Assembly: GCA_023382975.1 (NCBI GenBank)
Contig: JAHDXO010000007.1
Location: 106,142-170,141, forward strand
DNA length: 64,000 bases
Direction of reading: 5' to 3'
Source: Pirellulaceae bacterium
Lineage (GTDB): Bacteria > Planctomycetota > Planctomycetia > Pirellulales > Pirellulaceae
The position numbers and the translations under genes are program-made. The notes beneath the pieces were generated by a model, which was not told the origin of the DNA, did no database searches, and saw only the letters and a list, made by a program, of their open reading frames with translations. Below are positions 1 to 64,000 of the stretch, in pieces. How positions within the stretch are numbered: position 1 is the stretch's first letter; every line of letters starts with the position of its first letter.

Positions 1-285
1 GCCTCCGTAGCCGGGCGGATTGACGGTCCATAACTGGGCGCGAAGCGCCGGCCAGAAGCAGGCTGGTTGGGGAGTCGCCAATTCGGCTCGGCCCCCTGTC
101 CCGCCGAACTTCAACACAAACAGTTCGACGTCCCGATCGGCCGGCCCCGTGTCCGCAACCCAAATCTCGACGCGGTCGTCGCCTGCCGTCAACGAGCGGC
201 AGGTCTTGTCCGAAACTTCGATGGGATGCGTCGTCGGGAACAGAATCAGCCGGTCGGCGATCCGGCCCAGCAACTTGCCCAGCAT
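1..285 (-). CDS. Alpha/beta hydrolase, N-terminal part (cut by window edge)
   Basis: An open frame on the minus strand starts with ATG at 285 and runs off the left end of the window without a stop. Its first A overlaps the last base of the metG stop (TGATG), so it is probably translated by coupling to metG. The visible 95 residues include a start reading [20 protein letters not shown] and, close to the edge, WTVNPPGYGG. From memory, this pairing is typical of the N-terminal region of planctomycete alpha/beta hydrolases, where the PPGYGG stretch follows the first core strand. The nucleophile elbow would lie outside the window, so catalytic residues cannot be checked. Assignment as a hydrolase is by family resemblance only. 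Confidence 0.6.
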   Translation of the reverse strand, partial: MLGKLLGRIADRLILFPTTHPIEVSDKTCRSLTAGDDRVEIWVADTGPADRDVELFVLKFGGTGGRAELATPQPACFWPALRAQLWTVNPPGYGG

Positions 286-2321
286 CAATGGACCCGCTGT
301 CCGGGCTTGGCGCCCGAGTCCGGCGAGAGCAGAAAGATGTCGACGCCGCCCGAGCCGGCCGCAGTGACCATGCCTTGGCTGAGCCCGAACTTCATCTGGC
401 GCGGCGCCAGATTGGCGACCACGACCACTAAGCGACCGACTAGATCCTGCGGCTGATAAGCGGACTTGATTCCCGCGAATACCGTGCGGCGTTCGTCGCC
501 GCCCAGGCTGACCGTCAGCTTCAACAACTTGCGGGCCTCGGGAATCTCTTCCGCTTCGACGATGCGGGCGATCCGCAGGTCGACTTTCGCGAAGTCGTCG
601 ATCGTGCATTGTTCGGCCAGCGGTTCGTCCAACAGCGGTTGACCGCTGTCTTCGAAAGCGGGCGCGGGCGGTGTTTCGGGCGAATCGGTTTCCCGGCTTT
701 CCTCGATCATTCTATCAATGTCCTTCTTGTCTAAACGAATCAGCATGTGCTCGAACTTTGCCACGGGCGAACCGAGCAGTGGGCTCTTCGAGTCGTCCCA
801 ATGTTCGATCGGCCTGTTCAACAACCGGCCCGTCTGCTCGGCCAGTCGCGGCAGCACGGGCGCCAGATAGATCGCCAGTTGGCGGAACAGATTCAGCGCG
901 ACCGTGCAGACGTCCTGCAACTGTTTGGCTTGCGTAGCATCCTTGCGCAGATTCCACGGCGCCGCCGCCTCGACGTACGGATTCGCCCGGTCGGCCAACT
1001 CCATCACCAAACGCATGGCGCGACCATAATCGCAGACCTCGTAGGCTTCGGCGATCTCGTCACCCACGGCCGCGGCGTTTTCGAACAACCCGCCATCGTC
1101 GGGATAGGTCGCCGACAGCCCCGTCGTCTCGACGAACTTCGCCGAACGACTGGCCAGATTGACGACCTTGCCCACCAAGTCGGCATTCACCTTGGCCGCG
1201 AATTCGTCGAGGTTCAAATCGATGTCGTCCAGCCGCGATCCGAGTTTCGAGGCGTAGTAGTAGCGGAGATAGGCGGGATCGAGGTGCTTCAGATACGTCG
1301 ACGCTTTGACGAAGGTGCCCTTGCTCTTGGACATCTTTTCGCCGCCGACGGTCAAGAAGCCGTGGATATGCACCTTGGTCGGCAATTGGAATCCGGCCAC
1401 CTTCAACATGCCAGGCCAGAAGAGCGTGTGGAAGTAGGTGATGTCCTTGCCGATGAAGTGATGAATCTCCGTCTGCTCGTTGCGCCACCAGTCGTCGAGT
1501 TGTTCGCCGTGCCGGTCGCACCACTGCTGGCTGGAACCGATGTATCCGATCGGCGCATCGAACCAGACGTACCAGTAATTTCCGGGGCTGTCGGGGATTT
1601 CGAACCCGAAGTACGGCGCGGGCCGCGAGATGTCCCAGTCCTTCAGCGGCTCGTGCAGGAAATGGCCCTTCAGATAATTGGCCACCTCGGGCTGCAGATG
1701 CTGCCCGCATTGTGTCCATTCCACGAGAAAGTCGTGCAACCGGGCCAGTTGCACGAACAAGTGGGTGGCCTCGCGAATCTCCGGCCGCGCCCCGGAATGA
1801 ACGCTGACCGGGTCGATCAAGTCCACGGGGCTGTACGTGGCTCCGCACTGACAACTGTCCCCCGGCTGATCCGGTCGCCCGCACCGCGGGCACGTACCGC
1901 GGACGAATCGGTCCGCCAGAAACGTGCCGGCTTCCGGATCGTACAATTGCGACACGCTTTTCTCGACGATCAGATCTTCCCGACGGAGCGCTGCCCAAAT
2001 CTCGTGGCAGACTCGACGATTCTCCGGGCTGTTCGTGCTGCCGTAATTGTCGAACCGGATATCGAAAGCGGCGAAATCGCGTTCATGCTGACGCTGCATC
2101 TCGGCGATCAGTTCCTCCTCGCTGCGTCCTTCCTGACGCGCCCGGATCATGATCGCCGTCCCGTGGGTGTCATCGGCGCAGACGTAGACGCAACGATGTC
2201 CGCGCAGCTTCTGGAACCGCACCCAGATGTCGGTCTGGATGTATTCCACCAGATGCCCGATGTGGATCGGGCCGTTGGCGTAGGGCAGCGCGGACGTGAC
2301 CAGCAACCTTCGTGCGGACAT
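285..2321 (-). CDS. metG: Methionyl-tRNA synthetase
   Basis: The protein charges initiator and elongator tRNA-Met with methionine in the cytoplasm. The 678-residue sequence has the class I HIGH motif at residues 20-23, the KMSKS motif at about 329-333, and a zinc-binding knuckle with cysteines near 144, 147, 157 and 159. It ends in an EMAP/Trbp111-like tRNA-binding domain from about residue 575 ([16 protein letters not shown]), so it is the long, dimer-forming type. The start at 2321 is chosen because the protein then begins [17 protein letters not shown] like other MetG proteins and because AGGAG lies just upstream. A start nine codons further upstream would run into the preceding gene. It sits 11 bases after the oxidoreductase gene and overlaps the next gene by one base, so it is probably co-transcribed with both. 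Confidence 0.97.
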
Positions 2322-2332
2322 GCAAACTCCTA

Positions 2333-3694
2333 CTAGATTTCTTTCCATTTGCCGGGCACCGGAACTTCGAACTGGCCGTTTTCGTCGGCCAGCAGCGGGG
2401 CCGGGCTATCGTACGTCAACTTGTCGACATCTGGGCAGAACATAAAGTTCGAGTTCATAATCTGATCCCAGGTGACGGTCTGACCGGTATGGCACGCCGC
2501 GCGGCCCATCAGGGTGGTCAGGTCGGAGTAGCACGCTCGTTGACACTCGTTGTGCGCCCGGTCGGTGCGAATGCTCTTGATGAATTCGTTCCATTCGTAT
2601 TGCCACGGGCTGAAAGCATCGGCCTCGGGCGTCCAAGCGATGTTGTCTTTGGCGATACGTTGATCGTTGAACATGTGGACCGTTGCGGCGTGGATATTGC
2701 CGGAGAATTGCGCGGCGCTCTTGGTGCCGTGAATGTAGGTGGCAAAATCCGATTCGGTCTTGTCGATTCGCCGGAATCCACAGAAGGCCTTGGCACCGTC
2801 GGCAAACGTGTATTCCATCGAGTAGACGTCGATGTTCTGGCCGCGGTCCGTGCTGCCGGGCACCCGTCCGCCGAACCCGCGCACTTCGACGGGCCAAGCG
2901 TCCTTGATCCAGCAGCATTCGTCGATCTGGTGGATCAGGTAGTCGACCATGTGGCCGGAGCCCAGCCAGAACAGGTGAATCCGGCCGAACATCAACTGGT
3001 CCATGAACCGGTTCACCTTGTCGCCCTGGTTGCCGAGCCAGCCGCCGCCGCCGAGCCGGTTGGCTCGCACGAGCAGGATTTCGCCCATCGCCCCGTCGCG
3101 GATGCGTTGGATCAACGCTTGGCGGGCCGGCGAGTGGCGGCACTGCAAGCCAGCCGAGATCTTGACGCCCTTGCGGTCAGCCTCCTCGCCCGCGCGAAGC
3201 AACCGGTGCAGTCCGCCCGGATCCGAAGCGAAGGGCTTTTCCATGAACACGTGGATCCCTTTCTGGACCGCGTACTCGACATGGGTCGGTCGGATATACG
3301 AACGAGTCGTACATAGGGCGATATCGCCGGGTCGCAGCGCGTCGATGGCATGGCGATAGGCATCGAAGCCGGTGAACATCCGTTCGGCCGGAACATCGAC
3401 CTGGGACTCGAACTGCCGTTTCAGCGCGGCATGCGACGACTTCATCCGTTCCTCGGAGATGTCGGCCATCGCATACAACTGGATCGGCCCCTGTCCGGCG
3501 ACGGACAACGCGTCGCGCACGGCGCCGTTGCCGCGGCTTCCCGCCCCGATCAGCGCCAAGCGGATCGTGTTGTCTTCGGCGGCATGGACGGCGGGAAATG
3601 TGCCGCCCAGCAGCGCAGCCCCTGCTGCAAGACTGCCACTCTGCTGGAGGAATCCTCGTCGGTCGACGTTCGGCATGCTGGGGTCTCGTTTCAT
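2333..3694 (-). CDS. Gfo/Idh/MocA family oxidoreductase, Tat-exported
   Basis: This is a 453-residue NAD(P)-dependent sugar or inositol dehydrogenase-like protein. The N-terminus has a twin-arginine motif (DRRGFLQ at about 11-17) followed by an Ala/Gly-rich hydrophobic stretch ending near AVHA, so export as a folded, cofactor-loaded enzyme is likely. The Rossmann fold begins with IGAGSRGNG (about 49-57), and the family's MEKPFA segment is present in the middle of the domain. The C-terminal half resembles the Gfo/Idh alpha/beta domain found in planctomycete secreted oxidoreductases. GAGGAG lies eight bases before the ATG. The exact substrate cannot be read from the sequence. The neighbouring aminotransferase is also Tat-exported, which suggests joint action on an amino or keto sugar. 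Confidence 0.9.
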
Positions 3695-3896
3695 GCTGTT
3701 CTCCTCGGCTGATTCGAGCTTTCAAAAGGGGGGTCTGCAAAGGGTTGAATGTACAGGGCCGACTTCAACGCTGGGCAACGGACACTATCTGCCACCCGAA
3801 AATCCAGCTTCGAAGTGGACCTAGATCTTACCGCGGAAGGCGTACCGGCTCAACTCCATCGGTTTTGATTCCAACGCAGCGCCGATTCGCCCTTCG

Positions 3897-5252
3897 TCAG
3901 ACGGCTTTCGCCAAATCCGCGCTGTGCGTTTGAATCTTTCTGATCGCGTCCAGGATGTGGTCCATCGCACTGCGGTCGGCCAGCAGCATGGATTGCGACA
4001 ATGCGACCGTCTGCGCACAGACTTGCTGGTTTCCCTTCAATTCGTGGAAGCTGTCGCGGTAGTCTTTCAGTCGTTGAGCGCTGAACAGACGCTGGTAGCC
4101 GCGCGAAGCAATCGCCTCGTCCAACATGCCGTCCAGGTACTGCTCGCGGTAGCCGCTGCTGCAGGGAATCCCTTCGGCACCCAGCGCTCGCATGAATCCG
4201 GCCCGCGACAGCCCGTTGAAATGCTCGGCGTCGTAGCGCATCGGGAACAGATGCCACACGGCCCGGCTGTTTTCGGGCAGGCGTGCCGGCGCGATGCCGG
4301 GAATCGCCTCGAGGCTGGCGATCAGGTAGTCGGCATTCGCCCTGCGGACCTCGGTCTCCTGCACCAGTTTCTCGATCTGCTGCAGCAGCATGGCCGCCTG
4401 GAAATGCTGCATCCGGAAATTGCTGCCACGTGTGAAACAGCCGCTGCCCTGAAAACCACCAGTGGCCCGGCCACAGTTGTGAAAGGCATGGCACCGGTCC
4501 AGCAGATCGTCGCGGTTGCCGGTGACCGCACCGCCTTCGCCCGACGGGATGTGCTTCGAATTCTGAAAACTGAAACAGCCCAGATCGGCGAGCGTGCCGC
4601 ATTTCTGGCCCTTGTATTCCGCCAGCCAAGCCTGGCACGCATCCTCGACCACCGCCAAGTCGTGCTGCTTGGCAATGGCGTTGATCCGGTCCATGTCGCA
4701 CGGCAACCCGTAGATGTGGACGGGCAGGATCGCCCGTGTCCGCTCGGTGATCCGACTCTCGATCGATGCCGGGTCCATGTTCCAGGTGTCCGGGTCCGTG
4801 TCGGCGAACACGGGCAGCGCCTTGTTGATCAAGATGGCGTTGTACGTCGCGCTGAAGGTGTAAGGTGATACGATCACCTCGTCGCCCGCGTCGACGCCCA
4901 CCACGTACAGACTGGTGATCAATGCCGTCGTGCCGCTGGCGGTCGCCAGACAGCGACGGGCTCCCAGCAAGCTGGCATAAGCCGCCTCGAACTCCGACAC
5001 ATGCCCTGGTCCGCTGCCGCGATACCACCGCCCGCTGCGCAGGATCTTCAGGATCTCGCCCTCCCACGACTCGCGCCACTCGGGCCACTTGGGCCAACCG
5101 CCTGTGTGCGCGGGGCGGCCTCCCAACAACGCAGGTTTCTCCGCTGCCGCAACGAATCCGGCCGGCGCCCGCCGAGCGCCGAGCCAGGACAGGGCGGCCG
5201 AACCAGCCGCCGCGAGGCGCATGAAACCACGTCGAGTCAAGTAATCGTCCAT
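3897..5252 (-). CDS. DegT/DnrJ/EryC1/StrS-type aminotransferase with Tat signal
   Basis: The protein is a 451-residue PLP-dependent sugar aminotransferase-like enzyme. Residues 5-30 form a twin-arginine signal (LTRRGFMRLAAAG), which is unusual for this family but known in planctomycetes. The PLP site is clear: VVEDACQA with the pyridine-nitrogen Asp near 204, and SFQNSKHIPSGEGG with the Schiff-base Lys at about 233. The start at 5252 gives the signal peptide directly and has AAAGGA eight bases upstream. A start 15 codons earlier has no such site. A 200-base gap separates it from the oxidoreductase gene on the same strand. Members either transaminate keto sugars or act as NDP-sugar dehydratases. 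An exported form may instead work on environmental sugars, which is inference. Confidence 0.88.
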   Translation of the reverse strand: MDDYLTRRGFMRLAAAGSAALSWLGARRAPAGFVAAAEKPALLGGRPAHTGGWPKWPEWRESWEGEILKILRSGRWYRGSGPGHVSEFEAAYASLLGARRCLATASGTTALITSLYVVGVDAGDEVIVSPYTFSATYNAILINKALPVFADTDPDTWNMDPASIESRITERTRAILPVHIYGLPCDMDRINAIAKQHDLAVVEDACQAWLAEYKGQKCGTLADLGCFSFQNSKHIPSGEGGAVTGNRDDLLDRCHAFHNCGRATGGFQGSGCFTRGSNFRMQHFQAAMLLQQIEKLVQETEVRRANADYLIASLEAIPGIAPARLPENSRAVWHLFPMRYDAEHFNGLSRAGFMRALGAEGIPCSSGYREQYLDGMLDEAIASRGYQRLFSAQRLKDYRDSFHELKGNQQVCAQTVALSQSMLLADRSAMDHILDAIRKIQTHSADLAKAV

Positions 5253-5541
5253 GTCCGGTCCTTTCTTGCGTGCAGAAGGTCTTATGGTGCGGTGCAACGG
5301 ACTTGCGCGGCGAGCGGAAGGATCGGATCTCCCGTACGTCGTCCCTTCCGGGCCGATCTTGGCGGCCTGAAAGGATCCTTGTACGAAGGTGCTCGCAAGT
5401 TCGCTTCGGCCACCCGCCCAGCCTCCCGCTCACCAGCCTTTAGTCTACCCCAAGCCGGACTTCACCGGAAACGCCCTGTTCCTGTCCGCAGTGCGTCTGG
5501 TATCATCCGTACTCCACTTTCCGTCCCCGGGTCCATCGAAC

Positions 5542-6000
5542 ATGTCCACCACCAGTCCCCGTACCGTCGTTTTCGTCTGCACCGGCAACTACTATCGCAG
5601 CCGATTCTCCGAACATTTGTTCAACGCCTTGGCCGAACAACGGCAATTGAACTGGCGGGCGACCTCGCGTGGCCTGAAAACGTGGATGGCCGACGGTTGC
5701 GGACCGATCTCCCGTTCGACCGTCGAGCGACTGGCGGAGCGGGGCATCCATCTGAACGGGAACTTCCGCTATCCGATCTCGCTGACCGAGGCCGATCTGG
5801 AAGACGCCCACTTGGTCGTGGCCCTCAAGGAAGCGGAACACCGCGACATGATGGCCGAGCAGTTTCCCGCGTGGGAAGATCGCATCGAATACTGGCATGT
5901 CGACGACATCGACTGTGCCACGCCCGACGACGCACTGCCCGTCTGCGAAACCCATGTCGAAGCCCTGATCGAACGGCTGGCGGGCAACGGCGGGTACTAG
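5542..6000 (+). CDS. Low-molecular-weight protein tyrosine phosphatase-like protein
   Basis: This is a 152-residue protein whose N-terminus carries the C-x5-R phosphate loop of the LMW-PTP/arsenate reductase fold, here VCTGNYYRSR with Cys13 and Arg19. Length and loop position fit the family. The usual CLGNICRS is altered to CTGNYYRS, so two aromatic residues line the loop. A C-terminal acid that could serve as general acid is present in WHVDDID, where the family normally has a DPY-type loop. The start at 5542 places the loop at the usual distance from the N-terminus. An open frame extends upstream but is Pro-rich and unlike the family. The gene is divergent from the aminotransferase gene. Substrate is unknown. 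Confidence 0.78.
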   Translation: MSTTSPRTVVFVCTGNYYRSRFSEHLFNALAEQRQLNWRATSRGLKTWMADGCGPISRSTVERLAERGIHLNGNFRYPISLTEADLEDAHLVVALKEAEHRDMMAEQFPAWEDRIEYWHVDDIDCATPDDALPVCETHVEALIERLAGNGGY

Positions 6001-6185
6001 GGGCTTTCGAAGAACCGAACGAGGGCAAGTTTCGGGCCGACACGATTGCGCGGATTGATCCTGTTGCGCGAGGCTGGGGAATTTAGGTTCAGAGATCCCT
6101 GTGGACAGCCGATGATTCAGCCGGACACGGAGGCGTTCATTTCTGTACGGAAGCCCCCATTGAGCCGTCTTGAAGGAAGCGTTTC

Positions 6186-6359
6186 ATGTCCATTGGTTGG
6201 ATTCAACCGACGATCGGGCTGGTGTTCGTCATCATTCTCTTGCTCAGCGCTCAGATCGTCGTGGGCGAGCACGGTTCGCGCAGCGGCGAATCGCCACAAT
6301 CGGCCTCGCCCAGACGGAGTCGCGCGAAACGGCCGACGATCCAACCGCATTTCGACTGA
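6186..6359 (+). CDS. Small single-span membrane protein, 57 residues
   Basis: A short frame starts with ATG at 6186, seven bases after AAGGAAG, and ends with TGA at 6357-6359. It encodes a short N-terminal segment (MSIGWIQPT), one hydrophobic helix (about residues 9-27, IGLVFVIILLLSAQIVV) and a basic, Ser/Arg-rich tail with ARRSRAKR-like character. The ribosome site, clean transmembrane helix and positively charged tail together suggest a real small membrane protein with a cytoplasmic tail. No family is recognised. It stands alone between the phosphatase gene and the convergent GH88-like gene. Confidence 0.5.
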   Translation: MSIGWIQPTIGLVFVIILLLSAQIVVGEHGSRSGESPQSASPRRSRAKRPTIQPHFD

Positions 6360-6439
6360 AGCACCTGGCCCCGCACGAAACCGCCAACGCGTCGAAACTC
6401 GCCATGAGTTTCCCGACTGCCGGAGCCACCCCTGCACCG

Positions 6440-7825
6440 TCATGGGCACGGTGCGAAAAACGTGTAGTAAGCTTCCCCGCGCACGATGCGTTGGACGTAC
6501 AAGGCCAATTCGCGCAAGTGGTAGTCTCCCCACATGCACGACTCGCCGCGCGGGATCTTGGCCCCTTCGGGCACATAATCCCAGCCACGCGGCCGATGGT
6601 AGATCGTGTGCAGCAGCAGTCCCTGGTGCCCGGCGTCCGCACTCAGGTAGGGCTCGCCCAGCAGCGTCCGGAGAACCGTCAAGCCCGCCTGCCAATACGT
6701 GGACCCCTCGTCGCCGCGGCCCGTCTGCTGCATATAACGCCCCAGTCGCAGCAGCCCCTGGGCCGCAATGGCCGCCGCGGAACTGTCGACCGGTTCATGG
6801 TCGTTGAACGGGTCGGCAGGCCGATCGAGATAGTCGCTCAGATGCACAAGGCCCGGTGCTCCCGTGTCCCAGTACGGCACGCCGTCGGTCGGGGTTGACT
6901 GCAAATAGTAATCGCACGCGGATCGTGCCGCCTGTTCCATCCACTCGATGATTTCTCGCCGGCCCCCGTGGGCCTGCAGCTCCGAATCCTCCAAGCCGTG
7001 CAGGAACTCCAGTTGCTCGGCGTACCCGGTCATGATCCAGGCCAGCCCGCGAGTCCAGGTGGAAAACGGGCTGAAGCCCTGTTGCGTGCTGGGACAGCGG
7101 TAGCGTCCGTCGTTCGGATTGAAGATGCTCTCGTGGACGACCCGGCCGCGCACGTCGTAGGCATCGCGTCCCGCGCCATAGTAGACGTTGTACTTGGCGG
7201 TCGTGCGAGCATGTTGAACCAACCGGTCAAGCAGCGAGACGGAAACGTCGTTTTCTCCCATCAGTCGGTGGCCCAGCCGATCCGCAAGTGCCAGCACCCG
7301 CAGCGAACGGATCGTATCGGAAAACAGCGAATGGGGACCGTTGAACGAGTAGATATACCCGTGGCCATCGCTGGTCTCGCTCCAGCGGGCTGCCTGAACG
7401 GCGCCACTGGCCTTCAACGCCAATTCGTAGAAATCCAACTCTCGCGGATTGTCCGCGATGCGGCCTTCGAGCATCAATCGGCGGAGATTGCCATAGGTGC
7501 TGACATTGTTGAAGCCGTGGTCATGTACCCCCAGATGAGTCACGTGCGATGCCATACGTTGAATCGTGTTTTGACGCCCGATTTCAAGGAATTCGACGTC
7601 GCCCGTCGCATCGAATTGCAGGATGGCAGAGCCGAATTGAAACCCCTGAGTCCACTCGGTCCAGCCCTGCGTCGAGTACTTCCCCGCCACGGTGAAGACG
7701 GGAGTTCCAGCGCCCGCCCCGAACGCATCTTCAATGGACCGGATTTTGCCCGCCGAAAGCTCCCACATCCGCCGAATCGCCGCTTCCAGATGCGCAGGCT
7801 GCAATTGGTAGTCGATCTGTATCAT
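6440..7825 (-). CDS. Glycoside hydrolase family 88-like (unsaturated uronyl hydrolase fold)
   Basis: This 461-residue protein has no signal peptide and the features of an (alpha/alpha)6-barrel glycosidase of the GH88/GH105 kind. Most telling is GFSPFSTWTRGLAWIMTGYA near residue 250, which matches the family pattern of a polar residue, W-x-R-G-x-A-W and a helix. Also present are HDHGFNN, where catalytic or substrate-binding residues usually lie, and a C-terminal SSAAAIAAQGLLRLG helix. Such enzymes remove unsaturated uronic acids from polysaccharide-lyase products in the cytoplasm. GAGGAG lies about 12 bases before the ATG. The TraB gene ends 22 bases upstream on the same strand, so the two may share a transcript. 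Substrate is not predictable. Confidence 0.8.
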   Translation of the reverse strand: MIQIDYQLQPAHLEAAIRRMWELSAGKIRSIEDAFGAGAGTPVFTVAGKYSTQGWTEWTQGFQFGSAILQFDATGDVEFLEIGRQNTIQRMASHVTHLGVHDHGFNNVSTYGNLRRLMLEGRIADNPRELDFYELALKASGAVQAARWSETSDGHGYIYSFNGPHSLFSDTIRSLRVLALADRLGHRLMGENDVSVSLLDRLVQHARTTAKYNVYYGAGRDAYDVRGRVVHESIFNPNDGRYRCPSTQQGFSPFSTWTRGLAWIMTGYAEQLEFLHGLEDSELQAHGGRREIIEWMEQAARSACDYYLQSTPTDGVPYWDTGAPGLVHLSDYLDRPADPFNDHEPVDSSAAAIAAQGLLRLGRYMQQTGRGDEGSTYWQAGLTVLRTLLGEPYLSADAGHQGLLLHTIYHRPRGWDYVPEGAKIPRGESCMWGDYHLRELALYVQRIVRGEAYYTFFAPCP

Positions 7826-7847
7826 CCGTACGTTCCACTCCTCGAAT

Positions 7848-8741
7848 TCAATCGCCCGCCTTCACCAAGGACCACGCCGGCAACCATTCGGTTTCGACGT
7901 GTTTCAAGCCGAATTGCTCCTGCAGACGCTTGTGAAAGTCCGGCAGATGGCCGGCTCCGTAGAAGATGGCCAAACGCTGCTTGCCCGCGGCCAACTCGCG
8001 CTGCAGCACATCGAGCGCCTTCTTGTTGCGTTCGGTCACGATCGTCGAACCATCCGGCCCGTCGAACATGTCCATTTGGCTTTCCAGATCCGCGAACTGC
8101 TCGGCCATGATCAACTTCAACTGGTGAGCTCGATCCGGGGCGAACATGGCCGCTAGCAGCCGAATGTCGCCCGAGCCGAACGGATCTTTGGCCTGTTCGC
8201 CAAACGACCGGCCCAGGACGCGGAAAAACATGCCCGTGAAGCTCTCGTTGCGCTCTTTCATCGTTCGCGAGAACTCTTCGGGCGACATGTCGGCGTGGAC
8301 AAGGTTCTTCGCCCGGTAATCGATTTCGTCCAGTTGAAACGCCAACTCCAGCATCGCCTTCATGCCCATCTGCATTCCGCCGATGGCGGAGCCTGGGCTT
8401 TGCCCGGGACGAGGCACGTTCGCCTCCTCGGGGGCCACCAGTTCGTACAGCACGGCATCGTACTGGCGAAAGCGCCGATTCAGCTCAGCAAAGTAGGCCT
8501 TGTCCCCGATGTGGATCGCGCCGATCAAGTCGACCAACACTTCGCGTTCCTGATCATCGACTCGCTTGTACCGGACAACGGCCGTTTCCAGCGCCAGCGG
8601 CTTTTTGTCGTCGTCCCGCCGCAGGCGCACGAATCGATCCTCGGACTTCTCTGAGTCGGTCTGTTTGTCGGCAGCGACGACCGCGTGTGTCGCAAGCAGC
8701 ACGCCAGCCAGAATCAACATCGAATGCAAACGTTTTTTCAT
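7848..8741 (-). CDS. TraB/GumN family protein, secreted
   Basis: The 297-residue product starts with a signal peptide (MKKRLHSMLILAGVLLATHAVVAA). It then shows TraB/GumN landmarks: LIGAIHIGD near residue 60, YDAVLYELV about 25 residues later, and in the C-terminal half a TERNK motif followed by IFYGAGHLPDF. Family members are thought to be metalloprotease-like or signalling proteins using conserved His and Glu residues of these motifs, and biochemical data are sparse. The start at 8741 is chosen because the signal peptide begins there; the 80-codon upstream extension has no recognisable content. A good promoter candidate lies at 8814-8842. The GH88-like gene follows after 22 bases. Confidence 0.85.
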   Translation of the reverse strand: MKKRLHSMLILAGVLLATHAVVAADKQTDSEKSEDRFVRLRRDDDKKPLALETAVVRYKRVDDQEREVLVDLIGAIHIGDKAYFAELNRRFRQYDAVLYELVAPEEANVPRPGQSPGSAIGGMQMGMKAMLELAFQLDEIDYRAKNLVHADMSPEEFSRTMKERNESFTGMFFRVLGRSFGEQAKDPFGSGDIRLLAAMFAPDRAHQLKLIMAEQFADLESQMDMFDGPDGSTIVTERNKKALDVLQRELAAGKQRLAIFYGAGHLPDFHKRLQEQFGLKHVETEWLPAWSLVKAGD

Positions 8742-8813
8742 GGTTCCCGAACCCGTTCGATAAGAGATGTACCGAGGCCTGTCCGCCGAGGCGGCTGACA
8801 GTGCTAACGTTGC

Positions 8814-8842
8814 AGTATATGCAGTCGGCAGCCCGTTGTCGA
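8814..8842 (-). promoter_or_regulatory. Sigma-70-like promoter for the TraB/GumN gene
   Basis: On the minus strand TCGACA (8842-8837) and TATACT (8819-8814) are separated by exactly 17 bases, each matching five of six consensus positions. Transcription would begin near 8807, giving a leader of about 65 bases to the ATG at 8741. Confidence 0.55.
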
Positions 8843-8959
8843 TTTCCCTGCCAACGGGGAATTTTGGCGATTTTGGGCAATTCTGGAATAAATCGCTTGC
8901 AGGCGTAAGCCGCCGAAACATACTGACATTTGACGGCTGGCTTCGCCAGTCTCTCATTG

Positions 8960-8997
8960 GCCTCCCAGGTACCTGCCCCACCTGCGGAGGCTTTTTT
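8960..8997 (+). terminator. Orphan intrinsic terminator, plus strand
   Basis: Stem arms are GCCTCC and CAGGT on the left and ACCTG and GGAGGC on the right. They give six pairs, a one-base bulge, five more pairs and a nine-base loop, followed directly by TTTTTT. The opposite strand has no T-run after the stem, so it acts on plus-strand transcripts. No plus-strand gene lies between it and the divergent TraB promoter, which points to a small RNA or an attenuated leader of the barrel-protein gene. Confidence 0.6.
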
Positions 8998-9292
8998 CAT
9001 GGGTGCATTCGCCTCCACGTGCCGATCGAACCCGCTACTCCCCGTGGACTGGGTGCTTCGAACTGGCCGTCCCAAGAGGAACAAGCCAGATTTTCGGCAA
9101 GGCTTGCCTTTCTTATTCAACTTTTGCAACGAGCCGTTCCGATACTACCGTCACGCACGGAAAAATCCGCACGTCCACTACTCCGAACGATCGAGTTGAA
9201 GTCGGGGTCGGGCGCGTGGTGCAGGCAATTCGCGTGATGCGACGGAAAGGCCGCTGTTCTCTTCAGCGCAGAACCCAGAGGGTGGGACGACT

Positions 9293-10465
9293 ATGTTGCT
9301 CAACAGATTCACTTCCTGGCTGACCGGAAGCCTCGCGATTTTGGCCGTAACGGGGATCGTTCACGCCCAGAATCTCCAGCCTTTCATTGAACCGGGTTAT
9401 TTCGAGCACGATCTCCAGTTCTTCGCGCCGGCGACGGATATCGACGACTACGGGGGACCGGTGATGAGGGAGGGCTGGTTCGGTTCGTACGACCGCATGT
9501 ATCTGCGGGCGTCGCGCCCCGACGACGTCGATTCGTATACTCAGGTCGACCGCGGCTGGGGAAACCGCTGGGATCTCGGTTACATCGTCGACGGCGTCAA
9601 TCACGACCACGGCTGGTTATTCTCGTACTCGACGTTCGACGTCTCGGCCTACCACACGGTCTACCAGGAGAAGATCAACCGCGTGAACGAGGACGACGAA
9701 GGGCGTCCCCCGGCGGACGAAGACGACCCGGAGTTCGTCAATCCGGTGACGGACCGCAACGATTCGGGACCGCCGAACCAGGCGAGATTCTACAATGTTC
9801 GCGACAGTCTAAACGTCGGCAATTTCAATAGCATTGAGATCAACAAGTTGTTCCGGACGCCGCCGTTGCACCACGGCGGGCTGCTGGAACCGTTCTTCGG
9901 GTTCCGCTACCTCCAATTCAACAGCGTGTGGCAAGATCAGACGTACATTCGGTACAACGAAGATGGCATTGTGTTCCCGTTCCCGCCGGTAATCCCGAAC
10001 CGGGAACTGTTCGACATCGGCGATGCGGAGACCGAGGACTTGGTCACCGACCGGTTCCGCTTCACCAACGACATGATCGGCGGCCAACTCGGTATCCGCT
10101 GGTCGAAGCGGCTTAGCCGATGGAATCTCTCGAGCGAACTGCGGGCGATCGGTTTCCACAACTTCCAGAACCTTCGTCGGAAGTACGAAATCGAACGGAA
10201 CTACTACGATGGCGGTGGTACGGGCTCCGAGGTGGAAGGAACCGTCAGGACCGCCTTCACCGAGAATTGGCACGACAGCTCGACGGTGGTGGCGACCGAC
10301 ATCCGAGCCCAGGCCGCCTACGAAGTGACTCGCGATATCAAATTGCAGGTCGGGATGCAGTACCTTGGCTTCTTCGACGGCATCGGTCGCGGGCAGTTCA
10401 TCAGCTACAATTCGCAGGATCTCCACCTGATCGGCTTGACCTTCGGTTTCGAAGTCAACCGGTAA
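9293..10465 (+). CDS. BBP7-like outer-membrane beta-barrel protein
   Basis: This 390-residue protein has a signal peptide (cleavage plausible after GIVHA, near residue 25). The rest is rich in alternating aromatic and polar strands, for example GGLLEPFFGFRYLQF and LGIRWSKRLSRWNLSSELRA. It ends with a strand closing in a polar residue (LIGLTFGFEVNR). It resembles the BBP7 family of planctomycete outer-membrane beta-barrels of unknown function. An acidic insertion around residues 135-160 (EDDEGRPPADEDDPE) probably forms an external loop. The start is the only ATG giving a signal peptide. A strong terminator at 10494-10519 follows, so it is probably a single-gene transcript. A pore or surface-structure role is inference. 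Confidence 0.8.
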   Translation: MLLNRFTSWLTGSLAILAVTGIVHAQNLQPFIEPGYFEHDLQFFAPATDIDDYGGPVMREGWFGSYDRMYLRASRPDDVDSYTQVDRGWGNRWDLGYIVDGVNHDHGWLFSYSTFDVSAYHTVYQEKINRVNEDDEGRPPADEDDPEFVNPVTDRNDSGPPNQARFYNVRDSLNVGNFNSIEINKLFRTPPLHHGGLLEPFFGFRYLQFNSVWQDQTYIRYNEDGIVFPFPPVIPNRELFDIGDAETEDLVTDRFRFTNDMIGGQLGIRWSKRLSRWNLSSELRAIGFHNFQNLRRKYEIERNYYDGGGTGSEVEGTVRTAFTENWHDSSTVVATDIRAQAAYEVTRDIKLQVGMQYLGFFDGIGRGQFISYNSQDLHLIGLTFGFEVNR

Positions 10466-10493
10466 GGGCGTGGAATCGACGGCCTCGCGCAGC

Positions 10494-10519
10494 ACGGGCG
10501 GAACCCTCCGCCCGTTTTT
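10494..10519 (+). terminator. Intrinsic terminator after the barrel-protein gene
   Basis: CGGGCGG (10495-10501) pairs perfectly with CCGCCCG (10508-10514) around a six-base loop, extended by an A-T pair and followed by TTTTT. It lies 30 bases after the stop of the barrel gene. The minus strand lacks a T-run, so it is one-directional. Confidence 0.85.
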
Positions 10520-10533
10520 CATGCGCTGCCGGA

Positions 10534-11448
10534 TCAGCGGTGAAGCCAGACGGCCAGCAGCATCGCCAGCGCCAAGACGCCAAACACGGGCATGGCTCGC
10601 CGACCGCGGACGCCCCAGTCGCTGTCGGCAGGCAACGCACGCGACAGGCCGAAGCCGGTCATCAGCGTCATCATCGCCGAGGAAATCATCAAGGTTGCGG
10701 CCCGGTCCAACCACGGCGATTCGCCCCCGATCCGATAGCCCATTGCATCGATCCGAGCCCAACCGACCGAGGTGGTGAACACCAGGCCCGCTGCCATGGC
10801 GGCATACTGCCAAACATGGTGCCAAGGCCCGTGCGTCTGCCAAGCCATCACGATCGAGGCTCCGACCAGCATCAGTGCTGCCACGCACCCCGTCGCGCGT
10901 CCCGCCATTCCGAACAACGCAATGCCCTGCCCCACGCCATCGAAACGAAAATCCAATGAAATCCAAGCGGCCAGGACGGCGGTCGCAACAATCAGCAGCA
11001 ACTGAGCCGGATCGAACCAACTCCGCGACCACCGACCGTCGCGGCCTGGCGGAGGCACCCAGCCCAGACGGCGTTCAACCCGAGGTACGGCCCAACCCAC
11101 CACGGCCGCTATCAACGCGAACCCGGCCAATTCACAACTGCCGCCCCACCAGAAAATCGCGGCGGGAGCAAGACCGCGTTCGATCCACCACCAACCGAGC
11201 ACCACCAGCCCGAACGCGTACAAGCCGCCTGCCGGCAAGAAGGCCGCTGCATTCCACACCCGAAGTACGACGGCCGTCCCGGTGACCGCCAGCGCGGCCC
11301 AGTGCCATGTCTGAAGCCGCAGCGGTGGAAGATTCTGGATGGCACGCAAGACGCCGGCCACGGCAACCGCGGCGAGCAAACCGGCCGCAACGGCGGTCGC
11401 CAGATCGGTCAGCCATCCGGAAAGCGGGCGATCATCGGTCCGCATCAT
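10534..11448 (-). CDS. Polytopic membrane protein of unknown function
   Basis: The 304-residue product is almost entirely hydrophobic helices, about eight by eye, separated by short polar loops. One loop of about 25 residues contains RVERRLGWVPPPGRDGRW. Aromatic-rich helix ends (GLVVLGWWWIE, WQTHGPWHHVWQY) are notable, and the HGPWHHVW segment could bind a metal or heme, but there is no definite motif. I do not recognise the family. The start is uncertain: ATG at 11448 is followed directly by a second ATG, and a GTG exists ten codons upstream at 11478. It lies downstream of the transglutaminase-elicitor-like gene on the same strand but behind that gene's terminator at 11508-11537, so it is probably transcribed separately. 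Confidence 0.65.
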   Translation of the reverse strand: MMRTDDRPLSGWLTDLATAVAAGLLAAVAVAGVLRAIQNLPPLRLQTWHWAALAVTGTAVVLRVWNAAAFLPAGGLYAFGLVVLGWWWIERGLAPAAIFWWGGSCELAGFALIAAVVGWAVPRVERRLGWVPPPGRDGRWSRSWFDPAQLLLIVATAVLAAWISLDFRFDGVGQGIALFGMAGRATGCVAALMLVGASIVMAWQTHGPWHHVWQYAAMAAGLVFTTSVGWARIDAMGYRIGGESPWLDRAATLMISSAMMTLMTGFGLSRALPADSDWGVRGRRAMPVFGVLALAMLLAVWLHR

Positions 11449-11507
11449 GGGCTCGTCACCCCGAGAAAGGGTTTTCACCGCTGGAGTCGGCTCGCAGCGA
11501 AATCAAC

Positions 11508-11537
11508 GAAAAAGCCGAAGCTCGATGGCTTCGGCTT
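11508..11537 (-). terminator. Intrinsic terminator after the transglutaminase-elicitor-like gene
   Basis: A perfect ten-pair stem (AAGCCGAAGC at 11512-11521 with GCTTCGGCTT at 11528-11537, loop of six bases) is followed on the minus strand by a short T-run formed by the stem end and TTT. It lies about 35 bases past the stop of the gene ending at 11573. Confidence 0.7.
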
Positions 11538-11572
11538 AATGCAAATCGAACTCTCATTGGCCGAAAGCGACG

Positions 11573-13042
11573 TCAAATGTCCCAGTCATGACCGCTTTCG
11601 ACTTCCGCTGCCGATTCACGCTCTTCCGGCATCGATTCGTCGTCCGCCGGAGCCGATTCCTCCTCGGCCGGGAAGAGGTCGTCCAACGTGAACGTATCGC
11701 CCTCGACGGCTTCCTCGCTCGCCTCTTCGTCCATCGGCAACACCACGATGCGCGGGCGGTTGGCGATAACGACCGGGGCCGACTCGGGAGCCGCGGTCAG
11801 ATCGTCCGACGGTTCGACCGGCGCGGGAGCCTCGGCCGGAGGCAAGTCGGAAATCACCAGCGGCCGGACGCCCGACCGGGGCACCCAGTCTTCGCGCACC
11901 GCAACCGGCGGCTGGGCATGATCGGGCTGCGGCTGAGGCTCGGTCTCCGGCGCGTCCGCGATGTGCGTCTCGACGTGACTGACCGTGTAGCCCACGGGAA
12001 CCATGACGTCGGGATCCGTCAGCGCCAATTGTCGGTCTTCGCGATAGGGATCGACGACCACCCATTTCTGGCGAAGTTCTTCGGGTACCGAGTCGCGCCA
12101 GATGGCCAGAACCTGCTGGACGTTCAAGTGCGGGTTGCCCGCTTCGTTTCCAGGCTGACGCCCCGCTTTGGGTTGAAGCGGCAGCCACAGCATATCGATT
12201 ACCGAACTGTCCGGATAGAAGCGACCGCCGACGATGTCGCCGTTGGCATTCAAATCCAACAAGTAGTGGAAGTATTTCACTCGGAAAATCTTCGGACTCT
12301 CGTTGTACTCGCCGTTGCTGTCCTTCAGATATCCCAAATTCAACTTCACTTCGACTTGGCGTGGTGAACGCCGGGCCGCATCCGAGTTATAAGCGTAAAT
12401 CGGGTAGTTCCACTTCTCCTCGCCCGGCTCCGATTCCATCGCCAAGCCGTGCCGACCTCGTCCCAACCAGTTCGTGAGCACCGCGTGGAAGACGCCCGCA
12501 TTGACCGTCGTCCCGGAACCGGAAAGATCCTCGATGTCGTTGTAGATGTACAGTTCCGCCAACATGCCCTTGATGTCCGAGGGAGTGAAGACAACCCCGT
12601 TGCGGACCACGTTCTGCTGAGGTTCCGCGTGGCGGATCGCAGCGGACGCCCATCCGTTGCAGTGCCCCGACCAATCCGGCACGGCCATCCGCGACCCCCA
12701 GCGCATCCCGAGCGGACCACGAATGTCCACCTTCCCTTTGTACGCCTTGACGTCCCATTCCTCGAACGACGTTGCCAGAGTGCGGCCCTGGTGAAAGGCT
12801 CGGTCGTATTTCCGCATGATCGAGATCGTGCCACCGCTATTGTCAGGGTAGATGTATCCTGAATACGGCACCTGATGTCCGGGGACCGCGCCCTTTGCGG
12901 GCAGATCTTCGAACTTCCACGAGAAATCGGTACCCCAATAACGCTGGTAGACTTGCTCTTGTTGACGAATATCGTTCTGCGGAATCGTCGCACCGAGGTG
13001 TGTTGTGGCGATTAACATCGCCAGCGCAACCGAGGTTCCCAT
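11573..13042 (-). CDS. Transglutaminase-elicitor-like secreted protein (paralogue 1)
   Basis: The 489-residue protein begins with a hydrophobic signal-like segment. It contains a cysteine motif SGHCNGWASAA (Cys128), a histidine in NAGVFHAVLTNWLG (His186) and EKWNYPIY (Trp211-Asn212). These match, in order and spacing, the Cys/His pattern I associate with the transglutaminase elicitor family (CxGWA, HxxLxNxxG, WNxP). After about residue 330 the sequence becomes a Pro/Ala/Glu/Asp-rich, probably disordered tail. ATG at 13042 is preferred over upstream codons because the hydrophobic segment starts there and CGGAG lies a few bases upstream. A close paralogue is at 43983-45191. A protein cross-linking or peptidase-like role at the cell surface is inference. 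Confidence 0.7.
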   Translation of the reverse strand: MGTSVALAMLIATTHLGATIPQNDIRQQEQVYQRYWGTDFSWKFEDLPAKGAVPGHQVPYSGYIYPDNSGGTISIMRKYDRAFHQGRTLATSFEEWDVKAYKGKVDIRGPLGMRWGSRMAVPDWSGHCNGWASAAIRHAEPQQNVVRNGVVFTPSDIKGMLAELYIYNDIEDLSGSGTTVNAGVFHAVLTNWLGRGRHGLAMESEPGEEKWNYPIYAYNSDAARRSPRQVEVKLNLGYLKDSNGEYNESPKIFRVKYFHYLLDLNANGDIVGGRFYPDSSVIDMLWLPLQPKAGRQPGNEAGNPHLNVQQVLAIWRDSVPEELRQKWVVVDPYREDRQLALTDPDVMVPVGYTVSHVETHIADAPETEPQPQPDHAQPPVAVREDWVPRSGVRPLVISDLPPAEAPAPVEPSDDLTAAPESAPVVIANRPRIVVLPMDEEASEEAVEGDTFTLDDLFPAEEESAPADDESMPEERESAAEVESGHDWDI

Positions 13043-13581
13043 GATCTGCTCCGGGGGGTAAAACAATGGTAACGGGGGGCAATTACGGCATGCTATCGGG
13101 CAGTGGATCAGGTGCTGATCGCACGGGGAAAGAGCGGCGCAGGTGCGCGCACTCTTTACCCCATATTCTTCGGCAAACGGTCAATACGACCGTGATCGAT
13201 TCGCTGGAAAGCCATCTGTTGAGCGAGCCGACGAACGGTGGCGCAGCCTATGTCGAGGATGCAGGAAAGGCTAGATTTGGGGAGACGCGATGGAGGTAAG
13301 CTGGTATTTTTAGGTGATTTCCTACGGATCAACGTGGCAGTCGACGCAAAAAGTCAGCGCAGTCGCTACAGATTCCAACGCTCGATTCGCGCAGCAACGA
13401 TGTGACGCATTGTCGGCATGCCACCAAGCCTTCAACGCGAGATTCTGCGGCAGGATGTGATCGAGGCAAATCACTCTTGGTTGGAGCGCTAGGGAACAGA
13501 GCCGCGTACTGAGGGGCCTAGACGCTGAGTCAGGAACTCCATCCTGATTGATTCACGTTGGCATTTCATCAGCCTCAGCCT
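13043..13581. other. Intergenic region at the edge of the defence island
   Basis: The 539 bases between the transglutaminase-like gene and the end of the Hsp70-like gene hold no convincing intact gene. The only meaningful content seen is the short remnant at 13322-13474 on the minus strand. A 77-codon frame on the plus strand at 13066-13299 shows no recognisable features. Confidence 0.5.
13322..13474 (-). pseudogene. Possible DHILPQ-motif (DUF1524/HNH-like) gene remnant
   Basis: A minus-strand frame open from about 13550 to the TAG at 13322 has no ATG and only a GTG (13474) as possible start. Its translation contains VICLDHILPQNLALKAWW and later TFCVDCHVDP before the stop. DHILPQN resembles the EHILPQ motif of DUF1524 nucleases (as in GmrSD systems), and CxxCH could be the end of an HNH-type zinc knuckle. 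It is too short to be a working nuclease and lacks a ribosome site. I treat it as a decayed fragment at the edge of the defence island, but chance similarity is possible. Confidence 0.3.
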
Positions 13582-16173
13582 TCAGGAGCTTGGTCCATCA
13601 TCGGCGGTTGCGAGCAAGATCGAACCCATCCCTCGCCGGTCGATGTAATCGATCATCTGCTGCAGCGCTTGCGGCACATCCACCGCCCCGCCGATCACGT
13701 GAAACCGACCGCTTCGATGCGCTTTGATTGCCCGCCGAAAAGTATCCTTGATGCGACCGGCCAGTTCGCTGTCCGGAGCAAGGAACCCGTTGTCGTGGGC
13801 GCGCCGTCGCAGCATGAACACGATGACCAAGGCAGCGTATCGGAAAATGTACGCGCCGCTTCCGTGGTTCAGTTGGTCGTTCAACTGTTTCAGGCAAATC
13901 TCCATGATAGCGAGGCAATGTTCCGAAGCGATCTCCTTGGTCGCATCGGAACGATAGCAGAGTGTCGCCGAAAGCGCCTTCAACCAATTCAATCGATTGC
14001 CAATGCGTTGTCTCGAGAAAGCACGCGAGAACCGGTCAGCTAGAATCGCAACGTGAATGGGCTTTCGGAAGCACTGGCCACACGCAATTAAAGCGTCTCC
14101 GGCGTCGCCGTGGGAGAGCTGGTGGGCCAGCCAATCCGCGAACTCTGCATGATTGGTGGACGTGTACCCGAGGCAACGGGTAATTCGGACCTTCAATTGC
14201 GCAGCGGATCGACGATGTTGATCTGCAAGCACGGCGACAAACTGATCAAGGACAGTCTGATGGTGCGATACTGTCCCCTCGGAGGAAACCGCGGTTGCGT
14301 CGCGCGGGTAGGCTGTAGGATCCTTCTGTTTCAGACGCTCGATGATTCGGTTCAAGTACGCATCGCGTCTGAGTTGATTTGGCGCGAGGAATCCCTCGAT
14401 TTCGCGCAGAACCGCTCTCCATCTGGCAGGACTGTGCAGCCGCGGCAGCAGTTCCGGGTAGATTCGGGGCTGGCGATTGATGTACTCTTCGCGATTCACG
14501 GACTGACCAGCTTCGTCCAGAACGGGGCGCATTCGTTTCCAATCCACCAGAATGCGGCTGGTCCCGAAAAGATTCGGTCGCTCGGGCTGAACTTCCAGGC
14601 GAGCGTTTCCGTGGGCTGGCGTCATTGAAACGTGAAGTCGGGCGGGTTCTTCTCGATCGCAGGACCGAGGCAATTGAACGTTGAGTTCGCGGACGCCGGG
14701 ATGCTCCTCGTGGTACACGGCGAAGATCAGTTGAGGTTCGCTTCGCGGGATGGCGAGATCCGAAACGGGTTCGGGACGGGTCCAGACGCGGCCGCCCGGC
14801 ACGTAGGCGTGACTCTTCTCCAGCAGATCTTCCCAGATCATTTCCCCATCGCGCCGAATCAGCAGTTGCAGTCGCGGCAGCGTGTCCAGGTAGGTTGGCA
14901 GGCCTGCCGCAAGCCGAGCCGAGAACAGGGCCGCTCCACGTGCAAGGAGTGTTCGCCCGTTGGTGGATCCGCTCAGCAAGATTCGTTCCTTCGGCAAATC
15001 GAGGGAGCTTACTAAGGTGCTGCTCAGGCAGAGACCAGTCTCGATTGCGACCGATGCCATTTCGCCTGTGACAACGGCTCCGATGATCCGCTCGCCGATC
15101 GTGCGAGTTCGCCCTTTGAACCAACTTGACATTTCACCAGCACCACTTTGCACAAACGAGCATCGTCCGAGCAATTCCACCCTGTCACAACTGACCTTCG
15201 CGTGACGTGACGATGACAGAGGCGTCGCGCGAACTCGCGTGCCGCTTGGCAGCTTGATCCACTCGACAGCCGGTTGGTGCCCGTTCTCGTACTCCGCCAG
15301 TCTGGCGCTTGCCCAGTTGCTGGCAAACAGAATCTGCCAGAGTTGTCCGTCGTCCAGCGGCAGTCCAGCGTCGGCAAGAACCGTCAGAGCTTGGCTCTTG
15401 AGGAACGCCCAGCCGGAACTCGCGAAACTGTCCTTATCCGGATCGGGGCGGCGACGAGCCGGAAGAAACCAGCGTTGCTTCCCGTGTTCCGCAAGCACCA
15501 CATCCAACAGGGCCGTTTCCACCTGAGCCAGTCCAAGGTGAAGACATACCAACCGACCGACAACGCTGCCGGGGCCGATCTTTCGACGGCGGCCTAGTTC
15601 TCTAAGAAAGTCGTGGTTCTGCTCACACCACACCATCGCTGAGGCAACCGGCCTCCAAAGCAGTTGGAGCGAGATTCCGGCTTGGCTTGCTTCATCCAAT
15701 AGCGCCTGCTGCTCTGACTCGCGAGTTGTGTTAGGGATTACCAACGTTGGCTTACCATCCGACGTCAGACGCGGGTGCAGACGAAGAACATCAGCGACGG
15801 CCACCGAGATTGCGTGCGAAGGAGCGATTTCGAGAACGCGATCGTCTGGTCGCCAAGTCCACGTTTGTCCGCTCGGCAAACTCGCCCAGGCAGCCGCCAA
15901 TGGAAAACGGCCAATCCCGGCTTTGATGTCCGCACGCGCCTCCGGCGGCCAACAGCAGCCCGTTCCGCGTGGATGCAGTGGAATTGCACAATCCAAGCGA
16001 GGTGGCTCGCCTGGAACTCGTGGCATGATGACACTCGGAGGGGCATGGTAATCGGTGGAAGCCACTAAGGAACGCGACTCACAATCCGCGGTGCAGCGAA
16101 CCCCTGTGAAGCCGAGTTCGTCGAAAACCAACGCGGTACCGGTAGTGTCCATCGCGTTCATCGTGCTCATCAT
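13582..16173 (-). CDS. Derived Hsp70-like protein of a CoCoNuT/McrBC-like defence operon
   Basis: The 863-residue product is the last gene of the defence operon. It overlaps the DUF2357 gene by an ATGA junction (MMSTMNAMD start). The N-terminal half keeps Hsp70/actin-fold landmarks in order. TLVIPNTTRESEQQALLDEA continues into an aGi-x-Lq segment and SAMVW, matching the VitvPa.f...qR...dA...aGl...EptAAal strand-helix. RLVCLHLGLAQVETALLDV stands where GGGTFDV sits. RILLSGSTNGRTLLARGAA stands where vlLvGGsTrip sits. The glycine-rich nucleotide loops are heavily altered (FDELGFTGV for DLGTT), so ATP binding is uncertain. The C-terminal third is helical and not recognised. Hsp70 homologues are known partners of CoCoNuT systems, where RNA or ribosome binding is proposed. 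Confidence 0.7.
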   Translation of the reverse strand: MMSTMNAMDTTGTALVFDELGFTGVRCTADCESRSLVASTDYHAPPSVIMPRVPGEPPRLDCAIPLHPRGTGCCWPPEARADIKAGIGRFPLAAAWASLPSGQTWTWRPDDRVLEIAPSHAISVAVADVLRLHPRLTSDGKPTLVIPNTTRESEQQALLDEASQAGISLQLLWRPVASAMVWCEQNHDFLRELGRRRKIGPGSVVGRLVCLHLGLAQVETALLDVVLAEHGKQRWFLPARRRPDPDKDSFASSGWAFLKSQALTVLADAGLPLDDGQLWQILFASNWASARLAEYENGHQPAVEWIKLPSGTRVRATPLSSSRHAKVSCDRVELLGRCSFVQSGAGEMSSWFKGRTRTIGERIIGAVVTGEMASVAIETGLCLSSTLVSSLDLPKERILLSGSTNGRTLLARGAALFSARLAAGLPTYLDTLPRLQLLIRRDGEMIWEDLLEKSHAYVPGGRVWTRPEPVSDLAIPRSEPQLIFAVYHEEHPGVRELNVQLPRSCDREEPARLHVSMTPAHGNARLEVQPERPNLFGTSRILVDWKRMRPVLDEAGQSVNREEYINRQPRIYPELLPRLHSPARWRAVLREIEGFLAPNQLRRDAYLNRIIERLKQKDPTAYPRDATAVSSEGTVSHHQTVLDQFVAVLADQHRRSAAQLKVRITRCLGYTSTNHAEFADWLAHQLSHGDAGDALIACGQCFRKPIHVAILADRFSRAFSRQRIGNRLNWLKALSATLCYRSDATKEIASEHCLAIMEICLKQLNDQLNHGSGAYIFRYAALVIVFMLRRRAHDNGFLAPDSELAGRIKDTFRRAIKAHRSGRFHVIGGAVDVPQALQQMIDYIDRRGMGSILLATADDGPSS

Positions 16174-17906
16174 GGGCAGTCCAGCAAAGCAAGAACTAGC
16201 TTTTCCAACGACACTTGGGCAGTCCACAAATTCAGGGGAAGATTGGCAGTGAAAACGGCCGAGTCTACACCGTTGACTCGCATTACGGATTGTTGGGTCG
16301 GGTCGTCGTGACCGACAAGGATGCATCCGCTCACAGGGACTTGGCAATCCAGACCGTGCAAAGTCTCCGACAGAGATTCGCCAAGGCGTCTTAACTGATC
16401 CGCGGGGTTCGCAACGCTGGTCAGCGTCCAAAACCCGATAATTCTCGTCGAATTTGAATGCGAATCGGGACTTCGGACCCCCAGCATGAAGTCCGGACAC
16501 AACGAGTTGATCTGAGAATTTCGGCCCAAATAGTCGCCCGTGGCGAAATCCGGAACAAGTTGAACGACGGCTTTGCGATTCTGCGTCTCGAACCACCAAT
16601 CGCCGGGGATGGTCCGCGTATCCATAAATCGGCCGGCCATGTGCTCGTCTCGGAAGTAGCACTCGCCACGACTGGCAGGCGAACGTTGGCATACCTGCTG
16701 TAGGGCCGAAACGACGCCGATCCAGCACATTTCCGCCCAAGTTCGTTCGCGCCAGCGCCACAGCGAATCTTCCTGTCTTTCACGACGAAGCAAGTGCTTA
16801 TAGGCAGTCCAAATGCGATGGTAGTTCGGATCGTACTGTAGAACGTAGTTTGGTTGAGGTACGACGGTCAGCGGATGGACGCCACCAATTGGAGAATCCT
16901 GTAACAACCGACGACACTGCGCGACAAACCGGCGCACAAGCAGAAGGCGTTCATGGCCGGAGAAACGCTGATTATCCAACACGTAACGACGTCCAGCCCC
17001 GATGCAGCGGACCAGAACGTCCCTGACGACGCGGTTTTCCAGGGTATTGGCATCCTCGAAGCGACGAACGCTCTGCAACTGCTGCTTATGTCCCGCCTTC
17101 TCGACCAGTGTGCGCCCCGGTTGTTGGGATATCCAGCGAAGGCAGGCGGTATCAATTTCCTGAATCTGCGCGACCGGGGTAGCGACTCGTTCGCGGCGCA
17201 GCACACGACGCGGCTTGCCGCAGATCGCCTCTAGAAGTGGGGGCAAACGTCTGGCAAGTTTCACAACGAGGGCCATCGGCGGTGCGTCAACGGTCGCGAT
17301 TCGTCGCCAGCGCGCGGTCAGTCGGCTGACGCTGCAGGCAGCGACATCTCGAAGTCTCCCTTCCCATGCCCGCGTGGACGGTCTTAGTTCATCGTAGACT
17401 TGGTTGATGAACTCCAAATACTGGCCCAGGGCGCTTTGGATTGCTCGTCCAGAATCCAGGACGGCGTTCGGCCAATCCAGCTTTGCTGCTTCGTCGCTGA
17501 ACAGAGAGTCGCCTGCTCGGATCAACTCGCGAAGCAACGGAAGATCCGCCGGAACCTGAGCCAGCAACGCGGCAGATTCTCCTTCGAGCCCCAGCCACAA
17601 GTGGATGTCCTCCCGTTCCGAATCCGGTGTCGCTCGGCAAGCGCTGGGAAGTTCGTATCGAGCAATACGACGTTCATCCGATCGCGCCCAACTTCCAATG
17701 CAAGGCAAATCGGAGCCCGTTACGTCCGCAACGATCTGCAATACATGATCGTCAACGTCGATGCAAAATCGCGAAAACAGTCGCAATTGATCAGCCGTCG
17801 CCAGTTTCTGCGACCAGCGAAAAGCAACAACTCTGAGATCTACATGAGCCGCGTCTGAAATCATAGCGTGTATATTTCCCGCGATCGGCGATAACAGACC
17901 CTTCAT
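16170..17906 (-). CDS. DUF2357/McrC-like subunit of the defence operon
   Basis: The 578-residue product follows the McrB-like gene after 17 bases. Its centre carries the family stretch FEDANTLENRVVRDVL, where ENR is a strong DUF2357 mark, followed by NYVLQYDPNYHRIWTAYKHL and a helical segment leading into a C-terminal PD-(D/E)xK-like region. There CPDFML supplies the expected aspartate. The following strand reads RIIGFWTLTS where active enzymes have D/E-x-K, so the nuclease looks inactive. A long N-terminal domain of about 250 residues is not recognised. ATG 17906 is chosen; a TTG three codons upstream and an ATG at 17864 are alternatives. In McrBC systems McrC stimulates the McrB motor and carries the nuclease. 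Here it may keep only the structural role. Confidence 0.75.
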   Translation of the reverse strand: MKGLLSPIAGNIHAMISDAAHVDLRVVAFRWSQKLATADQLRLFSRFCIDVDDHVLQIVADVTGSDLPCIGSWARSDERRIARYELPSACRATPDSEREDIHLWLGLEGESAALLAQVPADLPLLRELIRAGDSLFSDEAAKLDWPNAVLDSGRAIQSALGQYLEFINQVYDELRPSTRAWEGRLRDVAACSVSRLTARWRRIATVDAPPMALVVKLARRLPPLLEAICGKPRRVLRRERVATPVAQIQEIDTACLRWISQQPGRTLVEKAGHKQQLQSVRRFEDANTLENRVVRDVLVRCIGAGRRYVLDNQRFSGHERLLLVRRFVAQCRRLLQDSPIGGVHPLTVVPQPNYVLQYDPNYHRIWTAYKHLLRRERQEDSLWRWRERTWAEMCWIGVVSALQQVCQRSPASRGECYFRDEHMAGRFMDTRTIPGDWWFETQNRKAVVQLVPDFATGDYLGRNSQINSLCPDFMLGVRSPDSHSNSTRIIGFWTLTSVANPADQLRRLGESLSETLHGLDCQVPVSGCILVGHDDPTQQSVMRVNGVDSAVFTANLPLNLWTAQVSLEKLVLALLDCP

Positions 17907-17923
17907 CGGTCCCAAGCGGCGAG

Positions 17924-20236
17924 TCAGGCTTGGCCGCGGGATTCATCGTCAAAATCGCGTTGGACACCCTGCCACAGGAACTGATGCTCCACTTTCGACT
18001 TGTGCATCGCTTGGCGAAGCGGTTCGTCCTCCAGTTCCGCTACCACACTTTCCACCTTGCCGAGGGCAGATCGGATTTCTGGTTCCGACGGGTCCAGCCC
18101 TCGGAATTTTGGCAAAAGCTTCTGCTCGATCTGGTCGGACATTGCCCAGTTCAGCCACGGTTCCCCTTCAATCCGCGGAAAATTGGCCACGTAAGCCTCG
18201 ATCGCGCGACCCACGCGGTATGCAAACGGCCGTCGGATCATTTTCATGGCCTCGTTCAGTCCTTGAATCCACCCATGCACTCGAGTGCGCGTATCCTCGT
18301 CTAAAGATGAAGCATCCCGCTGCCAACTGCGCCAAGCGTCGTAGGCCAGCCGGCGACCACCCTTTGTGTTGCCATTCGACGAAGGTTCCCTCGAACCCGA
18401 GTTGACCATCACCTTCTTGGGCGGCCCAAAGCGAAGCACGTTCGCCCGGTCAACCACTTTGTCGGACAACGATTGGGTCGTCTCGTCCTCGTTCATCGTT
18501 CCCGTGAACAGGACATTCTGCCCCACGAACAGATGCATCACTGAACCACCCTTTCCACTCCGCCCAACCTCCAGCGGGATCTCCGCCTTGCCGCGATCTG
18601 CCACATTCGACAAGTCGACTCCACGACGCATTTCCAGGCGGCTGAGAAACTCGCTAAAATAGTACTCGACGCGAGCGAGGTTCATCTCGTCAAGCAAGAC
18701 CATCAACACCTGATCACTTCGCGAATTCTCGCCCCACCCGCGGGGCGGATTCCAGCCTCGGTCCGGCTCGTCGAAATACTGGTCCATCTGGATCAAGGCA
18801 CGTCCCAACTCAGTGGCGCGATATCGCCCTTCGAGGTAGTTGAAGAAGCCGAACATGTCCTGGGGACTGTCCCACCGAGGTTGCACGGCGATGTTCAAGA
18901 AATGCATCCCCATCGCTTTGGCGTAGCGACGTGGCAATTCGCTCTTTCCGGTGCCACTGATCCCCGCCAGCACCACCAAGGGAGAGATGTCGTTCACTTT
19001 CAAAGCAGTGTGAAACGCGTACAGGATTCTGGGGTGAAAGCGAAATCCACTCTCTTCCAGGTGATCTTGGAGCTTCCTCAACTGTGACGATTCGTCGACC
19101 TTTCGCATCAATTCCCGATCGTGACTGGGAAGCACGGGTTGCCACAAGTCGCCTGTACGTTCTTCGTCCGCGACATGACCGACCCGGGTCATCATTTTTT
19201 CCCAATCATCCCGCAACAGCGGCAATCGATGGTCAAGTTCCTCTCGTTCTGCGCGCAACCCGGACAGCTTCGCTTCCGCCTGTTCCCGTTGATGTTTGAG
19301 TTCATCCAGGCGGTCCTGTTCAAGTCGAAGTTCGTCCTTCATGCTGTCGCGGTTCTGTCGCAATTCTGCCAGGTCGCGGTTGTAGTCGTTCAGTTTCTTG
19401 CGAGCTTGTTGATCGAGCGATTCCACCTGTTGCTGAAGCTCCCGCTTCTGCTTTTCCAGGTTGTCAACGTCTTTCTGAAGCTGGTGAAGACGTTCTTTGG
19501 CCGACTCCGCCTGTTGAACTTGGCTTTCAAGGTCGCGAAGTCGTCCTTGGAGTTGTTGGGCTTGGAATTCGCTGCGCAGAATCGCCTGATCGAGATCGAG
19601 TTTCTTTCGGTTCAATTCCGCAAAATCGGCTTGGAGTGTTTTCAGTTCCTGGCTGGCCCTCTCCAGTTCCGCAAGTTTGCTGTCCGCCTGCCCTTGTAGC
19701 TCGCGATTCTGCTTTTCCAAAACATCGATTTCCTTCTGCAAGTGTTGGAGACGCTCTTTAGCTGCCTCCGCCTGTTGAACTTGGCTTGCAAGGTCGCGTT
19801 GCCGCGCCTCGAGTTGTTGAACTTGAAGTTCGCTGCGCAGAATCGCCTGCTCCAGATCGAGTTTCTTCTGATTCAAGTCCGCATAGTCGGCTTGGAGTCT
19901 TTCGAGCTCTTGGCGGACTTTCTGCAGGTCGGCAAACTCCGCGTCGCGTTGCCGCAACTCGTTTTGGAGATCGTCCAGACGCTGTTGAGCCCGATCCCGT
20001 TCGTCGAGAATTTGCTGTGCTTCGAAGACGGCGTCGCGAAGGCGATCGAATTCCTGTTGCATTTCAGCGATGCGGTGTTGAAGGAATTCGTACTTCGTGG
20101 CTTCGGGAAGCCGTTGTTCTCGCTCCCAAAGCGACAATGCTTGCCGCCGACAAGCGCCGAACACCAGCGCGCAGAAAAAGACGCTCAAGATCGTCGCGAC
20201 ACTACCGAGGACCACGAAGAAGATCGTTGAAGTCAT
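17924..20236 (-). CDS. Membrane-anchored coiled-coil McrB-type AAA+ motor
   Basis: This 770-residue protein has three parts. Residues 2-27 form a transmembrane helix (IFFVVLGSVATILSVFF). Residues 37-347 form one long coiled coil. Residues 385-770 form an McrB-type AAA+ domain with Walker A GISGTGKSE (about 425-433), Walker B VLLDEMNLAR (about 513-522) and the family's GTMNEDE loop (about 579-585), in place of the usual GTMNxxDRS. McrB motors hydrolyse GTP and drive McrC. The coiled coil contains an 87-residue tandem repeat (19376-19897). ATG 20236 is chosen so the helix is N-terminal; a TTG at 20260 overlaps the stop of the upstream gene and could be the coupled start. The DUF2357 gene follows after 17 bases. 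Confidence 0.85.
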   Translation of the reverse strand: MTSTIFFVVLGSVATILSVFFCALVFGACRRQALSLWEREQRLPEATKYEFLQHRIAEMQQEFDRLRDAVFEAQQILDERDRAQQRLDDLQNELRQRDAEFADLQKVRQELERLQADYADLNQKKLDLEQAILRSELQVQQLEARQRDLASQVQQAEAAKERLQHLQKEIDVLEKQNRELQGQADSKLAELERASQELKTLQADFAELNRKKLDLDQAILRSEFQAQQLQGRLRDLESQVQQAESAKERLHQLQKDVDNLEKQKRELQQQVESLDQQARKKLNDYNRDLAELRQNRDSMKDELRLEQDRLDELKHQREQAEAKLSGLRAEREELDHRLPLLRDDWEKMMTRVGHVADEERTGDLWQPVLPSHDRELMRKVDESSQLRKLQDHLEESGFRFHPRILYAFHTALKVNDISPLVVLAGISGTGKSELPRRYAKAMGMHFLNIAVQPRWDSPQDMFGFFNYLEGRYRATELGRALIQMDQYFDEPDRGWNPPRGWGENSRSDQVLMVLLDEMNLARVEYYFSEFLSRLEMRRGVDLSNVADRGKAEIPLEVGRSGKGGSVMHLFVGQNVLFTGTMNEDETTQSLSDKVVDRANVLRFGPPKKVMVNSGSREPSSNGNTKGGRRLAYDAWRSWQRDASSLDEDTRTRVHGWIQGLNEAMKMIRRPFAYRVGRAIEAYVANFPRIEGEPWLNWAMSDQIEQKLLPKFRGLDPSEPEIRSALGKVESVVAELEDEPLRQAMHKSKVEHQFLWQGVQRDFDDESRGQA
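19376..19897 (-). repeat. 261-base tandem duplication inside the McrB-like gene
   Basis: Two adjacent 87-codon units, 19897-19637 and 19636-19376, encode near-identical coiled-coil segments. The first has LQADYADLNQKKLDLEQAIL and the second LQADFAELNRKKLDLDQAIL. Both continue with RSE-x-Q-x-QQL, a SQVQQAE-x-AKER block and LEKQ-x-REL. The DNA is also clearly alike. Similarity fades near the end of the second unit. Confidence 0.85.
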
Positions 20237-20256
20237 GGGGAAGCTGCTCTGTTGGC

Positions 20257-21720
20257 TCAAGGCATGGTGGATGTCGGTTCAGTGCCCATCGAATCGTCCG
20301 ATGAATTAGGTTGTCCGGATGATTCGGTCGCGTCGCCCGATGTGGGCTTTCTTGGTGGGTCTTCAGGCCGTTCTGTCATCTGGGGTACCGCCTCGCTGCG
20401 ACGACGAAGTTCGTCCAGCAAGATCCCAAGTCGCTTCTGCAGCGATGCCTCGTCGCTCCTTGCCGATTCGATGTCGCCGTTCAGTCTGGTCAACTCCGAT
20501 TTTTTCTGTTGTACATCCGACTCCAGTGTTCGCTGCTCATCACTCAGTTGCTTGATCGTCTGATCGAGCGACAAGTTCTGCTGGCGGGCGTCGGCCACCT
20601 GCCTTTCCACGGCTAGAACCTGTCCCTCCAAATCCGCAACTTGCGTTCTGAGACTGGCAATCTGCGTTTGCGATTGGGTTTTCTGGAGTATGAACGTTTC
20701 GATCGAAGCACTCAGGGCGGTTTCCTGACTCTTTAGCTCCAGAAGTTTTTGCCGTAGAATGGTCTCTTCATCCCGCAAATCTGCGATGGTCTGCTGGGCT
20801 GATTTAACTTCCCCCGATACCTCCGTCGATTTCACTTCAAGATCTGCGATTCGTTTCGTGAGTGCTGCCTCATCTTCTTTCAGTCGACGCAGCTCCTCCT
20901 GAACGTTGTCGATCTGCTGCCCAAGGCTTGCTAATTGCTCCTTCTCTGCCTTCGCCGCCACCAATTCTTCTAGCACTGTCTTGAGTTCGTCACGATTCGT
21001 GCGAAGTTGAGTATCCAGACTTGCTCGTTCGTCCTGCGCGGTCTTGATCTGCTCTCTTTGCTGTTCCAACATCGTCTTGTTAACCGCCACGCTCGTCGAA
21101 AGCGCGGTGACTTCTGCCTCGAGCCCTGGTTTTGCGCCGTCCAATTTTGCCTTTTCGTTGTCCAGCCTTGCCAATTCCGTCTTCAAAGACGTTGCCTTCT
21201 CCTCAAAGGCTTTGAGCTCCTCGGAAGCCTTCGCGACCTTGCTCAGCAGTTGGTAGTACTCTTTCACTTTCTCCGCGATGTTGCGACTGACCCCTTCCAG
21301 TTTTCTTTCCTCGGCCGTCAGTTCTTTCAGCACTGCGTCATGTTGGCGCCTTATTTCAACAAGCTCGCCTTCAACCTTGGCTTTGTCAGTTTGTAGGCCA
21401 CCCATTTGTGCATTTAGACCGTCAACCTGGCCATTCAACCGCTCAGCTTCCTTCTTCAGTGCGGTGACCCTGACCTCGGCCTCGATTAACTCGTTGTTTG
21501 CGACTACTAACGTGAAAATGGAGTTTCCTTGCGCCGCCAGCGCCGTCACTGCGACGAGAGACGCAATCACCATCCACCAAATGCCGGGCAATCCGGAAAT
21601 CGAACGCTTGGTGCGGGTGTCCGGTACGCTAGGAGCAGAGGGTGTTGCGGGATCCCTATATTCCGAAAAGATCTGAATTTCGGGGGCATCAAATCTGTCT
21701 GCGTCGGTGTAGTTGGGCAT
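20257..21720 (-). CDS. Membrane-anchored coiled-coil protein of the defence operon
   Basis: The 487-residue product has an N-terminal cytoplasmic segment of about 45 residues, one transmembrane helix (GIWWMVIASLVAVTALAA, about 47-64), an unbroken coiled coil to about residue 435, and a disordered Pro/Ser/Thr-rich tail ending in TEPTSTMP. No enzymatic motif is seen. The start at 21720 has GGGCGGAG eight bases upstream and lies about 58 bases after a near-consensus promoter (21786-21812). The stop is next to or overlaps the start of the McrB-like gene, which is itself a transmembrane coiled-coil protein. The two probably assemble together through their coiled coils at the membrane. I do not recognise a named family. 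Confidence 0.75.
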   Translation of the reverse strand: MPNYTDADRFDAPEIQIFSEYRDPATPSAPSVPDTRTKRSISGLPGIWWMVIASLVAVTALAAQGNSIFTLVVANNELIEAEVRVTALKKEAERLNGQVDGLNAQMGGLQTDKAKVEGELVEIRRQHDAVLKELTAEERKLEGVSRNIAEKVKEYYQLLSKVAKASEELKAFEEKATSLKTELARLDNEKAKLDGAKPGLEAEVTALSTSVAVNKTMLEQQREQIKTAQDERASLDTQLRTNRDELKTVLEELVAAKAEKEQLASLGQQIDNVQEELRRLKEDEAALTKRIADLEVKSTEVSGEVKSAQQTIADLRDEETILRQKLLELKSQETALSASIETFILQKTQSQTQIASLRTQVADLEGQVLAVERQVADARQQNLSLDQTIKQLSDEQRTLESDVQQKKSELTRLNGDIESARSDEASLQKRLGILLDELRRRSEAVPQMTERPEDPPRKPTSGDATESSGQPNSSDDSMGTEPTSTMP

Positions 21721-22032
21721 TTGATTGTCTCCGCCCCTCGACCGGGTGTCAGTCCCGTCATTGGTTCGAATTACTCTGAATATGTAGTATACTCGGTGCG
21801 GGGGGATGTCAACGATTTTCGCCGAAGCTGGTGGGACACGAACGCCAAAACCAGGGCAAGTAGCAACCATTCTGGAAATTGATTTATGAACAAAAAAGGT
21901 ACATTACTGGACTTTGCGGAACGGATACGCTGGGAGATCAGCTAGATACGTACTCGCTATCGGGGGCTCCGTCTCAGCCCGCACAGTCAGACGACCAAGG
22001 TACTCGGACGCCGTCACGCGTCCTCGCCACGT
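21721..22032. other. Spacer between the helicase gene and the four-gene defence operon
   Basis: These 312 bases are visibly richer in A+T than the surroundings in parts (TTGATTTATGAACAAAAAAGG near 21878-21898). They hold a promoter at 21786-21812. No open frame with a ribosome site was found. The long leader and separate promoter suggest the helicase is at least partly expressed apart from the downstream genes. Confidence 0.5.
21786..21812 (-). promoter_or_regulatory. Near-consensus promoter of the defence operon
   Basis: On the minus strand a perfect TTGACA (21812-21807) and TATACT (21791-21786) are separated by 15 bases that include a CCCCCC run. The short spacer may make it weak or dependent on an activator. 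Transcription would begin near 21779, about 58 bases before the coiled-coil gene's ATG. Confidence 0.5.
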
Positions 22033-25000
22033 CTACGTTACGTTCCAACGGCGCCGAATACGTTCGACGCAGCCGGCCAGATCCTCTCGAAGTTGATATA
22101 CCCAGAATCGTTGAACCGTCCAGCCGTTGGCCACTAGCAAGAGGTCTCGCTCGAGGTCTTCCCGTTTGCGAGACCCGTCCCAGTTCTTGTGGTAGGTCTC
22201 GCCGTCGACCTCGACGTTAAGTTTCAACCCCGGTTTCAGCAACGCGAAATCGAGGAACTTTCCGCATGCCGGATACTGTTGGGTAAAAGGTATCCCAGCT
22301 TGCACAAGCGCCTCGGCCAAGCGTGGCTCCCAGACAGGTCCGATCAAGTCTTCCCGAAGTGGGGACGCGGCACCAGGTTCGTCCTTGCAGCTCTTGGCCA
22401 GCCGTCGAATGTGTTCGGCCGGGCAATTCTTGGCCCACTCAAGATCCCCGAAGACATGCAGCAGATGCATGGCGCGGCTGACCGCGACGTTAAATCGATT
22501 CGGCGTTTGGGCCAGGAACCTTGCAGAACCGGCGGGCATGTCCGGCCCGCCTACCAAACTGAAGAGGACGACATGCCGCTCGTCCCCCTGAAACCCATCG
22601 GCTGTATCAACCAGCATACGCCAGTTGTCCAGCAGCGACTGGTCAAAGTGTTCCCACACCGCATCCCGAATGCGATTCGCCTGCTGCCGGAACGGAGTGA
22701 CTACTCCCACCGTTCCGGCAAAATGCTTGTCCCGAAGCCGCACCAATTCGGCAAGGACGGCGTCGATCTGACGTCGACTGATTGCGCCCCCTCCGGCAAT
22801 GCCCTCGGCATCTGCAGGGACGTCGGTCCATCGCAGGCCGCTCTGTCCCGTGCCCAATCCGCCCGCGTTTGTCATGACAACGAGCGTCTCCCGATAAAAG
22901 GCCGAGTTGCAGTATTCGGCGATTCGTGGATGACAGCGATGGTGTTGCCTCAATTGGATCGGCCGAGACAAATGTTCCGCGGCGGCGGCCAGATGAAAGG
23001 CCGATGTTGTGCGGTAGCTGTAGCGTTCAAGCTTGGGCTCCAGTAGCTTGAACTGACGTCGCAATTGCGTGTCCAGGGCTCCGGAGATCCGCGTCACGTG
23101 CGACAACTGCATCGGATCCCCGACAAACATTGCCCGGCGGCACCGGAACAGCAGAGGTACGACGGAGGCAATGTCGCACTGGCTGGACTCGTCGATGATC
23201 AGCAGATCGATACTACCCGCCTTCCAGGGCAAGTGTCGGCCAGCGGAAAGGTTCGTTGTTGCCAGCAATGGAACATGATTCAACAGAATCGGAAAGGAAC
23301 GCTGCAGGAGACGGTCGAGATTCCGCTCGGCTAGATCCCCGCCGAGGGCCTGGTAGTTCTGGATGCCGGCCCACAGATCAACGAGTTCTTGCCGTTCTTC
23401 AGGTGTCAATTCAGCGCCCCAAGCGTCGGCCACGCCCCGAAGGCATTCACGTGACGCAGCAACATCAATCGCAAGCACGCCCGCATAACGGGCGTAAACC
23501 ACATCGAGACTTTCGCTTCGTCCAATTCGCTCGCGCAACTCCGCGACCTTGCGAACGGCCTCGATGGCTTGGGCGACGCGGAGCCAATGCCTGAGCCGAA
23601 ATCGCAGCAAGTCTGGCTGCTTGGTGTCCGCGTTTGGCAAGGAAACTGAAGTGGCGGTATCCGTACCGAATTGGGCCGTGAAGGCGTCATCGATCTGCCG
23701 GGCGCGTCGCACGCACGCGCGAAGAGCCATCAGCCGACGGAAGAATCCGACGAACCACTTCCACGAAAACGCAGCGGGTGGTAGCGGCCCCAACGTCTTC
23801 AGCAGCCCGCCGATCTCCATGCTGCAGGCGGCGTCTTGAACCAACGCAAGTTGATCGATCATGTCGGTTGGCAGCGTGACGCGAGCGTCGCTGACCGCAT
23901 ATTCGGCCTCGGCAAGCGATGCGTGCAACTCTTGGGTCTCGCGGACCTGTTGTTGGATTTCCGCAAGGCGGGCGACGATTTGTGCGCAACGTCCTCGAAG
24001 CTGGTCCCGGAGCACGAGCGCCCGCTCGTGGACCGGTTTGCTCAAAATGTCCGTGAGCGCTTGGGGCAGGCTGGCATCCACTTGTTGTCCAAAGGGTCGC
24101 GCCAGTCGAAGGATGATCTGTGACGGTTCGACGGTAGCGTTTAGCCGGGGAACCACTGCCTCCAATGCCTGATGATTTCGGCTGGCGAAAAGAGCCGAGC
24201 GGCCTGCAATTGCAGCCTGAGCTAGGACGGCAGACACGACGCGCGACTTGCCCGTTCCGGGCGGTCCTACGATCACACTCAGTAGTTCACTGGCAGATGA
24301 CTGGCAGGCTTTCAGTTGCTCGTCGTTGAGAGCCTCGACCATTGCCAAATGCACCAGGGATTCCAACTGGCAGCTAAGATCGTCGGCGGCATCCTCCGGC
24401 ATTGCGGGCGCTTCCCCGTGTTGTAGTCGCTCGACGCGGGAGGCCCCGCGAGGATGCAGGTTGAGGACCGACGGCTTGCATGCGGCGTGAGGGAAAACGT
24501 GCGCCAGCGCGCTATGATCCAATTCGTCATCCGTCACCTGCCAAGCCAATTTGAGCAACTCGTCGTGCAATCGTGCCGTGTAACGCCACTTTCCGGGAAC
24601 AAACAGGGCGGCTCGATTGTAGATGCCGTCGTTTTGCAGATGTGACATGGAGGGCGAAGACCGCAGCCGGCGAATGTCCAAAACATCTGCGCACCACTTG
24701 GCGTAGTAGTGGCTCAACAAGTCACAGAACGGGGCGAAACTGCGGTAGTGCGGTTCGGACGAGGCGAAGTCCGATTCTTCGATATCGAAGCCGCAAAGTT
24801 CCAGGAATACCCGTCGATCTTCGCTGTTTTTCAGGCGGCGTTCGAGCCATCCGTCATTGATCCGGACTTGCCCCAATGCTCGCAGGTGGAGCGACGTTCG
24901 GTCGATTTCAAAAGCGACCGGCGCCAGAAAGACTGGCGACACAAACACCGTCTCCTGCCCCGTGCTGCTATCCTTCCAGCGGTAGCGATTCAAAGGAGCG

Positions 25001-25623
25001 CCGAGATACAGGTGAGTCCCCTGCTTGGCATGTTTGATAAATTCCGACCAGCCGCTGGGAATCTGGAGCATCATCTGCGGCGGTTCGTCGCTTTCCGGCC
25101 ACGCCAGATTGCCCGCCAAGCAGACGAACTTCCAATTCTCTTGGTCTGCCTTGCCGTGCAAAGTCGTTCCCTGATCCAGACGCACGCACTCCGCGTAGTA
25201 CTGGCACAGCCTGCGAAACACGGACCAGCGAGAACTGACCATCGACAACCTTGGAGGTTGTCGAGCACTTTCCGGAGTCGCTGCCCCTGCGAGCCGTGTC
25301 GATGAATCGCGGCTCTGAATTCCGGGCGTGCGAGAATGATTGGACGGGCCCGAGAGATCGGTCGGTGTGGCTCGCCCGCCGGACAGTCCCACTGATACGT
25401 CGAGTTCTTTTGGTCGTGAGGTTGTTTGGAGCCGCCATCGACGTCGGTGGCACGTTACAATTCCTTCTTGCTGGAGATTCAGCAGGCACCTGTGGACCAA
25501 CGGCACTGGCAGTCGCGTTGACTGGGCGATGTCGCGAGTCGCCAGTGCCACGGTGGCACGGCTGAGCCGCTCCACAATCGTCGTCCTTGCCTGAGCATCT
25601 TCGTCGTTGTTGCGAGGGTTCAT
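22033..25623 (-). CDS. UPF1-like SF1 helicase with C-terminal DUF559-type nuclease domain
   Basis: The 1196-residue protein begins with a winged-helix-like region (about 15-65, TRLPVPLVHRCLLNLQQEGI) and an unrecognised domain to about 440. The SF1 helicase follows: Walker A GPPGTGKS (453-460), a long helical insertion, motif II DESSQ (811-815), GDPMQL (835-840), the HHRCHPRI segment (894-901), motif V ADGFQGDE (1008-1015) and motif VI NRFNVAVSRA (1042-1051). This AAA_11/AAA_12 set is that of the UPF1/Dna2 group. Residues 1095-1196 form a DUF559/MTES_1575 (Vsr-like) nuclease fold with FLDF and VEVDGETYH. ATG 25623 is chosen; in-frame ATGs at 25857 and 25917 precede it but encode low-complexity sequence, and no clear ribosome site marks any. 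It lies just upstream of the McrBC-like operon. Confidence 0.85.
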   Translation of the reverse strand: MNPRNNDEDAQARTTIVERLSRATVALATRDIAQSTRLPVPLVHRCLLNLQQEGIVTCHRRRWRLQTTSRPKELDVSVGLSGGRATPTDLSGPSNHSRTPGIQSRDSSTRLAGAATPESARQPPRLSMVSSRWSVFRRLCQYYAECVRLDQGTTLHGKADQENWKFVCLAGNLAWPESDEPPQMMLQIPSGWSEFIKHAKQGTHLYLGAPLNRYRWKDSSTGQETVFVSPVFLAPVAFEIDRTSLHLRALGQVRINDGWLERRLKNSEDRRVFLELCGFDIEESDFASSEPHYRSFAPFCDLLSHYYAKWCADVLDIRRLRSSPSMSHLQNDGIYNRAALFVPGKWRYTARLHDELLKLAWQVTDDELDHSALAHVFPHAACKPSVLNLHPRGASRVERLQHGEAPAMPEDAADDLSCQLESLVHLAMVEALNDEQLKACQSSASELLSVIVGPPGTGKSRVVSAVLAQAAIAGRSALFASRNHQALEAVVPRLNATVEPSQIILRLARPFGQQVDASLPQALTDILSKPVHERALVLRDQLRGRCAQIVARLAEIQQQVRETQELHASLAEAEYAVSDARVTLPTDMIDQLALVQDAACSMEIGGLLKTLGPLPPAAFSWKWFVGFFRRLMALRACVRRARQIDDAFTAQFGTDTATSVSLPNADTKQPDLLRFRLRHWLRVAQAIEAVRKVAELRERIGRSESLDVVYARYAGVLAIDVAASRECLRGVADAWGAELTPEERQELVDLWAGIQNYQALGGDLAERNLDRLLQRSFPILLNHVPLLATTNLSAGRHLPWKAGSIDLLIIDESSQCDIASVVPLLFRCRRAMFVGDPMQLSHVTRISGALDTQLRRQFKLLEPKLERYSYRTTSAFHLAAAAEHLSRPIQLRQHHRCHPRIAEYCNSAFYRETLVVMTNAGGLGTGQSGLRWTDVPADAEGIAGGGAISRRQIDAVLAELVRLRDKHFAGTVGVVTPFRQQANRIRDAVWEHFDQSLLDNWRMLVDTADGFQGDERHVVLFSLVGGPDMPAGSARFLAQTPNRFNVAVSRAMHLLHVFGDLEWAKNCPAEHIRRLAKSCKDEPGAASPLREDLIGPVWEPRLAEALVQAGIPFTQQYPACGKFLDFALLKPGLKLNVEVDGETYHKNWDGSRKREDLERDLLLVANGWTVQRFWVYQLREDLAGCVERIRRRWNVT

Positions 25624-25963
25624 AAGTTCATCGATGCGAGTCGTGCTGTCAAAGGAGTAGGGGTGCCAGAAAGCTGTGCGGCTTTTCCGCGTCGGCGGGG
25701 ACGCGTGCCCCGGCATGCGGACAACTCGCCAGCGCGGATCCCCGGTGTGTTCTACGCAAACATTTGCACCCCTACAAGCCGAGTGACGGAACAAAGTCCG
25801 CGTGACCAGTCTCCAGAAAAGACCCCCGATAATCGGATCGAGCGGTTCATCGATCATGCCGATGCCTTCCCGATCAGAGCGGAGGGATCCCCTTGGAAGA
25901 ACAGCAAAACGGCACATCACATCGCCCGGCGATGCCACGGCGGATGCACTTTCTGGGAAGGGA
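25624..25963. other. Upstream region of the helicase gene, no gene seen
   Basis: The frame of the helicase stays open through this stretch, but the predicted sequence (Arg/Pro-rich, no motif) does not look coding. No promoter boxes were recognised with confidence. The helicase promoter is expected here. Confidence 0.35.
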
Positions 25964-26191
25964 CAGCAAGACTTGGGTTACAAGCGAGTGTTTGCGCATC
26001 GCGAACTGATGGCGGATCTGTTGCGGCGGTTCGTCTCCGAGCCGTGGGTGTCCAAAGTTGAAATGGACTCATCGGAGTGAGTCAGCGGCACGTTCATCAG
26101 CAACGATTTGCACGAGCGCGAGGATGACATCACCTGGAGAGTCCGACAATTTGGCGCGGGCGCTGATCGTCTGGCTCTGCAGAACCCGTAG
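25964..26191 (+). pseudogene. Rpn-type nuclease/transposase remnant (PD-(D/E)xK family)
   Basis: The plus-strand frame reads GYKRVFAHRELMADLLRRFV, then SEPWVSKVEMDSSE and a TGA at 26078-26080. After the stop the same frame continues with VSGTFISNDLHEREDDITWRVR before ending at 26191. This matches the N-terminal region of Rpn family recombination-promoting nucleases (typical pattern Y-K-x-L-F-S-H-P-x-M-V-x-D-L-L-R-G-F-V, then S-G-S-Y-V-S-D-D-L-R-E-R-x-D-D). The gene is therefore interrupted by an in-frame stop, has no good ATG, and is cut off before the catalytic part. The neighbouring hydrolase gene ends four bases further on. Confidence 0.7.
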
Positions 26192-26194
26192 TGG

Positions 26195-28279
26195 TCAGAA
26201 CTTCGGGAATGTTCCAGGGCGTGATTGGTTGGGCGGATGGTTCCGCTGGGCGGCCTTGTGCAGAATGGCGAGGGCGTCCTCGGGCAGAAGAAATCCTTCG
26301 CTTTGAAGTTCCATCGCGGCTTCGGTGATTCTCGCCAGATACACATCGCGCGTCGGGTAGCGCTCGCGAACCGCCGACCGCGGGTCGCTTTGTCGGCTTC
26401 GTTCATCGCTCGTCGCGGGAAATGGCAGGTACATGCCGTCCAATCCGGAGAGCATCTCCTCGGCCCCGAACTTGGCGGCGCGCAGATTCCATCCCGTGTG
26501 GGTGCCCAGCGGCACGGCGATGTCCGGCAAGCGGATCCCGGCGATCTCGTTGCCGTCGCTGTCGACGGCTGGAACCAGCGTGCGGTACGGCTGGCCGACG
26601 ATCGTCGGCGGAATCGTATCCGCGATCCCCTGCGATTGGAATCGCGGCCCGAAATCCAATCGCAACGGCTGGTAGAAACCTGTGGGCAAGTTGACGCCCG
26701 GGATCTTGGGAAACTGCTCGCGGAATGTCTCCAGGTCGACCAGCGTCCCGTCGTCGATCCGCGGATAGCGACTCGGCGGCGGTGGTTGATCCACACTGGC
26801 CCAGCGGTCCAACGCGACCAGCATAGCGCGCAGGAGCGGACCGCGGTCGTCCAGCGTGTTTCGCGGCTGTTGACAGATCCCCGGCGTCGGCGGCCCGGCG
26901 CCCAGATGCTGAGCACCGGCCACCAAATAGACGCGCACTTCGTCCGGCAATTCCAGATCGCGTAGGCCCGCGACATCGGTGGTCAGCAGCGAAGCGGCTC
27001 GGTTCCAGTATTCGGTCGACGTCTGCGTAAACATCATCTTCGGCACGCAGCCCTGTTGCCGGGCCCGCTCCAGGGTGTCCGCCTGCTGGCCCGAGACCAG
27101 ATCGATCTGGGGTGCCGGGCTGAATGGAAACAGTTCCGAGGCAGCCAGATTCCCCGTATGATGCGAAGCGAAGATCGTCGCCATGCGGAAGCGGTGGTTG
27201 AACATCCCCTTGCCGGCCCCCGCCACGTGTGCCAATGCGCCGTCGAAAACGATCCGTCCGGATTCGTCGGCGTTGAAGCCGTCGTAGACAAACTGATGGA
27301 TCAATCTGCCCGACTGGGAGATCCCGAAGATCAAAGCAAGGTCCACGCACCCCGCCAACGGACTGGCAGGCGTGCGGTCGTCGCCAGCATGGCGGAAGAA
27401 CGAAACGCAGTCGCGCACCGCGGCCATCCCCAACCCGCTGACCCGCGGATCGCGCGCCGTGTAGACCAGATCGTAGAGCCACCCGGGACGGAAACCTTCC
27501 TCCACGTACAGATGTGCGGCATCGGGCACCGCCCGCCCGTTTTCCCACCGAGCGAACGACCAGCGGGTGCGCGGAATCTGGACGGCAGGCGCCGAGCGGC
27601 GAGGCCGCATGGTCAGCGTCGCGTCGCGATTGTCCAGGCTGACCGATGGATAAGCAGCCGACGTGCCCCAAGGACTGTAGAAAAACGCCTGACTGAATGT
27701 CGGCTCGTCCACGCAGATCTCCACGTGAGCCGGCCCGGTGACTGTCTCGCCGCCCTGCCGAACCACCGGCAGATCGATGACGGTGCGTTGATTGCCGTCT
27801 TCTACGACATCCCCGTCCCAGCCGCACCACAGCACACTGTAGCCTCGACGCATCAGAAACCCGTCGCCTACGTCGGCTGCGGTCGAAGGATCATTGCTGC
27901 GCGCCGCGAGATTGAACGTCCACAACGCCAGCTTGTTGCCGCGGTTGGTAACGTCGAACAGCAACCGTCGGTTGCCGCGCAGCGGATCCGTCGGCTTGAG
28001 CAGGAAGAAATCCGTCCAGCATTCCACGCGGCCCCGCGCATTGCGCGGCGCAAGCTGCAAATCGCGAATCGCCGCATTGGCCGGGGCGTCCGGATCGACC
28101 TCGATCAGCATTCGACCTCGAAGCTTTTCATAAGGGCCCCGGTCGCTAAAGACCTGACCGTCGGCCAGCAAGGTCTGCTCGTGAATCTCCACGCGGACCA
28201 CCTCGCCGCGAACGACGCGTCCCGTCGCCGCGATCGTCGTCGCTGCCAAGACGATGTAGAGCCATGCCAATCGAGTCAT
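26195..28279 (-). CDS. Secreted alpha/beta hydrolase domain protein (Abhydrolase_10-like)
   Basis: The 694-residue product starts with a signal peptide (MTRLAWLYIVLAATTIAATG) and an N-terminal beta-rich domain (FSDRGPYEKLRGRMLIEVDP). In the second quarter it has LIFGISQSGRLIHQFVYDGF, a G-x-S-x-S-G nucleophile elbow in a setting typical of the large alpha/beta hydrolase family Abhydrolase_10. LVAGAQHLGAGPPTP near residue 470 probably supplies the catalytic His. Only ATG 28279 gives a signal peptide and has AAGGA eight bases upstream, although the frame is open for 286 more codons. It is divergent from the exported esterase gene at 28451, with 171 bases between them holding both promoters. The substrate is unknown; an ester or lactone is likely. 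Confidence 0.8.
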   Translation of the reverse strand: MTRLAWLYIVLAATTIAATGRVVRGEVVRVEIHEQTLLADGQVFSDRGPYEKLRGRMLIEVDPDAPANAAIRDLQLAPRNARGRVECWTDFFLLKPTDPLRGNRRLLFDVTNRGNKLALWTFNLAARSNDPSTAADVGDGFLMRRGYSVLWCGWDGDVVEDGNQRTVIDLPVVRQGGETVTGPAHVEICVDEPTFSQAFFYSPWGTSAAYPSVSLDNRDATLTMRPRRSAPAVQIPRTRWSFARWENGRAVPDAAHLYVEEGFRPGWLYDLVYTARDPRVSGLGMAAVRDCVSFFRHAGDDRTPASPLAGCVDLALIFGISQSGRLIHQFVYDGFNADESGRIVFDGALAHVAGAGKGMFNHRFRMATIFASHHTGNLAASELFPFSPAPQIDLVSGQQADTLERARQQGCVPKMMFTQTSTEYWNRAASLLTTDVAGLRDLELPDEVRVYLVAGAQHLGAGPPTPGICQQPRNTLDDRGPLLRAMLVALDRWASVDQPPPPSRYPRIDDGTLVDLETFREQFPKIPGVNLPTGFYQPLRLDFGPRFQSQGIADTIPPTIVGQPYRTLVPAVDSDGNEIAGIRLPDIAVPLGTHTGWNLRAAKFGAEEMLSGLDGMYLPFPATSDERSRQSDPRSAVRERYPTRDVYLARITEAAMELQSEGFLLPEDALAILHKAAQRNHPPNQSRPGTFPKF

Positions 28280-28450
28280 GATGTCATTCCTTGCCGACCG
28301 AACTGAACCGCAATCCCACGTCCCAATTGAACCAAGCATTCCCAATGGCTGCAACACCGACGTCACGAAATCCACCTGTCGCGGCACTGCCGCCTGGGGT
28401 TTCGGCCTGGTAGAATTCGGGCCGGGAAGCTCACCGGAGGAACATCGACC

Positions 28451-30439
28451 ATGAAGCAATGGCAACGAATCGTACTGTTTCTCGTCGTCCTTCTGCCGCC
28501 GACACGGATCACGATGGGCGCTGATGACGCGCGGGGGGTGCTCGAACGTAGCGGCGACGGACTGCACTACGAACAGATGATGCAGGTCATGCGGCAGCAG
28601 TACGCCGAGCGACGGATGGATTTCGAAGCGTCGCTGGTGTCGGTCGAGTCGGCAGAGCAACGCCGGTTGCGGCAGCGAGGGCAGTTCCTGGACATGCTCG
28701 GCCCGTTTCCCGAGCGAACGCCGCTGCACGCCAAGGTGGTGGGAACAATCGACAGGGATGGCTACCGTATCGAGCGGGTCAGCTACGAAAGCCGCCCCTG
28801 TCATCGCGTCACCGCAAATCTCTACTTGCCCGACGGCGACGGGCCGTTTCCCGGCGTATTGGTCTCGTGCGGACATTCGGACAACGGCAAGGCACTGCCC
28901 GCGTACCAGGCGGCCTGCATCCGCATGGCGCGAGAGGGCTTGGCCGTGCTGATCTTCGACCCGATCAGCCAGGGCGAGCGGCACCAAGTACTCGATCTCG
29001 CGCCCCACGGCACGACCGAGCATACCCTGCTGCACATCGGCGCCGTGCTGGTCGGCCTGAACACGGGCCACTACCGCACCTGGGACGCGATCCGCAGTCT
29101 TGACTATCTGGCCGAACGTCCCGAAGTCGACGCCCACCGGCTGGGCATGACCGGCAACTCAGGCGGCGGCACGATGACAACCTGGGTGATGGCCATCGAC
29201 GAACGCGTGTTTGTCGCGGCACCATCGTGCTTCATCACCACGCAGCAGGCGGTCTTCGAACAGTTGGGACCGTCGGACGGCGAACAGCAGTTTCCTCGCC
29301 AAGGCCTGTACGGCATCGAGCGGGCGGATTTCCTGATGATGCGAGCGCCCAAGCCGACGAAAATCCTGGCGGCCGAACGGGATTATTTTCCGATCAACGG
29401 AGCGCGCCAGGTCTATGACGAAGCCAAGCGGTTTTTCACCGTCTACGACCGCGCCGAACGCGTGGAGTTGTTCTCCTACGACGACGCTCACGGCTGGAGC
29501 CAGCCGCGGCGTCAGGCGGCCGAACTCTGGATGCGCCGCTGGCTGCTGGACCAGGAAGATCCGCAGCCCTCGCCGCAGGACTTCGCGCTCCAGGCTCTGC
29601 CGGACGCAACATTGCAGGTCACGCAATCCGGCCAAGTGCTGCAGGAATACGACGACCAGTTGACGGTGCCGCAGTTGAACCTGATGCGTGCCAAGTCACT
29701 GGCGGAAGATCGCCGCCGCTTCTGGTCGGACCATGACAGAGCCTTCCGAGCGGCACGCATCCGCGACTTGCTGGGCCTGGACCGGATGGCGGGATCGGTG
29801 GAGTTCGAGCGTCGAGGCGCGGACGAGCGAGAAGGCTATCGCGTCGAGCGTCTGCTGATCCAACGCGACGGGTTCCCGCTGCCTGCGCTGCTATTCGTTC
29901 CGCACAAGGTGCGAGACGGCGGGTCGGCAGCGCTGGTGCTCGACAGCCGGGGCAAGGACCATGCCGCGGAAGAAGCCGAAGGACCGGTGCTTTCGCGCGT
30001 CAGGCAGGGGCGGATTGTGCTGAGCGTCGACCTTCGTGGTTTCGGCGAAACGCGGGACACGCAGAGCAACCCGAAGTACCGCAACGACGCATTCCGGATC
30101 GCCATGCTGGCCATGCACATCGGCCAGCCGCTGTTGGGACAGCGTGTGGCGGACGTCGCCGCCGCGTTGCACACGCTGGGCCGAGACGACATTGCGGGCA
30201 ACCGGCCGGTGGAACTGGTCGCGGTGGACCGAGCCGTGCCCGTCGCTTTGCACGCGGCGTATCTCGATCCCCGCATCGGCAACGTCGAACTGCAGGGCGG
30301 CATCCGCTCGTGGGTGGACGACGTCGTCGCGCGGCCGACTCAGCCGAACCTGATGGAACACGCCGTCCCCGGTGCCCTATGCTGGTACGATCTGCCCGAT
30401 CTCCGCCGCGCTATCGCCCCGGGCCAAGCTCGTGAATAG
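28451..30439 (+). CDS. Secreted esterase with two alpha/beta-hydrolase-like domains
   Basis: The 662-residue protein has a signal peptide (cleavage likely after TRITMGA). Its first hydrolase domain is acetyl xylan esterase/dienelactone-hydrolase-like. PFPGVLVSCGHSDNGK is the oxyanion region, GMTGNSGGGTMTTW the nucleophile elbow (Ser near 239) and SYDDAHGWSQPRR a probable catalytic His. A second unit from about residue 455 repeats the fold's start (PALLFVPHKVRDGGSAALVLDSRGKDH, VDLRGFGETRD) but has no G-x-S-x-G, so it is probably structural. GGAGG lies about eight bases before the ATG. It is divergent from the hydrolase at 26195-28279. The pair suggests breakdown of acylated polysaccharides, which is inference. 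Confidence 0.8.
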   Translation: MKQWQRIVLFLVVLLPPTRITMGADDARGVLERSGDGLHYEQMMQVMRQQYAERRMDFEASLVSVESAEQRRLRQRGQFLDMLGPFPERTPLHAKVVGTIDRDGYRIERVSYESRPCHRVTANLYLPDGDGPFPGVLVSCGHSDNGKALPAYQAACIRMAREGLAVLIFDPISQGERHQVLDLAPHGTTEHTLLHIGAVLVGLNTGHYRTWDAIRSLDYLAERPEVDAHRLGMTGNSGGGTMTTWVMAIDERVFVAAPSCFITTQQAVFEQLGPSDGEQQFPRQGLYGIERADFLMMRAPKPTKILAAERDYFPINGARQVYDEAKRFFTVYDRAERVELFSYDDAHGWSQPRRQAAELWMRRWLLDQEDPQPSPQDFALQALPDATLQVTQSGQVLQEYDDQLTVPQLNLMRAKSLAEDRRRFWSDHDRAFRAARIRDLLGLDRMAGSVEFERRGADEREGYRVERLLIQRDGFPLPALLFVPHKVRDGGSAALVLDSRGKDHAAEEAEGPVLSRVRQGRIVLSVDLRGFGETRDTQSNPKYRNDAFRIAMLAMHIGQPLLGQRVADVAAALHTLGRDDIAGNRPVELVAVDRAVPVALHAAYLDPRIGNVELQGGIRSWVDDVVARPTQPNLMEHAVPGALCWYDLPDLRRAIAPGQARE

Positions 30440-30475
30440 CAACGACCGGCTCCAAGCTGACTCCGCCACGACAAA

Positions 30476-30504
30476 GGGAAGCAGCTTTCACGGCTGCCGT
30501 TCCC
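30476..30504. other. Hairpin between convergent genes
   Basis: GGGAA-GCAGC pairs with GCTGC and TTCCC, giving two five-pair stems with a small asymmetric interior loop, in the 90-base space between the esterase and sdhB stops. There is no T-run on either side, so termination activity is uncertain. Confidence 0.3.
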
Positions 30505-30529
30505 TCGCCCTCGAACGGTCCCGCGGGCA

Positions 30530-31384
30530 TCAGCGGTCGAAGATCAGTTTGATGGCGTGCAGGGTGGTGGCTCGACCGGCGTGGGCGATCGAGGTGGTGA
30601 GCGGGATCTCTTTGGGACAGACGGCGACGCAGTTCTGTGCGTTGCCGCAGATCTGGATGCCGCCCGGGGCCATCAACGCGTCCAACCGTTCGCCGGCGAT
30701 GTGGCCGCCGATGGGATGCGAATTGAACAGCACCGTCTGGCTGATGGCATGGGCGCCCAGGAAGTGCGTGTCGTAGGTCTCGTTCCGCCGTGCCTCGTAT
30801 TGTTCGTCGGTTTCGCCCGGCTTACGAGGAAGCTCGATCTTGGTGTACTGCGGACAGGCTTCCAGACAGCAGCCGCAACTCATGCATTGGCTCAGCGGGT
30901 AACGGGCTTCTTGTTCGCTGCGCGATCGCTGCGGCCCGGCACCCATGTCGTAGTAGCCGTCCACAGGCACCCAAGCTTTGACTCGCTGCAACGCGCGGAA
31001 CAACCGCGAGCGGTCCACCACCAGATCGCGCACCACGGGAAACTTGCTCATGGGCTGCAATTCGATCACGCCCGGCTTTTCTTCCAGCAGCCGGTCGACC
31101 AGTGCCGTACACGATTGCCGGACTCGCCCGTTGACCAACATCGTGCAGGCGCCGCAAACCTCCTCCAGGCACCCGCAATCCCAGGCCACGGGAGCAACTT
31201 TCTTGCCTTCGATCGTTTCCGCTTTCGCCGCGATCTTCTGCAGGACGCTGATCACGTTCATGTCGGGTTCGTATTCGACCCGGAAGGTCTCCCAGTAGCT
31301 GGATGTCCCCGGCGCGTCCTGGCGCAGGATCCGCACCTGGAAATCTCGACACCTGTTCTTGCCGCTTGCTTGTTGGTCAGCCAT
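30530..31384 (-). CDS. sdhB: Succinate dehydrogenase iron-sulfur subunit
   Basis: The 284-residue subunit passes electrons from the flavoprotein to quinone. It has the [2Fe-2S] cluster motif CGCLEEVCGACTMLVNG, the C-terminal cluster motif CMSCGCCLEACP and the third cysteine group CGNAQNCVAVCP. The latter two hold the [4Fe-4S] and [3Fe-4S] centres. Length is a little above that of typical SdhB owing to a charged insertion (PGETDEQYEARRNE). The start MADQQASGK at 31384 lies 26 bases after the sdhA stop; the frame is open further upstream inside sdhA. Gene order sdhC-sdhA-sdhB is that of the three-gene Bacillus/epsilon-type enzymes, which may work as succinate dehydrogenase or fumarate reductase. 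Confidence 0.95.
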   Translation of the reverse strand: MADQQASGKNRCRDFQVRILRQDAPGTSSYWETFRVEYEPDMNVISVLQKIAAKAETIEGKKVAPVAWDCGCLEEVCGACTMLVNGRVRQSCTALVDRLLEEKPGVIELQPMSKFPVVRDLVVDRSRLFRALQRVKAWVPVDGYYDMGAGPQRSRSEQEARYPLSQCMSCGCCLEACPQYTKIELPRKPGETDEQYEARRNETYDTHFLGAHAISQTVLFNSHPIGGHIAGERLDALMAPGGIQICGNAQNCVAVCPKEIPLTTSIAHAGRATTLHAIKLIFDR

Positions 31385-31410
31385 GGTCCATGCGACTCTG
31401 ATTATTCGGG

Positions 31411-33375
31411 TTACTCTTGAGTTTTCTGACGTGCCCGTTTGGTCCAGACTTCTTCGATCACCTCGGCGCCGTGCAGGCCGTACAGTCGCGGCCGAGGCGG
31501 GATGAGCGAAGTATCGACGTCCTCGTAGGAAAGCTCCGGCTGCGACGAACCGGAATTCCACGTGGCAATGGTCGACTTAAGCCATTTCCGGTTGCTTGCT
31601 TCGAAGTCGTCGCACCATTTCTCGGCTTCCCGCCGCCGCTCCTCGGCCGTCTGGGTTGTGAGATTTGGGTGAGCGAATTCGGGCTTGAAATGGGCGCCGC
31701 GGCATTCGTCGCGCTGCAAGGCCCCGCGGAGAATGGTCTTGGCCAACGGCATCATATCCATCAGGCCACTGGCGAAGATCAGATTCTGGTTTGTCCAGTT
31801 GCCGGTATCCGAGAGGGAGCAACGTTTTGCCCGCTCATGCAGCTCGTCGATCTTGTCGATGGCCTCGAGCAACTGGTCGTTGCGGCGGACCACCGTGGCG
31901 GCTCGCGTCATCAAGTCGCCCAACTCCTTGTGGACCGCGTACGGACTCTCGCCGCCCGCCGGACGGCGACTCAGTTCCTCCTGGGCGGTCTGATGGGCCT
32001 TGCGAGCCGATTCGAACAGCGAGGCGGGCTGCTCGGCCGCCGCCCCCTTGGCTTGCGACGATAGCAGGTTCTTGATGCCGGGGGCCACGAACAACCCTGC
32101 GAAAATGCAGCTCAGCAGCGAGTTGGCTCCCAGTCGGTTCGCGCCGTGGTACTGGTAGTCGGCTTCGCCGATGGCGAACAAGTTGGGAATGTTGGTCTGC
32201 TGGTTGCGGGGCGAGCCTGGCTGAAGGCCGCCATCCGCCGTGCGCTCGTAATCGACCCACAGTCCGCCCATCGAATAATGCACGGCGGGAAAGATCTTCA
32301 TCGGAGTGAAGCGGGGATCGACTCCCTGGAATTTCTCGTAGATTTCCAGGATGCCGCCCAGCTTGCGCGACAGCTCCTGCGGCTCGATGTGCGTCAGGTC
32401 CAGGTAGACGCACATCTTGTCCTGTTCGACGCTCAAGCCCTCGTTCACGCAGATGTCGAAGATCTCTCGCGTGGCGATGTCGCGTGGGACGAGGTTTCCG
32501 TATTTCGGGTAACGGTCTTCCAGAAAGTAGTATCGCTCCGATTCCGGAATGTCCACCGGGTTTCTGGTGTCCTGCGGCTTGCGCGGCACCCACACCCTGC
32601 CGCCTTCGCCTCGCGCCGACTCGCTCATCAACCGCAGTTTGTCCGCACCGGGAATCGCCGTCGGATGGACCTGGATGAATTCGCCGTTTCCGTACTTGGC
32701 ACCGGCTTGAAAAGCACGACTCGCCGCGGCTCCCGTACAGGACATCGAATTCGTCGACCGGCCGTACACCAAGCCGCAGCCCCCCGTCGCCAGCACGACG
32801 GCATCCGCCGGAAACGCCCGGATTTCCATAGAGACCAGATCCTGGCCGATACAACCTCGGCATGCGCCGTGGCTGTCCAAAACAGGGCCGAGAAAATCCC
32901 AGAATTCGTGCTTGGTGACCAGACATTCCGCTTCCCAGCGGCGGACCTGCTCGTCCAAAGCGTACAGCAGTTGCTGGCCCGTCGTCGCTCCCGCGAACGC
33001 CGTCCGCTTGTACAACGTTCCACCGAACCGTCGCCGGTCGAGGAAGCCTTCGGTCGTACGATTGAAAGGAACGCCCAACCGGTCCATCAAATCGATGACC
33101 TTCGGGCCCCAGTAGGCCATCTCTTTCACGGGCGGTTGATGCTGCAGAAAATCGCCGCCGTACACGGTGTCGTCGAAGTGCTTCCATTCACTGTCGCCCA
33201 GATGGCGCGTCTGCTCGTTGCAGGAATTGATCCCGCCCTGAGCACACACGCTGTGCGATCGCTTTACCGGAACCAGACTCATCAAGTCGACATGCACGCC
33301 CAATTCGGCCAGCTTCATGGATACGGACAACCCGGCCAATCCGCCCCCGATCACCATCACTCGTTGCTTTGCCAT
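31411..33375 (-). CDS. sdhA: Succinate dehydrogenase flavoprotein subunit
   Basis: This 654-residue protein has the FAD-binding start VMVIGGGLAGLS, the covalent-flavin region SHSVCAQGGINSC, and the active-site segments HPTAIPG and GEGGRVWVPR. The C-terminal part around GANRLGANSLLSC is also typical. Near the N-terminal third it retains the family's GGCGLVYGRSTNS. AGGGGA is a few bases before the ATG at 33375. It oxidises succinate to fumarate at the cytoplasmic face of the membrane. The size and the SCNEQTRHLGDSEWKH insertion resemble the B. subtilis-type SdhA that pairs with a single cytochrome b558 subunit, in agreement with the upstream sdhC. Confidence 0.96.
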   Translation of the reverse strand: MAKQRVMVIGGGLAGLSVSMKLAELGVHVDLMSLVPVKRSHSVCAQGGINSCNEQTRHLGDSEWKHFDDTVYGGDFLQHQPPVKEMAYWGPKVIDLMDRLGVPFNRTTEGFLDRRRFGGTLYKRTAFAGATTGQQLLYALDEQVRRWEAECLVTKHEFWDFLGPVLDSHGACRGCIGQDLVSMEIRAFPADAVVLATGGCGLVYGRSTNSMSCTGAAASRAFQAGAKYGNGEFIQVHPTAIPGADKLRLMSESARGEGGRVWVPRKPQDTRNPVDIPESERYYFLEDRYPKYGNLVPRDIATREIFDICVNEGLSVEQDKMCVYLDLTHIEPQELSRKLGGILEIYEKFQGVDPRFTPMKIFPAVHYSMGGLWVDYERTADGGLQPGSPRNQQTNIPNLFAIGEADYQYHGANRLGANSLLSCIFAGLFVAPGIKNLLSSQAKGAAAEQPASLFESARKAHQTAQEELSRRPAGGESPYAVHKELGDLMTRAATVVRRNDQLLEAIDKIDELHERAKRCSLSDTGNWTNQNLIFASGLMDMMPLAKTILRGALQRDECRGAHFKPEFAHPNLTTQTAEERRREAEKWCDDFEASNRKWLKSTIATWNSGSSQPELSYEDVDTSLIPPRPRLYGLHGAEVIEEVWTKRARQKTQE

Positions 33376-33422
33376 GAGTTCCCCTAAACCGTCTGACTGG
33401 TCACTCTCGCTTGGTCCGCCGA

Positions 33423-34223
33423 TCAGTTCGACGAGTCGATCACGGGCCGATCCGCGGATCGCTTCTTTGTATTCTCCTTAACATCGCCGGAATCGACTCG
33501 CACATGGTACATCCGGTCCTCGTCCTTCCGCGCGTCGTCCACATCCACGGTAGCCGCTCCGAACAAGGCCGACAGGCCGACGACCGCAAGCAACACGCCG
33601 AAAATTCCGCAACCCGCCAGGGCACGGCTTTGAGCAGCCTGCGATGTCCACACGCCCCAGGTGATCCCCATCGTCCAGATCCCGTTGGCCAGATGGAAGA
33701 CGCAGGCGAGGATTCCAATCGCGTAGGCCACTTGAATCGCCCAACTGCTCATTGCCATGCCCAACGTCGAGGCGGCGTTATAGGCCCTGAAGTTCGCTCC
33801 GTTCCACGGCTTGGCCACGTTCTCGATCCACCATTCGAAGTGAAACCAGCCATGCAGGTGAAAAACGTGCCAGACGATGAAGACGAAGGCGATCATGCCC
33901 GTCGCTCGTTGCAGCGTGTAGCGGAAATTGGCACTCGTGGGGTACGACGAAACGTTCGGCAACCCGCCGTAGATGATCACAACGCCCAGAATCGCATGAA
34001 ACAGGATCGGCAGGAAAATGAATGTCCACTCGACGATCACCAGCGCGTCTTCAAGGCTGTGTATCTGGTACACATTCTTCTGAAACACCGTCGCACCCGT
34101 CAAAATGGTCGAATTAACCAGCAGATGGACGATCATGTACGCCCCGACAGGGATCAACCCAGTCAGCGAATGCAGGCGGCGTAGAAGGAATTCATGCCGA
34201 ACTAGAAACGAAGGGGAACTCAC
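33423..34223 (-). CDS. sdhC: Succinate dehydrogenase cytochrome b558 subunit
   Basis: The 266-residue product has five transmembrane helices carrying the histidines expected to bind two hemes b: HEFLLRRLHSLTG, GAYMIVHLLVNS, LPILFHAILG, VFIVWHVFHLHGW and ACVFHLANGIWT. That matches the diheme Bacillus-type SdhC. A polar C-terminal tail of about 40 residues (VRVDSGDVKENTKKR) is longer than usual. The start is GTG at 34223, preceded by AGGAAAGG. No ATG lies before the first helix. It is the first gene of the sdhCAB operon, and a promoter candidate is at 34422-34449. Confidence 0.92.
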   Translation of the reverse strand: MSSPSFLVRHEFLLRRLHSLTGLIPVGAYMIVHLLVNSTILTGATVFQKNVYQIHSLEDALVIVEWTFIFLPILFHAILGVVIIYGGLPNVSSYPTSANFRYTLQRATGMIAFVFIVWHVFHLHGWFHFEWWIENVAKPWNGANFRAYNAASTLGMAMSSWAIQVAYAIGILACVFHLANGIWTMGITWGVWTSQAAQSRALAGCGIFGVLLAVVGLSALFGAATVDVDDARKDEDRMYHVRVDSGDVKENTKKRSADRPVIDSSN

Positions 34224-34639
34224 GGTGAGCCTTTCCTGCGACGACGGTCCGAGGGTGCATCGGAGCGGTGCTCATGCCCGCCCCTCGCCATGTAACGCCT
34301 GCCCAAATCGTGAACCCGCTCAGCCCCTGTCAGCGGCTCAGCGTCTGAGCAGTACCAACCAATGCGGAGCCGGTCCCATTTTCAACAGCGACACATGGGC
34401 GATGAATCAAAAGGTCTGTACAGTATAAATTGCTGTCTATTCATTACAACCGGGCGTTGGCATCGAGAAGCAACCGCGCGATTGCCGCCGTTTTTCGGAT
34501 TTTCGCCGCAGTGACTTGGACTTGGAAGCAGCCCGGTCGTAACATACAACAGGGAAATTCAGCGGATCTCGCGATTCGACCGATGCATGTTATTTGCCGC
34601 GTAAGACGTTTGTCACCCGACTTGCGATGAAGGTGTACC
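34224..34639. other. Divergent intergenic region, sdhC and response regulator
   Basis: These 416 bases hold a promoter candidate for sdhCAB (34422-34449, minus) and presumably one for the response regulator. No coding frame with a ribosome site was found. Part of it is A+T-rich (34410-34450). Confidence 0.5.
34422..34449 (-). promoter_or_regulatory. Promoter candidate for sdhCAB
   Basis: TTGTAA (34449-34444) and TATACT (34427-34422) are 16 bases apart on the minus strand in the only A+T-rich part of the intergenic region. The predicted leader of about 190 bases to sdhC is long. Confidence 0.4.
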
Positions 34640-35068
34640 GTGTCGCTGCAAACTCCGTCTTTGCTCATTACCGATGACGATTTCGACTTCCGCCAGACCG
34701 TGCAAGAGGCTTTTGAATCACAAGGTTTTCGCACGCTGGCGGCCGGCGACGGCGAAGAGGCACTGGCCGTCGTGCGCCGGGAAACGGTCCATGTCGTGCT
34801 GCTTGACATGCACATGCCGCGACTGAGCGGCTTGGAGACGATTCGTCGCGTCAAGGAATTGCAGGAGCGATTGCCGTGCATACTGATCTCGGCCGCGATG
34901 GACGAAACGCTCGTCGAGGAAGCTCAACGGGCGAATGCATTCTCGATTCTGTCGAAACCGGTTCGTCTCGCCGAATTGAACGGAGCCATTCGAGGCGCCC
35001 TTTGGACGACCTACGCTTGGCAGGACAACCCCACGCTTGGTTCGCAGGCGCGAATCCGTCTAGCGTGA
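34640..35068 (+). CDS. Single-domain response regulator
   Basis: The 142-residue protein is one receiver domain with no output domain. The acidic pocket is LLITDDDFDFR, the phosphorylated Asp is in VVLLDMHMPRLSG (near residue 57), the switch Ser/Thr is in ILISAAMDE and the Lys is in ILSKPVRLAELN. Its C-terminal 25 residues (TYAWQDNPTLGSQ) are not part of the receiver fold. The start is GTG at 34640, eight bases after AAGG. No kinase gene is adjacent, so its partner is encoded elsewhere. It probably acts through protein-protein contacts. Confidence 0.9.
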   Translation: MSLQTPSLLITDDDFDFRQTVQEAFESQGFRTLAAGDGEEALAVVRRETVHVVLLDMHMPRLSGLETIRRVKELQERLPCILISAAMDETLVEEAQRANAFSILSKPVRLAELNGAIRGALWTTYAWQDNPTLGSQARIRLA

Positions 35069-35273
35069 TTCGAGTCTCTTTCCCCGGCGGCGGGGCTCAG
35101 AACACAGTGACTTCGCAGTTGCCACAAAATTTAACGGCCAGATGAACGGCTTTTCCGCAAAATTCGCTATCTCGCGGCGCGGCATCTTCCAGAGGCACAT
35201 CAAGGTGCGATACTAGAAGTAACTGACAAGCGACTGACGTTACGCCAACGACCGAGCAAGGGAGAGAGACGAC

Positions 35274-36140
35274 ATGTCCGACGTACGCACAGCCACCGCC
35301 GCGGAGCCGCGAATCCGGGATCGCAAATCGACGTTCCAATTCACTCGCCTGATTGGAGAACGAAAACACCGGGCTTCCAGTCTGTCGGAAGTGTTGGACG
35401 ATCGCGACTTGGCACAACAGACGTGGGTTTTCGTCAGCCCACACGACGACGACCTGTGCATCGGTGCCGGTCTGCTAATGCAAGCCGCTGTCCGAGAAGG
35501 AATCGACGTCCAAGTGCTGATCGTGACCGACGGTTGCCTGGGCTATTGCCGGGACGATCAAAAAGACGGAATTGTCGAGATTCGTCGTCGCGAGACGTTC
35601 GAGTCGTTCGGCGTCTTGGGCATCCCGGCCAGGAATGTGACGTACATCAACTATCCGGACGGCGGACTGTTCCCTTATATCGGACGGCGTCCTGCCCACG
35701 ATGGCGAGCCGGCAATCAAAGGGTACGTGGGACTTCAGAACGCCTTCACGTATTACCTCCGCAAATTCCGCCCGACCCGGGTATTCGTGCCGACACACAC
35801 GGACTTGCACCCCGATCACCGGATCACTCACAGCGAGTTGATGATCAGCCTGTTTCACGCTGCGGGAGCCATTTGGCCGGAGTTGGGGGCTCCGTTGATG
35901 GACGTGCCGAGCGTTGGCGAACTGGCCGTTTATTGCGATTTCGCTCAGGTGCCGAATCTCGAGATCATCGGTGACGACGAGGTGTTTCAGACCAAGCTGC
36001 GGAGCATCGAGGTCTACCATTCTCAGGTGCAGATCGCCTCGCTGGTCGCCAGCTTGCGAGCGGCCGGCCCGTACGAATACGTTCGCGAGAGCGAATTCCG
36101 CCTTTTCTCGCCGGAACACTACAAACAACTGTTTGCCTGA
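35274..36140 (+). CDS. PIG-L family (LmbE-like) deacetylase
   Basis: The 288-residue protein has the zinc-binding motif FVSPHDDDLCIG (about 53-64), with the second metal ligand in PTHTDLHPDHRITH. The RRRETFESFGVLGI segment between them is typical of LmbE/PIG-L N-acetylglucosamine deacetylases. There is no signal peptide, so it acts in the cytoplasm, perhaps on GlcNAc-linked small thiols, glycolipids or nucleotide sugars. GGGAGAGAG precedes the ATG. Its stop is one base away from the stop of the convergent xerC/D gene. Substrate is not predictable from sequence. Confidence 0.9.
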   Translation: MSDVRTATAAEPRIRDRKSTFQFTRLIGERKHRASSLSEVLDDRDLAQQTWVFVSPHDDDLCIGAGLLMQAAVREGIDVQVLIVTDGCLGYCRDDQKDGIVEIRRRETFESFGVLGIPARNVTYINYPDGGLFPYIGRRPAHDGEPAIKGYVGLQNAFTYYLRKFRPTRVFVPTHTDLHPDHRITHSELMISLFHAAGAIWPELGAPLMDVPSVGELAVYCDFAQVPNLEIIGDDEVFQTKLRSIEVYHSQVQIASLVASLRAAGPYEYVRESEFRLFSPEHYKQLFA

Positions 36141-36141
36141 T

Positions 36142-37095
36142 TCACGCCCGCGGATGGAACGTCTGGTGTACCCGTTTCAGCCGCGATTGATCCACGTGTG
36201 TGTAGATCTGGGTCGTTTGGATGCTCGCATGTCCGAGCATCTCCTGCACCTGACGTAGATCCGCGCCACCGGCCAGCAGATGCGTCGCGAAACTGTGCCG
36301 CAGCGAATGCGGGCTGATCGATTCGGGAATCCCCGCGCGTCGAGCGTATTTCTTGACCAACTCCCAGATGGCCTCGCGCCGCAATCGACGGCCTCGGCGT
36401 GACAGTATAACCCACTCGGGTGGCGAGGCGGCGGATTCGGCCAGGACCGGGCGTTCGTTTTCCAGATAGTCCTGGACGGCTTCGCGCGCCGCCCGCCCCA
36501 GCGGTGTCAGACGCTGCTTACCCCCCTTCCCGTGACACAGGCAGTAACCATCGGACAAGTGGAGGTCTCGGCATTGCAGATTCGAAAGTTCCGACGCACG
36601 ACATCCCGTCGCGTACAGCAATTCCAGCAAGGCCCGATCTCTGCGTGGGAAGGCGTCGTGTGGTCGGGGGCATTCCAAAAACCGCTGCACCATCGTTGGG
36701 GAAAGTACCTCGGGAATTCGCTGCCAGAGCTTCTGACTGCCGAGCAATTCGGCCAGGTTTTCGTGGAGAATGCCCTCCAATTGCAGATACCGGAAGAACA
36801 TTCGCACGCCGACGATGTGGCGCGCGATCGATGCAGGTGCCAGTTGTTGCTCGTGCAACCAACCGACGAAATCGGAGAGTTCCCGGATCGACAACTCAGG
36901 AATCTGCCGTTCTGTCGCCGCCAGCCACTGCTGAAACCGCCGGATGTCGCGTTGATAGGCCACGACACTGTTTTCCGCCAAATGGCACTCGCTACGTAGA
37001 TAGTCGACGAAGGCAGCGGACCACCGAGCGGAGTTGTCGCCAACCAGCTTTGGCCGAAGCGGCTTGAGTTGCGGTTTCAGTTTCAGTCGGGACAT
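36142..37095 (-). CDS. xerD: Tyrosine recombinase XerC/XerD
   Basis: The 317-residue protein has the SAM-like N-terminal domain (FVDYLRSECHLAENSVVAYQRD) and the complete catalytic set: Arg in ATGCRASELSNL, Lys in GKGGKQR, H-x-x-R in PHSLRHSFATHLL, the second His in MLGHASIQTTQIY, and the Tyr nucleophile there (IYTHVD). Size and motif spacing fit the chromosomal Xer recombinases that resolve chromosome dimers at dif, rather than phage integrases. I lean to XerD by overall pattern, but XerC is possible. ATG 37095 begins MSRLKLKPQLK. No dif site is seen nearby. Confidence 0.9.
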   Translation of the reverse strand: MSRLKLKPQLKPLRPKLVGDNSARWSAAFVDYLRSECHLAENSVVAYQRDIRRFQQWLAATERQIPELSIRELSDFVGWLHEQQLAPASIARHIVGVRMFFRYLQLEGILHENLAELLGSQKLWQRIPEVLSPTMVQRFLECPRPHDAFPRRDRALLELLYATGCRASELSNLQCRDLHLSDGYCLCHGKGGKQRLTPLGRAAREAVQDYLENERPVLAESAASPPEWVILSRRGRRLRREAIWELVKKYARRAGIPESISPHSLRHSFATHLLAGGADLRQVQEMLGHASIQTTQIYTHVDQSRLKRVHQTFHPRA

Positions 37096-37432
37096 GACTC
37101 TTCCAATGCATGTTATGCGGGGATCCGATTAGCCCGAAAATGGGATTCTGTCGCGGATATGGATACTGGGTCACTGACCCAATCTCCGTTCTTTGCATCT
37201 GTTCGGACCTGGAAATTGGCCGAATTCAGAGGATCGCGGTCCGTCGGCAGGAAACCGATGGCTGGATCGGTGATCGCGGGGAAAATTCCGATTGGAAAGG
37301 CCGGTCGGACAATTGGATTTGTAGGGTATCAGCGAATCTCCTTGGCATGGGACCGTTGACCGCGTCACCGCCAATCCATTACTTTATGTAGTTCAACTTC
37401 CTGTAACTCCCCATTCATTGAATGGACTGGCG
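37096..37432. other. Divergent intergenic region, xerD and hisF
   Basis: No gene is supported in these 337 bases. The region contains an inverted repeat at 37167-37181 and should carry the promoters of both flanking genes. None has clear consensus boxes. Confidence 0.5.
37167..37181. promoter_or_regulatory. 15-base perfect inverted repeat, possible operator
   Basis: TGGGTCA and TGACCCA flank a single C, forming a perfect palindrome with a one-base centre. Its position about 72 bases upstream of xerD fits a regulator binding site, but no regulator is known and only one copy was noticed. Confidence 0.3.
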
Positions 37433-38200
37433 ATGCTTGCCAAACGCGTGATCCCGTGCCTTGACGTTGACCGCGGTCGTGTCGTCAAGGGAACGAATTT
37501 TGTCAAATTGCGCGACGCTGGCGACCCGGTGCAGGTGGCTGCGAGATACGAGGAAGAGGGGGCTGACGAATTGGTGTTCCTGGACATCACGGCCAGTCAC
37601 GAACAGCGCGACATCATGATCGACGTCGTTCGCCGGACGGCCGAGCAGGTGTTTATGCCCTTGACGGTCGGTGGCGGAATACGCACGATCGACGACATTC
37701 GGGATCTTCTGAATGCGGGTAGCGACAAGGTGTCCATCAACTCGGCGGCTTGCCGCGATCCCGAATTTGTCCGGCAGGCCGCTAGGCGGTTTGGCAGCCA
37801 GTGCATCGTGGTGAACATCGATCCCAAGCGAGTTCAACGCGAGGGCCGGGAGGTGTGGGAAGTGCATATCAACGGCGGCCGCATTCCGACGGGACTGGAG
37901 GCGGTATCATGGGCTCAGGAGGTCGAGCTTCTGGGAGCGGGCGAGATCGTTTTGACCAGCATGGATTGTGATGGGACCAAGGACGGCTACGACTTGGAGA
38001 TCACGGCTGCCGTGAGCCAAGCGGTTTCGATTCCGGTGGTCGCCAGCGGTGGTGCTGGAAAGCCGGAGCACTTGGCCGACGCGGTGTTGATCGGCAAGGC
38101 TGACGCGGCGCTGGCCGCCAGCATTTTTCATTTCGGCGAGTATTCGATCCGGGAGACCAAGCGAGTCATGGCGGACCGAGGCATCCCGGTGCGGTTGTAA
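37433..38200 (+). CDS. hisF: Imidazole glycerol phosphate synthase cyclase subunit
   Basis: The 255-residue TIM barrel cyclises PRFAR with ammonia from HisH to give imidazole glycerol phosphate and AICAR in histidine synthesis. It begins [20 protein letters not shown] with the catalytic Asp in CLDV. It has [10 protein letters not shown], the second phosphate-binding segment VVASGGAG and the second catalytic Asp in [14 protein letters not shown]. The start at 37433 is the usual HisF start; a TTG five codons upstream is unlikely. No other his gene is in the window, so the pathway genes are scattered. The downstream PilT-type gene begins 31 bases after the stop. Confidence 0.97.
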
Positions 38201-38231
38201 GGATTCGGGGCTATCGCGAGAGGGAAATTCG

Positions 38232-39422
38232 ATGTCAACAACGCATGACGAGACGGTGGCCGGCGCCCCGGCGATGGACACGGGGCACGCTGCTATCCTG
38301 CAACAGCTTGCCGGTACGCGGCAGGAGTTGGAGGTGGACAAGCTGTTCCGCGCCCTGGTCAAGTTCGAGGGTAGCGACTTGCATCTGAAGGTAGGTCGGC
38401 CGCCGATGATCCGCTTCAAGGGCGAGTTGCGTCCCTTGAACCGGCCACCGATCGATGCCGAGGAGATGGTGCGGTTGCTGTGGCCGATGATGAACGAGCG
38501 CAACAAACGGATCTTCGAGGAAGATGGCGGTGCCGACTTTGCGTACGTCTGCGAGGTGGACGGGGTCGATTGGCGGTTCCGCGTGAACATGCTGACGCAG
38601 TTGGGCAAGATCGGCTTGGTGGCTCGCCGGATCAACAACTTCATCCCGGACTTCGAAGGGCTCTACCTGCCGGCGTCGGTCGAGCGGTTGTGCAACTACG
38701 ACCAGGGCATGGTGCTGCTGGCGGGAGTCACCGGGTCGGGCAAGTCGACGACGATCGCGTCGATGCTGAACTACGTCAACCGCAAGTACCGCAAGCACAT
38801 CCTGACGCTGGAGGATCCGATCGAATTCGTCTTCACGGAAGAAAAGTGTCTGATCAACCAGCGCGAAGTGGGACAGGACGTCAAGAACTTCGGCATCGGG
38901 ATGAAGCACGCGGTGCGTGAAGACCCCGACATCATGTTGGTGGGCGAAATGCGCGACGAGGAGACGTTCATGACGGCCATTCACGCGGCCGAAACAGGAC
39001 ACTTGGTGTACGGGACGATTCACGCCTCGAGCGGTTCGTCGACGATCGGCCGTATCCTGGACTTGTTCCCCGAGGAGATGCACGGCGCCATCCGCAGCGC
39101 GATCGCGTTCAACATGAAAGGCATCGTCGCTCAGAAGTTGCTCAAGTCGATCAAACCCGGCGTGTCCCGCGTGCCGGCGGTCGAGATCATGTTCTTCAAT
39201 TCGACGATCCAGAAACTGGTGCTCGAGGGTGAGGACCACAAGTTGCCCGACGCTGTCCGCATCGGCATGGAGGAAGGGATGCAGGATTTCACTCGCAGTC
39301 TGAAACTGTTGCTGGATGCGGAGTTGATCGACCGGCCGACGGCGTTTGCCGTAGCGCCGAACCCCGACGCGCTCAAGATGGCGATCAAGGGCATCGACGC
39401 GTCCGCCCCGGGGATTCTTTAG
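38232..39422 (+). CDS. PilT-type type IV pilus/secretion ATPase
   Basis: The 396-residue protein has the N-terminal PAS-like domain (SDLHLKVGRPPMIR), Walker A GVTGSGKST (about 165-173), the Asp box LEDPIEFVF, Walker B with REDPDIMLVGEMRD, and the His box HLVYGTIHA. That is a complete PilT/PilU set with AIRSAIAFNMKGIVAQKL. PilT powers pilus retraction. A 25-residue N-terminal extension (GAPAMDTGHA) is extra. It is followed after 57 bases by a degenerate relative. No pilin or assembly gene is in the window, so the machine it drives is not clear. Confidence 0.9.
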   Translation: MSTTHDETVAGAPAMDTGHAAILQQLAGTRQELEVDKLFRALVKFEGSDLHLKVGRPPMIRFKGELRPLNRPPIDAEEMVRLLWPMMNERNKRIFEEDGGADFAYVCEVDGVDWRFRVNMLTQLGKIGLVARRINNFIPDFEGLYLPASVERLCNYDQGMVLLAGVTGSGKSTTIASMLNYVNRKYRKHILTLEDPIEFVFTEEKCLINQREVGQDVKNFGIGMKHAVREDPDIMLVGEMRDEETFMTAIHAAETGHLVYGTIHASSGSSTIGRILDLFPEEMHGAIRSAIAFNMKGIVAQKLLKSIKPGVSRVPAVEIMFFNSTIQKLVLEGEDHKLPDAVRIGMEEGMQDFTRSLKLLLDAELIDRPTAFAVAPNPDALKMAIKGIDASAPGIL

Positions 39423-39479
39423 CCGCCGGCAGAGCCGACTGTGGCGGTATTCCAGAGCTTTCGCAGGAACAACCCAAGC

Positions 39480-40853
39480 ATGATTTTCTTCAAGAAGAAA
39501 GAAAAAAAAGACAGCGGCGACGATATCCCGATCGATCTCAAGGCGGACAGCGGAGCCCCTGCGGAGAACCAGCAGCGCGAGATCGCCGCCCGGCAGGGCG
39601 AAGCGATACCGCCGCTCAAGGAGTTGCTTTACGACGCCCTCGTCAAGGGCGCCGAAAAGACGATGCTGGACTACAGCCGCGACGCGGTGACGGGCACCTA
39701 CCTGATCGACGGCGTGTGGCACAACACCGATCCGCGGGACCGGGAAACCGGCGACGCCATGTTGGTGGCGATCAAACTGCTGTGCGGCATGAATCCCGAC
39801 GAGCGGCGGGCTCGCCAGGAGGGCAAGTTCATGGTGGAACACAAGGTGACCAAAGCCAAGTTTCTGGGCAAGGTCACCAGCCAGGGCGTCAAGACGGGCG
39901 AGCGGGTGATCATCGAGGTCCGGCCCAAGAAGTTCAAGGGATTCAAGTCGCTGGACGATCTCGGCATGCGTGAGCAGATGCAGGAGCGTCTGCGGGAACA
40001 CATGCGGGCGGAACAGGGGATTGTCCTGATCGCCGGGCCGCCCGGGGGCGGCTTCACCACCACGTGGAATGTGGCGTTGAATTCCACCGACCGCCTGCTG
40101 CGGGACTTCGTCGGGCTCGAAGACAAGCACCACCACGAGACGGACGTCGAGAATATCAACATGACGTTGTTCGACGGGGCGGCGGGCGAAACGCCCGACC
40201 AGATCATTCAGAAGATCATGCTGACGCAGCCCGACGTCCTGACGCTGGCGGACCTGTGCAACGCCGCCACGGTCAACAAGCTCTGCCAACTGGCCAACGC
40301 TCCGAAGGAAGGCAAGTTGATCATCGCCGGGGTTCGGGCGAAGGATGCCGTGGAAGCCCTGCTGCGAGTGCTGCTGCTCAAGGCGTCGGCCCCGGACTTC
40401 GCCGAGGCCGTGCGGGCCGTGTTGTGCGTCCGGTTGATCCGCAAACTGAACGACACCTGCAAGCAGCCCTACCCGCCTCCGCCGCAACTACTGCAGAAAC
40501 TGGGGATTCCGCCCGGACGCGTCCAGGCGCTGTACCGCGAATGGCAGCCGCCTCCGCCCGATCCGGAAGAAGAGAAGAAGAAAAAAAAGAAGGCACTGCC
40601 TCCGGGAGCGTGCCCGCTGTGTGAATTGGAAGGTCCGTTGTGCCACGGAATCTTCTATCGCGGGCGGACGGGGATCTTCGAGTTGCTCGAAGTGAACGAC
40701 GAACTCCGCGAGGCGTTGGTCAAGAAGCCGCAACTGGAAGTCTTGCGGAACATTGTCCGGGCGTCGGGCCATCGCGGGTTGCAGGAGGAAGGAATCCTGC
40801 TGGTGGCGCGCGGACTGACGTCGTTGAACGAACTGCAGCGAGTGATGAAATAG
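39480..40853 (+). CDS. Degenerate PilB/GspE-like ATPase
   Basis: The 457-residue protein has the overall layout of a PilB/GspE motor: a charged N-terminus, a mid domain, a nucleotide-binding domain and a C-terminal CPLCELEGPLCHGIFYRGRTGIFE zinc segment. Its ATP site, however, is altered. Walker A reads GPPGGGFTTT (about 186-195) with Phe for the Lys. Walker B reads PDVLTLADLC, where active enzymes have a G-E-x-R-D sequence. It is probably an inactive partner of the PilT-type protein upstream. A Lys/Pro-rich linker (PPPPDPEEEKKKKKK) near 365 is unusual. ATG 39480 with AGGAA upstream is chosen; a GTG 13 codons earlier is possible. Confidence 0.75.
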   Translation: MIFFKKKEKKDSGDDIPIDLKADSGAPAENQQREIAARQGEAIPPLKELLYDALVKGAEKTMLDYSRDAVTGTYLIDGVWHNTDPRDRETGDAMLVAIKLLCGMNPDERRARQEGKFMVEHKVTKAKFLGKVTSQGVKTGERVIIEVRPKKFKGFKSLDDLGMREQMQERLREHMRAEQGIVLIAGPPGGGFTTTWNVALNSTDRLLRDFVGLEDKHHHETDVENINMTLFDGAAGETPDQIIQKIMLTQPDVLTLADLCNAATVNKLCQLANAPKEGKLIIAGVRAKDAVEALLRVLLLKASAPDFAEAVRAVLCVRLIRKLNDTCKQPYPPPPQLLQKLGIPPGRVQALYREWQPPPPDPEEEKKKKKKALPPGACPLCELEGPLCHGIFYRGRTGIFELLEVNDELREALVKKPQLEVLRNIVRASGHRGLQEEGILLVARGLTSLNELQRVMK

Positions 40854-40912
40854 ACAGGGCTTGGGCCGCGGGCCGGTGTTCGCCCCGCGGTTCGTGTTGG
40901 GGTTTCTCTGGA

Positions 40913-41671
40913 ATGCGTCAAGTGTCCGAAACGGAACGTCACGATCCCGCTTTCTCGCAGCAAGACGACTCGCTGCCCGCCGAGCCGCGTGCGATCAGCG
41001 GACTGGCGCTGGCGGCGCTGGCGCTTGGGTTGGCTTCCGCGCTGGCCCTGGCTGCGCCGTACTTCTGGATGCTGCCCATCGCGGGCGTCGTGTTGGCGGT
41101 GGTGGCGATGGTGTCGATCGCACGCGAACCGGAGGCGCGGATCGGCCGGTCCGCGGCGGTCGCCGGTTTGACGTTGAGCGTCCTGTTCGGGTCTTGGGGC
41201 GTGAGTAACGACCTAACGCGGCAGCAGTTGCTGTACCAGCAGTCCGAGCTCTATGCCCAACGCTGGCTGCGACTGGTGCTGGACGGAGAACTCTACGCAG
41301 CGCATCAGTTGAAGATGGCACAACCGGCCCGCCGGCCTCCCGGCGCCGATCTGGCGGAGTATTACGAAAACGATTCGGAAGCGCGCATCGATCTGCGGGA
41401 CTTCTGCAAGCGGCCACCCGTCGCGGATCTGATTCGTTTGGGACCGAACGCGGTGTGCCGCTTGGTTCGGAACAAGCAACTGGATACCGAGCGGGACTAC
41501 CAGGGGCCGGTCGACCGGATCGTTCAACACTTCGAAATCGAATCCCCTGGAGATCCGGACCAGCAACGCTCGTTGGTGCAGATTGTGATGACCCGGATCC
41601 GGGATTCCCAGACCGGCGAAGCGCGTTGGCGAATGGAAAGCATCGACCCCGTTGCCGGCCCCAACCGTTGA
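40913..41671 (+). CDS. Small membrane protein with two helices, DUF4190-like
   Basis: The 252-residue product has a polar N-terminus, two transmembrane helices (ISGLALAALALGLASALALAAPYFWMLPIAGVVLAVVAM as two spans and a later SAAVAGLTLSVLFGSWGV) and a soluble C-terminal domain with no recognised motif. The G-A-rich first span followed by a second span resembles DUF4190-type proteins. ATG 40913 is the first plausible start; the preceding sequence overlaps the PilB-like gene in another frame. It lies between the PilB-like and Hsp70 genes, each less than 60 bases away, and is probably co-transcribed with them. Confidence 0.7.
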   Translation: MRQVSETERHDPAFSQQDDSLPAEPRAISGLALAALALGLASALALAAPYFWMLPIAGVVLAVVAMVSIAREPEARIGRSAAVAGLTLSVLFGSWGVSNDLTRQQLLYQQSELYAQRWLRLVLDGELYAAHQLKMAQPARRPPGADLAEYYENDSEARIDLRDFCKRPPVADLIRLGPNAVCRLVRNKQLDTERDYQGPVDRIVQHFEIESPGDPDQQRSLVQIVMTRIRDSQTGEARWRMESIDPVAGPNR

Positions 41672-41718
41672 CCTCGCAGGAAGCTCCGATCATTGCACTT
41701 TGCTCCGCGGATACTAGC

Positions 41719-43410
41719 ATGGCATCGAAACAGGCAATCGGTATCGACCTAGGCACCACATTTTCCGCGATCGCGCACTTGGATCGCAACGGCGCGCCGC
41801 AGACGGTCGCGAATCTCGATGGCGATCTGATCACGCCCAGTGCCGTCTTCTTCGACTTTGGCGAAGCCATCGTCGGCAAGGAGGCGCTCAAAGCGGCTAC
41901 GTACGAACCCGACGCTGTCGCCTTGTTCGTAAAGCGGGACGTCGGCAAGCCCTACTACCAGCGTCCGATCCGCGGCCAGCAATTGCCGCCGGAGGCGATT
42001 CTCGCGGCGGTGTTGCGAAAGATGAAGAACGATGCCGAACTGAAGCTGGGCGAGGTGGGGGAGGTCGTGATCACGGTGCCCGCGTTCTTCAACGAACCCA
42101 AACGCAAGGCGACGATGGACGCCGGGCGTCTGGCCGGTTTGAAGGTTCTGGACATCATCAACGAGCCGACGGCCGCCGCCATCGCGTACGGGGTCCAGTC
42201 GGGGTTCGTGACGCGAGCGGGCGAGGTGAGGGCGCCTGAGACGATCCTGGTCTACGACCTGGGCGGCGGGACGTTCGACGTGACGCTGATGCGGATCGAA
42301 GGCAATTCCTACACCGCGCTGGCCACCGATGGCGACGTCCAGTTGGGCGGCATCGACTGGGACCAGCGAATCGTCCAATTCCTGGCCGAGGCGTTTGTCG
42401 AGAAGCATCGTGTCGATCCGCGAAAGGATCCGGTCGCCCTGCAAGTGTTGACGCGCGAGGCCGAGGACGCCAAGCGGGCGCTCAGCACCCGCAACAGCGT
42501 CACGGTTCGGTTCTCGCACCAGGGGCACCGCGTCCAAGTCCAGTTGAGCCGGGAAGAGTTCGAGGCGCTGACCGCCGACTTGGTTCAGCGGACGATTTTT
42601 ACGGTCGAGAAGCTGCTCCGCGACGCAAGAATGAAATGGTCCGACCTGACTCGGATCCTGCTCGTGGGCGGATCGACTCGCATGCCGATGATCTCCAGCG
42701 AATTGGAACGCCATTCCGGAATGGCCGTGGACCGGTCCATGTCGCCCGACGAAGCGGTGGCGCACGGTGCGGCGCTGTACGCGGGGTTTCTCCAAGAAGG
42801 CAAGGGAGCGTCCGACCGCAATCTGGCCGTTAAGAACGTCAATTCCCATGACTTGGGCGTATTGGGGCTGGAAAAAGAGACCGGCATGAAGCGACGACGG
42901 ATCATGATCCCCCGCAACACGACACTCCCGGCGCGCAGCCGCAGTCGCTTCGTCACACATCGTGTTGACCAGCGGCGAGTGGTGGTTCACGTGGTCGAAG
43001 GCGGCGACGACAGCGGAAAGAACGCGACGCCGATCGGCAAGTGCGTCGTCAGCGACCTGCCCAACCGTCTGCCAGCCAAGACGCCCGTGCTCGTGCAGTT
43101 TTTTTACGCCTCGAACGGGCGGCTGAGCGTCAAGGCCACGCTGCCCGACGTGGGCATCGAAGCGTCGACGACCATCGAGCGGGCGTACGGCATGAGCGAA
43201 GAAATGCTCGCCCACTGGGAAGGCCGAGTGGCGCGAGGGGAATTCCTGCTGGACGCCGCTCCGAGTCCGGCGACTGCGGATGCAACCGCCGCGACGTCCC
43301 TTGCCACGCCCGCAGCGAAAGCCCCGGGCGCCGCGGACGAGGATTTTGACGGTCCCCATGTCTTTCAGGAAAACGAGGATTCGGAAGTATTTTCCGACCT
43401 GGATTTCTGA
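41719..43410 (+). CDS. Hsp70 family chaperone with truncated substrate domain
   Basis: The 563-residue protein has an intact Hsp70 nucleotide-binding domain: GIDLGTTFSA, VITVPAFFNEPKR, IINEPTAAAIAYG, YDLGGGTFDVTLM, and LLVGGSTRMPM with DEAVAHGAALYAG. The substrate-binding beta domain follows (TTLPARSRSRFVTHR). The helical lid of DnaK is replaced by a short Ala/Thr/Pro-rich linker and an acidic end (HVFQENEDSEVFSDLDF). DnaK is normally over 620 residues, so this is a divergent Hsp70 rather than the housekeeping chaperone. It sits between the PilT/PilB-like pair and a STAS protein, with about 40-47 bases between genes. Confidence 0.88.
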   Translation: MASKQAIGIDLGTTFSAIAHLDRNGAPQTVANLDGDLITPSAVFFDFGEAIVGKEALKAATYEPDAVALFVKRDVGKPYYQRPIRGQQLPPEAILAAVLRKMKNDAELKLGEVGEVVITVPAFFNEPKRKATMDAGRLAGLKVLDIINEPTAAAIAYGVQSGFVTRAGEVRAPETILVYDLGGGTFDVTLMRIEGNSYTALATDGDVQLGGIDWDQRIVQFLAEAFVEKHRVDPRKDPVALQVLTREAEDAKRALSTRNSVTVRFSHQGHRVQVQLSREEFEALTADLVQRTIFTVEKLLRDARMKWSDLTRILLVGGSTRMPMISSELERHSGMAVDRSMSPDEAVAHGAALYAGFLQEGKGASDRNLAVKNVNSHDLGVLGLEKETGMKRRRIMIPRNTTLPARSRSRFVTHRVDQRRVVVHVVEGGDDSGKNATPIGKCVVSDLPNRLPAKTPVLVQFFYASNGRLSVKATLPDVGIEASTTIERAYGMSEEMLAHWEGRVARGEFLLDAAPSPATADATAATSLATPAAKAPGAADEDFDGPHVFQENEDSEVFSDLDF

Positions 43411-43449
43411 GTTGGCGCCAGTACAATGCTGCGCAGGAGGCTTGAACCA

Positions 43450-43800
43450 ATGGCAAGCGTAATCAAAGTAGAACGAAACGGCGTCCTGTTCCTGGTCATC
43501 GACCGGGAACGCTTGGTGGATGATATGAGTCTGCAGGGAGTGCAGCGCGAGATCATGGAAGTTCTGGATCGTGGCGAGTCGCGCGTTGTGCTGGACCTGA
43601 GCCGGATCAGCTTTGTTTCGTCCGCCGCTCTGGGCATGTTGGTGCGTTTTCGCAAACGACGCTCCGACCACGGATTAACCCTGAAAATGTGCGGGGTCGG
43701 CACCATGATCGAGGAAACCTTTCACATCACCGGCATGAGCCTGCTGTTCGAAATCTACAAAACCGCGGAAGAGGCGATCGCCTCGTTCGATCAGCAATGA
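43450..43800 (+). CDS. STAS domain protein (anti-anti-sigma factor type)
   Basis: The 116-residue protein is a single STAS domain. It has LDLSRISFVSSAALGMLVRF, where Ser of the VSSAALG stretch is the position phosphorylated in SpoIIAA/RsbV proteins, and CGVGTMIEETFHITGM in the usual C-terminal position. AGGAGG lies about eleven bases upstream of the ATG at 43450; an upstream start eight codons earlier is also possible. No serine kinase or sigma factor gene is next to it, so its partner is elsewhere. It is 39 bases after the Hsp70 gene. Confidence 0.85.
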   Translation: MASVIKVERNGVLFLVIDRERLVDDMSLQGVQREIMEVLDRGESRVVLDLSRISFVSSAALGMLVRFRKRRSDHGLTLKMCGVGTMIEETFHITGMSLLFEIYKTAEEAIASFDQQ

Positions 43801-43982
43801 CCGTTCGCCTGGAAGATCTTGGCGGGTAGGAAAGAACGTATCTGCGGCTCGGTATGCGGCCGTCGAGGCGTCATCCCCGGCGATTCGTTTGACGGCGCAG
43901 CATCTCGTGGTATTTTTGAGAGTCGGCGCTGACGACCTGCCTCTTTCCCCCTGCTCGCCATCCCGCATGATTGGAGTTTCGC

Positions 43983-45191
43983 ATGCACGCGACGATTCTC
44001 GTGGCCCTCGCGGTCGCCCTGAACACCCCGGGAGCTTCCATCCCGGAAAAGGCCGTGGAACAACAGGACGAGTTCTACCAGAAGTACTGGGGAACCGGAT
44101 TTGAATGGCGTTTCGACGCGCTGCCAACCGAGGGAACCGTGGCCAAGTACCGGGTGCCGTACTCGGGCTACATCTATCCGGACACCGCGGGTGGAACCGC
44201 GTCGATGCTGCAGAAGTACGACCGGGCCTTCCACGGTGGTCGGTATTTGGCCACGGCGCACGAGCGTTGGGACGTCTCCGCCTACGACAAGCCGACGCCC
44301 CGGCGCGGCGGACTGCTCGGGTTGCGCATGACCACGGTCATGGAGACGCCTCACTGGCACGGCCATTGCAACGGCTGGGCCGCTGCGGCGATCCGTCACG
44401 CCGAGCCTCAGAATAGCGTGACCCGCAACGGTGTGGTATTCACCCCGGCCGACATCAAAGGCCTGTTGGCCGAGATTTACATCTACAACGACATTATCCA
44501 ACTGGTCGGTGGCGATTTTCCGATGAATGCCGGCGTTCTGCATACCGTGCTCGCCAATTGGCTGGGACGTGGGTCGCATCCGATTGGAATGGAAGCCGAT
44601 CCCGGCGACGAGAAATGGAATTATCCCGTGTACGGGTTCGCGACGACATCGGCCCGACGCTCCAGCCGCGAAGTCGAAGTGAAACTGAATATCGCCTACG
44701 CCAAGGACTCGAACGGGGAATTTCAACAAAGTCCTCGGAATCAACGCACCAAGTACTTTCACTACCTGCTGAACCTGGATGACGAAGGGCGAATCGTCGG
44801 TGGTTCGTTCTACCGCGACAGTTCGATGATCGACTTGCTGTGGATGCCGCTCCGCCCGAAACAAGGTCGCCAGCCAGGGAACGAACGCGGCAATCCCTAC
44901 CTGAATGTCGACGAGGTTCTCGCGATTTGGCGCGATTCGGTTCCCGAAGAAACTCGGAGCATCTGGCCGATCATCGACCCGCCGGCTCCAGACCGCATCC
45001 TGGACGTCGCCCAGTTGACCGGACTGGTTCCTGCGCAGAACCCGGACGCACCACCGGTCGAAGTTGCCGAGGCGGAAACGGCGACGGAACCGCCGGCGCC
45101 AGCGAATTCGCCGGCCGCGACGGAACAACCGGCCGCGTCCGACTCGCCGGCGCCGTCGGAACCGACCGACTCGACCGACCTCGCTACCTAG
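43983..45191 (+). CDS. Transglutaminase-elicitor-like secreted protein (paralogue 2)
   Basis: The 402-residue product begins with a signal peptide (MHATILVALAVALNTPGAS). It contains the same Cys/His pattern as the gene at 11573-13042: HGHCNGWAAAA (Cys129), NAGVLHTVLANWLG (His187) and EKWNYPVY (Trp212-Asn213). Long stretches are identical or nearly so, for example SGYIYPD, RHAEPQ and RNGVVFTP. The tail after about 340 is again Pro/Ala/Glu-rich but shorter. ATG 43983 with GGAG a few bases upstream is preferred over a TTG at 43971. The 182-base gap after the STAS gene suggests its own promoter. The stop overlaps the stop of the convergent esterase by four bases. Confidence 0.72.
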   Translation: MHATILVALAVALNTPGASIPEKAVEQQDEFYQKYWGTGFEWRFDALPTEGTVAKYRVPYSGYIYPDTAGGTASMLQKYDRAFHGGRYLATAHERWDVSAYDKPTPRRGGLLGLRMTTVMETPHWHGHCNGWAAAAIRHAEPQNSVTRNGVVFTPADIKGLLAEIYIYNDIIQLVGGDFPMNAGVLHTVLANWLGRGSHPIGMEADPGDEKWNYPVYGFATTSARRSSREVEVKLNIAYAKDSNGEFQQSPRNQRTKYFHYLLNLDDEGRIVGGSFYRDSSMIDLLWMPLRPKQGRQPGNERGNPYLNVDEVLAIWRDSVPEETRSIWPIIDPPAPDRILDVAQLTGLVPAQNPDAPPVEVAEAETATEPPAPANSPAATEQPAASDSPAPSEPTDSTDLAT

Positions 45192-46117
45192 CCCAGTGAC
45201 GCCCGCAGCGCTGCGGCGACATCGGCCAGAGCGGTCTTCGCCTGGTTCAATTGTTGCGGACGACGGATGAAGCCATGAATCATGCCGTCGTACCGTTTGA
45301 CGGTAACCGCCACACGTGCTTCCGCGAGCCGTGTGGCGTACGCTTCGCCTTCGTCCCGCAACGGATCGTACTCGGCCGTCAGCACCATCGCGGGAGGCAA
45401 GCCGCGCAGATCGCCCTCGCGCAACGGGGAAGCCAGCGGCGTGTAGCCGTCGAGTTCGCGGGCCAGATACTGGCGCCAGGTCCAAATCATGTCGCCCCGG
45501 GTTAGGTGAAACCCGTTGGCGTTTTCGCGGTAGGACGGCGTGTCGAAGTCGAAATCCAACACCGGGTAGATCAGCAACTGAAACGCCAGCGGCGGGGCGC
45601 CTCGCTGACGAGCCATCAAGGTGACCGCCGCCGCCAGATTTCCGCCCGCACTGTCGCCGCCCACCGCGATTCCGTCCGGCCGCAGCGCCAGCGATTCGGC
45701 ATGGTCGGCCAGCCAACACGTTGCCGCGTAGCAGTCGTCCAAACCGGCGGGAAATTTGTGCTCCGGCGCCAACCGGTACTCGACCGAGGCGACGGCCACC
45801 CCGGCGTGCGAGGCCAGATTCCGGCACAGCGCGTCGTGCGTTGCGATGCTGCCCATCATCCAGCCACCGCCGTGAAAATAGACCAGCGCGGGCAGCGCCG
45901 GATCGGCGCTGGGACGGTAGACCCGAACCGCCACCGGTCCCGCCGGTCCCGGTGCCTGATGATCCTCGACCGCATGAACCGGATCGCCGCGCCCCAGGAA
46001 ACAACTTCCGACCAGCATCTGCTCGCGAGATTCCTGCACCGAGAGCTGGTCCAGCGGCTTCACGCCGGATCGGGTAAATTGATCCAACAGGGCTCTCGCC
46101 TGCGGGTCGAGTACCAT
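45188..46117 (-). CDS. HSL-family alpha/beta hydrolase (esterase/lipase)
   Basis: The 309-residue cytoplasmic protein has the hormone-sensitive-lipase oxyanion motif YFHGGGWMMG, the nucleophile elbow VGGDSAGGNLAA, the catalytic Asp in VLTAEYDPLRDEG and the His in GMIHGFIRRP. These enzymes hydrolyse small esters of carboxylic acids. There is no signal peptide. It begins 13 bases after the methyltransferase gene and is probably translated from the same transcript. Confidence 0.92.
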   Translation of the reverse strand: MVLDPQARALLDQFTRSGVKPLDQLSVQESREQMLVGSCFLGRGDPVHAVEDHQAPGPAGPVAVRVYRPSADPALPALVYFHGGGWMMGSIATHDALCRNLASHAGVAVASVEYRLAPEHKFPAGLDDCYAATCWLADHAESLALRPDGIAVGGDSAGGNLAAAVTLMARQRGAPPLAFQLLIYPVLDFDFDTPSYRENANGFHLTRGDMIWTWRQYLARELDGYTPLASPLREGDLRGLPPAMVLTAEYDPLRDEGEAYATRLAEARVAVTVKRYDGMIHGFIRRPQQLNQAKTALADVAAALRASLG

Positions 46118-46130
46118 GTTCTTTCGCCTT

Positions 46131-47372
46131 TCACTTCTGGAAGATCAGCAGGAAGCGGCATTCGGCAGGTGCGGCGCCCTCGCGCAGGAAGGTGAATCCG
46201 GCTTCGTTCATCTGCTGCTTGACGGTCTCGGCCGCAATCATCCGACGGTGGCTGGCTTCGCGGTGCGGGATCGCCGCGGGTGCCTGACGATCCACAATGT
46301 AGACCTGCCCGGAGTCCTTCAGGCGTTCGCGGAGTTTGCTGAGCAGCACCGGGCCGTGGAACAGCAAGTGATAGGTGTCCAGGAAATACACGGCGTCGAG
46401 CGGGTCCGGGCCCAGCTTCGGATCGCCGCGGTCGGTCAGCACCGACGGCATCTCGACGCCGGTGGGCAACGCCGGCCGTTCGTCTTTCTGCGTCGCCCAT
46501 TCCTCCAGCACGATATCGATGGACTGGCACGGGTTGGCCTTTAGAAACGGATCGATCAGCTTCCGGCCTTCGCCCAGTGCGACGAACGCCACGCGACCGA
46601 AAGTCTGTCCGGCGGGAGGCAGCAATTGCGGCAGCGTCTCCGCGGAGATCGTCGGCATGGTGTCGGGATCGCGACTCGGCGACTCCAGACCTTCCGGCCG
46701 CTGAAAGACCAAGACGAACACGTTGTTCGCGTGCCAACGGTCTTCGGCGTATTGGACGAAGGCGTAGCCGTTTTCGCGCGCCTCGCGCACCACCGTCGTC
46801 TCAGCGATCCAGAAGTGCTTCGGCCCGCGGTCCTCGCGCGGAACCCAGTCCATCAGCGTGCCCAACCGTTGATCGACGATCACCAGGCGTCCGCCTGGCT
46901 TCAAGGCTCGCCAAATGCCCTGCAGCATTTCGTTGGGTTGGGTGACATGATGGTAGACCAGGTGCATGAACGCCATGTCCACGCTGGCGGCCGGCAAGCA
47001 GGGATCGTCGGTCTTTCCCAGCACGGGCTCGACCTGGGTCAGTTTCCGGTTCGCGGCTTCCTTGGCGATGGTATCGACCTTGTTCTTCTCGATCTCGACC
47101 GAATACACCTTGCCCGACGGGCCCACGATCTGCGCAAAGGTCCAACTATCGCGCCCCGCGCCGGCACCGATATCCGCGATGACCGAGCCCGCACCGGCTC
47201 CACAAAGCTCGGCGAGCTTCTGCAACGACTTATCACGTTGCTGGGAATCTTCCTTGGCACGGGGTTTGGCCTTTGCAGCCGGTGGCGCAGACGGTTGCGC
47301 GAAGCCCAACGGCGTCACAGTCGCCAGACTCAGGAAGAGACACAAAATCAGGCGGGCAATCGGGCGGAACAT
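46131..47372 (-). CDS. Secreted SAM methyltransferase-like protein with tandem domains
   Basis: The 413-residue product has a signal peptide (MFRPIARLILCLFLSLAT...GFA). Its first methyltransferase domain carries motif I VIADIGAGAGRDSW, an acidic residue after the next strand (YSVEIEKN), and LKPGGRLVIVD (post-I strand). From about residue 215 a second unit resembles the same fold without motif I (GRVAFVALGEGRK, DAVYFLDTYHLLFHG, LKDSGQVYIVDRQ). Exported methyltransferases are unusual because SAM is cytoplasmic. The frame is open 48 codons upstream, but only ATG 47372 gives a signal peptide. It precedes the esterase by 13 bases. Confidence 0.75.
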   Translation of the reverse strand: MFRPIARLILCLFLSLATVTPLGFAQPSAPPAAKAKPRAKEDSQQRDKSLQKLAELCGAGAGSVIADIGAGAGRDSWTFAQIVGPSGKVYSVEIEKNKVDTIAKEAANRKLTQVEPVLGKTDDPCLPAASVDMAFMHLVYHHVTQPNEMLQGIWRALKPGGRLVIVDQRLGTLMDWVPREDRGPKHFWIAETTVVREARENGYAFVQYAEDRWHANNVFVLVFQRPEGLESPSRDPDTMPTISAETLPQLLPPAGQTFGRVAFVALGEGRKLIDPFLKANPCQSIDIVLEEWATQKDERPALPTGVEMPSVLTDRGDPKLGPDPLDAVYFLDTYHLLFHGPVLLSKLRERLKDSGQVYIVDRQAPAAIPHREASHRRMIAAETVKQQMNEAGFTFLREGAAPAECRFLLIFQK

Positions 47373-47688
47373 GATGGTGGACCTTTCGGTAAAGGAAGGA
47401 AGAAAAAAAGCGAGGGGGCGGGAACGACTGCTTGCGGAACCGCCTTGGGCCCGTCCCGCATTCAACGTTGCAGGCATCCAGCACACTCGGGCTCGGGGAT
47501 TCAGCGGATGCTCCATGGAAGATCTTGATTCCCGTGCTCGGCTTCCAGGTTAACCGATATCGCGTCAAAGTAAAGCTGCCGATTGCCGTGTCCGGCCTGT
47601 GCTTGTCCCGCGTCGGTACGACCGCCACAATGGGCAGCCAAACCAGGATTCGATCGGCACCAGCGAGATAGAACGAGGTCACCGCGCC
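47373..47688. other. Divergent intergenic region, methyltransferase and S9 peptidase
   Basis: In these 316 bases no gene is supported. The segment should carry the promoters of both flanking genes, but no convincing pair of boxes was recognised. Confidence 0.4.
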
Positions 47689-50259
47689 ATGCAGCATCAA
47701 ACCGCAAGAGAAAAACGCACGAGCATGATCCAATGCGCCACCGCATTCGCCGTGCTGCTCGTCTGCCAGCCTGCCTCGGGACAGGGAACCCGCGCCGACT
47801 ACCAGCGGGCGGCGGAGTTGCCGCGACGAGCGTCGGGCAAGGTATTCCGCGCGGACGTGCGTCCGAATTGGCTGAACGACGGACGCCACTTCTGGTACCG
47901 CGTTGACACCGGGCCGCGTTCTCACGAATTCGTGCAGGTCGATGCCGAGCAGGGGATCAGGCAGCTCGCGTTCGACCACGCCGCACTGGCTCGGGCGTTG
48001 CGTGATCAAGGCGTCACGGAGTCGCGCGCCGACCGTCTGCCGTTGGAAGACTTCGGTCTGGACGTCGAGCAGGATGTGGTGCGTTTTCGGATCGGCGGAC
48101 GCTCGTTCCACTTCCACCGACAGGATGCGAAACTGGACGAGGTGACAGCGCCCGCCGAGACGGCCGTACCGCTGGCGGACGCGCCCGTGCCGCAGCGCAG
48201 CCGCAGTACTGGGGCGGAGACCAGCATCCGCTTCCAAAACGCGACGGTCAGCGAAGTCGAGATTCTCTGGCTGGATCTGGAAGGTCGGCGCCGCAGTTAT
48301 GGCAAACTGGCGGCCGGCCAGACTCGCGACCAACACACGTTTGACGGGCATGCCTGGTGGGTGGTCGATTCGGACGGCAAACGACTCGCTGCGGCCGTGG
48401 CGCACCGCGATCTCCCCGTGGTCCGGATCGACGGACAGCAGCGAGTCTACGCGATCGACGCACCGGCGCGAACGGAACGAACACAGCGCGAACGCCCCGC
48501 GGCGCGCATGGGCAACGACCAGTCGCCGGACGGCCGCTGGCAGGCCTTCTATCGCGACAACAACGTCTGGATCCGTGTGCGAGCGGACGACGAAGAGTTT
48601 TGCTTGACCACCGACGGATCCGCCGAGGACGCCTATCGCGGGCGTTTCCATTGGTCGCCCGATTCGCAACGACTTGTCGTCGTGCGCACACGTGCGGCGG
48701 ACGAACGGAAGGTGTACTACATCGAATCGGCGCCCAGGGATCAAGTGCAACCCAAGCTGCATTCCTACGACTATCTGAAGCCCGGCGATCGCGTCGCAAT
48801 CGACCGTCCGCAACTGTTTCACCTGGAAACCAGGCAACAGATTCCGATCAGCGAGTCGCTGTTCGAGAACCCGTGGGACATCCGCGATATCCGCTGGTCG
48901 CCCGATTCAAGCTTCTTTACTTTCCTGTACAACCAGCGCGGACACCAAGTGCTGCGGATCGTGGCGGTCGATGCGGCAACGGGAGACACGCGAGCGATCG
49001 TTGAGGAGCGCAGCGAGACGTTCGTCGATTACTCCGGCAAATTGTTCGTTCAGTATCTGGACGCAACGGGGGAGATACTCTGGACGTCCGAGCGCGACGG
49101 TTGGAATCATCTGTATCTGATCGACGCGGTCACCGGCCAGGTCAAGCAGCAGATAACGAAAGGACCGTGGGTGGTGCGGGACGTCGAGCGAGTGGATGCG
49201 GAGAATCGCCAGGTCTGGTTTGCCGCGGGCGGGGTCCGGCCCGAGCAGGATCCGTATTACCTGCACTACGGGCGAGTCAACTTCGACGGCTCGAATTTGG
49301 TGTGGTTGACCGAGGGCAACGGCACGCACGCGATCCAGTTTTCGCCCGACCAACGCTGGCTGATCGATACCTGGTCGCGAGTCGATTCGCCACCCGTGAC
49401 CGAGTTGCGCAGCGCGGACGACGGCCGGCAGATCTGCGTGCTGGAGCAGGCCGATTGGAGTTCGCTGCTGGAGGCAGGTTGGCGGGCCCCCGAGCCGTTC
49501 GTCGCCAAGGGACGCGACGGAGCGACCGACATCTACGGCGTGATCTTCCGGCCGACCAACTTCGACGCGAACGGGAAGTACCCCGTCATCGAAGACATCT
49601 ACGCCGGGCCTCAATCCGCCTTTGTGCCCAAGCGGTTTTCCGCCTTTCACCGCCAGCAAGCGCTGGCCGAACTCGGTTTCGTCGTCGTCAAGATCGACGG
49701 GATGGGCACCTCGCATCGCTCGAAGGCCTTTCACGATGCCTGCTGGCAGAATCTGGGCGACGCCGGCTTTTCGGATCGCATCCCCTGGATACGCGCTGCG
49801 GCGGCCAAGTACCCGTCGCTGGATTTGGATCGAGTCGGCATCTTCGGCGGATCGGCCGGCGGCCAGAACGCTTTGCGGGGATTGCTGGCCCACGGCGATT
49901 TCTACCGCGTCGGCGTGGCGGACTGCGGCTGCCACGACAACCGCATGGACAAGATCTGGTGGAACGAGCAATGGATGGGCTGGCCCGTCGGCCCGCACTA
50001 CGCCGACAGTTCGAATGTCACCCACGCCCACCGCCTGACCGGCAAGCTGCTGCTGATCGTCGGCGAAGCCGATCGCAACGTCGATCCCGCCTCGACGATG
50101 CAAGTGGTCGACGCGCTGATCCGCGCCGACAAGGACTTCGATCTGCTGGTCATGCCGGGCGTCGGGCACGGGGCGGCCGAAACCGCTTACGGCAACCGCC
50201 GCCGCCAGGACTTTTTCGTGCGGCATCTGCTGGGAGTCGAACCGCGCCGCGAGCCGTGA
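47689..50259 (+). CDS. Prolyl oligopeptidase family (S9, DPP4-like) peptidase, secreted
   Basis: The 856-residue protein has a signal peptide, a beta-propeller domain (about 130-600 with GRFHWSPDSQRLVVVR-type blades) and an S9 catalytic domain. The triad is Ser in GIFGGSAGGQNA, Asp in IVGEADRNVDPAST and His in PGVGHGAAE. It removes dipeptides from peptides with penultimate Pro/Ala-type residues, probably in the periplasm. ATG 47689 (GAGG about 11 bases upstream) and ATG 47725 (directly before the hydrophobic stretch) are both plausible; the first is annotated. The SMP-30-type gene follows after about 130 bases. Confidence 0.9.
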   Translation: MQHQTAREKRTSMIQCATAFAVLLVCQPASGQGTRADYQRAAELPRRASGKVFRADVRPNWLNDGRHFWYRVDTGPRSHEFVQVDAEQGIRQLAFDHAALARALRDQGVTESRADRLPLEDFGLDVEQDVVRFRIGGRSFHFHRQDAKLDEVTAPAETAVPLADAPVPQRSRSTGAETSIRFQNATVSEVEILWLDLEGRRRSYGKLAAGQTRDQHTFDGHAWWVVDSDGKRLAAAVAHRDLPVVRIDGQQRVYAIDAPARTERTQRERPAARMGNDQSPDGRWQAFYRDNNVWIRVRADDEEFCLTTDGSAEDAYRGRFHWSPDSQRLVVVRTRAADERKVYYIESAPRDQVQPKLHSYDYLKPGDRVAIDRPQLFHLETRQQIPISESLFENPWDIRDIRWSPDSSFFTFLYNQRGHQVLRIVAVDAATGDTRAIVEERSETFVDYSGKLFVQYLDATGEILWTSERDGWNHLYLIDAVTGQVKQQITKGPWVVRDVERVDAENRQVWFAAGGVRPEQDPYYLHYGRVNFDGSNLVWLTEGNGTHAIQFSPDQRWLIDTWSRVDSPPVTELRSADDGRQICVLEQADWSSLLEAGWRAPEPFVAKGRDGATDIYGVIFRPTNFDANGKYPVIEDIYAGPQSAFVPKRFSAFHRQQALAELGFVVVKIDGMGTSHRSKAFHDACWQNLGDAGFSDRIPWIRAAAAKYPSLDLDRVGIFGGSAGGQNALRGLLAHGDFYRVGVADCGCHDNRMDKIWWNEQWMGWPVGPHYADSSNVTHAHRLTGKLLLIVGEADRNVDPASTMQVVDALIRADKDFDLLVMPGVGHGAAETAYGNRRRQDFFVRHLLGVEPRREP

Positions 50260-50390
50260 AAGAGCGGCTCTCCGTTTCGCGTTGTCGCCCGGCTTGTGCA
50301 GAAACGCCGACCATGCCAGACTTGGGGCTCGAGGCAAGTGTGGCGCAGGAGCGGGAACGGACAATCGAGCTTGAAAGAGGAGATTCCACG

Positions 50391-51284
50391 ATGAGTAACC
50401 GGATGATTGGAGTTTGGTTCTTGGCGGGTGCGATGTCGGCGGTCAGCGCGGCGGCGGACATTGTGGCGCCCGGGTCGGAGCTGCAGAAATTGTCCGACGG
50501 TTTTAAGTTCACCGAAGGCCCCGCCGCGGACGCCGCGGGCAATGTGTTCTTCACGGACCAGCCGAACGATCGGATTCTGAAGTGGAGCACCTCCGGCGAA
50601 CTGACCACGTTCATGCAGCCTTGCGGCCGATCGAATGGACTGTATTTCGATGCGGACGGTAATCTGTGGGCCTGTGCCGACGAGAAGAACGAACTGTGGC
50701 GGATCAGCGCCGACGGAAAGCCGACCGTGATGGTCAAGGACTATCAGGGAAAACTGCTGAACGGACCGAACGATCTGTGGATCCGGCCCGACGGCGGGCT
50801 CTATTTCAGCGACCCGTTCTACAAGCGTCCCTACTGGAATCGCGGCGAGCAGGAACTGCAGATTCAGGGTGTCTACTATCTGTCGCCGGACCGCAAACAG
50901 GTGACCCGTGTGATCGACGACTATCAGCAGCCTAATGGACTGGTCGGGACTCCAGACGGCAAGACGCTGTACGTAGCCGACATCCGCGCCGGCAAGACTT
51001 ACGCCTTTGATGTCCAGGCCGACGGCCAACTGACCAACCGCCGCCTGTTCTGCGAACTCGGGTCGGACGGCATGACGATCGACAGCGAAGGCAACGTCTA
51101 CCTGACGGGCAAAGGCGTCACCGTCTTTGACAAGACCGGCAAGCAGATCCGGCACATCGAGGTGCCCGAACGCTGGACGGCCAATGTCTGCTTTGGCGGC
51201 GCCAACCACGACACGCTCTTCATCACCGCCAGCCAAGGCCTGTACGCCCTGAAGATGCAGGTCCGAGGCGCAGTCAGGCCGTAA
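50391..51284 (+). CDS. SMP-30/gluconolactonase-like beta-propeller, secreted
   Basis: The 297-residue product has a signal peptide (MSNRMIGVWFLAGAMSAVSAAA) and a six-bladed SMP-30 propeller. Landmarks are the metal-binding Glu in FKFTEGPAADAAGNVFF, LLNGPNDLWIRPDGGLYFSDP and QQPNGLVGTPDGKTLYV, with the catalytic Asp in DGMTIDSEGNVYL. Such enzymes hydrolyse sugar lactones. AGAGGAG lies about eight bases before the ATG. It follows the S9 peptidase on the same strand. Confidence 0.9.
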   Translation: MSNRMIGVWFLAGAMSAVSAAADIVAPGSELQKLSDGFKFTEGPAADAAGNVFFTDQPNDRILKWSTSGELTTFMQPCGRSNGLYFDADGNLWACADEKNELWRISADGKPTVMVKDYQGKLLNGPNDLWIRPDGGLYFSDPFYKRPYWNRGEQELQIQGVYYLSPDRKQVTRVIDDYQQPNGLVGTPDGKTLYVADIRAGKTYAFDVQADGQLTNRRLFCELGSDGMTIDSEGNVYLTGKGVTVFDKTGKQIRHIEVPERWTANVCFGGANHDTLFITASQGLYALKMQVRGAVRP

Positions 51285-51315
51285 GCATCGGCAAGGAAAT
51301 AACCGTCGCCGAATT

Positions 51316-51374
51316 TGTGGTCGTCACGCTCCGGCCGTGACGACACGTCATCACAGCGGAGTGTGATGACCACA
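51316..51374. repeat. Palindromic intergenic element with two hairpins
   Basis: Between the convergent SMP-30 and CocE genes lie two adjacent hairpins: 51320-51344 (nine pairs, loop of seven) and 51347-51370 (nine pairs, loop of six). TGTGGTC (51316-51322) and GACCACA (51368-51374) can also pair across them, in partial competition with the hairpins. There is no T-run. The design resembles REP-like interspersed palindromes, which may be recognised by a transposase or may stop transcription from both sides. Confidence 0.55.
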
Positions 51375-51481
51375 TGGAGAATCCGACGGCAATTCATTTG
51401 CCGATCCTAAGCGTCGTCCAAGTGCGGCCCCCACGATTCGATCAAGTCGGAATTGCCGCGACTTCAACGGCCAAACGCGAG

Positions 51482-53407
51482 CTATCGCAGCGGTTGCAGC
51501 CCGGGTTGGTCGGCCAAGGGTACGGGGGTGGTGAGGGGTGGCAAGTCGGGCAGCAGCGGCAGCAGCAGACTGGATGGGTGCTGGGTGTCCTGCCGGATCG
51601 TCACCGTTCCCGGAGGCGGGTTCGAGGCGTAGCGGTAGCTGGCCGAGCCGGAACGCGTGACGCCGATGGGATCTTCAGCGGGAGGACGAGTGATGATCAG
51701 CGCCAGCTTGTGCCCTGGTCGGAAGACGTGCCCGACGGCGAAGATCTCGATGTGGTACTCGGTCGGCTCGTGCGGCGTGACCGGCGCGACCGCGTCGTGC
51801 CGATGCTTCGGACGGATCAACGTTTGCTTCCCGTCGAGGTTTGCAAAATCCGACGCCTCCCGGTCCAGCGTGCGGTGCGACGTCCGCAACAATCCTCGCT
51901 GCAGTCCGTACAACTTGCCGCTGGGGTCTTGGTCAGCCAACAGCACGAAAAAGTCGGTTTCGACCGTGGACGATTCCGCCCACAGCGTCAGCACGGCGGG
52001 GCCGCAGATCGCGGTGGTTTCCTCGAATTCCAGCAGGTACTGAACCTGCTGTTCCTCGCCTGCAGGCTGGCTGTGCAAGACGCTGTATCGGTTGCTGCGT
52101 TCGTTCGCGTCCGGGGGCTGGGCCGAGAGTCGGCTGCCGGTCCGCAGATAATACCGCGTCCAGCGCGTCTGCGGCAACGGGAAATCGGCGGCCAACAGCG
52201 GTGCGTTGCGGGCGACCGGACGGGACGCGCCGCCGCTGCTCTCGAAATAGCATTCGACGCGGCGCGCCGGATCGGCGGTCAGTTCGTCAGAAACGTCCAG
52301 CAGCCAGTGCCCGAACCAAGCGTTGACCCCGCTGGCCGGCTCGGGGCAGGTGCCGTGATTGCCGTGTCCGACGACCAGCCGCTTCGGCACATCCGCAGGG
52401 ATTCGCTTCCAAAGCTGCCAGCCGGTGGGACCGGTCTGCTCGTCCTGCCAAGCATGCGTGATCAAGATCGGTGCCTGGATCCGGTCGGCGTAGGTGCTCA
52501 GGCTCGTCTCGCGCCATCTCGGATCGTCCAGCGGGTGGTGCAACGACAGCCAAAGCGGATCCCGAGTCAGGTCGCGGGGCGGCCGAGCAGCAACGATGGC
52601 TTGAAGCGTTGCCTGATCCATTCCGCGTGCCAGGCGAGCCGCTTCGTCCGACCCGAACACACCATCGGTGCGATGGAAATTGTTGAGCCAATCGACAGGA
52701 AACCCGCTGTTGCGCACACCGCCCGGATAACAGATCCCGTGGTAGAAATCGTCGATCAGCCCTCCAACGCAGACGGCCTTGAGCGACGGCGGCTGAGTGG
52801 ACGCGGTCAGAAACCCGAGCAGTCCCGGCCACGAGAAGCCGTGGATGCCGACCTTGCCGTTCGACCAGGGTTGCCGAACGATCCAGTTCTCGATGATCTC
52901 GTAGCCGTCCTGCCAAGTGCGCGGCTCCCAGGGACCGAGCGAGCCGCCCGAGGCGCCGGTGCCTCGGATCGAAGCATGCACCGTAACGTAACGGTCGCCG
53001 TAGTCTGCCGGCCGAGCCGGCACGGTCGTCCCGGGGTAACCACTGGTGCGGAAGATGGCTGGCCACCGTTGTCGAGTGTTTGCCGGATCGAACTCCCGGG
53101 GGTAACCCACGGCCAGTGCGATCCTGACGCCATCGGACATCGTGGCGAACGTGTATTCGTGCCGGAAGTCGAACTCCGTTCGCCCAGCGGAGTTGGCGAC
53201 CAGCTTCTGCCGGTAGGCCTCCGCCTCAGCGACGGTCAACACGCCATCGCGGTTGGCGTCGGCGTCGGGATACTGCCGTAGCCACTGACGCAATTGCTGC
53301 GGACTGGCCTCGGTAATCGGCGCCGAAAGCGACTGCGCCATCAGCGATGTCTTTGGGCAAAACGCCAATCCCAGCGCCAACAGCACCAGCAGCAGTTTCG
53401 TTCTCAT
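51482..53407 (-). CDS. CocE/NonD family hydrolase (S15-like), secreted, with EF-hand
   Basis: The 641-residue protein has a signal peptide, then an EF-hand calcium loop DADANRDGVLTVAEAEAY (about 37-54), then an X-Pro dipeptidyl-peptidase/CocE-type hydrolase domain. Landmarks are IRGTGASGGS, the nucleophile elbow IHGFSWPGLLGF, a probable Asp in THAWQDEQTG and His in VVGHGNHGTC. The C-terminal jelly-roll domain (from about 370) is typical of S15/CocE enzymes. GAGGAA is a few bases before ATG 53407. It is preceded by the small hydrolase gene (41 bases away) and the ABC genes. The substrate, an ester or a proline peptide, is not predictable. Confidence 0.88.
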   Translation of the reverse strand: MRTKLLLVLLALGLAFCPKTSLMAQSLSAPITEASPQQLRQWLRQYPDADANRDGVLTVAEAEAYRQKLVANSAGRTEFDFRHEYTFATMSDGVRIALAVGYPREFDPANTRQRWPAIFRTSGYPGTTVPARPADYGDRYVTVHASIRGTGASGGSLGPWEPRTWQDGYEIIENWIVRQPWSNGKVGIHGFSWPGLLGFLTASTQPPSLKAVCVGGLIDDFYHGICYPGGVRNSGFPVDWLNNFHRTDGVFGSDEAARLARGMDQATLQAIVAARPPRDLTRDPLWLSLHHPLDDPRWRETSLSTYADRIQAPILITHAWQDEQTGPTGWQLWKRIPADVPKRLVVGHGNHGTCPEPASGVNAWFGHWLLDVSDELTADPARRVECYFESSGGASRPVARNAPLLAADFPLPQTRWTRYYLRTGSRLSAQPPDANERSNRYSVLHSQPAGEEQQVQYLLEFEETTAICGPAVLTLWAESSTVETDFFVLLADQDPSGKLYGLQRGLLRTSHRTLDREASDFANLDGKQTLIRPKHRHDAVAPVTPHEPTEYHIEIFAVGHVFRPGHKLALIITRPPAEDPIGVTRSGSASYRYASNPPPGTVTIRQDTQHPSSLLLPLLPDLPPLTTPVPLADQPGLQPLR

Positions 53408-53448
53408 CGGTTCCTCGCAATCGTGACTTGGGCCGCGAATCCGCAATG

Positions 53449-54303
53449 TCAGGTTGAAGTGGCTTCCAAAAACGATCGGATCGCTTCGTTGACAACCGCG
53501 GGGTTCTCCAGCGGAGCCATGTGGCCGGCGTCGGGGACTTCAACGAAGCGTGCGGCGGGAATGCGAGCAGCGATGTTGCGCATTTCATCGACGGTGGAGA
53601 TCGCATCGTATTGGCCGCAAACGACCAGCGTCGGAACGTCGATGTCCGGCAGCAGGCCGGTGACGTCCGCACGCTGAGCCATACCGCGCAGGGCTGCTGC
53701 GATTCCGACGGGCGACGTGTTCAGGATGGTCTGGCGAGTGGCCTCGATGATTTCGGCGCGATGTTCTCGAGCGTCTTTCGACAGAGCGACCGGCACCGAA
53801 TCATGGATGTTCGGCGCCAGTCCTGTTTTCGGAGCGAACAACTTCTCGATCATCCCGTCGGCCAAGAACCCGGGGCCTTCGTTCAGCACCCGTTCGGCCG
53901 AATCGCGCCGGACTTGCGCTGTCTCGGGCGCGTCGGCCGCGGCGCGAGTGTCGCACAGGATCAGCTTTGCGAGCCGCGACCGGTGTCGCCGCCAGAATTG
54001 CCAAGCGACATAGCCGCCCATCGACAGACCGCACAGTGCAACCCGCTCGACGATCCCAAGTGCATCCAGCAATTCCGCCAGATCGTCCGCCAACCGTTCC
54101 ATCGTGACGGTCCCTGCGGATACGCCGCTGGTCCCGAACCCACGCAGATCCGGAGCGATCACCCGGCAGACGTCCGCTAGCGCGTCGACCTGCCCCGACC
54201 ACATCGTGTGGTCCAGCGGAAAGCCATGCACCAGCAGCAGCGGCGTTCCGCAGCCCTGATCCAATACGTTCAATTCCACTTCAGCCAGCGGTACGCGAAC
54301 CAT
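53449..54303 (-). CDS. Alpha/beta hydrolase (enol-lactonase-like)
   Basis: The 284-residue cytoplasmic protein has LLLVHGFPLDHTMW (oxyanion region), APDLRGFGTSG, the nucleophile elbow CGLSMGGYVAW, Asp in VVCGQYDAIS and His in PDAGHMAPLENP. Layout matches 3-oxoadipate enol-lactonase and relatives (PcaD, RsbQ-type). Its start lies inside the 3' end of the ABC exporter gene (23-base overlap), so translation is coupled. The CocE-type gene follows after 41 bases. Confidence 0.92.
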   Translation of the reverse strand: MVRVPLAEVELNVLDQGCGTPLLLVHGFPLDHTMWSGQVDALADVCRVIAPDLRGFGTSGVSAGTVTMERLADDLAELLDALGIVERVALCGLSMGGYVAWQFWRRHRSRLAKLILCDTRAAADAPETAQVRRDSAERVLNEGPGFLADGMIEKLFAPKTGLAPNIHDSVPVALSKDAREHRAEIIEATRQTILNTSPVGIAAALRGMAQRADVTGLLPDIDVPTLVVCGQYDAISTVDEMRNIAARIPAARFVEVPDAGHMAPLENPAVVNEAIRSFLEATST

Positions 54304-56110
54304 CTTCACTTCCCGTAAACGGATTGAACCAGAGATAATTGAGGTGGCGGTACAGCGCGTCCTGCTTGAGCAGTTCCGTGTGTTCGCCCTGGGAATGCAA
54401 CCGGCCTTGGTGGAACACCATGACTTGGCTGGCGGTTCGCAAGGTGCTCAGACGCGAGGCGATCACAATGCTGGTTCGCCCGTCTGTGGCGGCGGCCATC
54501 GCCAAGTCCAACTGATGCCGGGCGTCGTCGTCGCGCGGCTCGTGCGGTTCTTCGATGACGATCACCGACGGTTCGGCGGCCAGGGCCCGCGCCAGTCCGA
54601 GTCGAAAGGCGATCTCCGGTCCCGGATTGCGCCCCAAAGGGCCGATCGTGGTGTGGAAACCGTGCGAAGACTGCTGGATGAAATCGAGCACTCGGCAACT
54701 GGCCGCCACTTGCTCCAGGCGGTCCAACATGATCCCCGGCCGGCCGCAGCGGAGGTTGTCGGCGATCGTCCCCGTCAGCATTTGGCCGTACCGCGGAACA
54801 AAGGCGAACTGCCGGCGAACGCTGGCCAGCGAGAACTCGCGCAGATCGACCTCGTCCAGCAGGACGCGCCCGCTGTCGGGGTCGCAGTGGCGAAGCAATA
54901 GATCCGTCAACAGCAGCAGCGTCTCGGTGCGTTCCGCGACCCAAGCCACCCGCGCACCTGCCGGGATGTCCAGGGTGATCGCGTCCAGCCCCGCGCCGGC
55001 ATCGCGCGCGGCCGAGACATCTTCGAATCGGATCGAGCGAGTTGGGCGTTCCAGTTCGCGCGAGACGCCGTCCGGGCCGATTGCGGGAGTCTGGTCCAGA
55101 AAGTCGAGAATCTCTGCCGCCGCCTGCTCGCCCTGGCCGGACTCGGACCAAATCTGCCGCAGTCGCCGCGCCGGAATGTAACCGCGTGCGTAAATCAGCG
55201 ACAGGAGCAGAACCCGCGTCATGTTGGCGTCGGACGAAAGCCCCACAACCAACGCCAGCAGGCCCGCGCACAACGAAACCAGCAGCACCAGCGCCGGGAT
55301 GCGGGTGGCTTCCCAAAACGCGGCTTGCTGCAATGGTTGACGGAATCGCTGCGCATGTTCCTCGAATTCCGCCCGCAATTCCGTCTCCGGACTGCACGTC
55401 GAAACCGTCACTTCCGTCTGCATCCGATCCTGCAGGACTTCCCGGCGGTGTTCCGCCAGTTCTTGGCACGCGGCGACGTGCCGGTCTAGCCAACCGCGGT
55501 ACAGCCGGTGCGTCCAGACGGCGAAGACTACCAGCAGCAAGGCATAGAGGGCCAGAAAAAAGTCCATCGCCAAGCCAACGGCCAACAGCAGGGGCAACAG
55601 CACGACCGTGCGCGGCGCGATCCTCCAGCGAGCAGCAACCTCGCGGCGCACTTGGTCGCAGGCTTCCGTCAACAACTCGCCCGCTTTGCTTGACGGCATG
55701 TCGCGCGCCGTGCGCATGCCCAGCCGCACAGCGTGCTTGCCCACCACGGTCTGCAGTCGGGCCATCACCCGCAGTCCCGCTGACTCGGCAAATCGGTGCA
55801 GCACCAGCAGCAACGCCGCTTCGAGCAGCCCGAGCAGGAAAAACAGCGCGATCAGCGTCAGCAAACTCGTGTCGTACGTGGCCAGCCAAGGCCAATCGGC
55901 CAACGAACGCACCGACCAGCTTTCGGTCAATTGACTGAGCGTCGCTTCCGACGGATCGTCGCGTTTCAAGAGCAGGTCGAAAATCAAACCCACCACAATC
56001 ACCAGCGCTGTCGTGGATACGGCCGACACGGCTCCCAACGCACAGGTCGCCCATTGGCCGCCGCTCGAGCCAGCGAGACGAACCGCGCGGCGAACTGCAG
56101 ACTCACTCAT
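54281..56110 (-). CDS. ABC exporter (fused TMD-NBD) with degenerate ATPase site
   Basis: The 609-residue half-transporter has six transmembrane helices in the first 330 residues and a nucleotide-binding domain with the right layout but key motifs lost. Walker A reads AERTETL (about 392-398), with no Gly-Lys. The Q-loop position is Arg (FVPRYGQML). The signature reads NPGPEI (about 495-500) instead of LSGGQ. Walker B reads VIVIEEPHEP. The H-loop His is Ser (IVIASRLST). Active exporters need all of these, so this protein should not hydrolyse ATP by itself. It may pair with an intact half-transporter or act as a regulator. ATG 56110 is chosen; upstream sequence is low-complexity. Confidence 0.85.
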   Translation of the reverse strand: MSESAVRRAVRLAGSSGGQWATCALGAVSAVSTTALVIVVGLIFDLLLKRDDPSEATLSQLTESWSVRSLADWPWLATYDTSLLTLIALFFLLGLLEAALLLVLHRFAESAGLRVMARLQTVVGKHAVRLGMRTARDMPSSKAGELLTEACDQVRREVAARWRIAPRTVVLLPLLLAVGLAMDFFLALYALLLVVFAVWTHRLYRGWLDRHVAACQELAEHRREVLQDRMQTEVTVSTCSPETELRAEFEEHAQRFRQPLQQAAFWEATRIPALVLLVSLCAGLLALVVGLSSDANMTRVLLLSLIYARGYIPARRLRQIWSESGQGEQAAAEILDFLDQTPAIGPDGVSRELERPTRSIRFEDVSAARDAGAGLDAITLDIPAGARVAWVAERTETLLLLTDLLLRHCDPDSGRVLLDEVDLREFSLASVRRQFAFVPRYGQMLTGTIADNLRCGRPGIMLDRLEQVAASCRVLDFIQQSSHGFHTTIGPLGRNPGPEIAFRLGLARALAAEPSVIVIEEPHEPRDDDARHQLDLAMAAATDGRTSIVIASRLSTLRTASQVMVFHQGRLHSQGEHTELLKQDALYRHLNYLWFNPFTGSEDGSRTAG

Positions 56111-56237
56111 GGCGTCTCGCCTTCCTTCTGACGCGGCCTCGCTTCGCTCGGCCGCACCCCACTCGTTTCGCGGCAAGCCGAAGGCGTCTGCGTCCTCACG
56201 TGGCTACCGACTCGCGCAGGCGCCAGCAGGAACGAAA

Positions 56238-57887
56238 TCAAGCCAAATCACGGTCCTCGAACAGCACCAAGGCCAACAGCATGGCGATCAAGGTATAGAT
56301 CACGCAGTAGACCAAGGCGACGAACAGATAGACGAAGGGCACCGGCAACCCGGCCGCCACCGCCGCTTGAATGTCGAAGTGATCCAAATTGGGAAAGACC
56401 GTCGCGACGAACTGGCCAAAAAACTGGACAGGAACAAACTGCCCGATCGACGACTTGACAATCAAGGGCGTCAAGTGTCCCAGCAGATAGATCCCCAAGC
56501 ACAGGATGAAATTGGCCAGCAGCGGCAAGCGTGTGGAAATCGCCACGCTGATCGCCCCCATCACAACCGTTTCCATGAACATCAATGCCAAGCCCGGCAT
56601 CGTGTAAACCATCTCCAGATGGCACAACTGCCAAGTCAAGTCCTGCGTCGCGGCTTCGCGCGACTCGTGAATCGGCTTGTATGCCACCACGATCAACAGC
56701 ATCAAACCCAGGAAGACGAACAACACCGCCAGCGTCCAGACGATGCCCAGGAACTTGCCGAGAACGAACGACCGCCGACCGATCGGCTTGGACAGAACGG
56801 TCAAGGCCGTCTTGCCCTCGATCTCGTCCGCCACGGAATTGCTGGCTGCCCAAACAGCCAAAATAATGCCCAGGATGCGGATCAGCACCAATCCCGCGTC
56901 TTTCAGCATCTTGATGTCTTCACCGAACGTGTTGTACGGAATCCAGATGAACATCCACAAGGCGAACAGCCCCAACAGCAGCAGGATGCCAAACAATGGC
57001 TGGGCCACCTCCGACTTGTAGGCCGCCAACGCGATTGCCGACATCCGCGGTGCCACGGCACGCTGCCAGATGTAAAGCAAGAACACCACAGCGATCATCA
57101 ACGCCACGATCGGAATAAGCGCGACTTCGGGATCCGGCGGCGCCGTGACCGTCGTCAAAGTCAGTTTGGCCACATCGCTGCCGAGATTGCGGATATGAAA
57201 TTCCGTGACGTCGGCGTCCACCAAGGGGCTGACTGTCTGAACGCCCTTGTGCCAAACCGCCGGTTCCCCAGCATTCACCTCTAAGGACGCGCCCGGCTTG
57301 ACATCGAGGAACGGACGGGTGGCCACCGACAGACGCTGGTCGCTGGCGAACGTCAACGAACGGACTTCCGCGACTTTCAGCGACACGGGGATTTGCGAAG
57401 CTTTCAGGTCGCTGAACGAATCGTTGGGGTCTTCCGGCTCGGAAACGGGGATCTCGAACTCCAGGGTCGCTGTACCGACGCTCGGCAGCCGAGTCAGCGA
57501 AGACAATAGCTGCAACGGCTCTTCCACAAAGATCGCTCCGAAAATGCCGAATGCTGCCAGCGACACCGTCGTAAGAAAGATGGGCCACAACGCGCCTTCG
57601 CGGACAGCGGCAGGGATCTCCGTCACCGTCCTGTGCGAAAAGGGCACCAACAACGGGCGCAAAATCCACTGGGTGAAGAGTGCTCCCGAATCCTCGGCCC
57701 GCGCGTCCTGGATGGCGTTGGCGGAACGACCGATCACAGGAAGACGAGCGACGACCAGGGCAAAGCACCACAGCAGGAGCAACAGGGCCAAGCCGAAAAT
57801 CGCGCCGACGCCCAACAGCCACACGGGAGTCAGCCACATGCTCACCCAGTTGTCGACCGCGCCAAACAAGACCAGGGAACTCATCAT
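56238..57887 (-). CDS. ABC-2 type permease with large extracytoplasmic domain
   Basis: The 549-residue protein has an N-terminal pair of helices, then a soluble beta-rich domain (about 125-240, containing LEFEIPVSEPEDP and ATRPFLDVKPG), then about seven helices of the ABC-2 permease type (from DEIEGKTALTVLSKPIGRRSFVLGK onward, where EIEGKT is a typical coupling segment). Its ATPase partner is not in the window unless the degenerate exporter downstream serves. Two ATG codons are consecutive at 57887/57884. The ABC exporter gene starts 127 bases later on the same strand. Confidence 0.8.
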   Translation of the reverse strand: MMSSLVLFGAVDNWVSMWLTPVWLLGVGAIFGLALLLLLWCFALVVARLPVIGRSANAIQDARAEDSGALFTQWILRPLLVPFSHRTVTEIPAAVREGALWPIFLTTVSLAAFGIFGAIFVEEPLQLLSSLTRLPSVGTATLEFEIPVSEPEDPNDSFSDLKASQIPVSLKVAEVRSLTFASDQRLSVATRPFLDVKPGASLEVNAGEPAVWHKGVQTVSPLVDADVTEFHIRNLGSDVAKLTLTTVTAPPDPEVALIPIVALMIAVVFLLYIWQRAVAPRMSAIALAAYKSEVAQPLFGILLLLGLFALWMFIWIPYNTFGEDIKMLKDAGLVLIRILGIILAVWAASNSVADEIEGKTALTVLSKPIGRRSFVLGKFLGIVWTLAVLFVFLGLMLLIVVAYKPIHESREAATQDLTWQLCHLEMVYTMPGLALMFMETVVMGAISVAISTRLPLLANFILCLGIYLLGHLTPLIVKSSIGQFVPVQFFGQFVATVFPNLDHFDIQAAVAAGLPVPFVYLFVALVYCVIYTLIAMLLALVLFEDRDLA

Positions 57888-58115
57888 GTCGATATTACCG
57901 TGATTGATTAAGCCGAAGGAATGGTATTACGTCGCTTGTACGGTCGAGGCAGTATCGCAGTTCGCCCAAAATCCCGATCGCAGCCAGTTTTTCGCGCCAC
58001 CCACGGCGAACTCAGTGGTCCGCAAAGTCTAGACGATACAAGACCGCGGCGTCTCGAAACACAACATCCCCGTCCGTCCTTGTTCTCAAGATGAACGGTG
58101 GATTTGTCCCGAGTC

Positions 58116-58400
58116 CTAAAACCGCACTTCGAACCCCCCAAATTCTCCCGTCGCATCAACTTCGCGAATGTCCGTTTTGCGGATATAGGCATCCATTGTT
58201 CGCGACAGGTCGTCGAGGAACGCTCGAACTTCGGTCGGCAGCCCTTCGACCACCACCTGAACCCGCCGATCTGGCAGGTTGCGAACAAACCCAGTCACGT
58301 CGTAACGGCTCGCAACATGCTGCGCCGAATACCGAAATCCAACTCCCTGGACATTGCCCGAGTAAAAAACTTCGCGTCGTTGTAACGGAGAAGATTTCAC
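58116..58400 (-). CDS. acyP: Acylphosphatase
   Basis: The 94-residue protein has the complete acylphosphatase signature: SGNVQGVGFRYSAQ with the catalytic Arg in GFRY, and VTGFVRNLPDRRVQVVVEG with the catalytic Asn in RNL. It hydrolyses acyl phosphates such as carbamoyl phosphate. The start is GTG at 58400 since no ATG precedes the motif. It is 228 bases upstream of the ABC-2 permease gene on the same strand. Confidence 0.93.
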   Translation of the reverse strand: MKSSPLQRREVFYSGNVQGVGFRYSAQHVASRYDVTGFVRNLPDRRVQVVVEGLPTEVRAFLDDLSRTMDAYIRKTDIREVDATGEFGGFEVRF

Positions 58401-58596
58401 GGATCGACTCGTCGAGGTTGACCGAACTTGCTCAGTATAGATTCCGAGCAGTCGAGATGCCAGAGCCGCTGTCCAGTCTTCCCAGACCCCGCAATTCGTC
58501 TTGTTGCAGTCGCCCGCTTCGAGTACAAGCCACCGTCGGTTCTAGACCGTCGGATGACACTGCGAACGGTGGATGCACACCCGTCTGGAGAATCCA

Positions 58597-58935
58597 ATGT
58601 CCCTTCGAATTGGCTGCTTGTGTATTCTGACCTCTCTTCTAAGTATCTTGGTCGTATCTCCGGCCGCTGCTCAAACCGCGGGGGGAGCTGTGAGCGATGG
58701 GTCAGGCATTGAGGTTGCCGGCCTGAAGGACCAATTGACAGCCGGGTTGAGAGCCCGACTTCCCAGTGAATTCACCTTCATCGAAATCGTGATCGAGAAA
58801 GTCGAAGCCGACGAGTTGCCGCTGGACTTGGTGATGAGCACGTTTCTCTGGGCGCGCCGCAAGCTTCCGTATCCGTTTCCCTATTTCGAGCATGCGCTGC
58901 GCATGCGGGCCAAGAGCAAGGGCATACCGCTCTGA
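58597..58935 (+). CDS. Small secreted protein of unknown function
   Basis: The 112-residue product starts with a signal peptide (MSLRIGCLCILTSLLSILVVSPAAA). The mature part reads DQLTAGLRARLPSEFTFIEI, then IEKVEADELPLDLVMSTFLWARRKLPYPFPYFEHAL, ending RMRAKSKGIPL. The family is not recognised by name. The LPLDLVMSTFLWARRK..YPFPYFEHALR block looks like a conserved core. ATG 58597 with TGGAGA just upstream is preferred; a start eight codons earlier exists. Confidence 0.65.
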   Translation: MSLRIGCLCILTSLLSILVVSPAAAQTAGGAVSDGSGIEVAGLKDQLTAGLRARLPSEFTFIEIVIEKVEADELPLDLVMSTFLWARRKLPYPFPYFEHALRMRAKSKGIPL

Positions 58936-59074
58936 CACTCCGCAAGTCCGTCCGCGAGGGAGACTGCCGGACGATTTCTTTCACTTCTGCCTACAATTTT
59001 CGTTACGCATTCGTCGATTGCTGGTATGATCATTCCGTGGTCGAAACCCCGTTCTTTTTCAAAGGTCGGATGGT

Positions 59075-62000
59075 ATGAAGCGAAGGCACTTTTCACGCCG
59101 TGCTTCGTCGAGACGGTGCATCTTCGAACAACTGGAATCCCGCGTCGTGTTGGATGCCGGGATTGGTGCGTGGGAAGGTTTGGCGGAACCGGGTGCGACG
59201 AACCAGGCCTCCGTGCTGGACGATTCGGTTGTCGAAGCATCCTCGTCCGCCATCTCTCGCTTCTCATCCGCTGAGGAAATCGAGCGATTTTTGCTCCAGG
59301 ACGCCGCCAACCGCTACGGGCATCTGTTCGGTCAGCCTACTTGGGGTTATGGACCATGGAGCGATGCCGTCTACCTGTCCTCGTCGTCTCGAACCACTGA
59401 GGTGGTGACCGCGGATTTCTCGGGTACGAACGTGCAGGTTGCCGGAGTGGACGAGGGCGATCTGATCAAGACGGACGGGCGATATCTGTATGTGGCCCGA
59501 CAGGACGAATTCAGCGTCGTCGACGTCCGGACACCCGAATCTCCGAACATGGTTGCCCGTCAATCGATCGATGGCGAGATTCAAGCCCTGTACCTGACGG
59601 ACCACCGGCTGACCGTCATTTCTCGAACCGACGATTTCACGCTTTACGCGCTGATGTGGGACGAGCTGAATCGCTTCGGCGAACCGTGGCAATCGGAACC
59701 GACTTTCCAGGTGACAGTGTTCGACGTCTCATCTCCTGAGACGCCCGCGGTGATCGGCCGCTTCGAACTGGACGGGCAATTCTCCGACTCACGATTGCTC
59801 GGCGAGACCATCTATCTCGTATCGCAGTCCGATTTCTATCTTCCGGCGCCAACGTACTTTTGCAGCGACGTCGAGTGGACTCCGGAAGACGCCCCGGCGA
59901 ACTGGTCCGTGACGACGGATGCCGTGGAACCGGCCGTCATTCGATGGATGCCACTGATCGGCCGCGGGAACTCGTGCGTTTACGAAACCGAGGCCGCTTA
60001 CTTCGCGCGGATCGAAGGGCAGATCCTGTCCACGGTGCTGCCCGCGTACACCATGTTCGACGCAGACGACGAGATCGCCGACGGAGGATTGCTGGCGGAT
60101 GCGGGGTCCATTTTCCGGCCTTACGGGCGCGAGCACGACCGCTTGCTTTCGGTCACGGCCATCGACCTGACGGGCACCCCGGCCGTCGTCGACGCGGTGG
60201 CGGTGCCGGCGGGGTCGGTCGATCGGATTTACATGTCGCTGGAGAGCCTGTACGTCGCTGTGCCGACGGCGCTGACGACCGACGATGGCCAGTACCGCAG
60301 CGCGGTCGGGTTGGTTCAATTCGCGTTGCAAGGCGTTGGCGGCGGCATCGAACTGAACGCGCAGGGCGTGGTGGCGGGTTGGTTGCCGAGCGTGTTTGCG
60401 ATGGACGAGTATGACGGGTACTTCCGCATCGTCACGCAGGAAGGCTGGGGGCGGGATGCGTCCACGCATCTGTACGTGTTGGAAGCGGTCGATGGCCAAT
60501 TGTTGACAGTCGGCGACCTATCGGGACTAGCGCCGGGGGAACGTCTGCATTCCGTGCGGTTCATGGGCGACCAGGCGTTCGTGGTCACATTCGGACCGAT
60601 CGGCGGAAATTGGATCGATCCGCTTTGGACGATCGACATTTCCAATCCAACGGATCCGCGGGTGATCGGCGAACTGGAGATCCCCGGTTTCTCAGACTAT
60701 TTGCATTGGACCGCGACAGACCAACTGGTGGGCTTGGGACGCGACGCGGACATCGAGACCGGGCGTTGGTTGGCGCCGCAGCTATCGTTGTTCGACGTTT
60801 CCGAATTCGAGGCACCTCGGTTGAGCGGTCGGGTGACGTTCGGCGACGCAGACTGGAGTTGGTCGGAAGCTTTCGCGGACCATCACGCGGTCAGCTATTT
60901 CCCGGAGAGCGGAGTGCTGGCGATCCCGATGACGACCATCGAATCCCGGCCAATGACTCGCAACGGTCAGCGGATGCTCTTCCAAGAGGAACGGCACGAT
61001 CTGTGGGTGTTCCAAATCAGCGCGAACACCAGCGACGAAAAGCCGATCCAGGTGCTGGGTCAGATCGAACACGATTCTCCGGTCCGGCGCAGTGTGCGGA
61101 TCGGCGCGGCATTGTACTCGGTGTCGCACGACGAGATCCAAGTCCATCCGCTCCTCGACCCAGCGACTCGCTTGGCCCGATTGCCGCTGGGCCCGCTCGC
61201 GACTTCCGACTATTTCCAAGTCGATGCCAGTCAAGGCGATCATACACTGGATGTGCTGGCCAACGATCTGCTGAACCGGGACGGATCGGGACAGATTACC
61301 GGCGTGAGCGAAACCGAGCAAGGCGGTCTGGTGTCGATCGCAGGGGACGGGCAGAGCCTGCTCTACACACCGCCCGAGGGCTTCGTCGGCTGGGACCGTT
61401 TCACCTATGTCGCGTCGGGGCACGAGGGCCAGGACAAGGCTTCGGTCGAGATCGAAGTGCTGTCGGCTGACGACAGGCATCCGTCCGACGATGGATGGGA
61501 GCAATCGGCCGAATTGGCCGTTGACGATCTGGCAAGGCGACTGGGGGTCCAGCCAGTGGACATCGGCATCGAGTCCGTCGAAGACGTCGAGTGGCCGAAC
61601 GGTTGTCTGGGAAATCCCGATCCGTCGCTGATGTGCATCCAGGTCATCGTACCCGGCTATCGGCTGATGCTGTCCCACGAAGGTCGAGTCCACGTTTACC
61701 ACACGGACCGTGAATCGCGAGTGTGGTATGCCGGCCCGCAAGACGACAGCGAGCCGATCGTTCGAATTCGGCTGGAAGCGGTGGATGCAGAAGGAAATCC
61801 GATCACGCGGATCCAAGCGGGCGAATCGTTCGTGGTGAACGTCAGCGCCGAAGATCTTCGTCCGGACGCGCAGGGCGTGTTTGCCGTCTACGTCGACGTG
61901 CTGTACCAGGACCGATTGCTGCGGGTCGATGGCGACATCGAATTCGGCCAGGAGTTCTCCAATGGCCAGCGCGCTCGCGTTGGATCGCCGGGGCTGATCA

Positions 62001-62953
62001 GCGAGATCGGGGCCTTCGGGGATTTCTCGTCCCTGGGCGCAGGCCAGCGCGTCGTCGCCCGTATTCCCGTCCTAGCCGAACGTACGGGACTCGCTTCGCT
62101 CGCTGTGGCCATTGCCGACAACTCCAGCAGCGAAGTTCTGCTGTACGGTGCGAACGAAGCGGTGCCTCAGCGCCGGATCGTGCTGGTGGGAACCGAACTG
62201 ACCGTCCGACCCGGCTGGCACAATTTCGACGAACCGACGGACGTGAACCAGGACGGGTTGACCAGCGCCCAGGATGCTCTGGTGACGATCAACAGCATCA
62301 ATCGCGACGGAATTCGTCCGCTGGGCCTCGTACCGGACGACGTCGAGGCCACGCCGGGCGCGGCGCATTATTTCCTGGACGTGAACCGCGACGGCCACCT
62401 CTCGCCCTGGGACACCCTGCTGACGGTCAACGCGCTGAACGCAGCGGCACGGGCGAACAGCGAGGCGATGCGACTGTCCAGCGCGCCGGTAAACGACCCG
62501 TTGGGCCGCATCGCCGACGAGCCGCTGGCCGCTTGGCTGGACTGGCCCGCGCTGATCAAGGAATTGAGCGATCCGCAATGGCAAGCGGCCTTGGATTCCC
62601 TGCAGGTTTCCGCAGCCGACGCAGCCCGACTGGCACATCGTCTGCTGATCGCAGCCGACGTCCGCGTCCAGGACTTGTTCCAGTCGGGATCATGGTGGTC
62701 CGAGTCAGAGACCGAAGCGGTCCGGCAAATCTGGCGAGACTACCAGCGGGCTCGCGGCGGAGCGGTGACGATCGATCAAGCCGTCGCCGCGATTCAGGAA
62801 TTAGGACCGCTGTTGGAGCAACTGGACGTGGACGCCCTGCTTCCCGGCTTGGCGAAGCACGTGAATCCGTCGGCGACCGACATGGCGATCCGCGACGCCG
62901 TTCTCGCTCAATTCGATAATCCAGCCTCCTGGCTTGCGGTTCTCGGATTCTAG
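59075..62953 (+). CDS. Large secreted beta-propeller protein with LEPR-type start and dockerin-like end
   Basis: The 1292-residue protein begins with a planctomycete LEPR-like signal (MKRRHFSRRASSRRCIFEQL, then ESRVVLDA). Residues 115-700 match the Beta_propel family, with NVQVAGVDEGDLIKTDG leading seven-blade-like repeats. Residues 715-790 form a cadherin/Big-like domain (LDVLANDLLNRDG, TPPEGFVGWDRFTY). A cohesin-like segment follows near 900 (VNVSAEDLRPDAQGVF, YVDVLYQDRLL). A dockerin type I pair is at about 1050-1120, with DVNQDGLTSAQDALVTIN and DVNRDGHLSPWDTLLTVN, each a calcium loop. The last 120 residues are helical. It probably acts at the cell surface. The propeller's function is unknown. 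Confidence 0.85.
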   Translation: MKRRHFSRRASSRRCIFEQLESRVVLDAGIGAWEGLAEPGATNQASVLDDSVVEASSSAISRFSSAEEIERFLLQDAANRYGHLFGQPTWGYGPWSDAVYLSSSSRTTEVVTADFSGTNVQVAGVDEGDLIKTDGRYLYVARQDEFSVVDVRTPESPNMVARQSIDGEIQALYLTDHRLTVISRTDDFTLYALMWDELNRFGEPWQSEPTFQVTVFDVSSPETPAVIGRFELDGQFSDSRLLGETIYLVSQSDFYLPAPTYFCSDVEWTPEDAPANWSVTTDAVEPAVIRWMPLIGRGNSCVYETEAAYFARIEGQILSTVLPAYTMFDADDEIADGGLLADAGSIFRPYGREHDRLLSVTAIDLTGTPAVVDAVAVPAGSVDRIYMSLESLYVAVPTALTTDDGQYRSAVGLVQFALQGVGGGIELNAQGVVAGWLPSVFAMDEYDGYFRIVTQEGWGRDASTHLYVLEAVDGQLLTVGDLSGLAPGERLHSVRFMGDQAFVVTFGPIGGNWIDPLWTIDISNPTDPRVIGELEIPGFSDYLHWTATDQLVGLGRDADIETGRWLAPQLSLFDVSEFEAPRLSGRVTFGDADWSWSEAFADHHAVSYFPESGVLAIPMTTIESRPMTRNGQRMLFQEERHDLWVFQISANTSDEKPIQVLGQIEHDSPVRRSVRIGAALYSVSHDEIQVHPLLDPATRLARLPLGPLATSDYFQVDASQGDHTLDVLANDLLNRDGSGQITGVSETEQGGLVSIAGDGQSLLYTPPEGFVGWDRFTYVASGHEGQDKASVEIEVLSADDRHPSDDGWEQSAELAVDDLARRLGVQPVDIGIESVEDVEWPNGCLGNPDPSLMCIQVIVPGYRLMLSHEGRVHVYHTDRESRVWYAGPQDDSEPIVRIRLEAVDAEGNPITRIQAGESFVVNVSAEDLRPDAQGVFAVYVDVLYQDRLLRVDGDIEFGQEFSNGQRARVGSPGLISEIGAFGDFSSLGAGQRVVARIPVLAERTGLASLAVAIADNSSSEVLLYGANEAVPQRRIVLVGTELTVRPGWHNFDEPTDVNQDGLTSAQDALVTINSINRDGIRPLGLVPDDVEATPGAAHYFLDVNRDGHLSPWDTLLTVNALNAAARANSEAMRLSSAPVNDPLGRIADEPLAAWLDWPALIKELSDPQWQAALDSLQVSAADAARLAHRLLIAADVRVQDLFQSGSWWSESETEAVRQIWRDYQRARGGAVTIDQAVAAIQELGPLLEQLDVDALLPGLAKHVNPSATDMAIRDAVLAQFDNPASWLAVLGF

Positions 62954-63202
62954 CGGACGCCGAGTAGACGCCATTCACATCGAATTGTCGGAGCAATCGG
63001 CTGCCGACGCGAGTCTTGCGGCGCATCCCGAAATCGTCCACATCGGGAACCGAGAGAATTGCGAATTCTACCGGGCTCGGACGTGTTTTTTTGACGACAT
63101 GGAACCTATACTCACACAGGTTCATCTGCGAGGCGGGAGGGATTCCCCCGCGTTGAAAACGATCGAAGCGATTCTAGCGGTCTTGCGGAAAGTCCTTCGC
63201 CG

Positions 63203-64000
63203 ATGAGAACATCGTTCTTCTTCGTCACGGTCATCCTGGCTGCCGGCAATGCGTGGTCCGAAGACGCACATCCGGAAAGTCCCCTGGCCACCGTATTGCA
63301 GCGGGCACTGGCCGGCTACGAACGGATGGAGACGGAGATCCGCGACTATTCGTGCATTCTGACCAAGCGGGAACATATCGACGGGCGGTTGCATGGTCCC
63401 GAGACTATCTATCTGAAGATTCGGCACGAGCAACTGGGCGGCGAGAATATCGAGCAGCCCTTCAGTGTCTACCTGCGTTTCCTGCGGCCCGCGGCGGTTC
63501 GGGAGCGCGAGGTGATCTATGTCGAGGGACGACACAAAGGAAGGATGATCGTCCGCAACGGAGGACTGCGGTTGCCTTTCGTCACCACGACCCTGCCTCC
63601 CCAGAGTGCGGCAGCGATGCAGGAAAGTCGTTACCCGATTACGGAGATCGGCGTAAAGACGTTGACGGAACGCTTGATCGAGGTCGGAAAGAAAAAGCTA
63701 CAGGACGAGAACTGCGAAACGCAGGTGGTCGCGGGGGCCAAGATCAACGGCCGCGTCTGCACGTTGATCCAGGTCGGGCACCGCGAGCGCCGCGACGATC
63801 ACACTTTTCAATTCGTCCGCGTCTTCATCGACGACGAACTCGAACTGCCCGTCTACTATGTCGCCTACGATTGGCCCGCCAAACCCGGCGATCCCCCGGT
63901 GATGCTGGAAGAGTACACTTATACGGACATCAAGCTGAACGTCGGCCTAACCGACTGGGACTTCGACCACCGCAACGAACACTACCTGTTCCTGAAGTCC
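63203..64000 (+). CDS. DUF1571 secreted protein (cut by window edge)
   Basis: The frame from ATG 63203 is open to the window end (266 codons). It has a signal peptide (MRTSFFFVTVILAAGNAWS) and features of the planctomycete DUF1571 family: YSCILTKREHIDGRL, LKIRHEQ, PFSVYLRFLRP, EVIYVEGRHKGRMIV near residue 105, and PVYYVAYDWP further on. This family resembles LolA/LolB-like outer-membrane lipid carriers in overall design, but its function is unproven. A 90-codon frame upstream overlaps the start but is not convincing. The C-terminus is outside the window. Confidence 0.88.
   Translation, partial: MRTSFFFVTVILAAGNAWSEDAHPESPLATVLQRALAGYERMETEIRDYSCILTKREHIDGRLHGPETIYLKIRHEQLGGENIEQPFSVYLRFLRPAAVREREVIYVEGRHKGRMIVRNGGLRLPFVTTTLPPQSAAAMQESRYPITEIGVKTLTERLIEVGKKKLQDENCETQVVAGAKINGRVCTLIQVGHRERRDDHTFQFVRVFIDDELELPVYYVAYDWPAKPGDPPVMLEEYTYTDIKLNVGLTDWDFDHRNEHYLFLKS

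Follow-up and report, generated by a model that had tools for sequence, protein, structure and literature searches.

A five-gene operon of a Planctomycetota bacterium fits a predicted, probably membrane-tethered Type III-B CoCoNuT system

Introduction

Types I–III of the CoCoNuT systems were established computationally by Bell et al. (2024; PMC11090510). Type III-B is among them, and its class is expected to act on RNA as a defence against viruses. The main text of that paper names Alphaproteobacteria as the chief home of III-B, describes its CnuA as a coiled coil only and states that no NxD McrB GTPase has been characterised. In the literature searched, no experiments on Types I–III were found, Druantia Types I and II (Type IV) being a separate case. 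Here, an operon from a Pirellulaceae bacterium is analysed, which lies in a stretch of 64,000 nucleotides of contig JAHDXO010000007.1 (hereafter the window).

Results

Gene content and operon layout

The operon consists of five genes (Table 1), the order and domains of which fit the layout of a Type III-B CoCoNuT, here in a Planctomycetota host. A previous sequence-only reading had proposed a gene set of the CoCoNuT class while leaving the subtype open; this gene content was confirmed and its interpretation is supported, and together with the GTPase tree it leads to III-B. The operon thus adds a further member to a subtype already described. As cnuC and cnuD are separate genes joined by an ATGA overlap, they do not form the CnuC-CnuD fusion typical of III-A. 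A Pfam scan of the ten flanking frames revealed no TerY-P genes and no family recognised as defence, four of these frames being without any family.

Table 1. Position of the operon and its genes in the window.
Feature	Position	Strand	Product or remark
whole operon	13582..25623	minus	five genes, transcription order H-A-B-C-D
cnuH	22033..25623	minus	1196 aa
cnuA	20257..21720	minus	487 aa
cnuB	17924..20260	minus	778 aa from TTG 20260, or 770 aa from ATG 20236
cnuC	16170..17915	minus	581 aa from TTG 17915, or 564 aa from ATG 17864
cnuD	13582..16173	minus	863 aa

The GTPase CnuB

The McrB motor that had been claimed for this locus is recognisable in CnuB by its Walker A (GISGTGKS), Walker B (VLLDEMN) and NxD (GTMNEDET) motifs. 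By these motifs CnuB is an NxD, not an NxxD, McrB-type GTPase, and it is fused to a long coiled coil, as is expected for III-B. It is also matched by the PADLOC candidate model PDC-M26A (E 2.8e-39), a name without mention in the literature searched. In a tree of GTPase domains, 22 loci and three systems from rhizobia fell into one group with the window, III-C and then III-A lying outside; support was 78 for III-B without III-C, 70 for III-B plus III-C and 69 when III-A was added. This tree, which was rooted on L072 and for which the reference subtype labels were assigned here from gene content (those of L069 and L070, "Type II?", and of L071, "Type I-B?", being guesses for an outgroup role only), appears to place the window in III-B with modest support. 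Placement of McrB outside the coiled-coil branch had been named beforehand as a refutation; the tree checks this in part, as its reference set contained no CoCoPALMs.

The latter are relevant, as the operon might instead be a CoCoPALM-like system, i.e., a McrB GTPase with an FtsB-like transmembrane/coiled-coil region and a link to pilus assembly. Fusions of transmembrane and coiled-coil regions to NxD McrB GTPases have been described for this group (PMC11090510), and CnuB of the window shows the same succession of transmembrane-like, coiled-coil and GTPase parts. However, the presence of a UPF1-like helicase-nuclease and a separate Hsp70, both of them recurring, the grouping of the GTPase with rhizobial III-B-type and next with III-C and III-A proteins (in this tree without CoCoPALMs), and the absence of any signal-peptidase family, the CoCoPALM partner, from the ten flanking frames tested with Pfam make a CoCoPALM-like system very improbable.

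Hydrophobic N-termini and coiled coils of CnuA and CnuB

CnuA exhibits a single N-terminal hydrophobic (transmembrane-like) segment followed by about 400 residues of coiled-coil (3.5-residue) periodicity, as expected of the separate coiled-coil CnuA of III-B. In CnuB, a transmembrane-like N-terminal segment precedes about 340 residues of coiled coil and the GTPase domain. The coiled coils earlier proposed for two proteins thus correspond to a measurable periodicity, with a power of 4.83 in CnuB versus 1.66 in CnuC. Segments were called by hydropathy alone and were found at the N-terminus of all 23 CnuA and of 21 of 23 CnuB proteins, the remaining two being just under the threshold, versus 0 of 29 CnuC, 1 of 30 CnuD and 1 of 22 CnuH proteins. 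Rhizobial III-B-type systems carry them on CnuA and CnuB as well, and no such segment was detected by hydropathy at the N-terminus of three III-A CnuBs. Among 109 full-length CnuB relatives, 101 had the segment within the first 30 residues, and five were devoid of any. Hydropathy also flagged stretches inside rhizobial CnuH helicases, which are unlikely to be membrane spans.

The hydropathy of the N-terminal segments reached 3.33 (the CnuA segment of locus L044 having 1.96), and some of them include polar residues. In CnuB, lysine and arginine cluster right after the segment, with 80 in the 15 following residues versus 28 in the up to 15 preceding ones (21 proteins); its coiled coil and GTPase domain probably face the cytoplasm. 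For CnuA, the flanking charges do not settle the orientation. The ambiguous charges of CnuA, the polar residues, the reliance on hydropathy and the five CnuB relatives without a segment would all be compatible with buried helices that join both proteins in a cytosolic complex. Yet this explanation appears unlikely in view of the high hydropathy values, the basic cluster in CnuB, the position of the segment in nearly all CnuB relatives and its absence from the III-A proteins. We infer that CnuA and CnuB are each anchored in the membrane by this segment, and these hydrophobic N-termini seem to separate III-B and III-C from III-A. Transmembrane segments on CoCoNuT core proteins are not reported in the running text of PMC11090510 or of its preprint, as judged by occurrences of "transmembrane" and "membrane" (in the preprint, 12 of 21), nor in the other texts searched. 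The segments are presented as new evidence that subtype III-B may be membrane-tethered.

CnuC and CnuD

The McrC-like DUF2357 protein and the derived Hsp70 homologue of the sequence-only reading were recovered as an McrC and an Hsp70 fold in the predicted structures of CnuC and CnuD (pLDDT 92.7 and 90.2), which support both assignments. CnuC, for which the model was computed from P0067 (identical to window residues 18–581), comprises an N-terminal beta-sandwich, a DUF2357 helical core and a C-terminal alpha/beta nuclease-type fold, in which a DxK catalytic motif was looked for and not found. When it was superposed on McrC, the TM-scores were low (0.21 for the query, 0.33 for the target) and the rmsd was large. 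An Ig-like N-terminal domain, DUF2357 and an inactivated nuclease fold are the parts expected of a III-B CnuC, and the protein of the window agrees with them. By analogy with E. coli McrBC, CnuB may form a ring that CnuC activates.

CnuD is encoded by a separate gene as in III-B; the structure was computed from P0001, in which two residues (20 and 817) are not those of the window protein. CnuD contains an Hsp70-like nucleotide-binding domain (about 9–426) and, less firmly, a substrate-binding domain to about 545–570, found in 5 of 50 rows among the matches listed. HEAT-like repeats are expected in a III-B CnuD; in the predicted structure, the C-terminal region (561–844) consists of helices throughout. 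At an Hsp70 active-site position, where aligned Hsp70 chains carry the SEP glutamate, CnuD has an arginine. Both CnuC and CnuD probably bind rather than cut.

The helicase-nuclease CnuH

The claim of a UPF1-like helicase with a C-terminal nuclease holds for CnuH, as it matches SEN1/UPF1-type SF1 helicases and ends in a nuclease domain for which sequence comparison revealed a conserved motif. Walker A (GPPGTGKS) is located at 453 and Walker B at 810. Both could be recognised in 15 of 22 CnuH sequences, and in these they are 337–357 residues apart. In UPF1 this spacing is about 140 residues. CnuH accordingly has the large insertion after Walker A that is expected here. The nuclease domain (residues 1100–1191) is of the MTES_1575/DUF559 PD-(D/E)xK type, with 38.8 bits for MTES_1575 (cut-off 38.2) and 31.9 for DUF559 (cut-off 20.6); both families match all 19 CnuH sequences at E 0.01. 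It would represent the Vsr-like nuclease fused to CnuH, as judged from these two families and not from Vsr itself. An N-terminal winged helix was indicated weakly (HTH_IclR, residues 16–57, E 5.8e-4, 20.0 bits, below the Pfam cut-off of 22), and among 19 CnuH sequences such families were seen as HTH_IclR in two, MarR_2 in two and z-alpha in one.

The flanks could be read in 21 relatives, and 19 of these have CnuH. The other two, L015 and L017, have the A-B-C-D genes without an adjoining CnuH, and their CnuBs are the two closest to that of the window in the GTPase tree; in L042, CnuH is located downstream of CnuD. Given these missing or displaced copies, CnuH may be an exchangeable part of the system. 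It is presumably also the only active nuclease of the operon, and its substrate is most plausibly RNA. That this Vsr/DUF559-like domain is a DNase, which would meet incoming phage DNA at the membrane, is a serious alternative to which we assign somewhat less than even chances: PD-(D/E)xK enzymes are generally DNA-specific (PMC11090510), and no HEPN RNase family was among the Pfam matches listed for the five proteins. However, the UPF1-like helicase and the Hsp70 are read as RNA-binding parts in the same paper, according to which all nucleases concerned can degrade RNA, a statement that applies to the window operon by extension.

Distribution and genomic context

A conserved neighbourhood in relatives had been set as a test of the CoCoNuT interpretation, and the five-gene arrangement does recur in Planctomycetota, in Desulfo-genus MAGs and in Rhizobiaceae. 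Of 294 genomes from the phylum, 9 have CnuD, including one with a weak, frame-broken match. CnuB occurs in 3 of the 60 relatives examined, whereas three other genomes of the genus, some of them incomplete, have none. The operon of one relative adjoins an annotated Shedu gene and those of others, by eye, type I restriction genes.

This patchy spread and these neighbours speak against a membrane-associated RNA or protein quality control system that responds to stress instead of viruses. UPF1-like helicases and Hsp70 do serve such roles elsewhere (UPF1 in nonsense-mediated decay; PMC11090510), and a stress role was proposed for a related type in that paper, yet for the window operon we regard quality control as improbable.

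Searches with CnuD yielded no match in the plasmid and phage collections; in viral contigs, the alignment of CnuD gave 56 pattern matches, none of them a relative. On plasmids, CnuC found 21 records, of which five were examined (two Rhizobium, one Sinorhizobium, one Synechocystis, one Phytobacter), and the CnuB GTPase found 266, of which 60 were listed and six examined. No empty site could be shown in three congeneric genomes, where relatives of the operon-flanking genes are on different contigs. The closest relative of the flanking transglutaminase is on two contigs without a match to the operon's other flank; one of these corresponds instead to the region around a second transglutaminase copy in the window. 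The GC content of the operon (0.575, flanks 0.612 and 0.619), close to that of the lowest 12-kb tile of the window (0.573), is no more than suggestive of a recent acquisition.

Discussion

Taken by its gene content, the operon is very probably a Type III-B CoCoNuT, with a predicted antiviral role in which a probably membrane-tethered McrBC passes RNA to a helicase-nuclease. CnuB and CnuC would form a GTP-driven, likely membrane-tethered McrBC complex that, with the help of the Hsp70-like protein, recognises foreign or translation-linked RNA and hands it to CnuH for cleavage. At roughly even chances stands the further idea that III-B (and III-C via CnuB) is a membrane-bound branch of McrBC, in which GTPase ring, pseudo-ATPase Hsp70 and helicase-nuclease are held at the inner membrane by two single-span coiled-coil proteins. 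This would place them at the site of entry and first transcription of phage genomes. In the boldest form of this idea, the coiled coil of a membrane-spanning CnuA points outward, which would let the system sense infection on the envelope side and trigger the destruction of nucleic acid inside.

The operon and its relatives extend III-B from Alphaproteobacteria (PMC11090510, main text) to genomes of Planctomycetota and Desulfo-genera, and the conserved hydrophobic N-termini provide a concrete, testable cellular location. With relatives in growable, tractable strains, i.e., S. meliloti GR4, R. leguminosarum, Synechocystis PCC 6803 (III-C) and Rubripirellula lacrimiformis (seen for CnuB only), membrane association and action on RNA are directly testable.

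Among known systems, Zorya (ZorA/ZorB) is an inner-membrane-anchored defence complex with a long cytoplasmic extension; its proteins are unrelated to those of the window operon and the comparison is an analogy only. E. coli McrBC shares the McrC fold and the McrB-type GTPase. Its McrC nuclease is active, whereas the nuclease domain of CnuC is degenerate. It also differs by its NxxD motif (PMC11090510) and by having neither helicase nor Hsp70. Type IV, the fourth CoCoNuT group (Druantia Types I and II), resembles the operon in a coiled-coil CnuB homologue and a helicase with a Vsr-type C-terminal domain, but its helicase is of the YprA family (SF2), and CnuB and the Vsr domain are inactivated there (PMC12458937). 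III-A systems (Phytobacter and Caballeronia plasmids, labelled by gene content) also have a UPF1-like helicase, a coiled-coil GTPase and DUF2357, whereas their DUF2357 protein is much longer (1348 and 1104 aa; a CnuCD fusion in PMC11090510), CnuE-type and kinase genes are separate and CnuB has no transmembrane-like segment. III-C (Synechocystis PCC 6803 pSYSX, likewise labelled by gene content) shares DUF2357 and a coiled-coil NxD GTPase with an N-terminal hydrophobic segment, but has a separate gene for a phospholipase D family protein and another gene order, and CnuD was not identified. The closest likeness is to systems that are III-B by layout, i.e., Rhizobium leguminosarum OyaliB p2, R. 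tropici CIAT 899 and Sinorhizobium meliloti GR4, with CnuH fused to a Vsr/DUF559-like nuclease, a separate CnuA, a coiled-coil NxD GTPase CnuB, a DUF2357 CnuC with beta-sandwich and degenerate nuclease, a separate Hsp70 and the gene order H-A-B-C-D. Apart from its host, the window operon differs from the published main-text description of III-B (PMC11090510) in the transmembrane-like stretches of CnuA and CnuB, which it has in common with the rhizobial systems.

Operon layout and protein features

The genome containing the window (phylum Planctomycetota, 10.46 Mb, 139 contigs) carries at 13582–25623 five consecutive uninterrupted frames, all on the minus strand. Their CnuH-CnuA-CnuB-CnuC-CnuD content bears out the sequence-only reading of this region as a CoCoNuT (coiled-coil nuclease tandem) operon. 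Gene names follow the CoCoNuT scheme and are given in transcription order. CnuC and CnuD overlap by ATGA. The starts of CnuB and CnuC are uncertain: the TTG option lets CnuB overlap CnuA by 4 nt and leaves 8 nt between CnuB and CnuC, and the ATG option, with the start points of the protein records P0184 and P0067, gives gaps of 20 nt before CnuB and 59 nt before CnuC. CnuH and CnuA are spaced by 312 nt, and CnuH may have a separate, putative promoter.

Features of the operon region and transglutaminase-elicitor-type genes in the window
Feature	Position	Strand	Remark
CnuH	22033–25623	-	first transcribed; helicase + nuclease
CnuA	20257–21720	-	second transcribed; coiled coil
CnuB	17924–20260	-	third transcribed; McrB-type GTPase
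CnuC	16170–17915	-	fourth transcribed
CnuD	13582–16173	-	last transcribed
Transglutaminase-elicitor-type protein	11573–13066	-	PF16683, E 1.6e-22
Transglutaminase-elicitor-type protein, second copy	about 43971–45191	+	

The transglutaminase-elicitor family, named after oomycete elicitors, is also represented in three other genomes of this genus, which gave 6, 4 and 3 matches.

CnuH matched AAA_11/AAA_12 helicase domains and DUF559, and by sequence also SEN1, SMUBP-2 and UPF1 of known structure; against MTES_1575 it reached 38.8 bits (cut-off 38.2). As the nuclease residues D1125, E1138, D1140 and H1145 are invariant across the 22 CnuH sequences compared, not all of which are complete, the predicted nuclease looks active. 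CnuB contains a Walker A (GISGTGKS), a Walker B (VLLDEMN) and an NxD motif (GTMNEDET). Of 36 CnuB-type sequences, a set that takes in comparators and outgroups, 35 have the NxD motif; the 36th, L020, ends before it. The 3.5-residue periodicity was 4.06 for CnuA and 4.83 for CnuB versus 1.66 for CnuC as control, and the longest proline-free runs span 247 (CnuA) and 294 residues (CnuB). CnuB also matched the PADLOC candidate model PDC-M26A (E 2.8e-39), and this unnamed candidate may thus be a CoCoNuT-type GTPase.

Subtype assignment

According to PMC11090510, subtype III-B is characterized by a CnuH that carries a fused Vsr-like nuclease, an N-terminal wHTH and an OB-fold, by CnuA and CnuD as separate proteins, by a CnuC that combines a beta-sandwich with an inactivated nuclease fold, and by the lack of TerY-P genes. 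The fused CnuH nuclease, the separate CnuA and CnuD, and the CnuC trait are found in the window, and the subtype, which had been left unassigned at first, can now be named III-B. For the other traits, a winged-helix match at the CnuH N-terminus stays under the Pfam cut-off, the C-terminal part of CnuD, where HEAT repeats would be expected, is modelled as helical, and ten flanking frames scanned with Pfam contain no TerY-P gene. In a GTPase tree (LG+G4, 1000 ultrafast bootstraps, rooted on L072; reference subtypes labeled by us from gene content) the window groups with three rhizobial systems and 22 loci at a modest support of 78, with Synechocystis III-C next outward (70) and three III-A systems after that (69), likewise modestly supported. 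This Synechocystis sp. PCC 6803 system (pSYSX, 7377–16529), from a cyanobacterium in standard laboratory use, is III-C by gene content. L046, from the same family as the host of the window, is III-A by layout and tree (support 100 with two III-A plasmid systems), and therefore both III-A and III-B occur within one family; its DUF2357 protein has 1115 aa.

Relatives and distribution

Of 28 loci compared (21 from titled contigs, seven genome stretches), L046 served as comparator of the other type, leaving 27. All 27 contain CnuD, by construction in all but L045, as loci were recruited via this protein. CnuA is present in all 20 loci with a readable region before CnuB (L044 included). CnuH was found in 19 of 27, split over two frames in L028 and downstream of CnuD in L042; in six (L016, L020, L022, L024, L032, L034) the contig ends before its position, and the readable flanks of two (L015, L017) hold no CnuH. 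As the CnuBs of L015 and L017 are the closest to that of the window (57% over the GTPase), the A-B-C-D genes may be usable with partners other than CnuH. The genes next to CnuA-B-C-D in L017 include one resembling SNF2 helicases and, judged by eye, some of type I restriction systems. Both loci have a convergent gene downstream of CnuD with a similar C-terminal sequence, SNF2-type helicase-like by eye, which is perhaps an alternative partner.

By organism title, seven of the 21 titled loci belong to Planctomycetota (counting the anammox genus Jettenia), a phylum that also supplies each of the five best matches. Another 12 are assigned to Desulfo-genera, Mailhella or 'Deltaproteobacteria', and the last two are a 'Proteobacteria bacterium' and an archaeal MAG. 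A CnuB relative of Rubripirellula lacrimiformis (P0217, 58% over the GTPase) is annotated as chromosome partition protein Smc. Counting the genome of the window, CnuD occurs in nine of 294 Planctomycetota genomes (one match weak and frame-broken), CnuC in four and CnuB in three of 60 close relatives. Neither CnuB nor CnuC was found in three other members of the genus, whose genomes are partly incomplete, and CnuD searches of plasmids, phages and viral contigs yielded no relative. Such a patchy distribution is usual for defence genes.

The order H-A-B-C-D recurs, annotated but not under these names, on Rhizobium leguminosarum plasmid p2, where a Shedu gene precedes it, and on R. tropici pRtrCIAT899b, where a short CnuH (732 aa) adjoins an IS21 element; in Sinorhizobium meliloti GR4 these frames lie in sequence that carries no annotation. 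The rhizobial CnuD is distant from that of the window (24% over 415 residues, E 1.8e-8).

A conserved putative membrane-tether signal in CnuA and CnuB

A hydrophobic segment (19-residue hydropathy of at least 1.6 within the first 140 residues) was found in 23 of 23 CnuAs (22 of 22 in the first set, plus L044 at 1.96) and 21 of 23 CnuBs, the remaining two reaching 1.57 and 1.48; truncated CnuBs (L016, L020, L034), the comparator L046 and L063 were left out. The same criterion flagged 0 of 29 CnuCs, 1 of 30 CnuDs and 1 of 22 CnuHs. For 21 of 22 CnuAs and 22 of 23 CnuBs, no more than 5% of shuffles of the same residues reached the observed hydropathy; this held for no CnuC, CnuD or CnuH. As each frame was taken between two stop codons, a segment may precede the true start; this seems to be the case for the best segment of the L017 CnuA, which has a second (1.65) further in. 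Hydropathy by itself is fallible, as it also flags stretches inside rhizobial CnuH. Among 120 listed of 6049 CnuB matches (54–95% identity over the GTPase), 109 were counted as full length, of which 101 have a segment in the first 30 residues, three fall just short of the threshold and the other five lack one. The segment also occurs in rhizobial CnuA and CnuB and in the Synechocystis CnuB (L065), at the start of the latter, where it may form a hairpin; three III-A-type CnuBs lack it.

Across 21 CnuBs, 80 K/R residues follow the segment versus 28 before it, suggesting that the coiled coil and GTPase face the cytoplasm, although several N-tails are shorter than 15 residues. The CnuA counts (K/R: 62 before, 56 after; acidic residues: 42 before, 71 after) do not settle its orientation, leaning towards an inner N-terminus.

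Predicted mechanism and comparison with known systems

If the system resembles McrBC, CnuB would assemble into a GTP-driven ring activated by CnuC. At the inner membrane the coiled coils would link CnuA to CnuB and perhaps to the helicase. Target binding would fall to CnuD and to CnuC, whose nuclease fold lacks DxK, and CnuH would unwind and cut the target. This whole scheme, including the defence function, is a prediction. The target may be RNA, as the authors of PMC11090510 predict, or DNA: the CnuH nuclease, the only one that looks intact, has a fold that they describe as generally DNA-specific.

The operon is an additional member of the known, computationally described CoCoNuT class. As far as the accessible text of PMC11090510 goes, III-B CnuA has no recognizable domain apart from its coiled coil, and transmembrane helices are mentioned only for other associated proteins and the related CoCoPALMs, in which the McrB GTPase is fused to a transmembrane and coiled-coil region. 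A specialist who knows this description would not have expected the membrane-tether signal conserved here.
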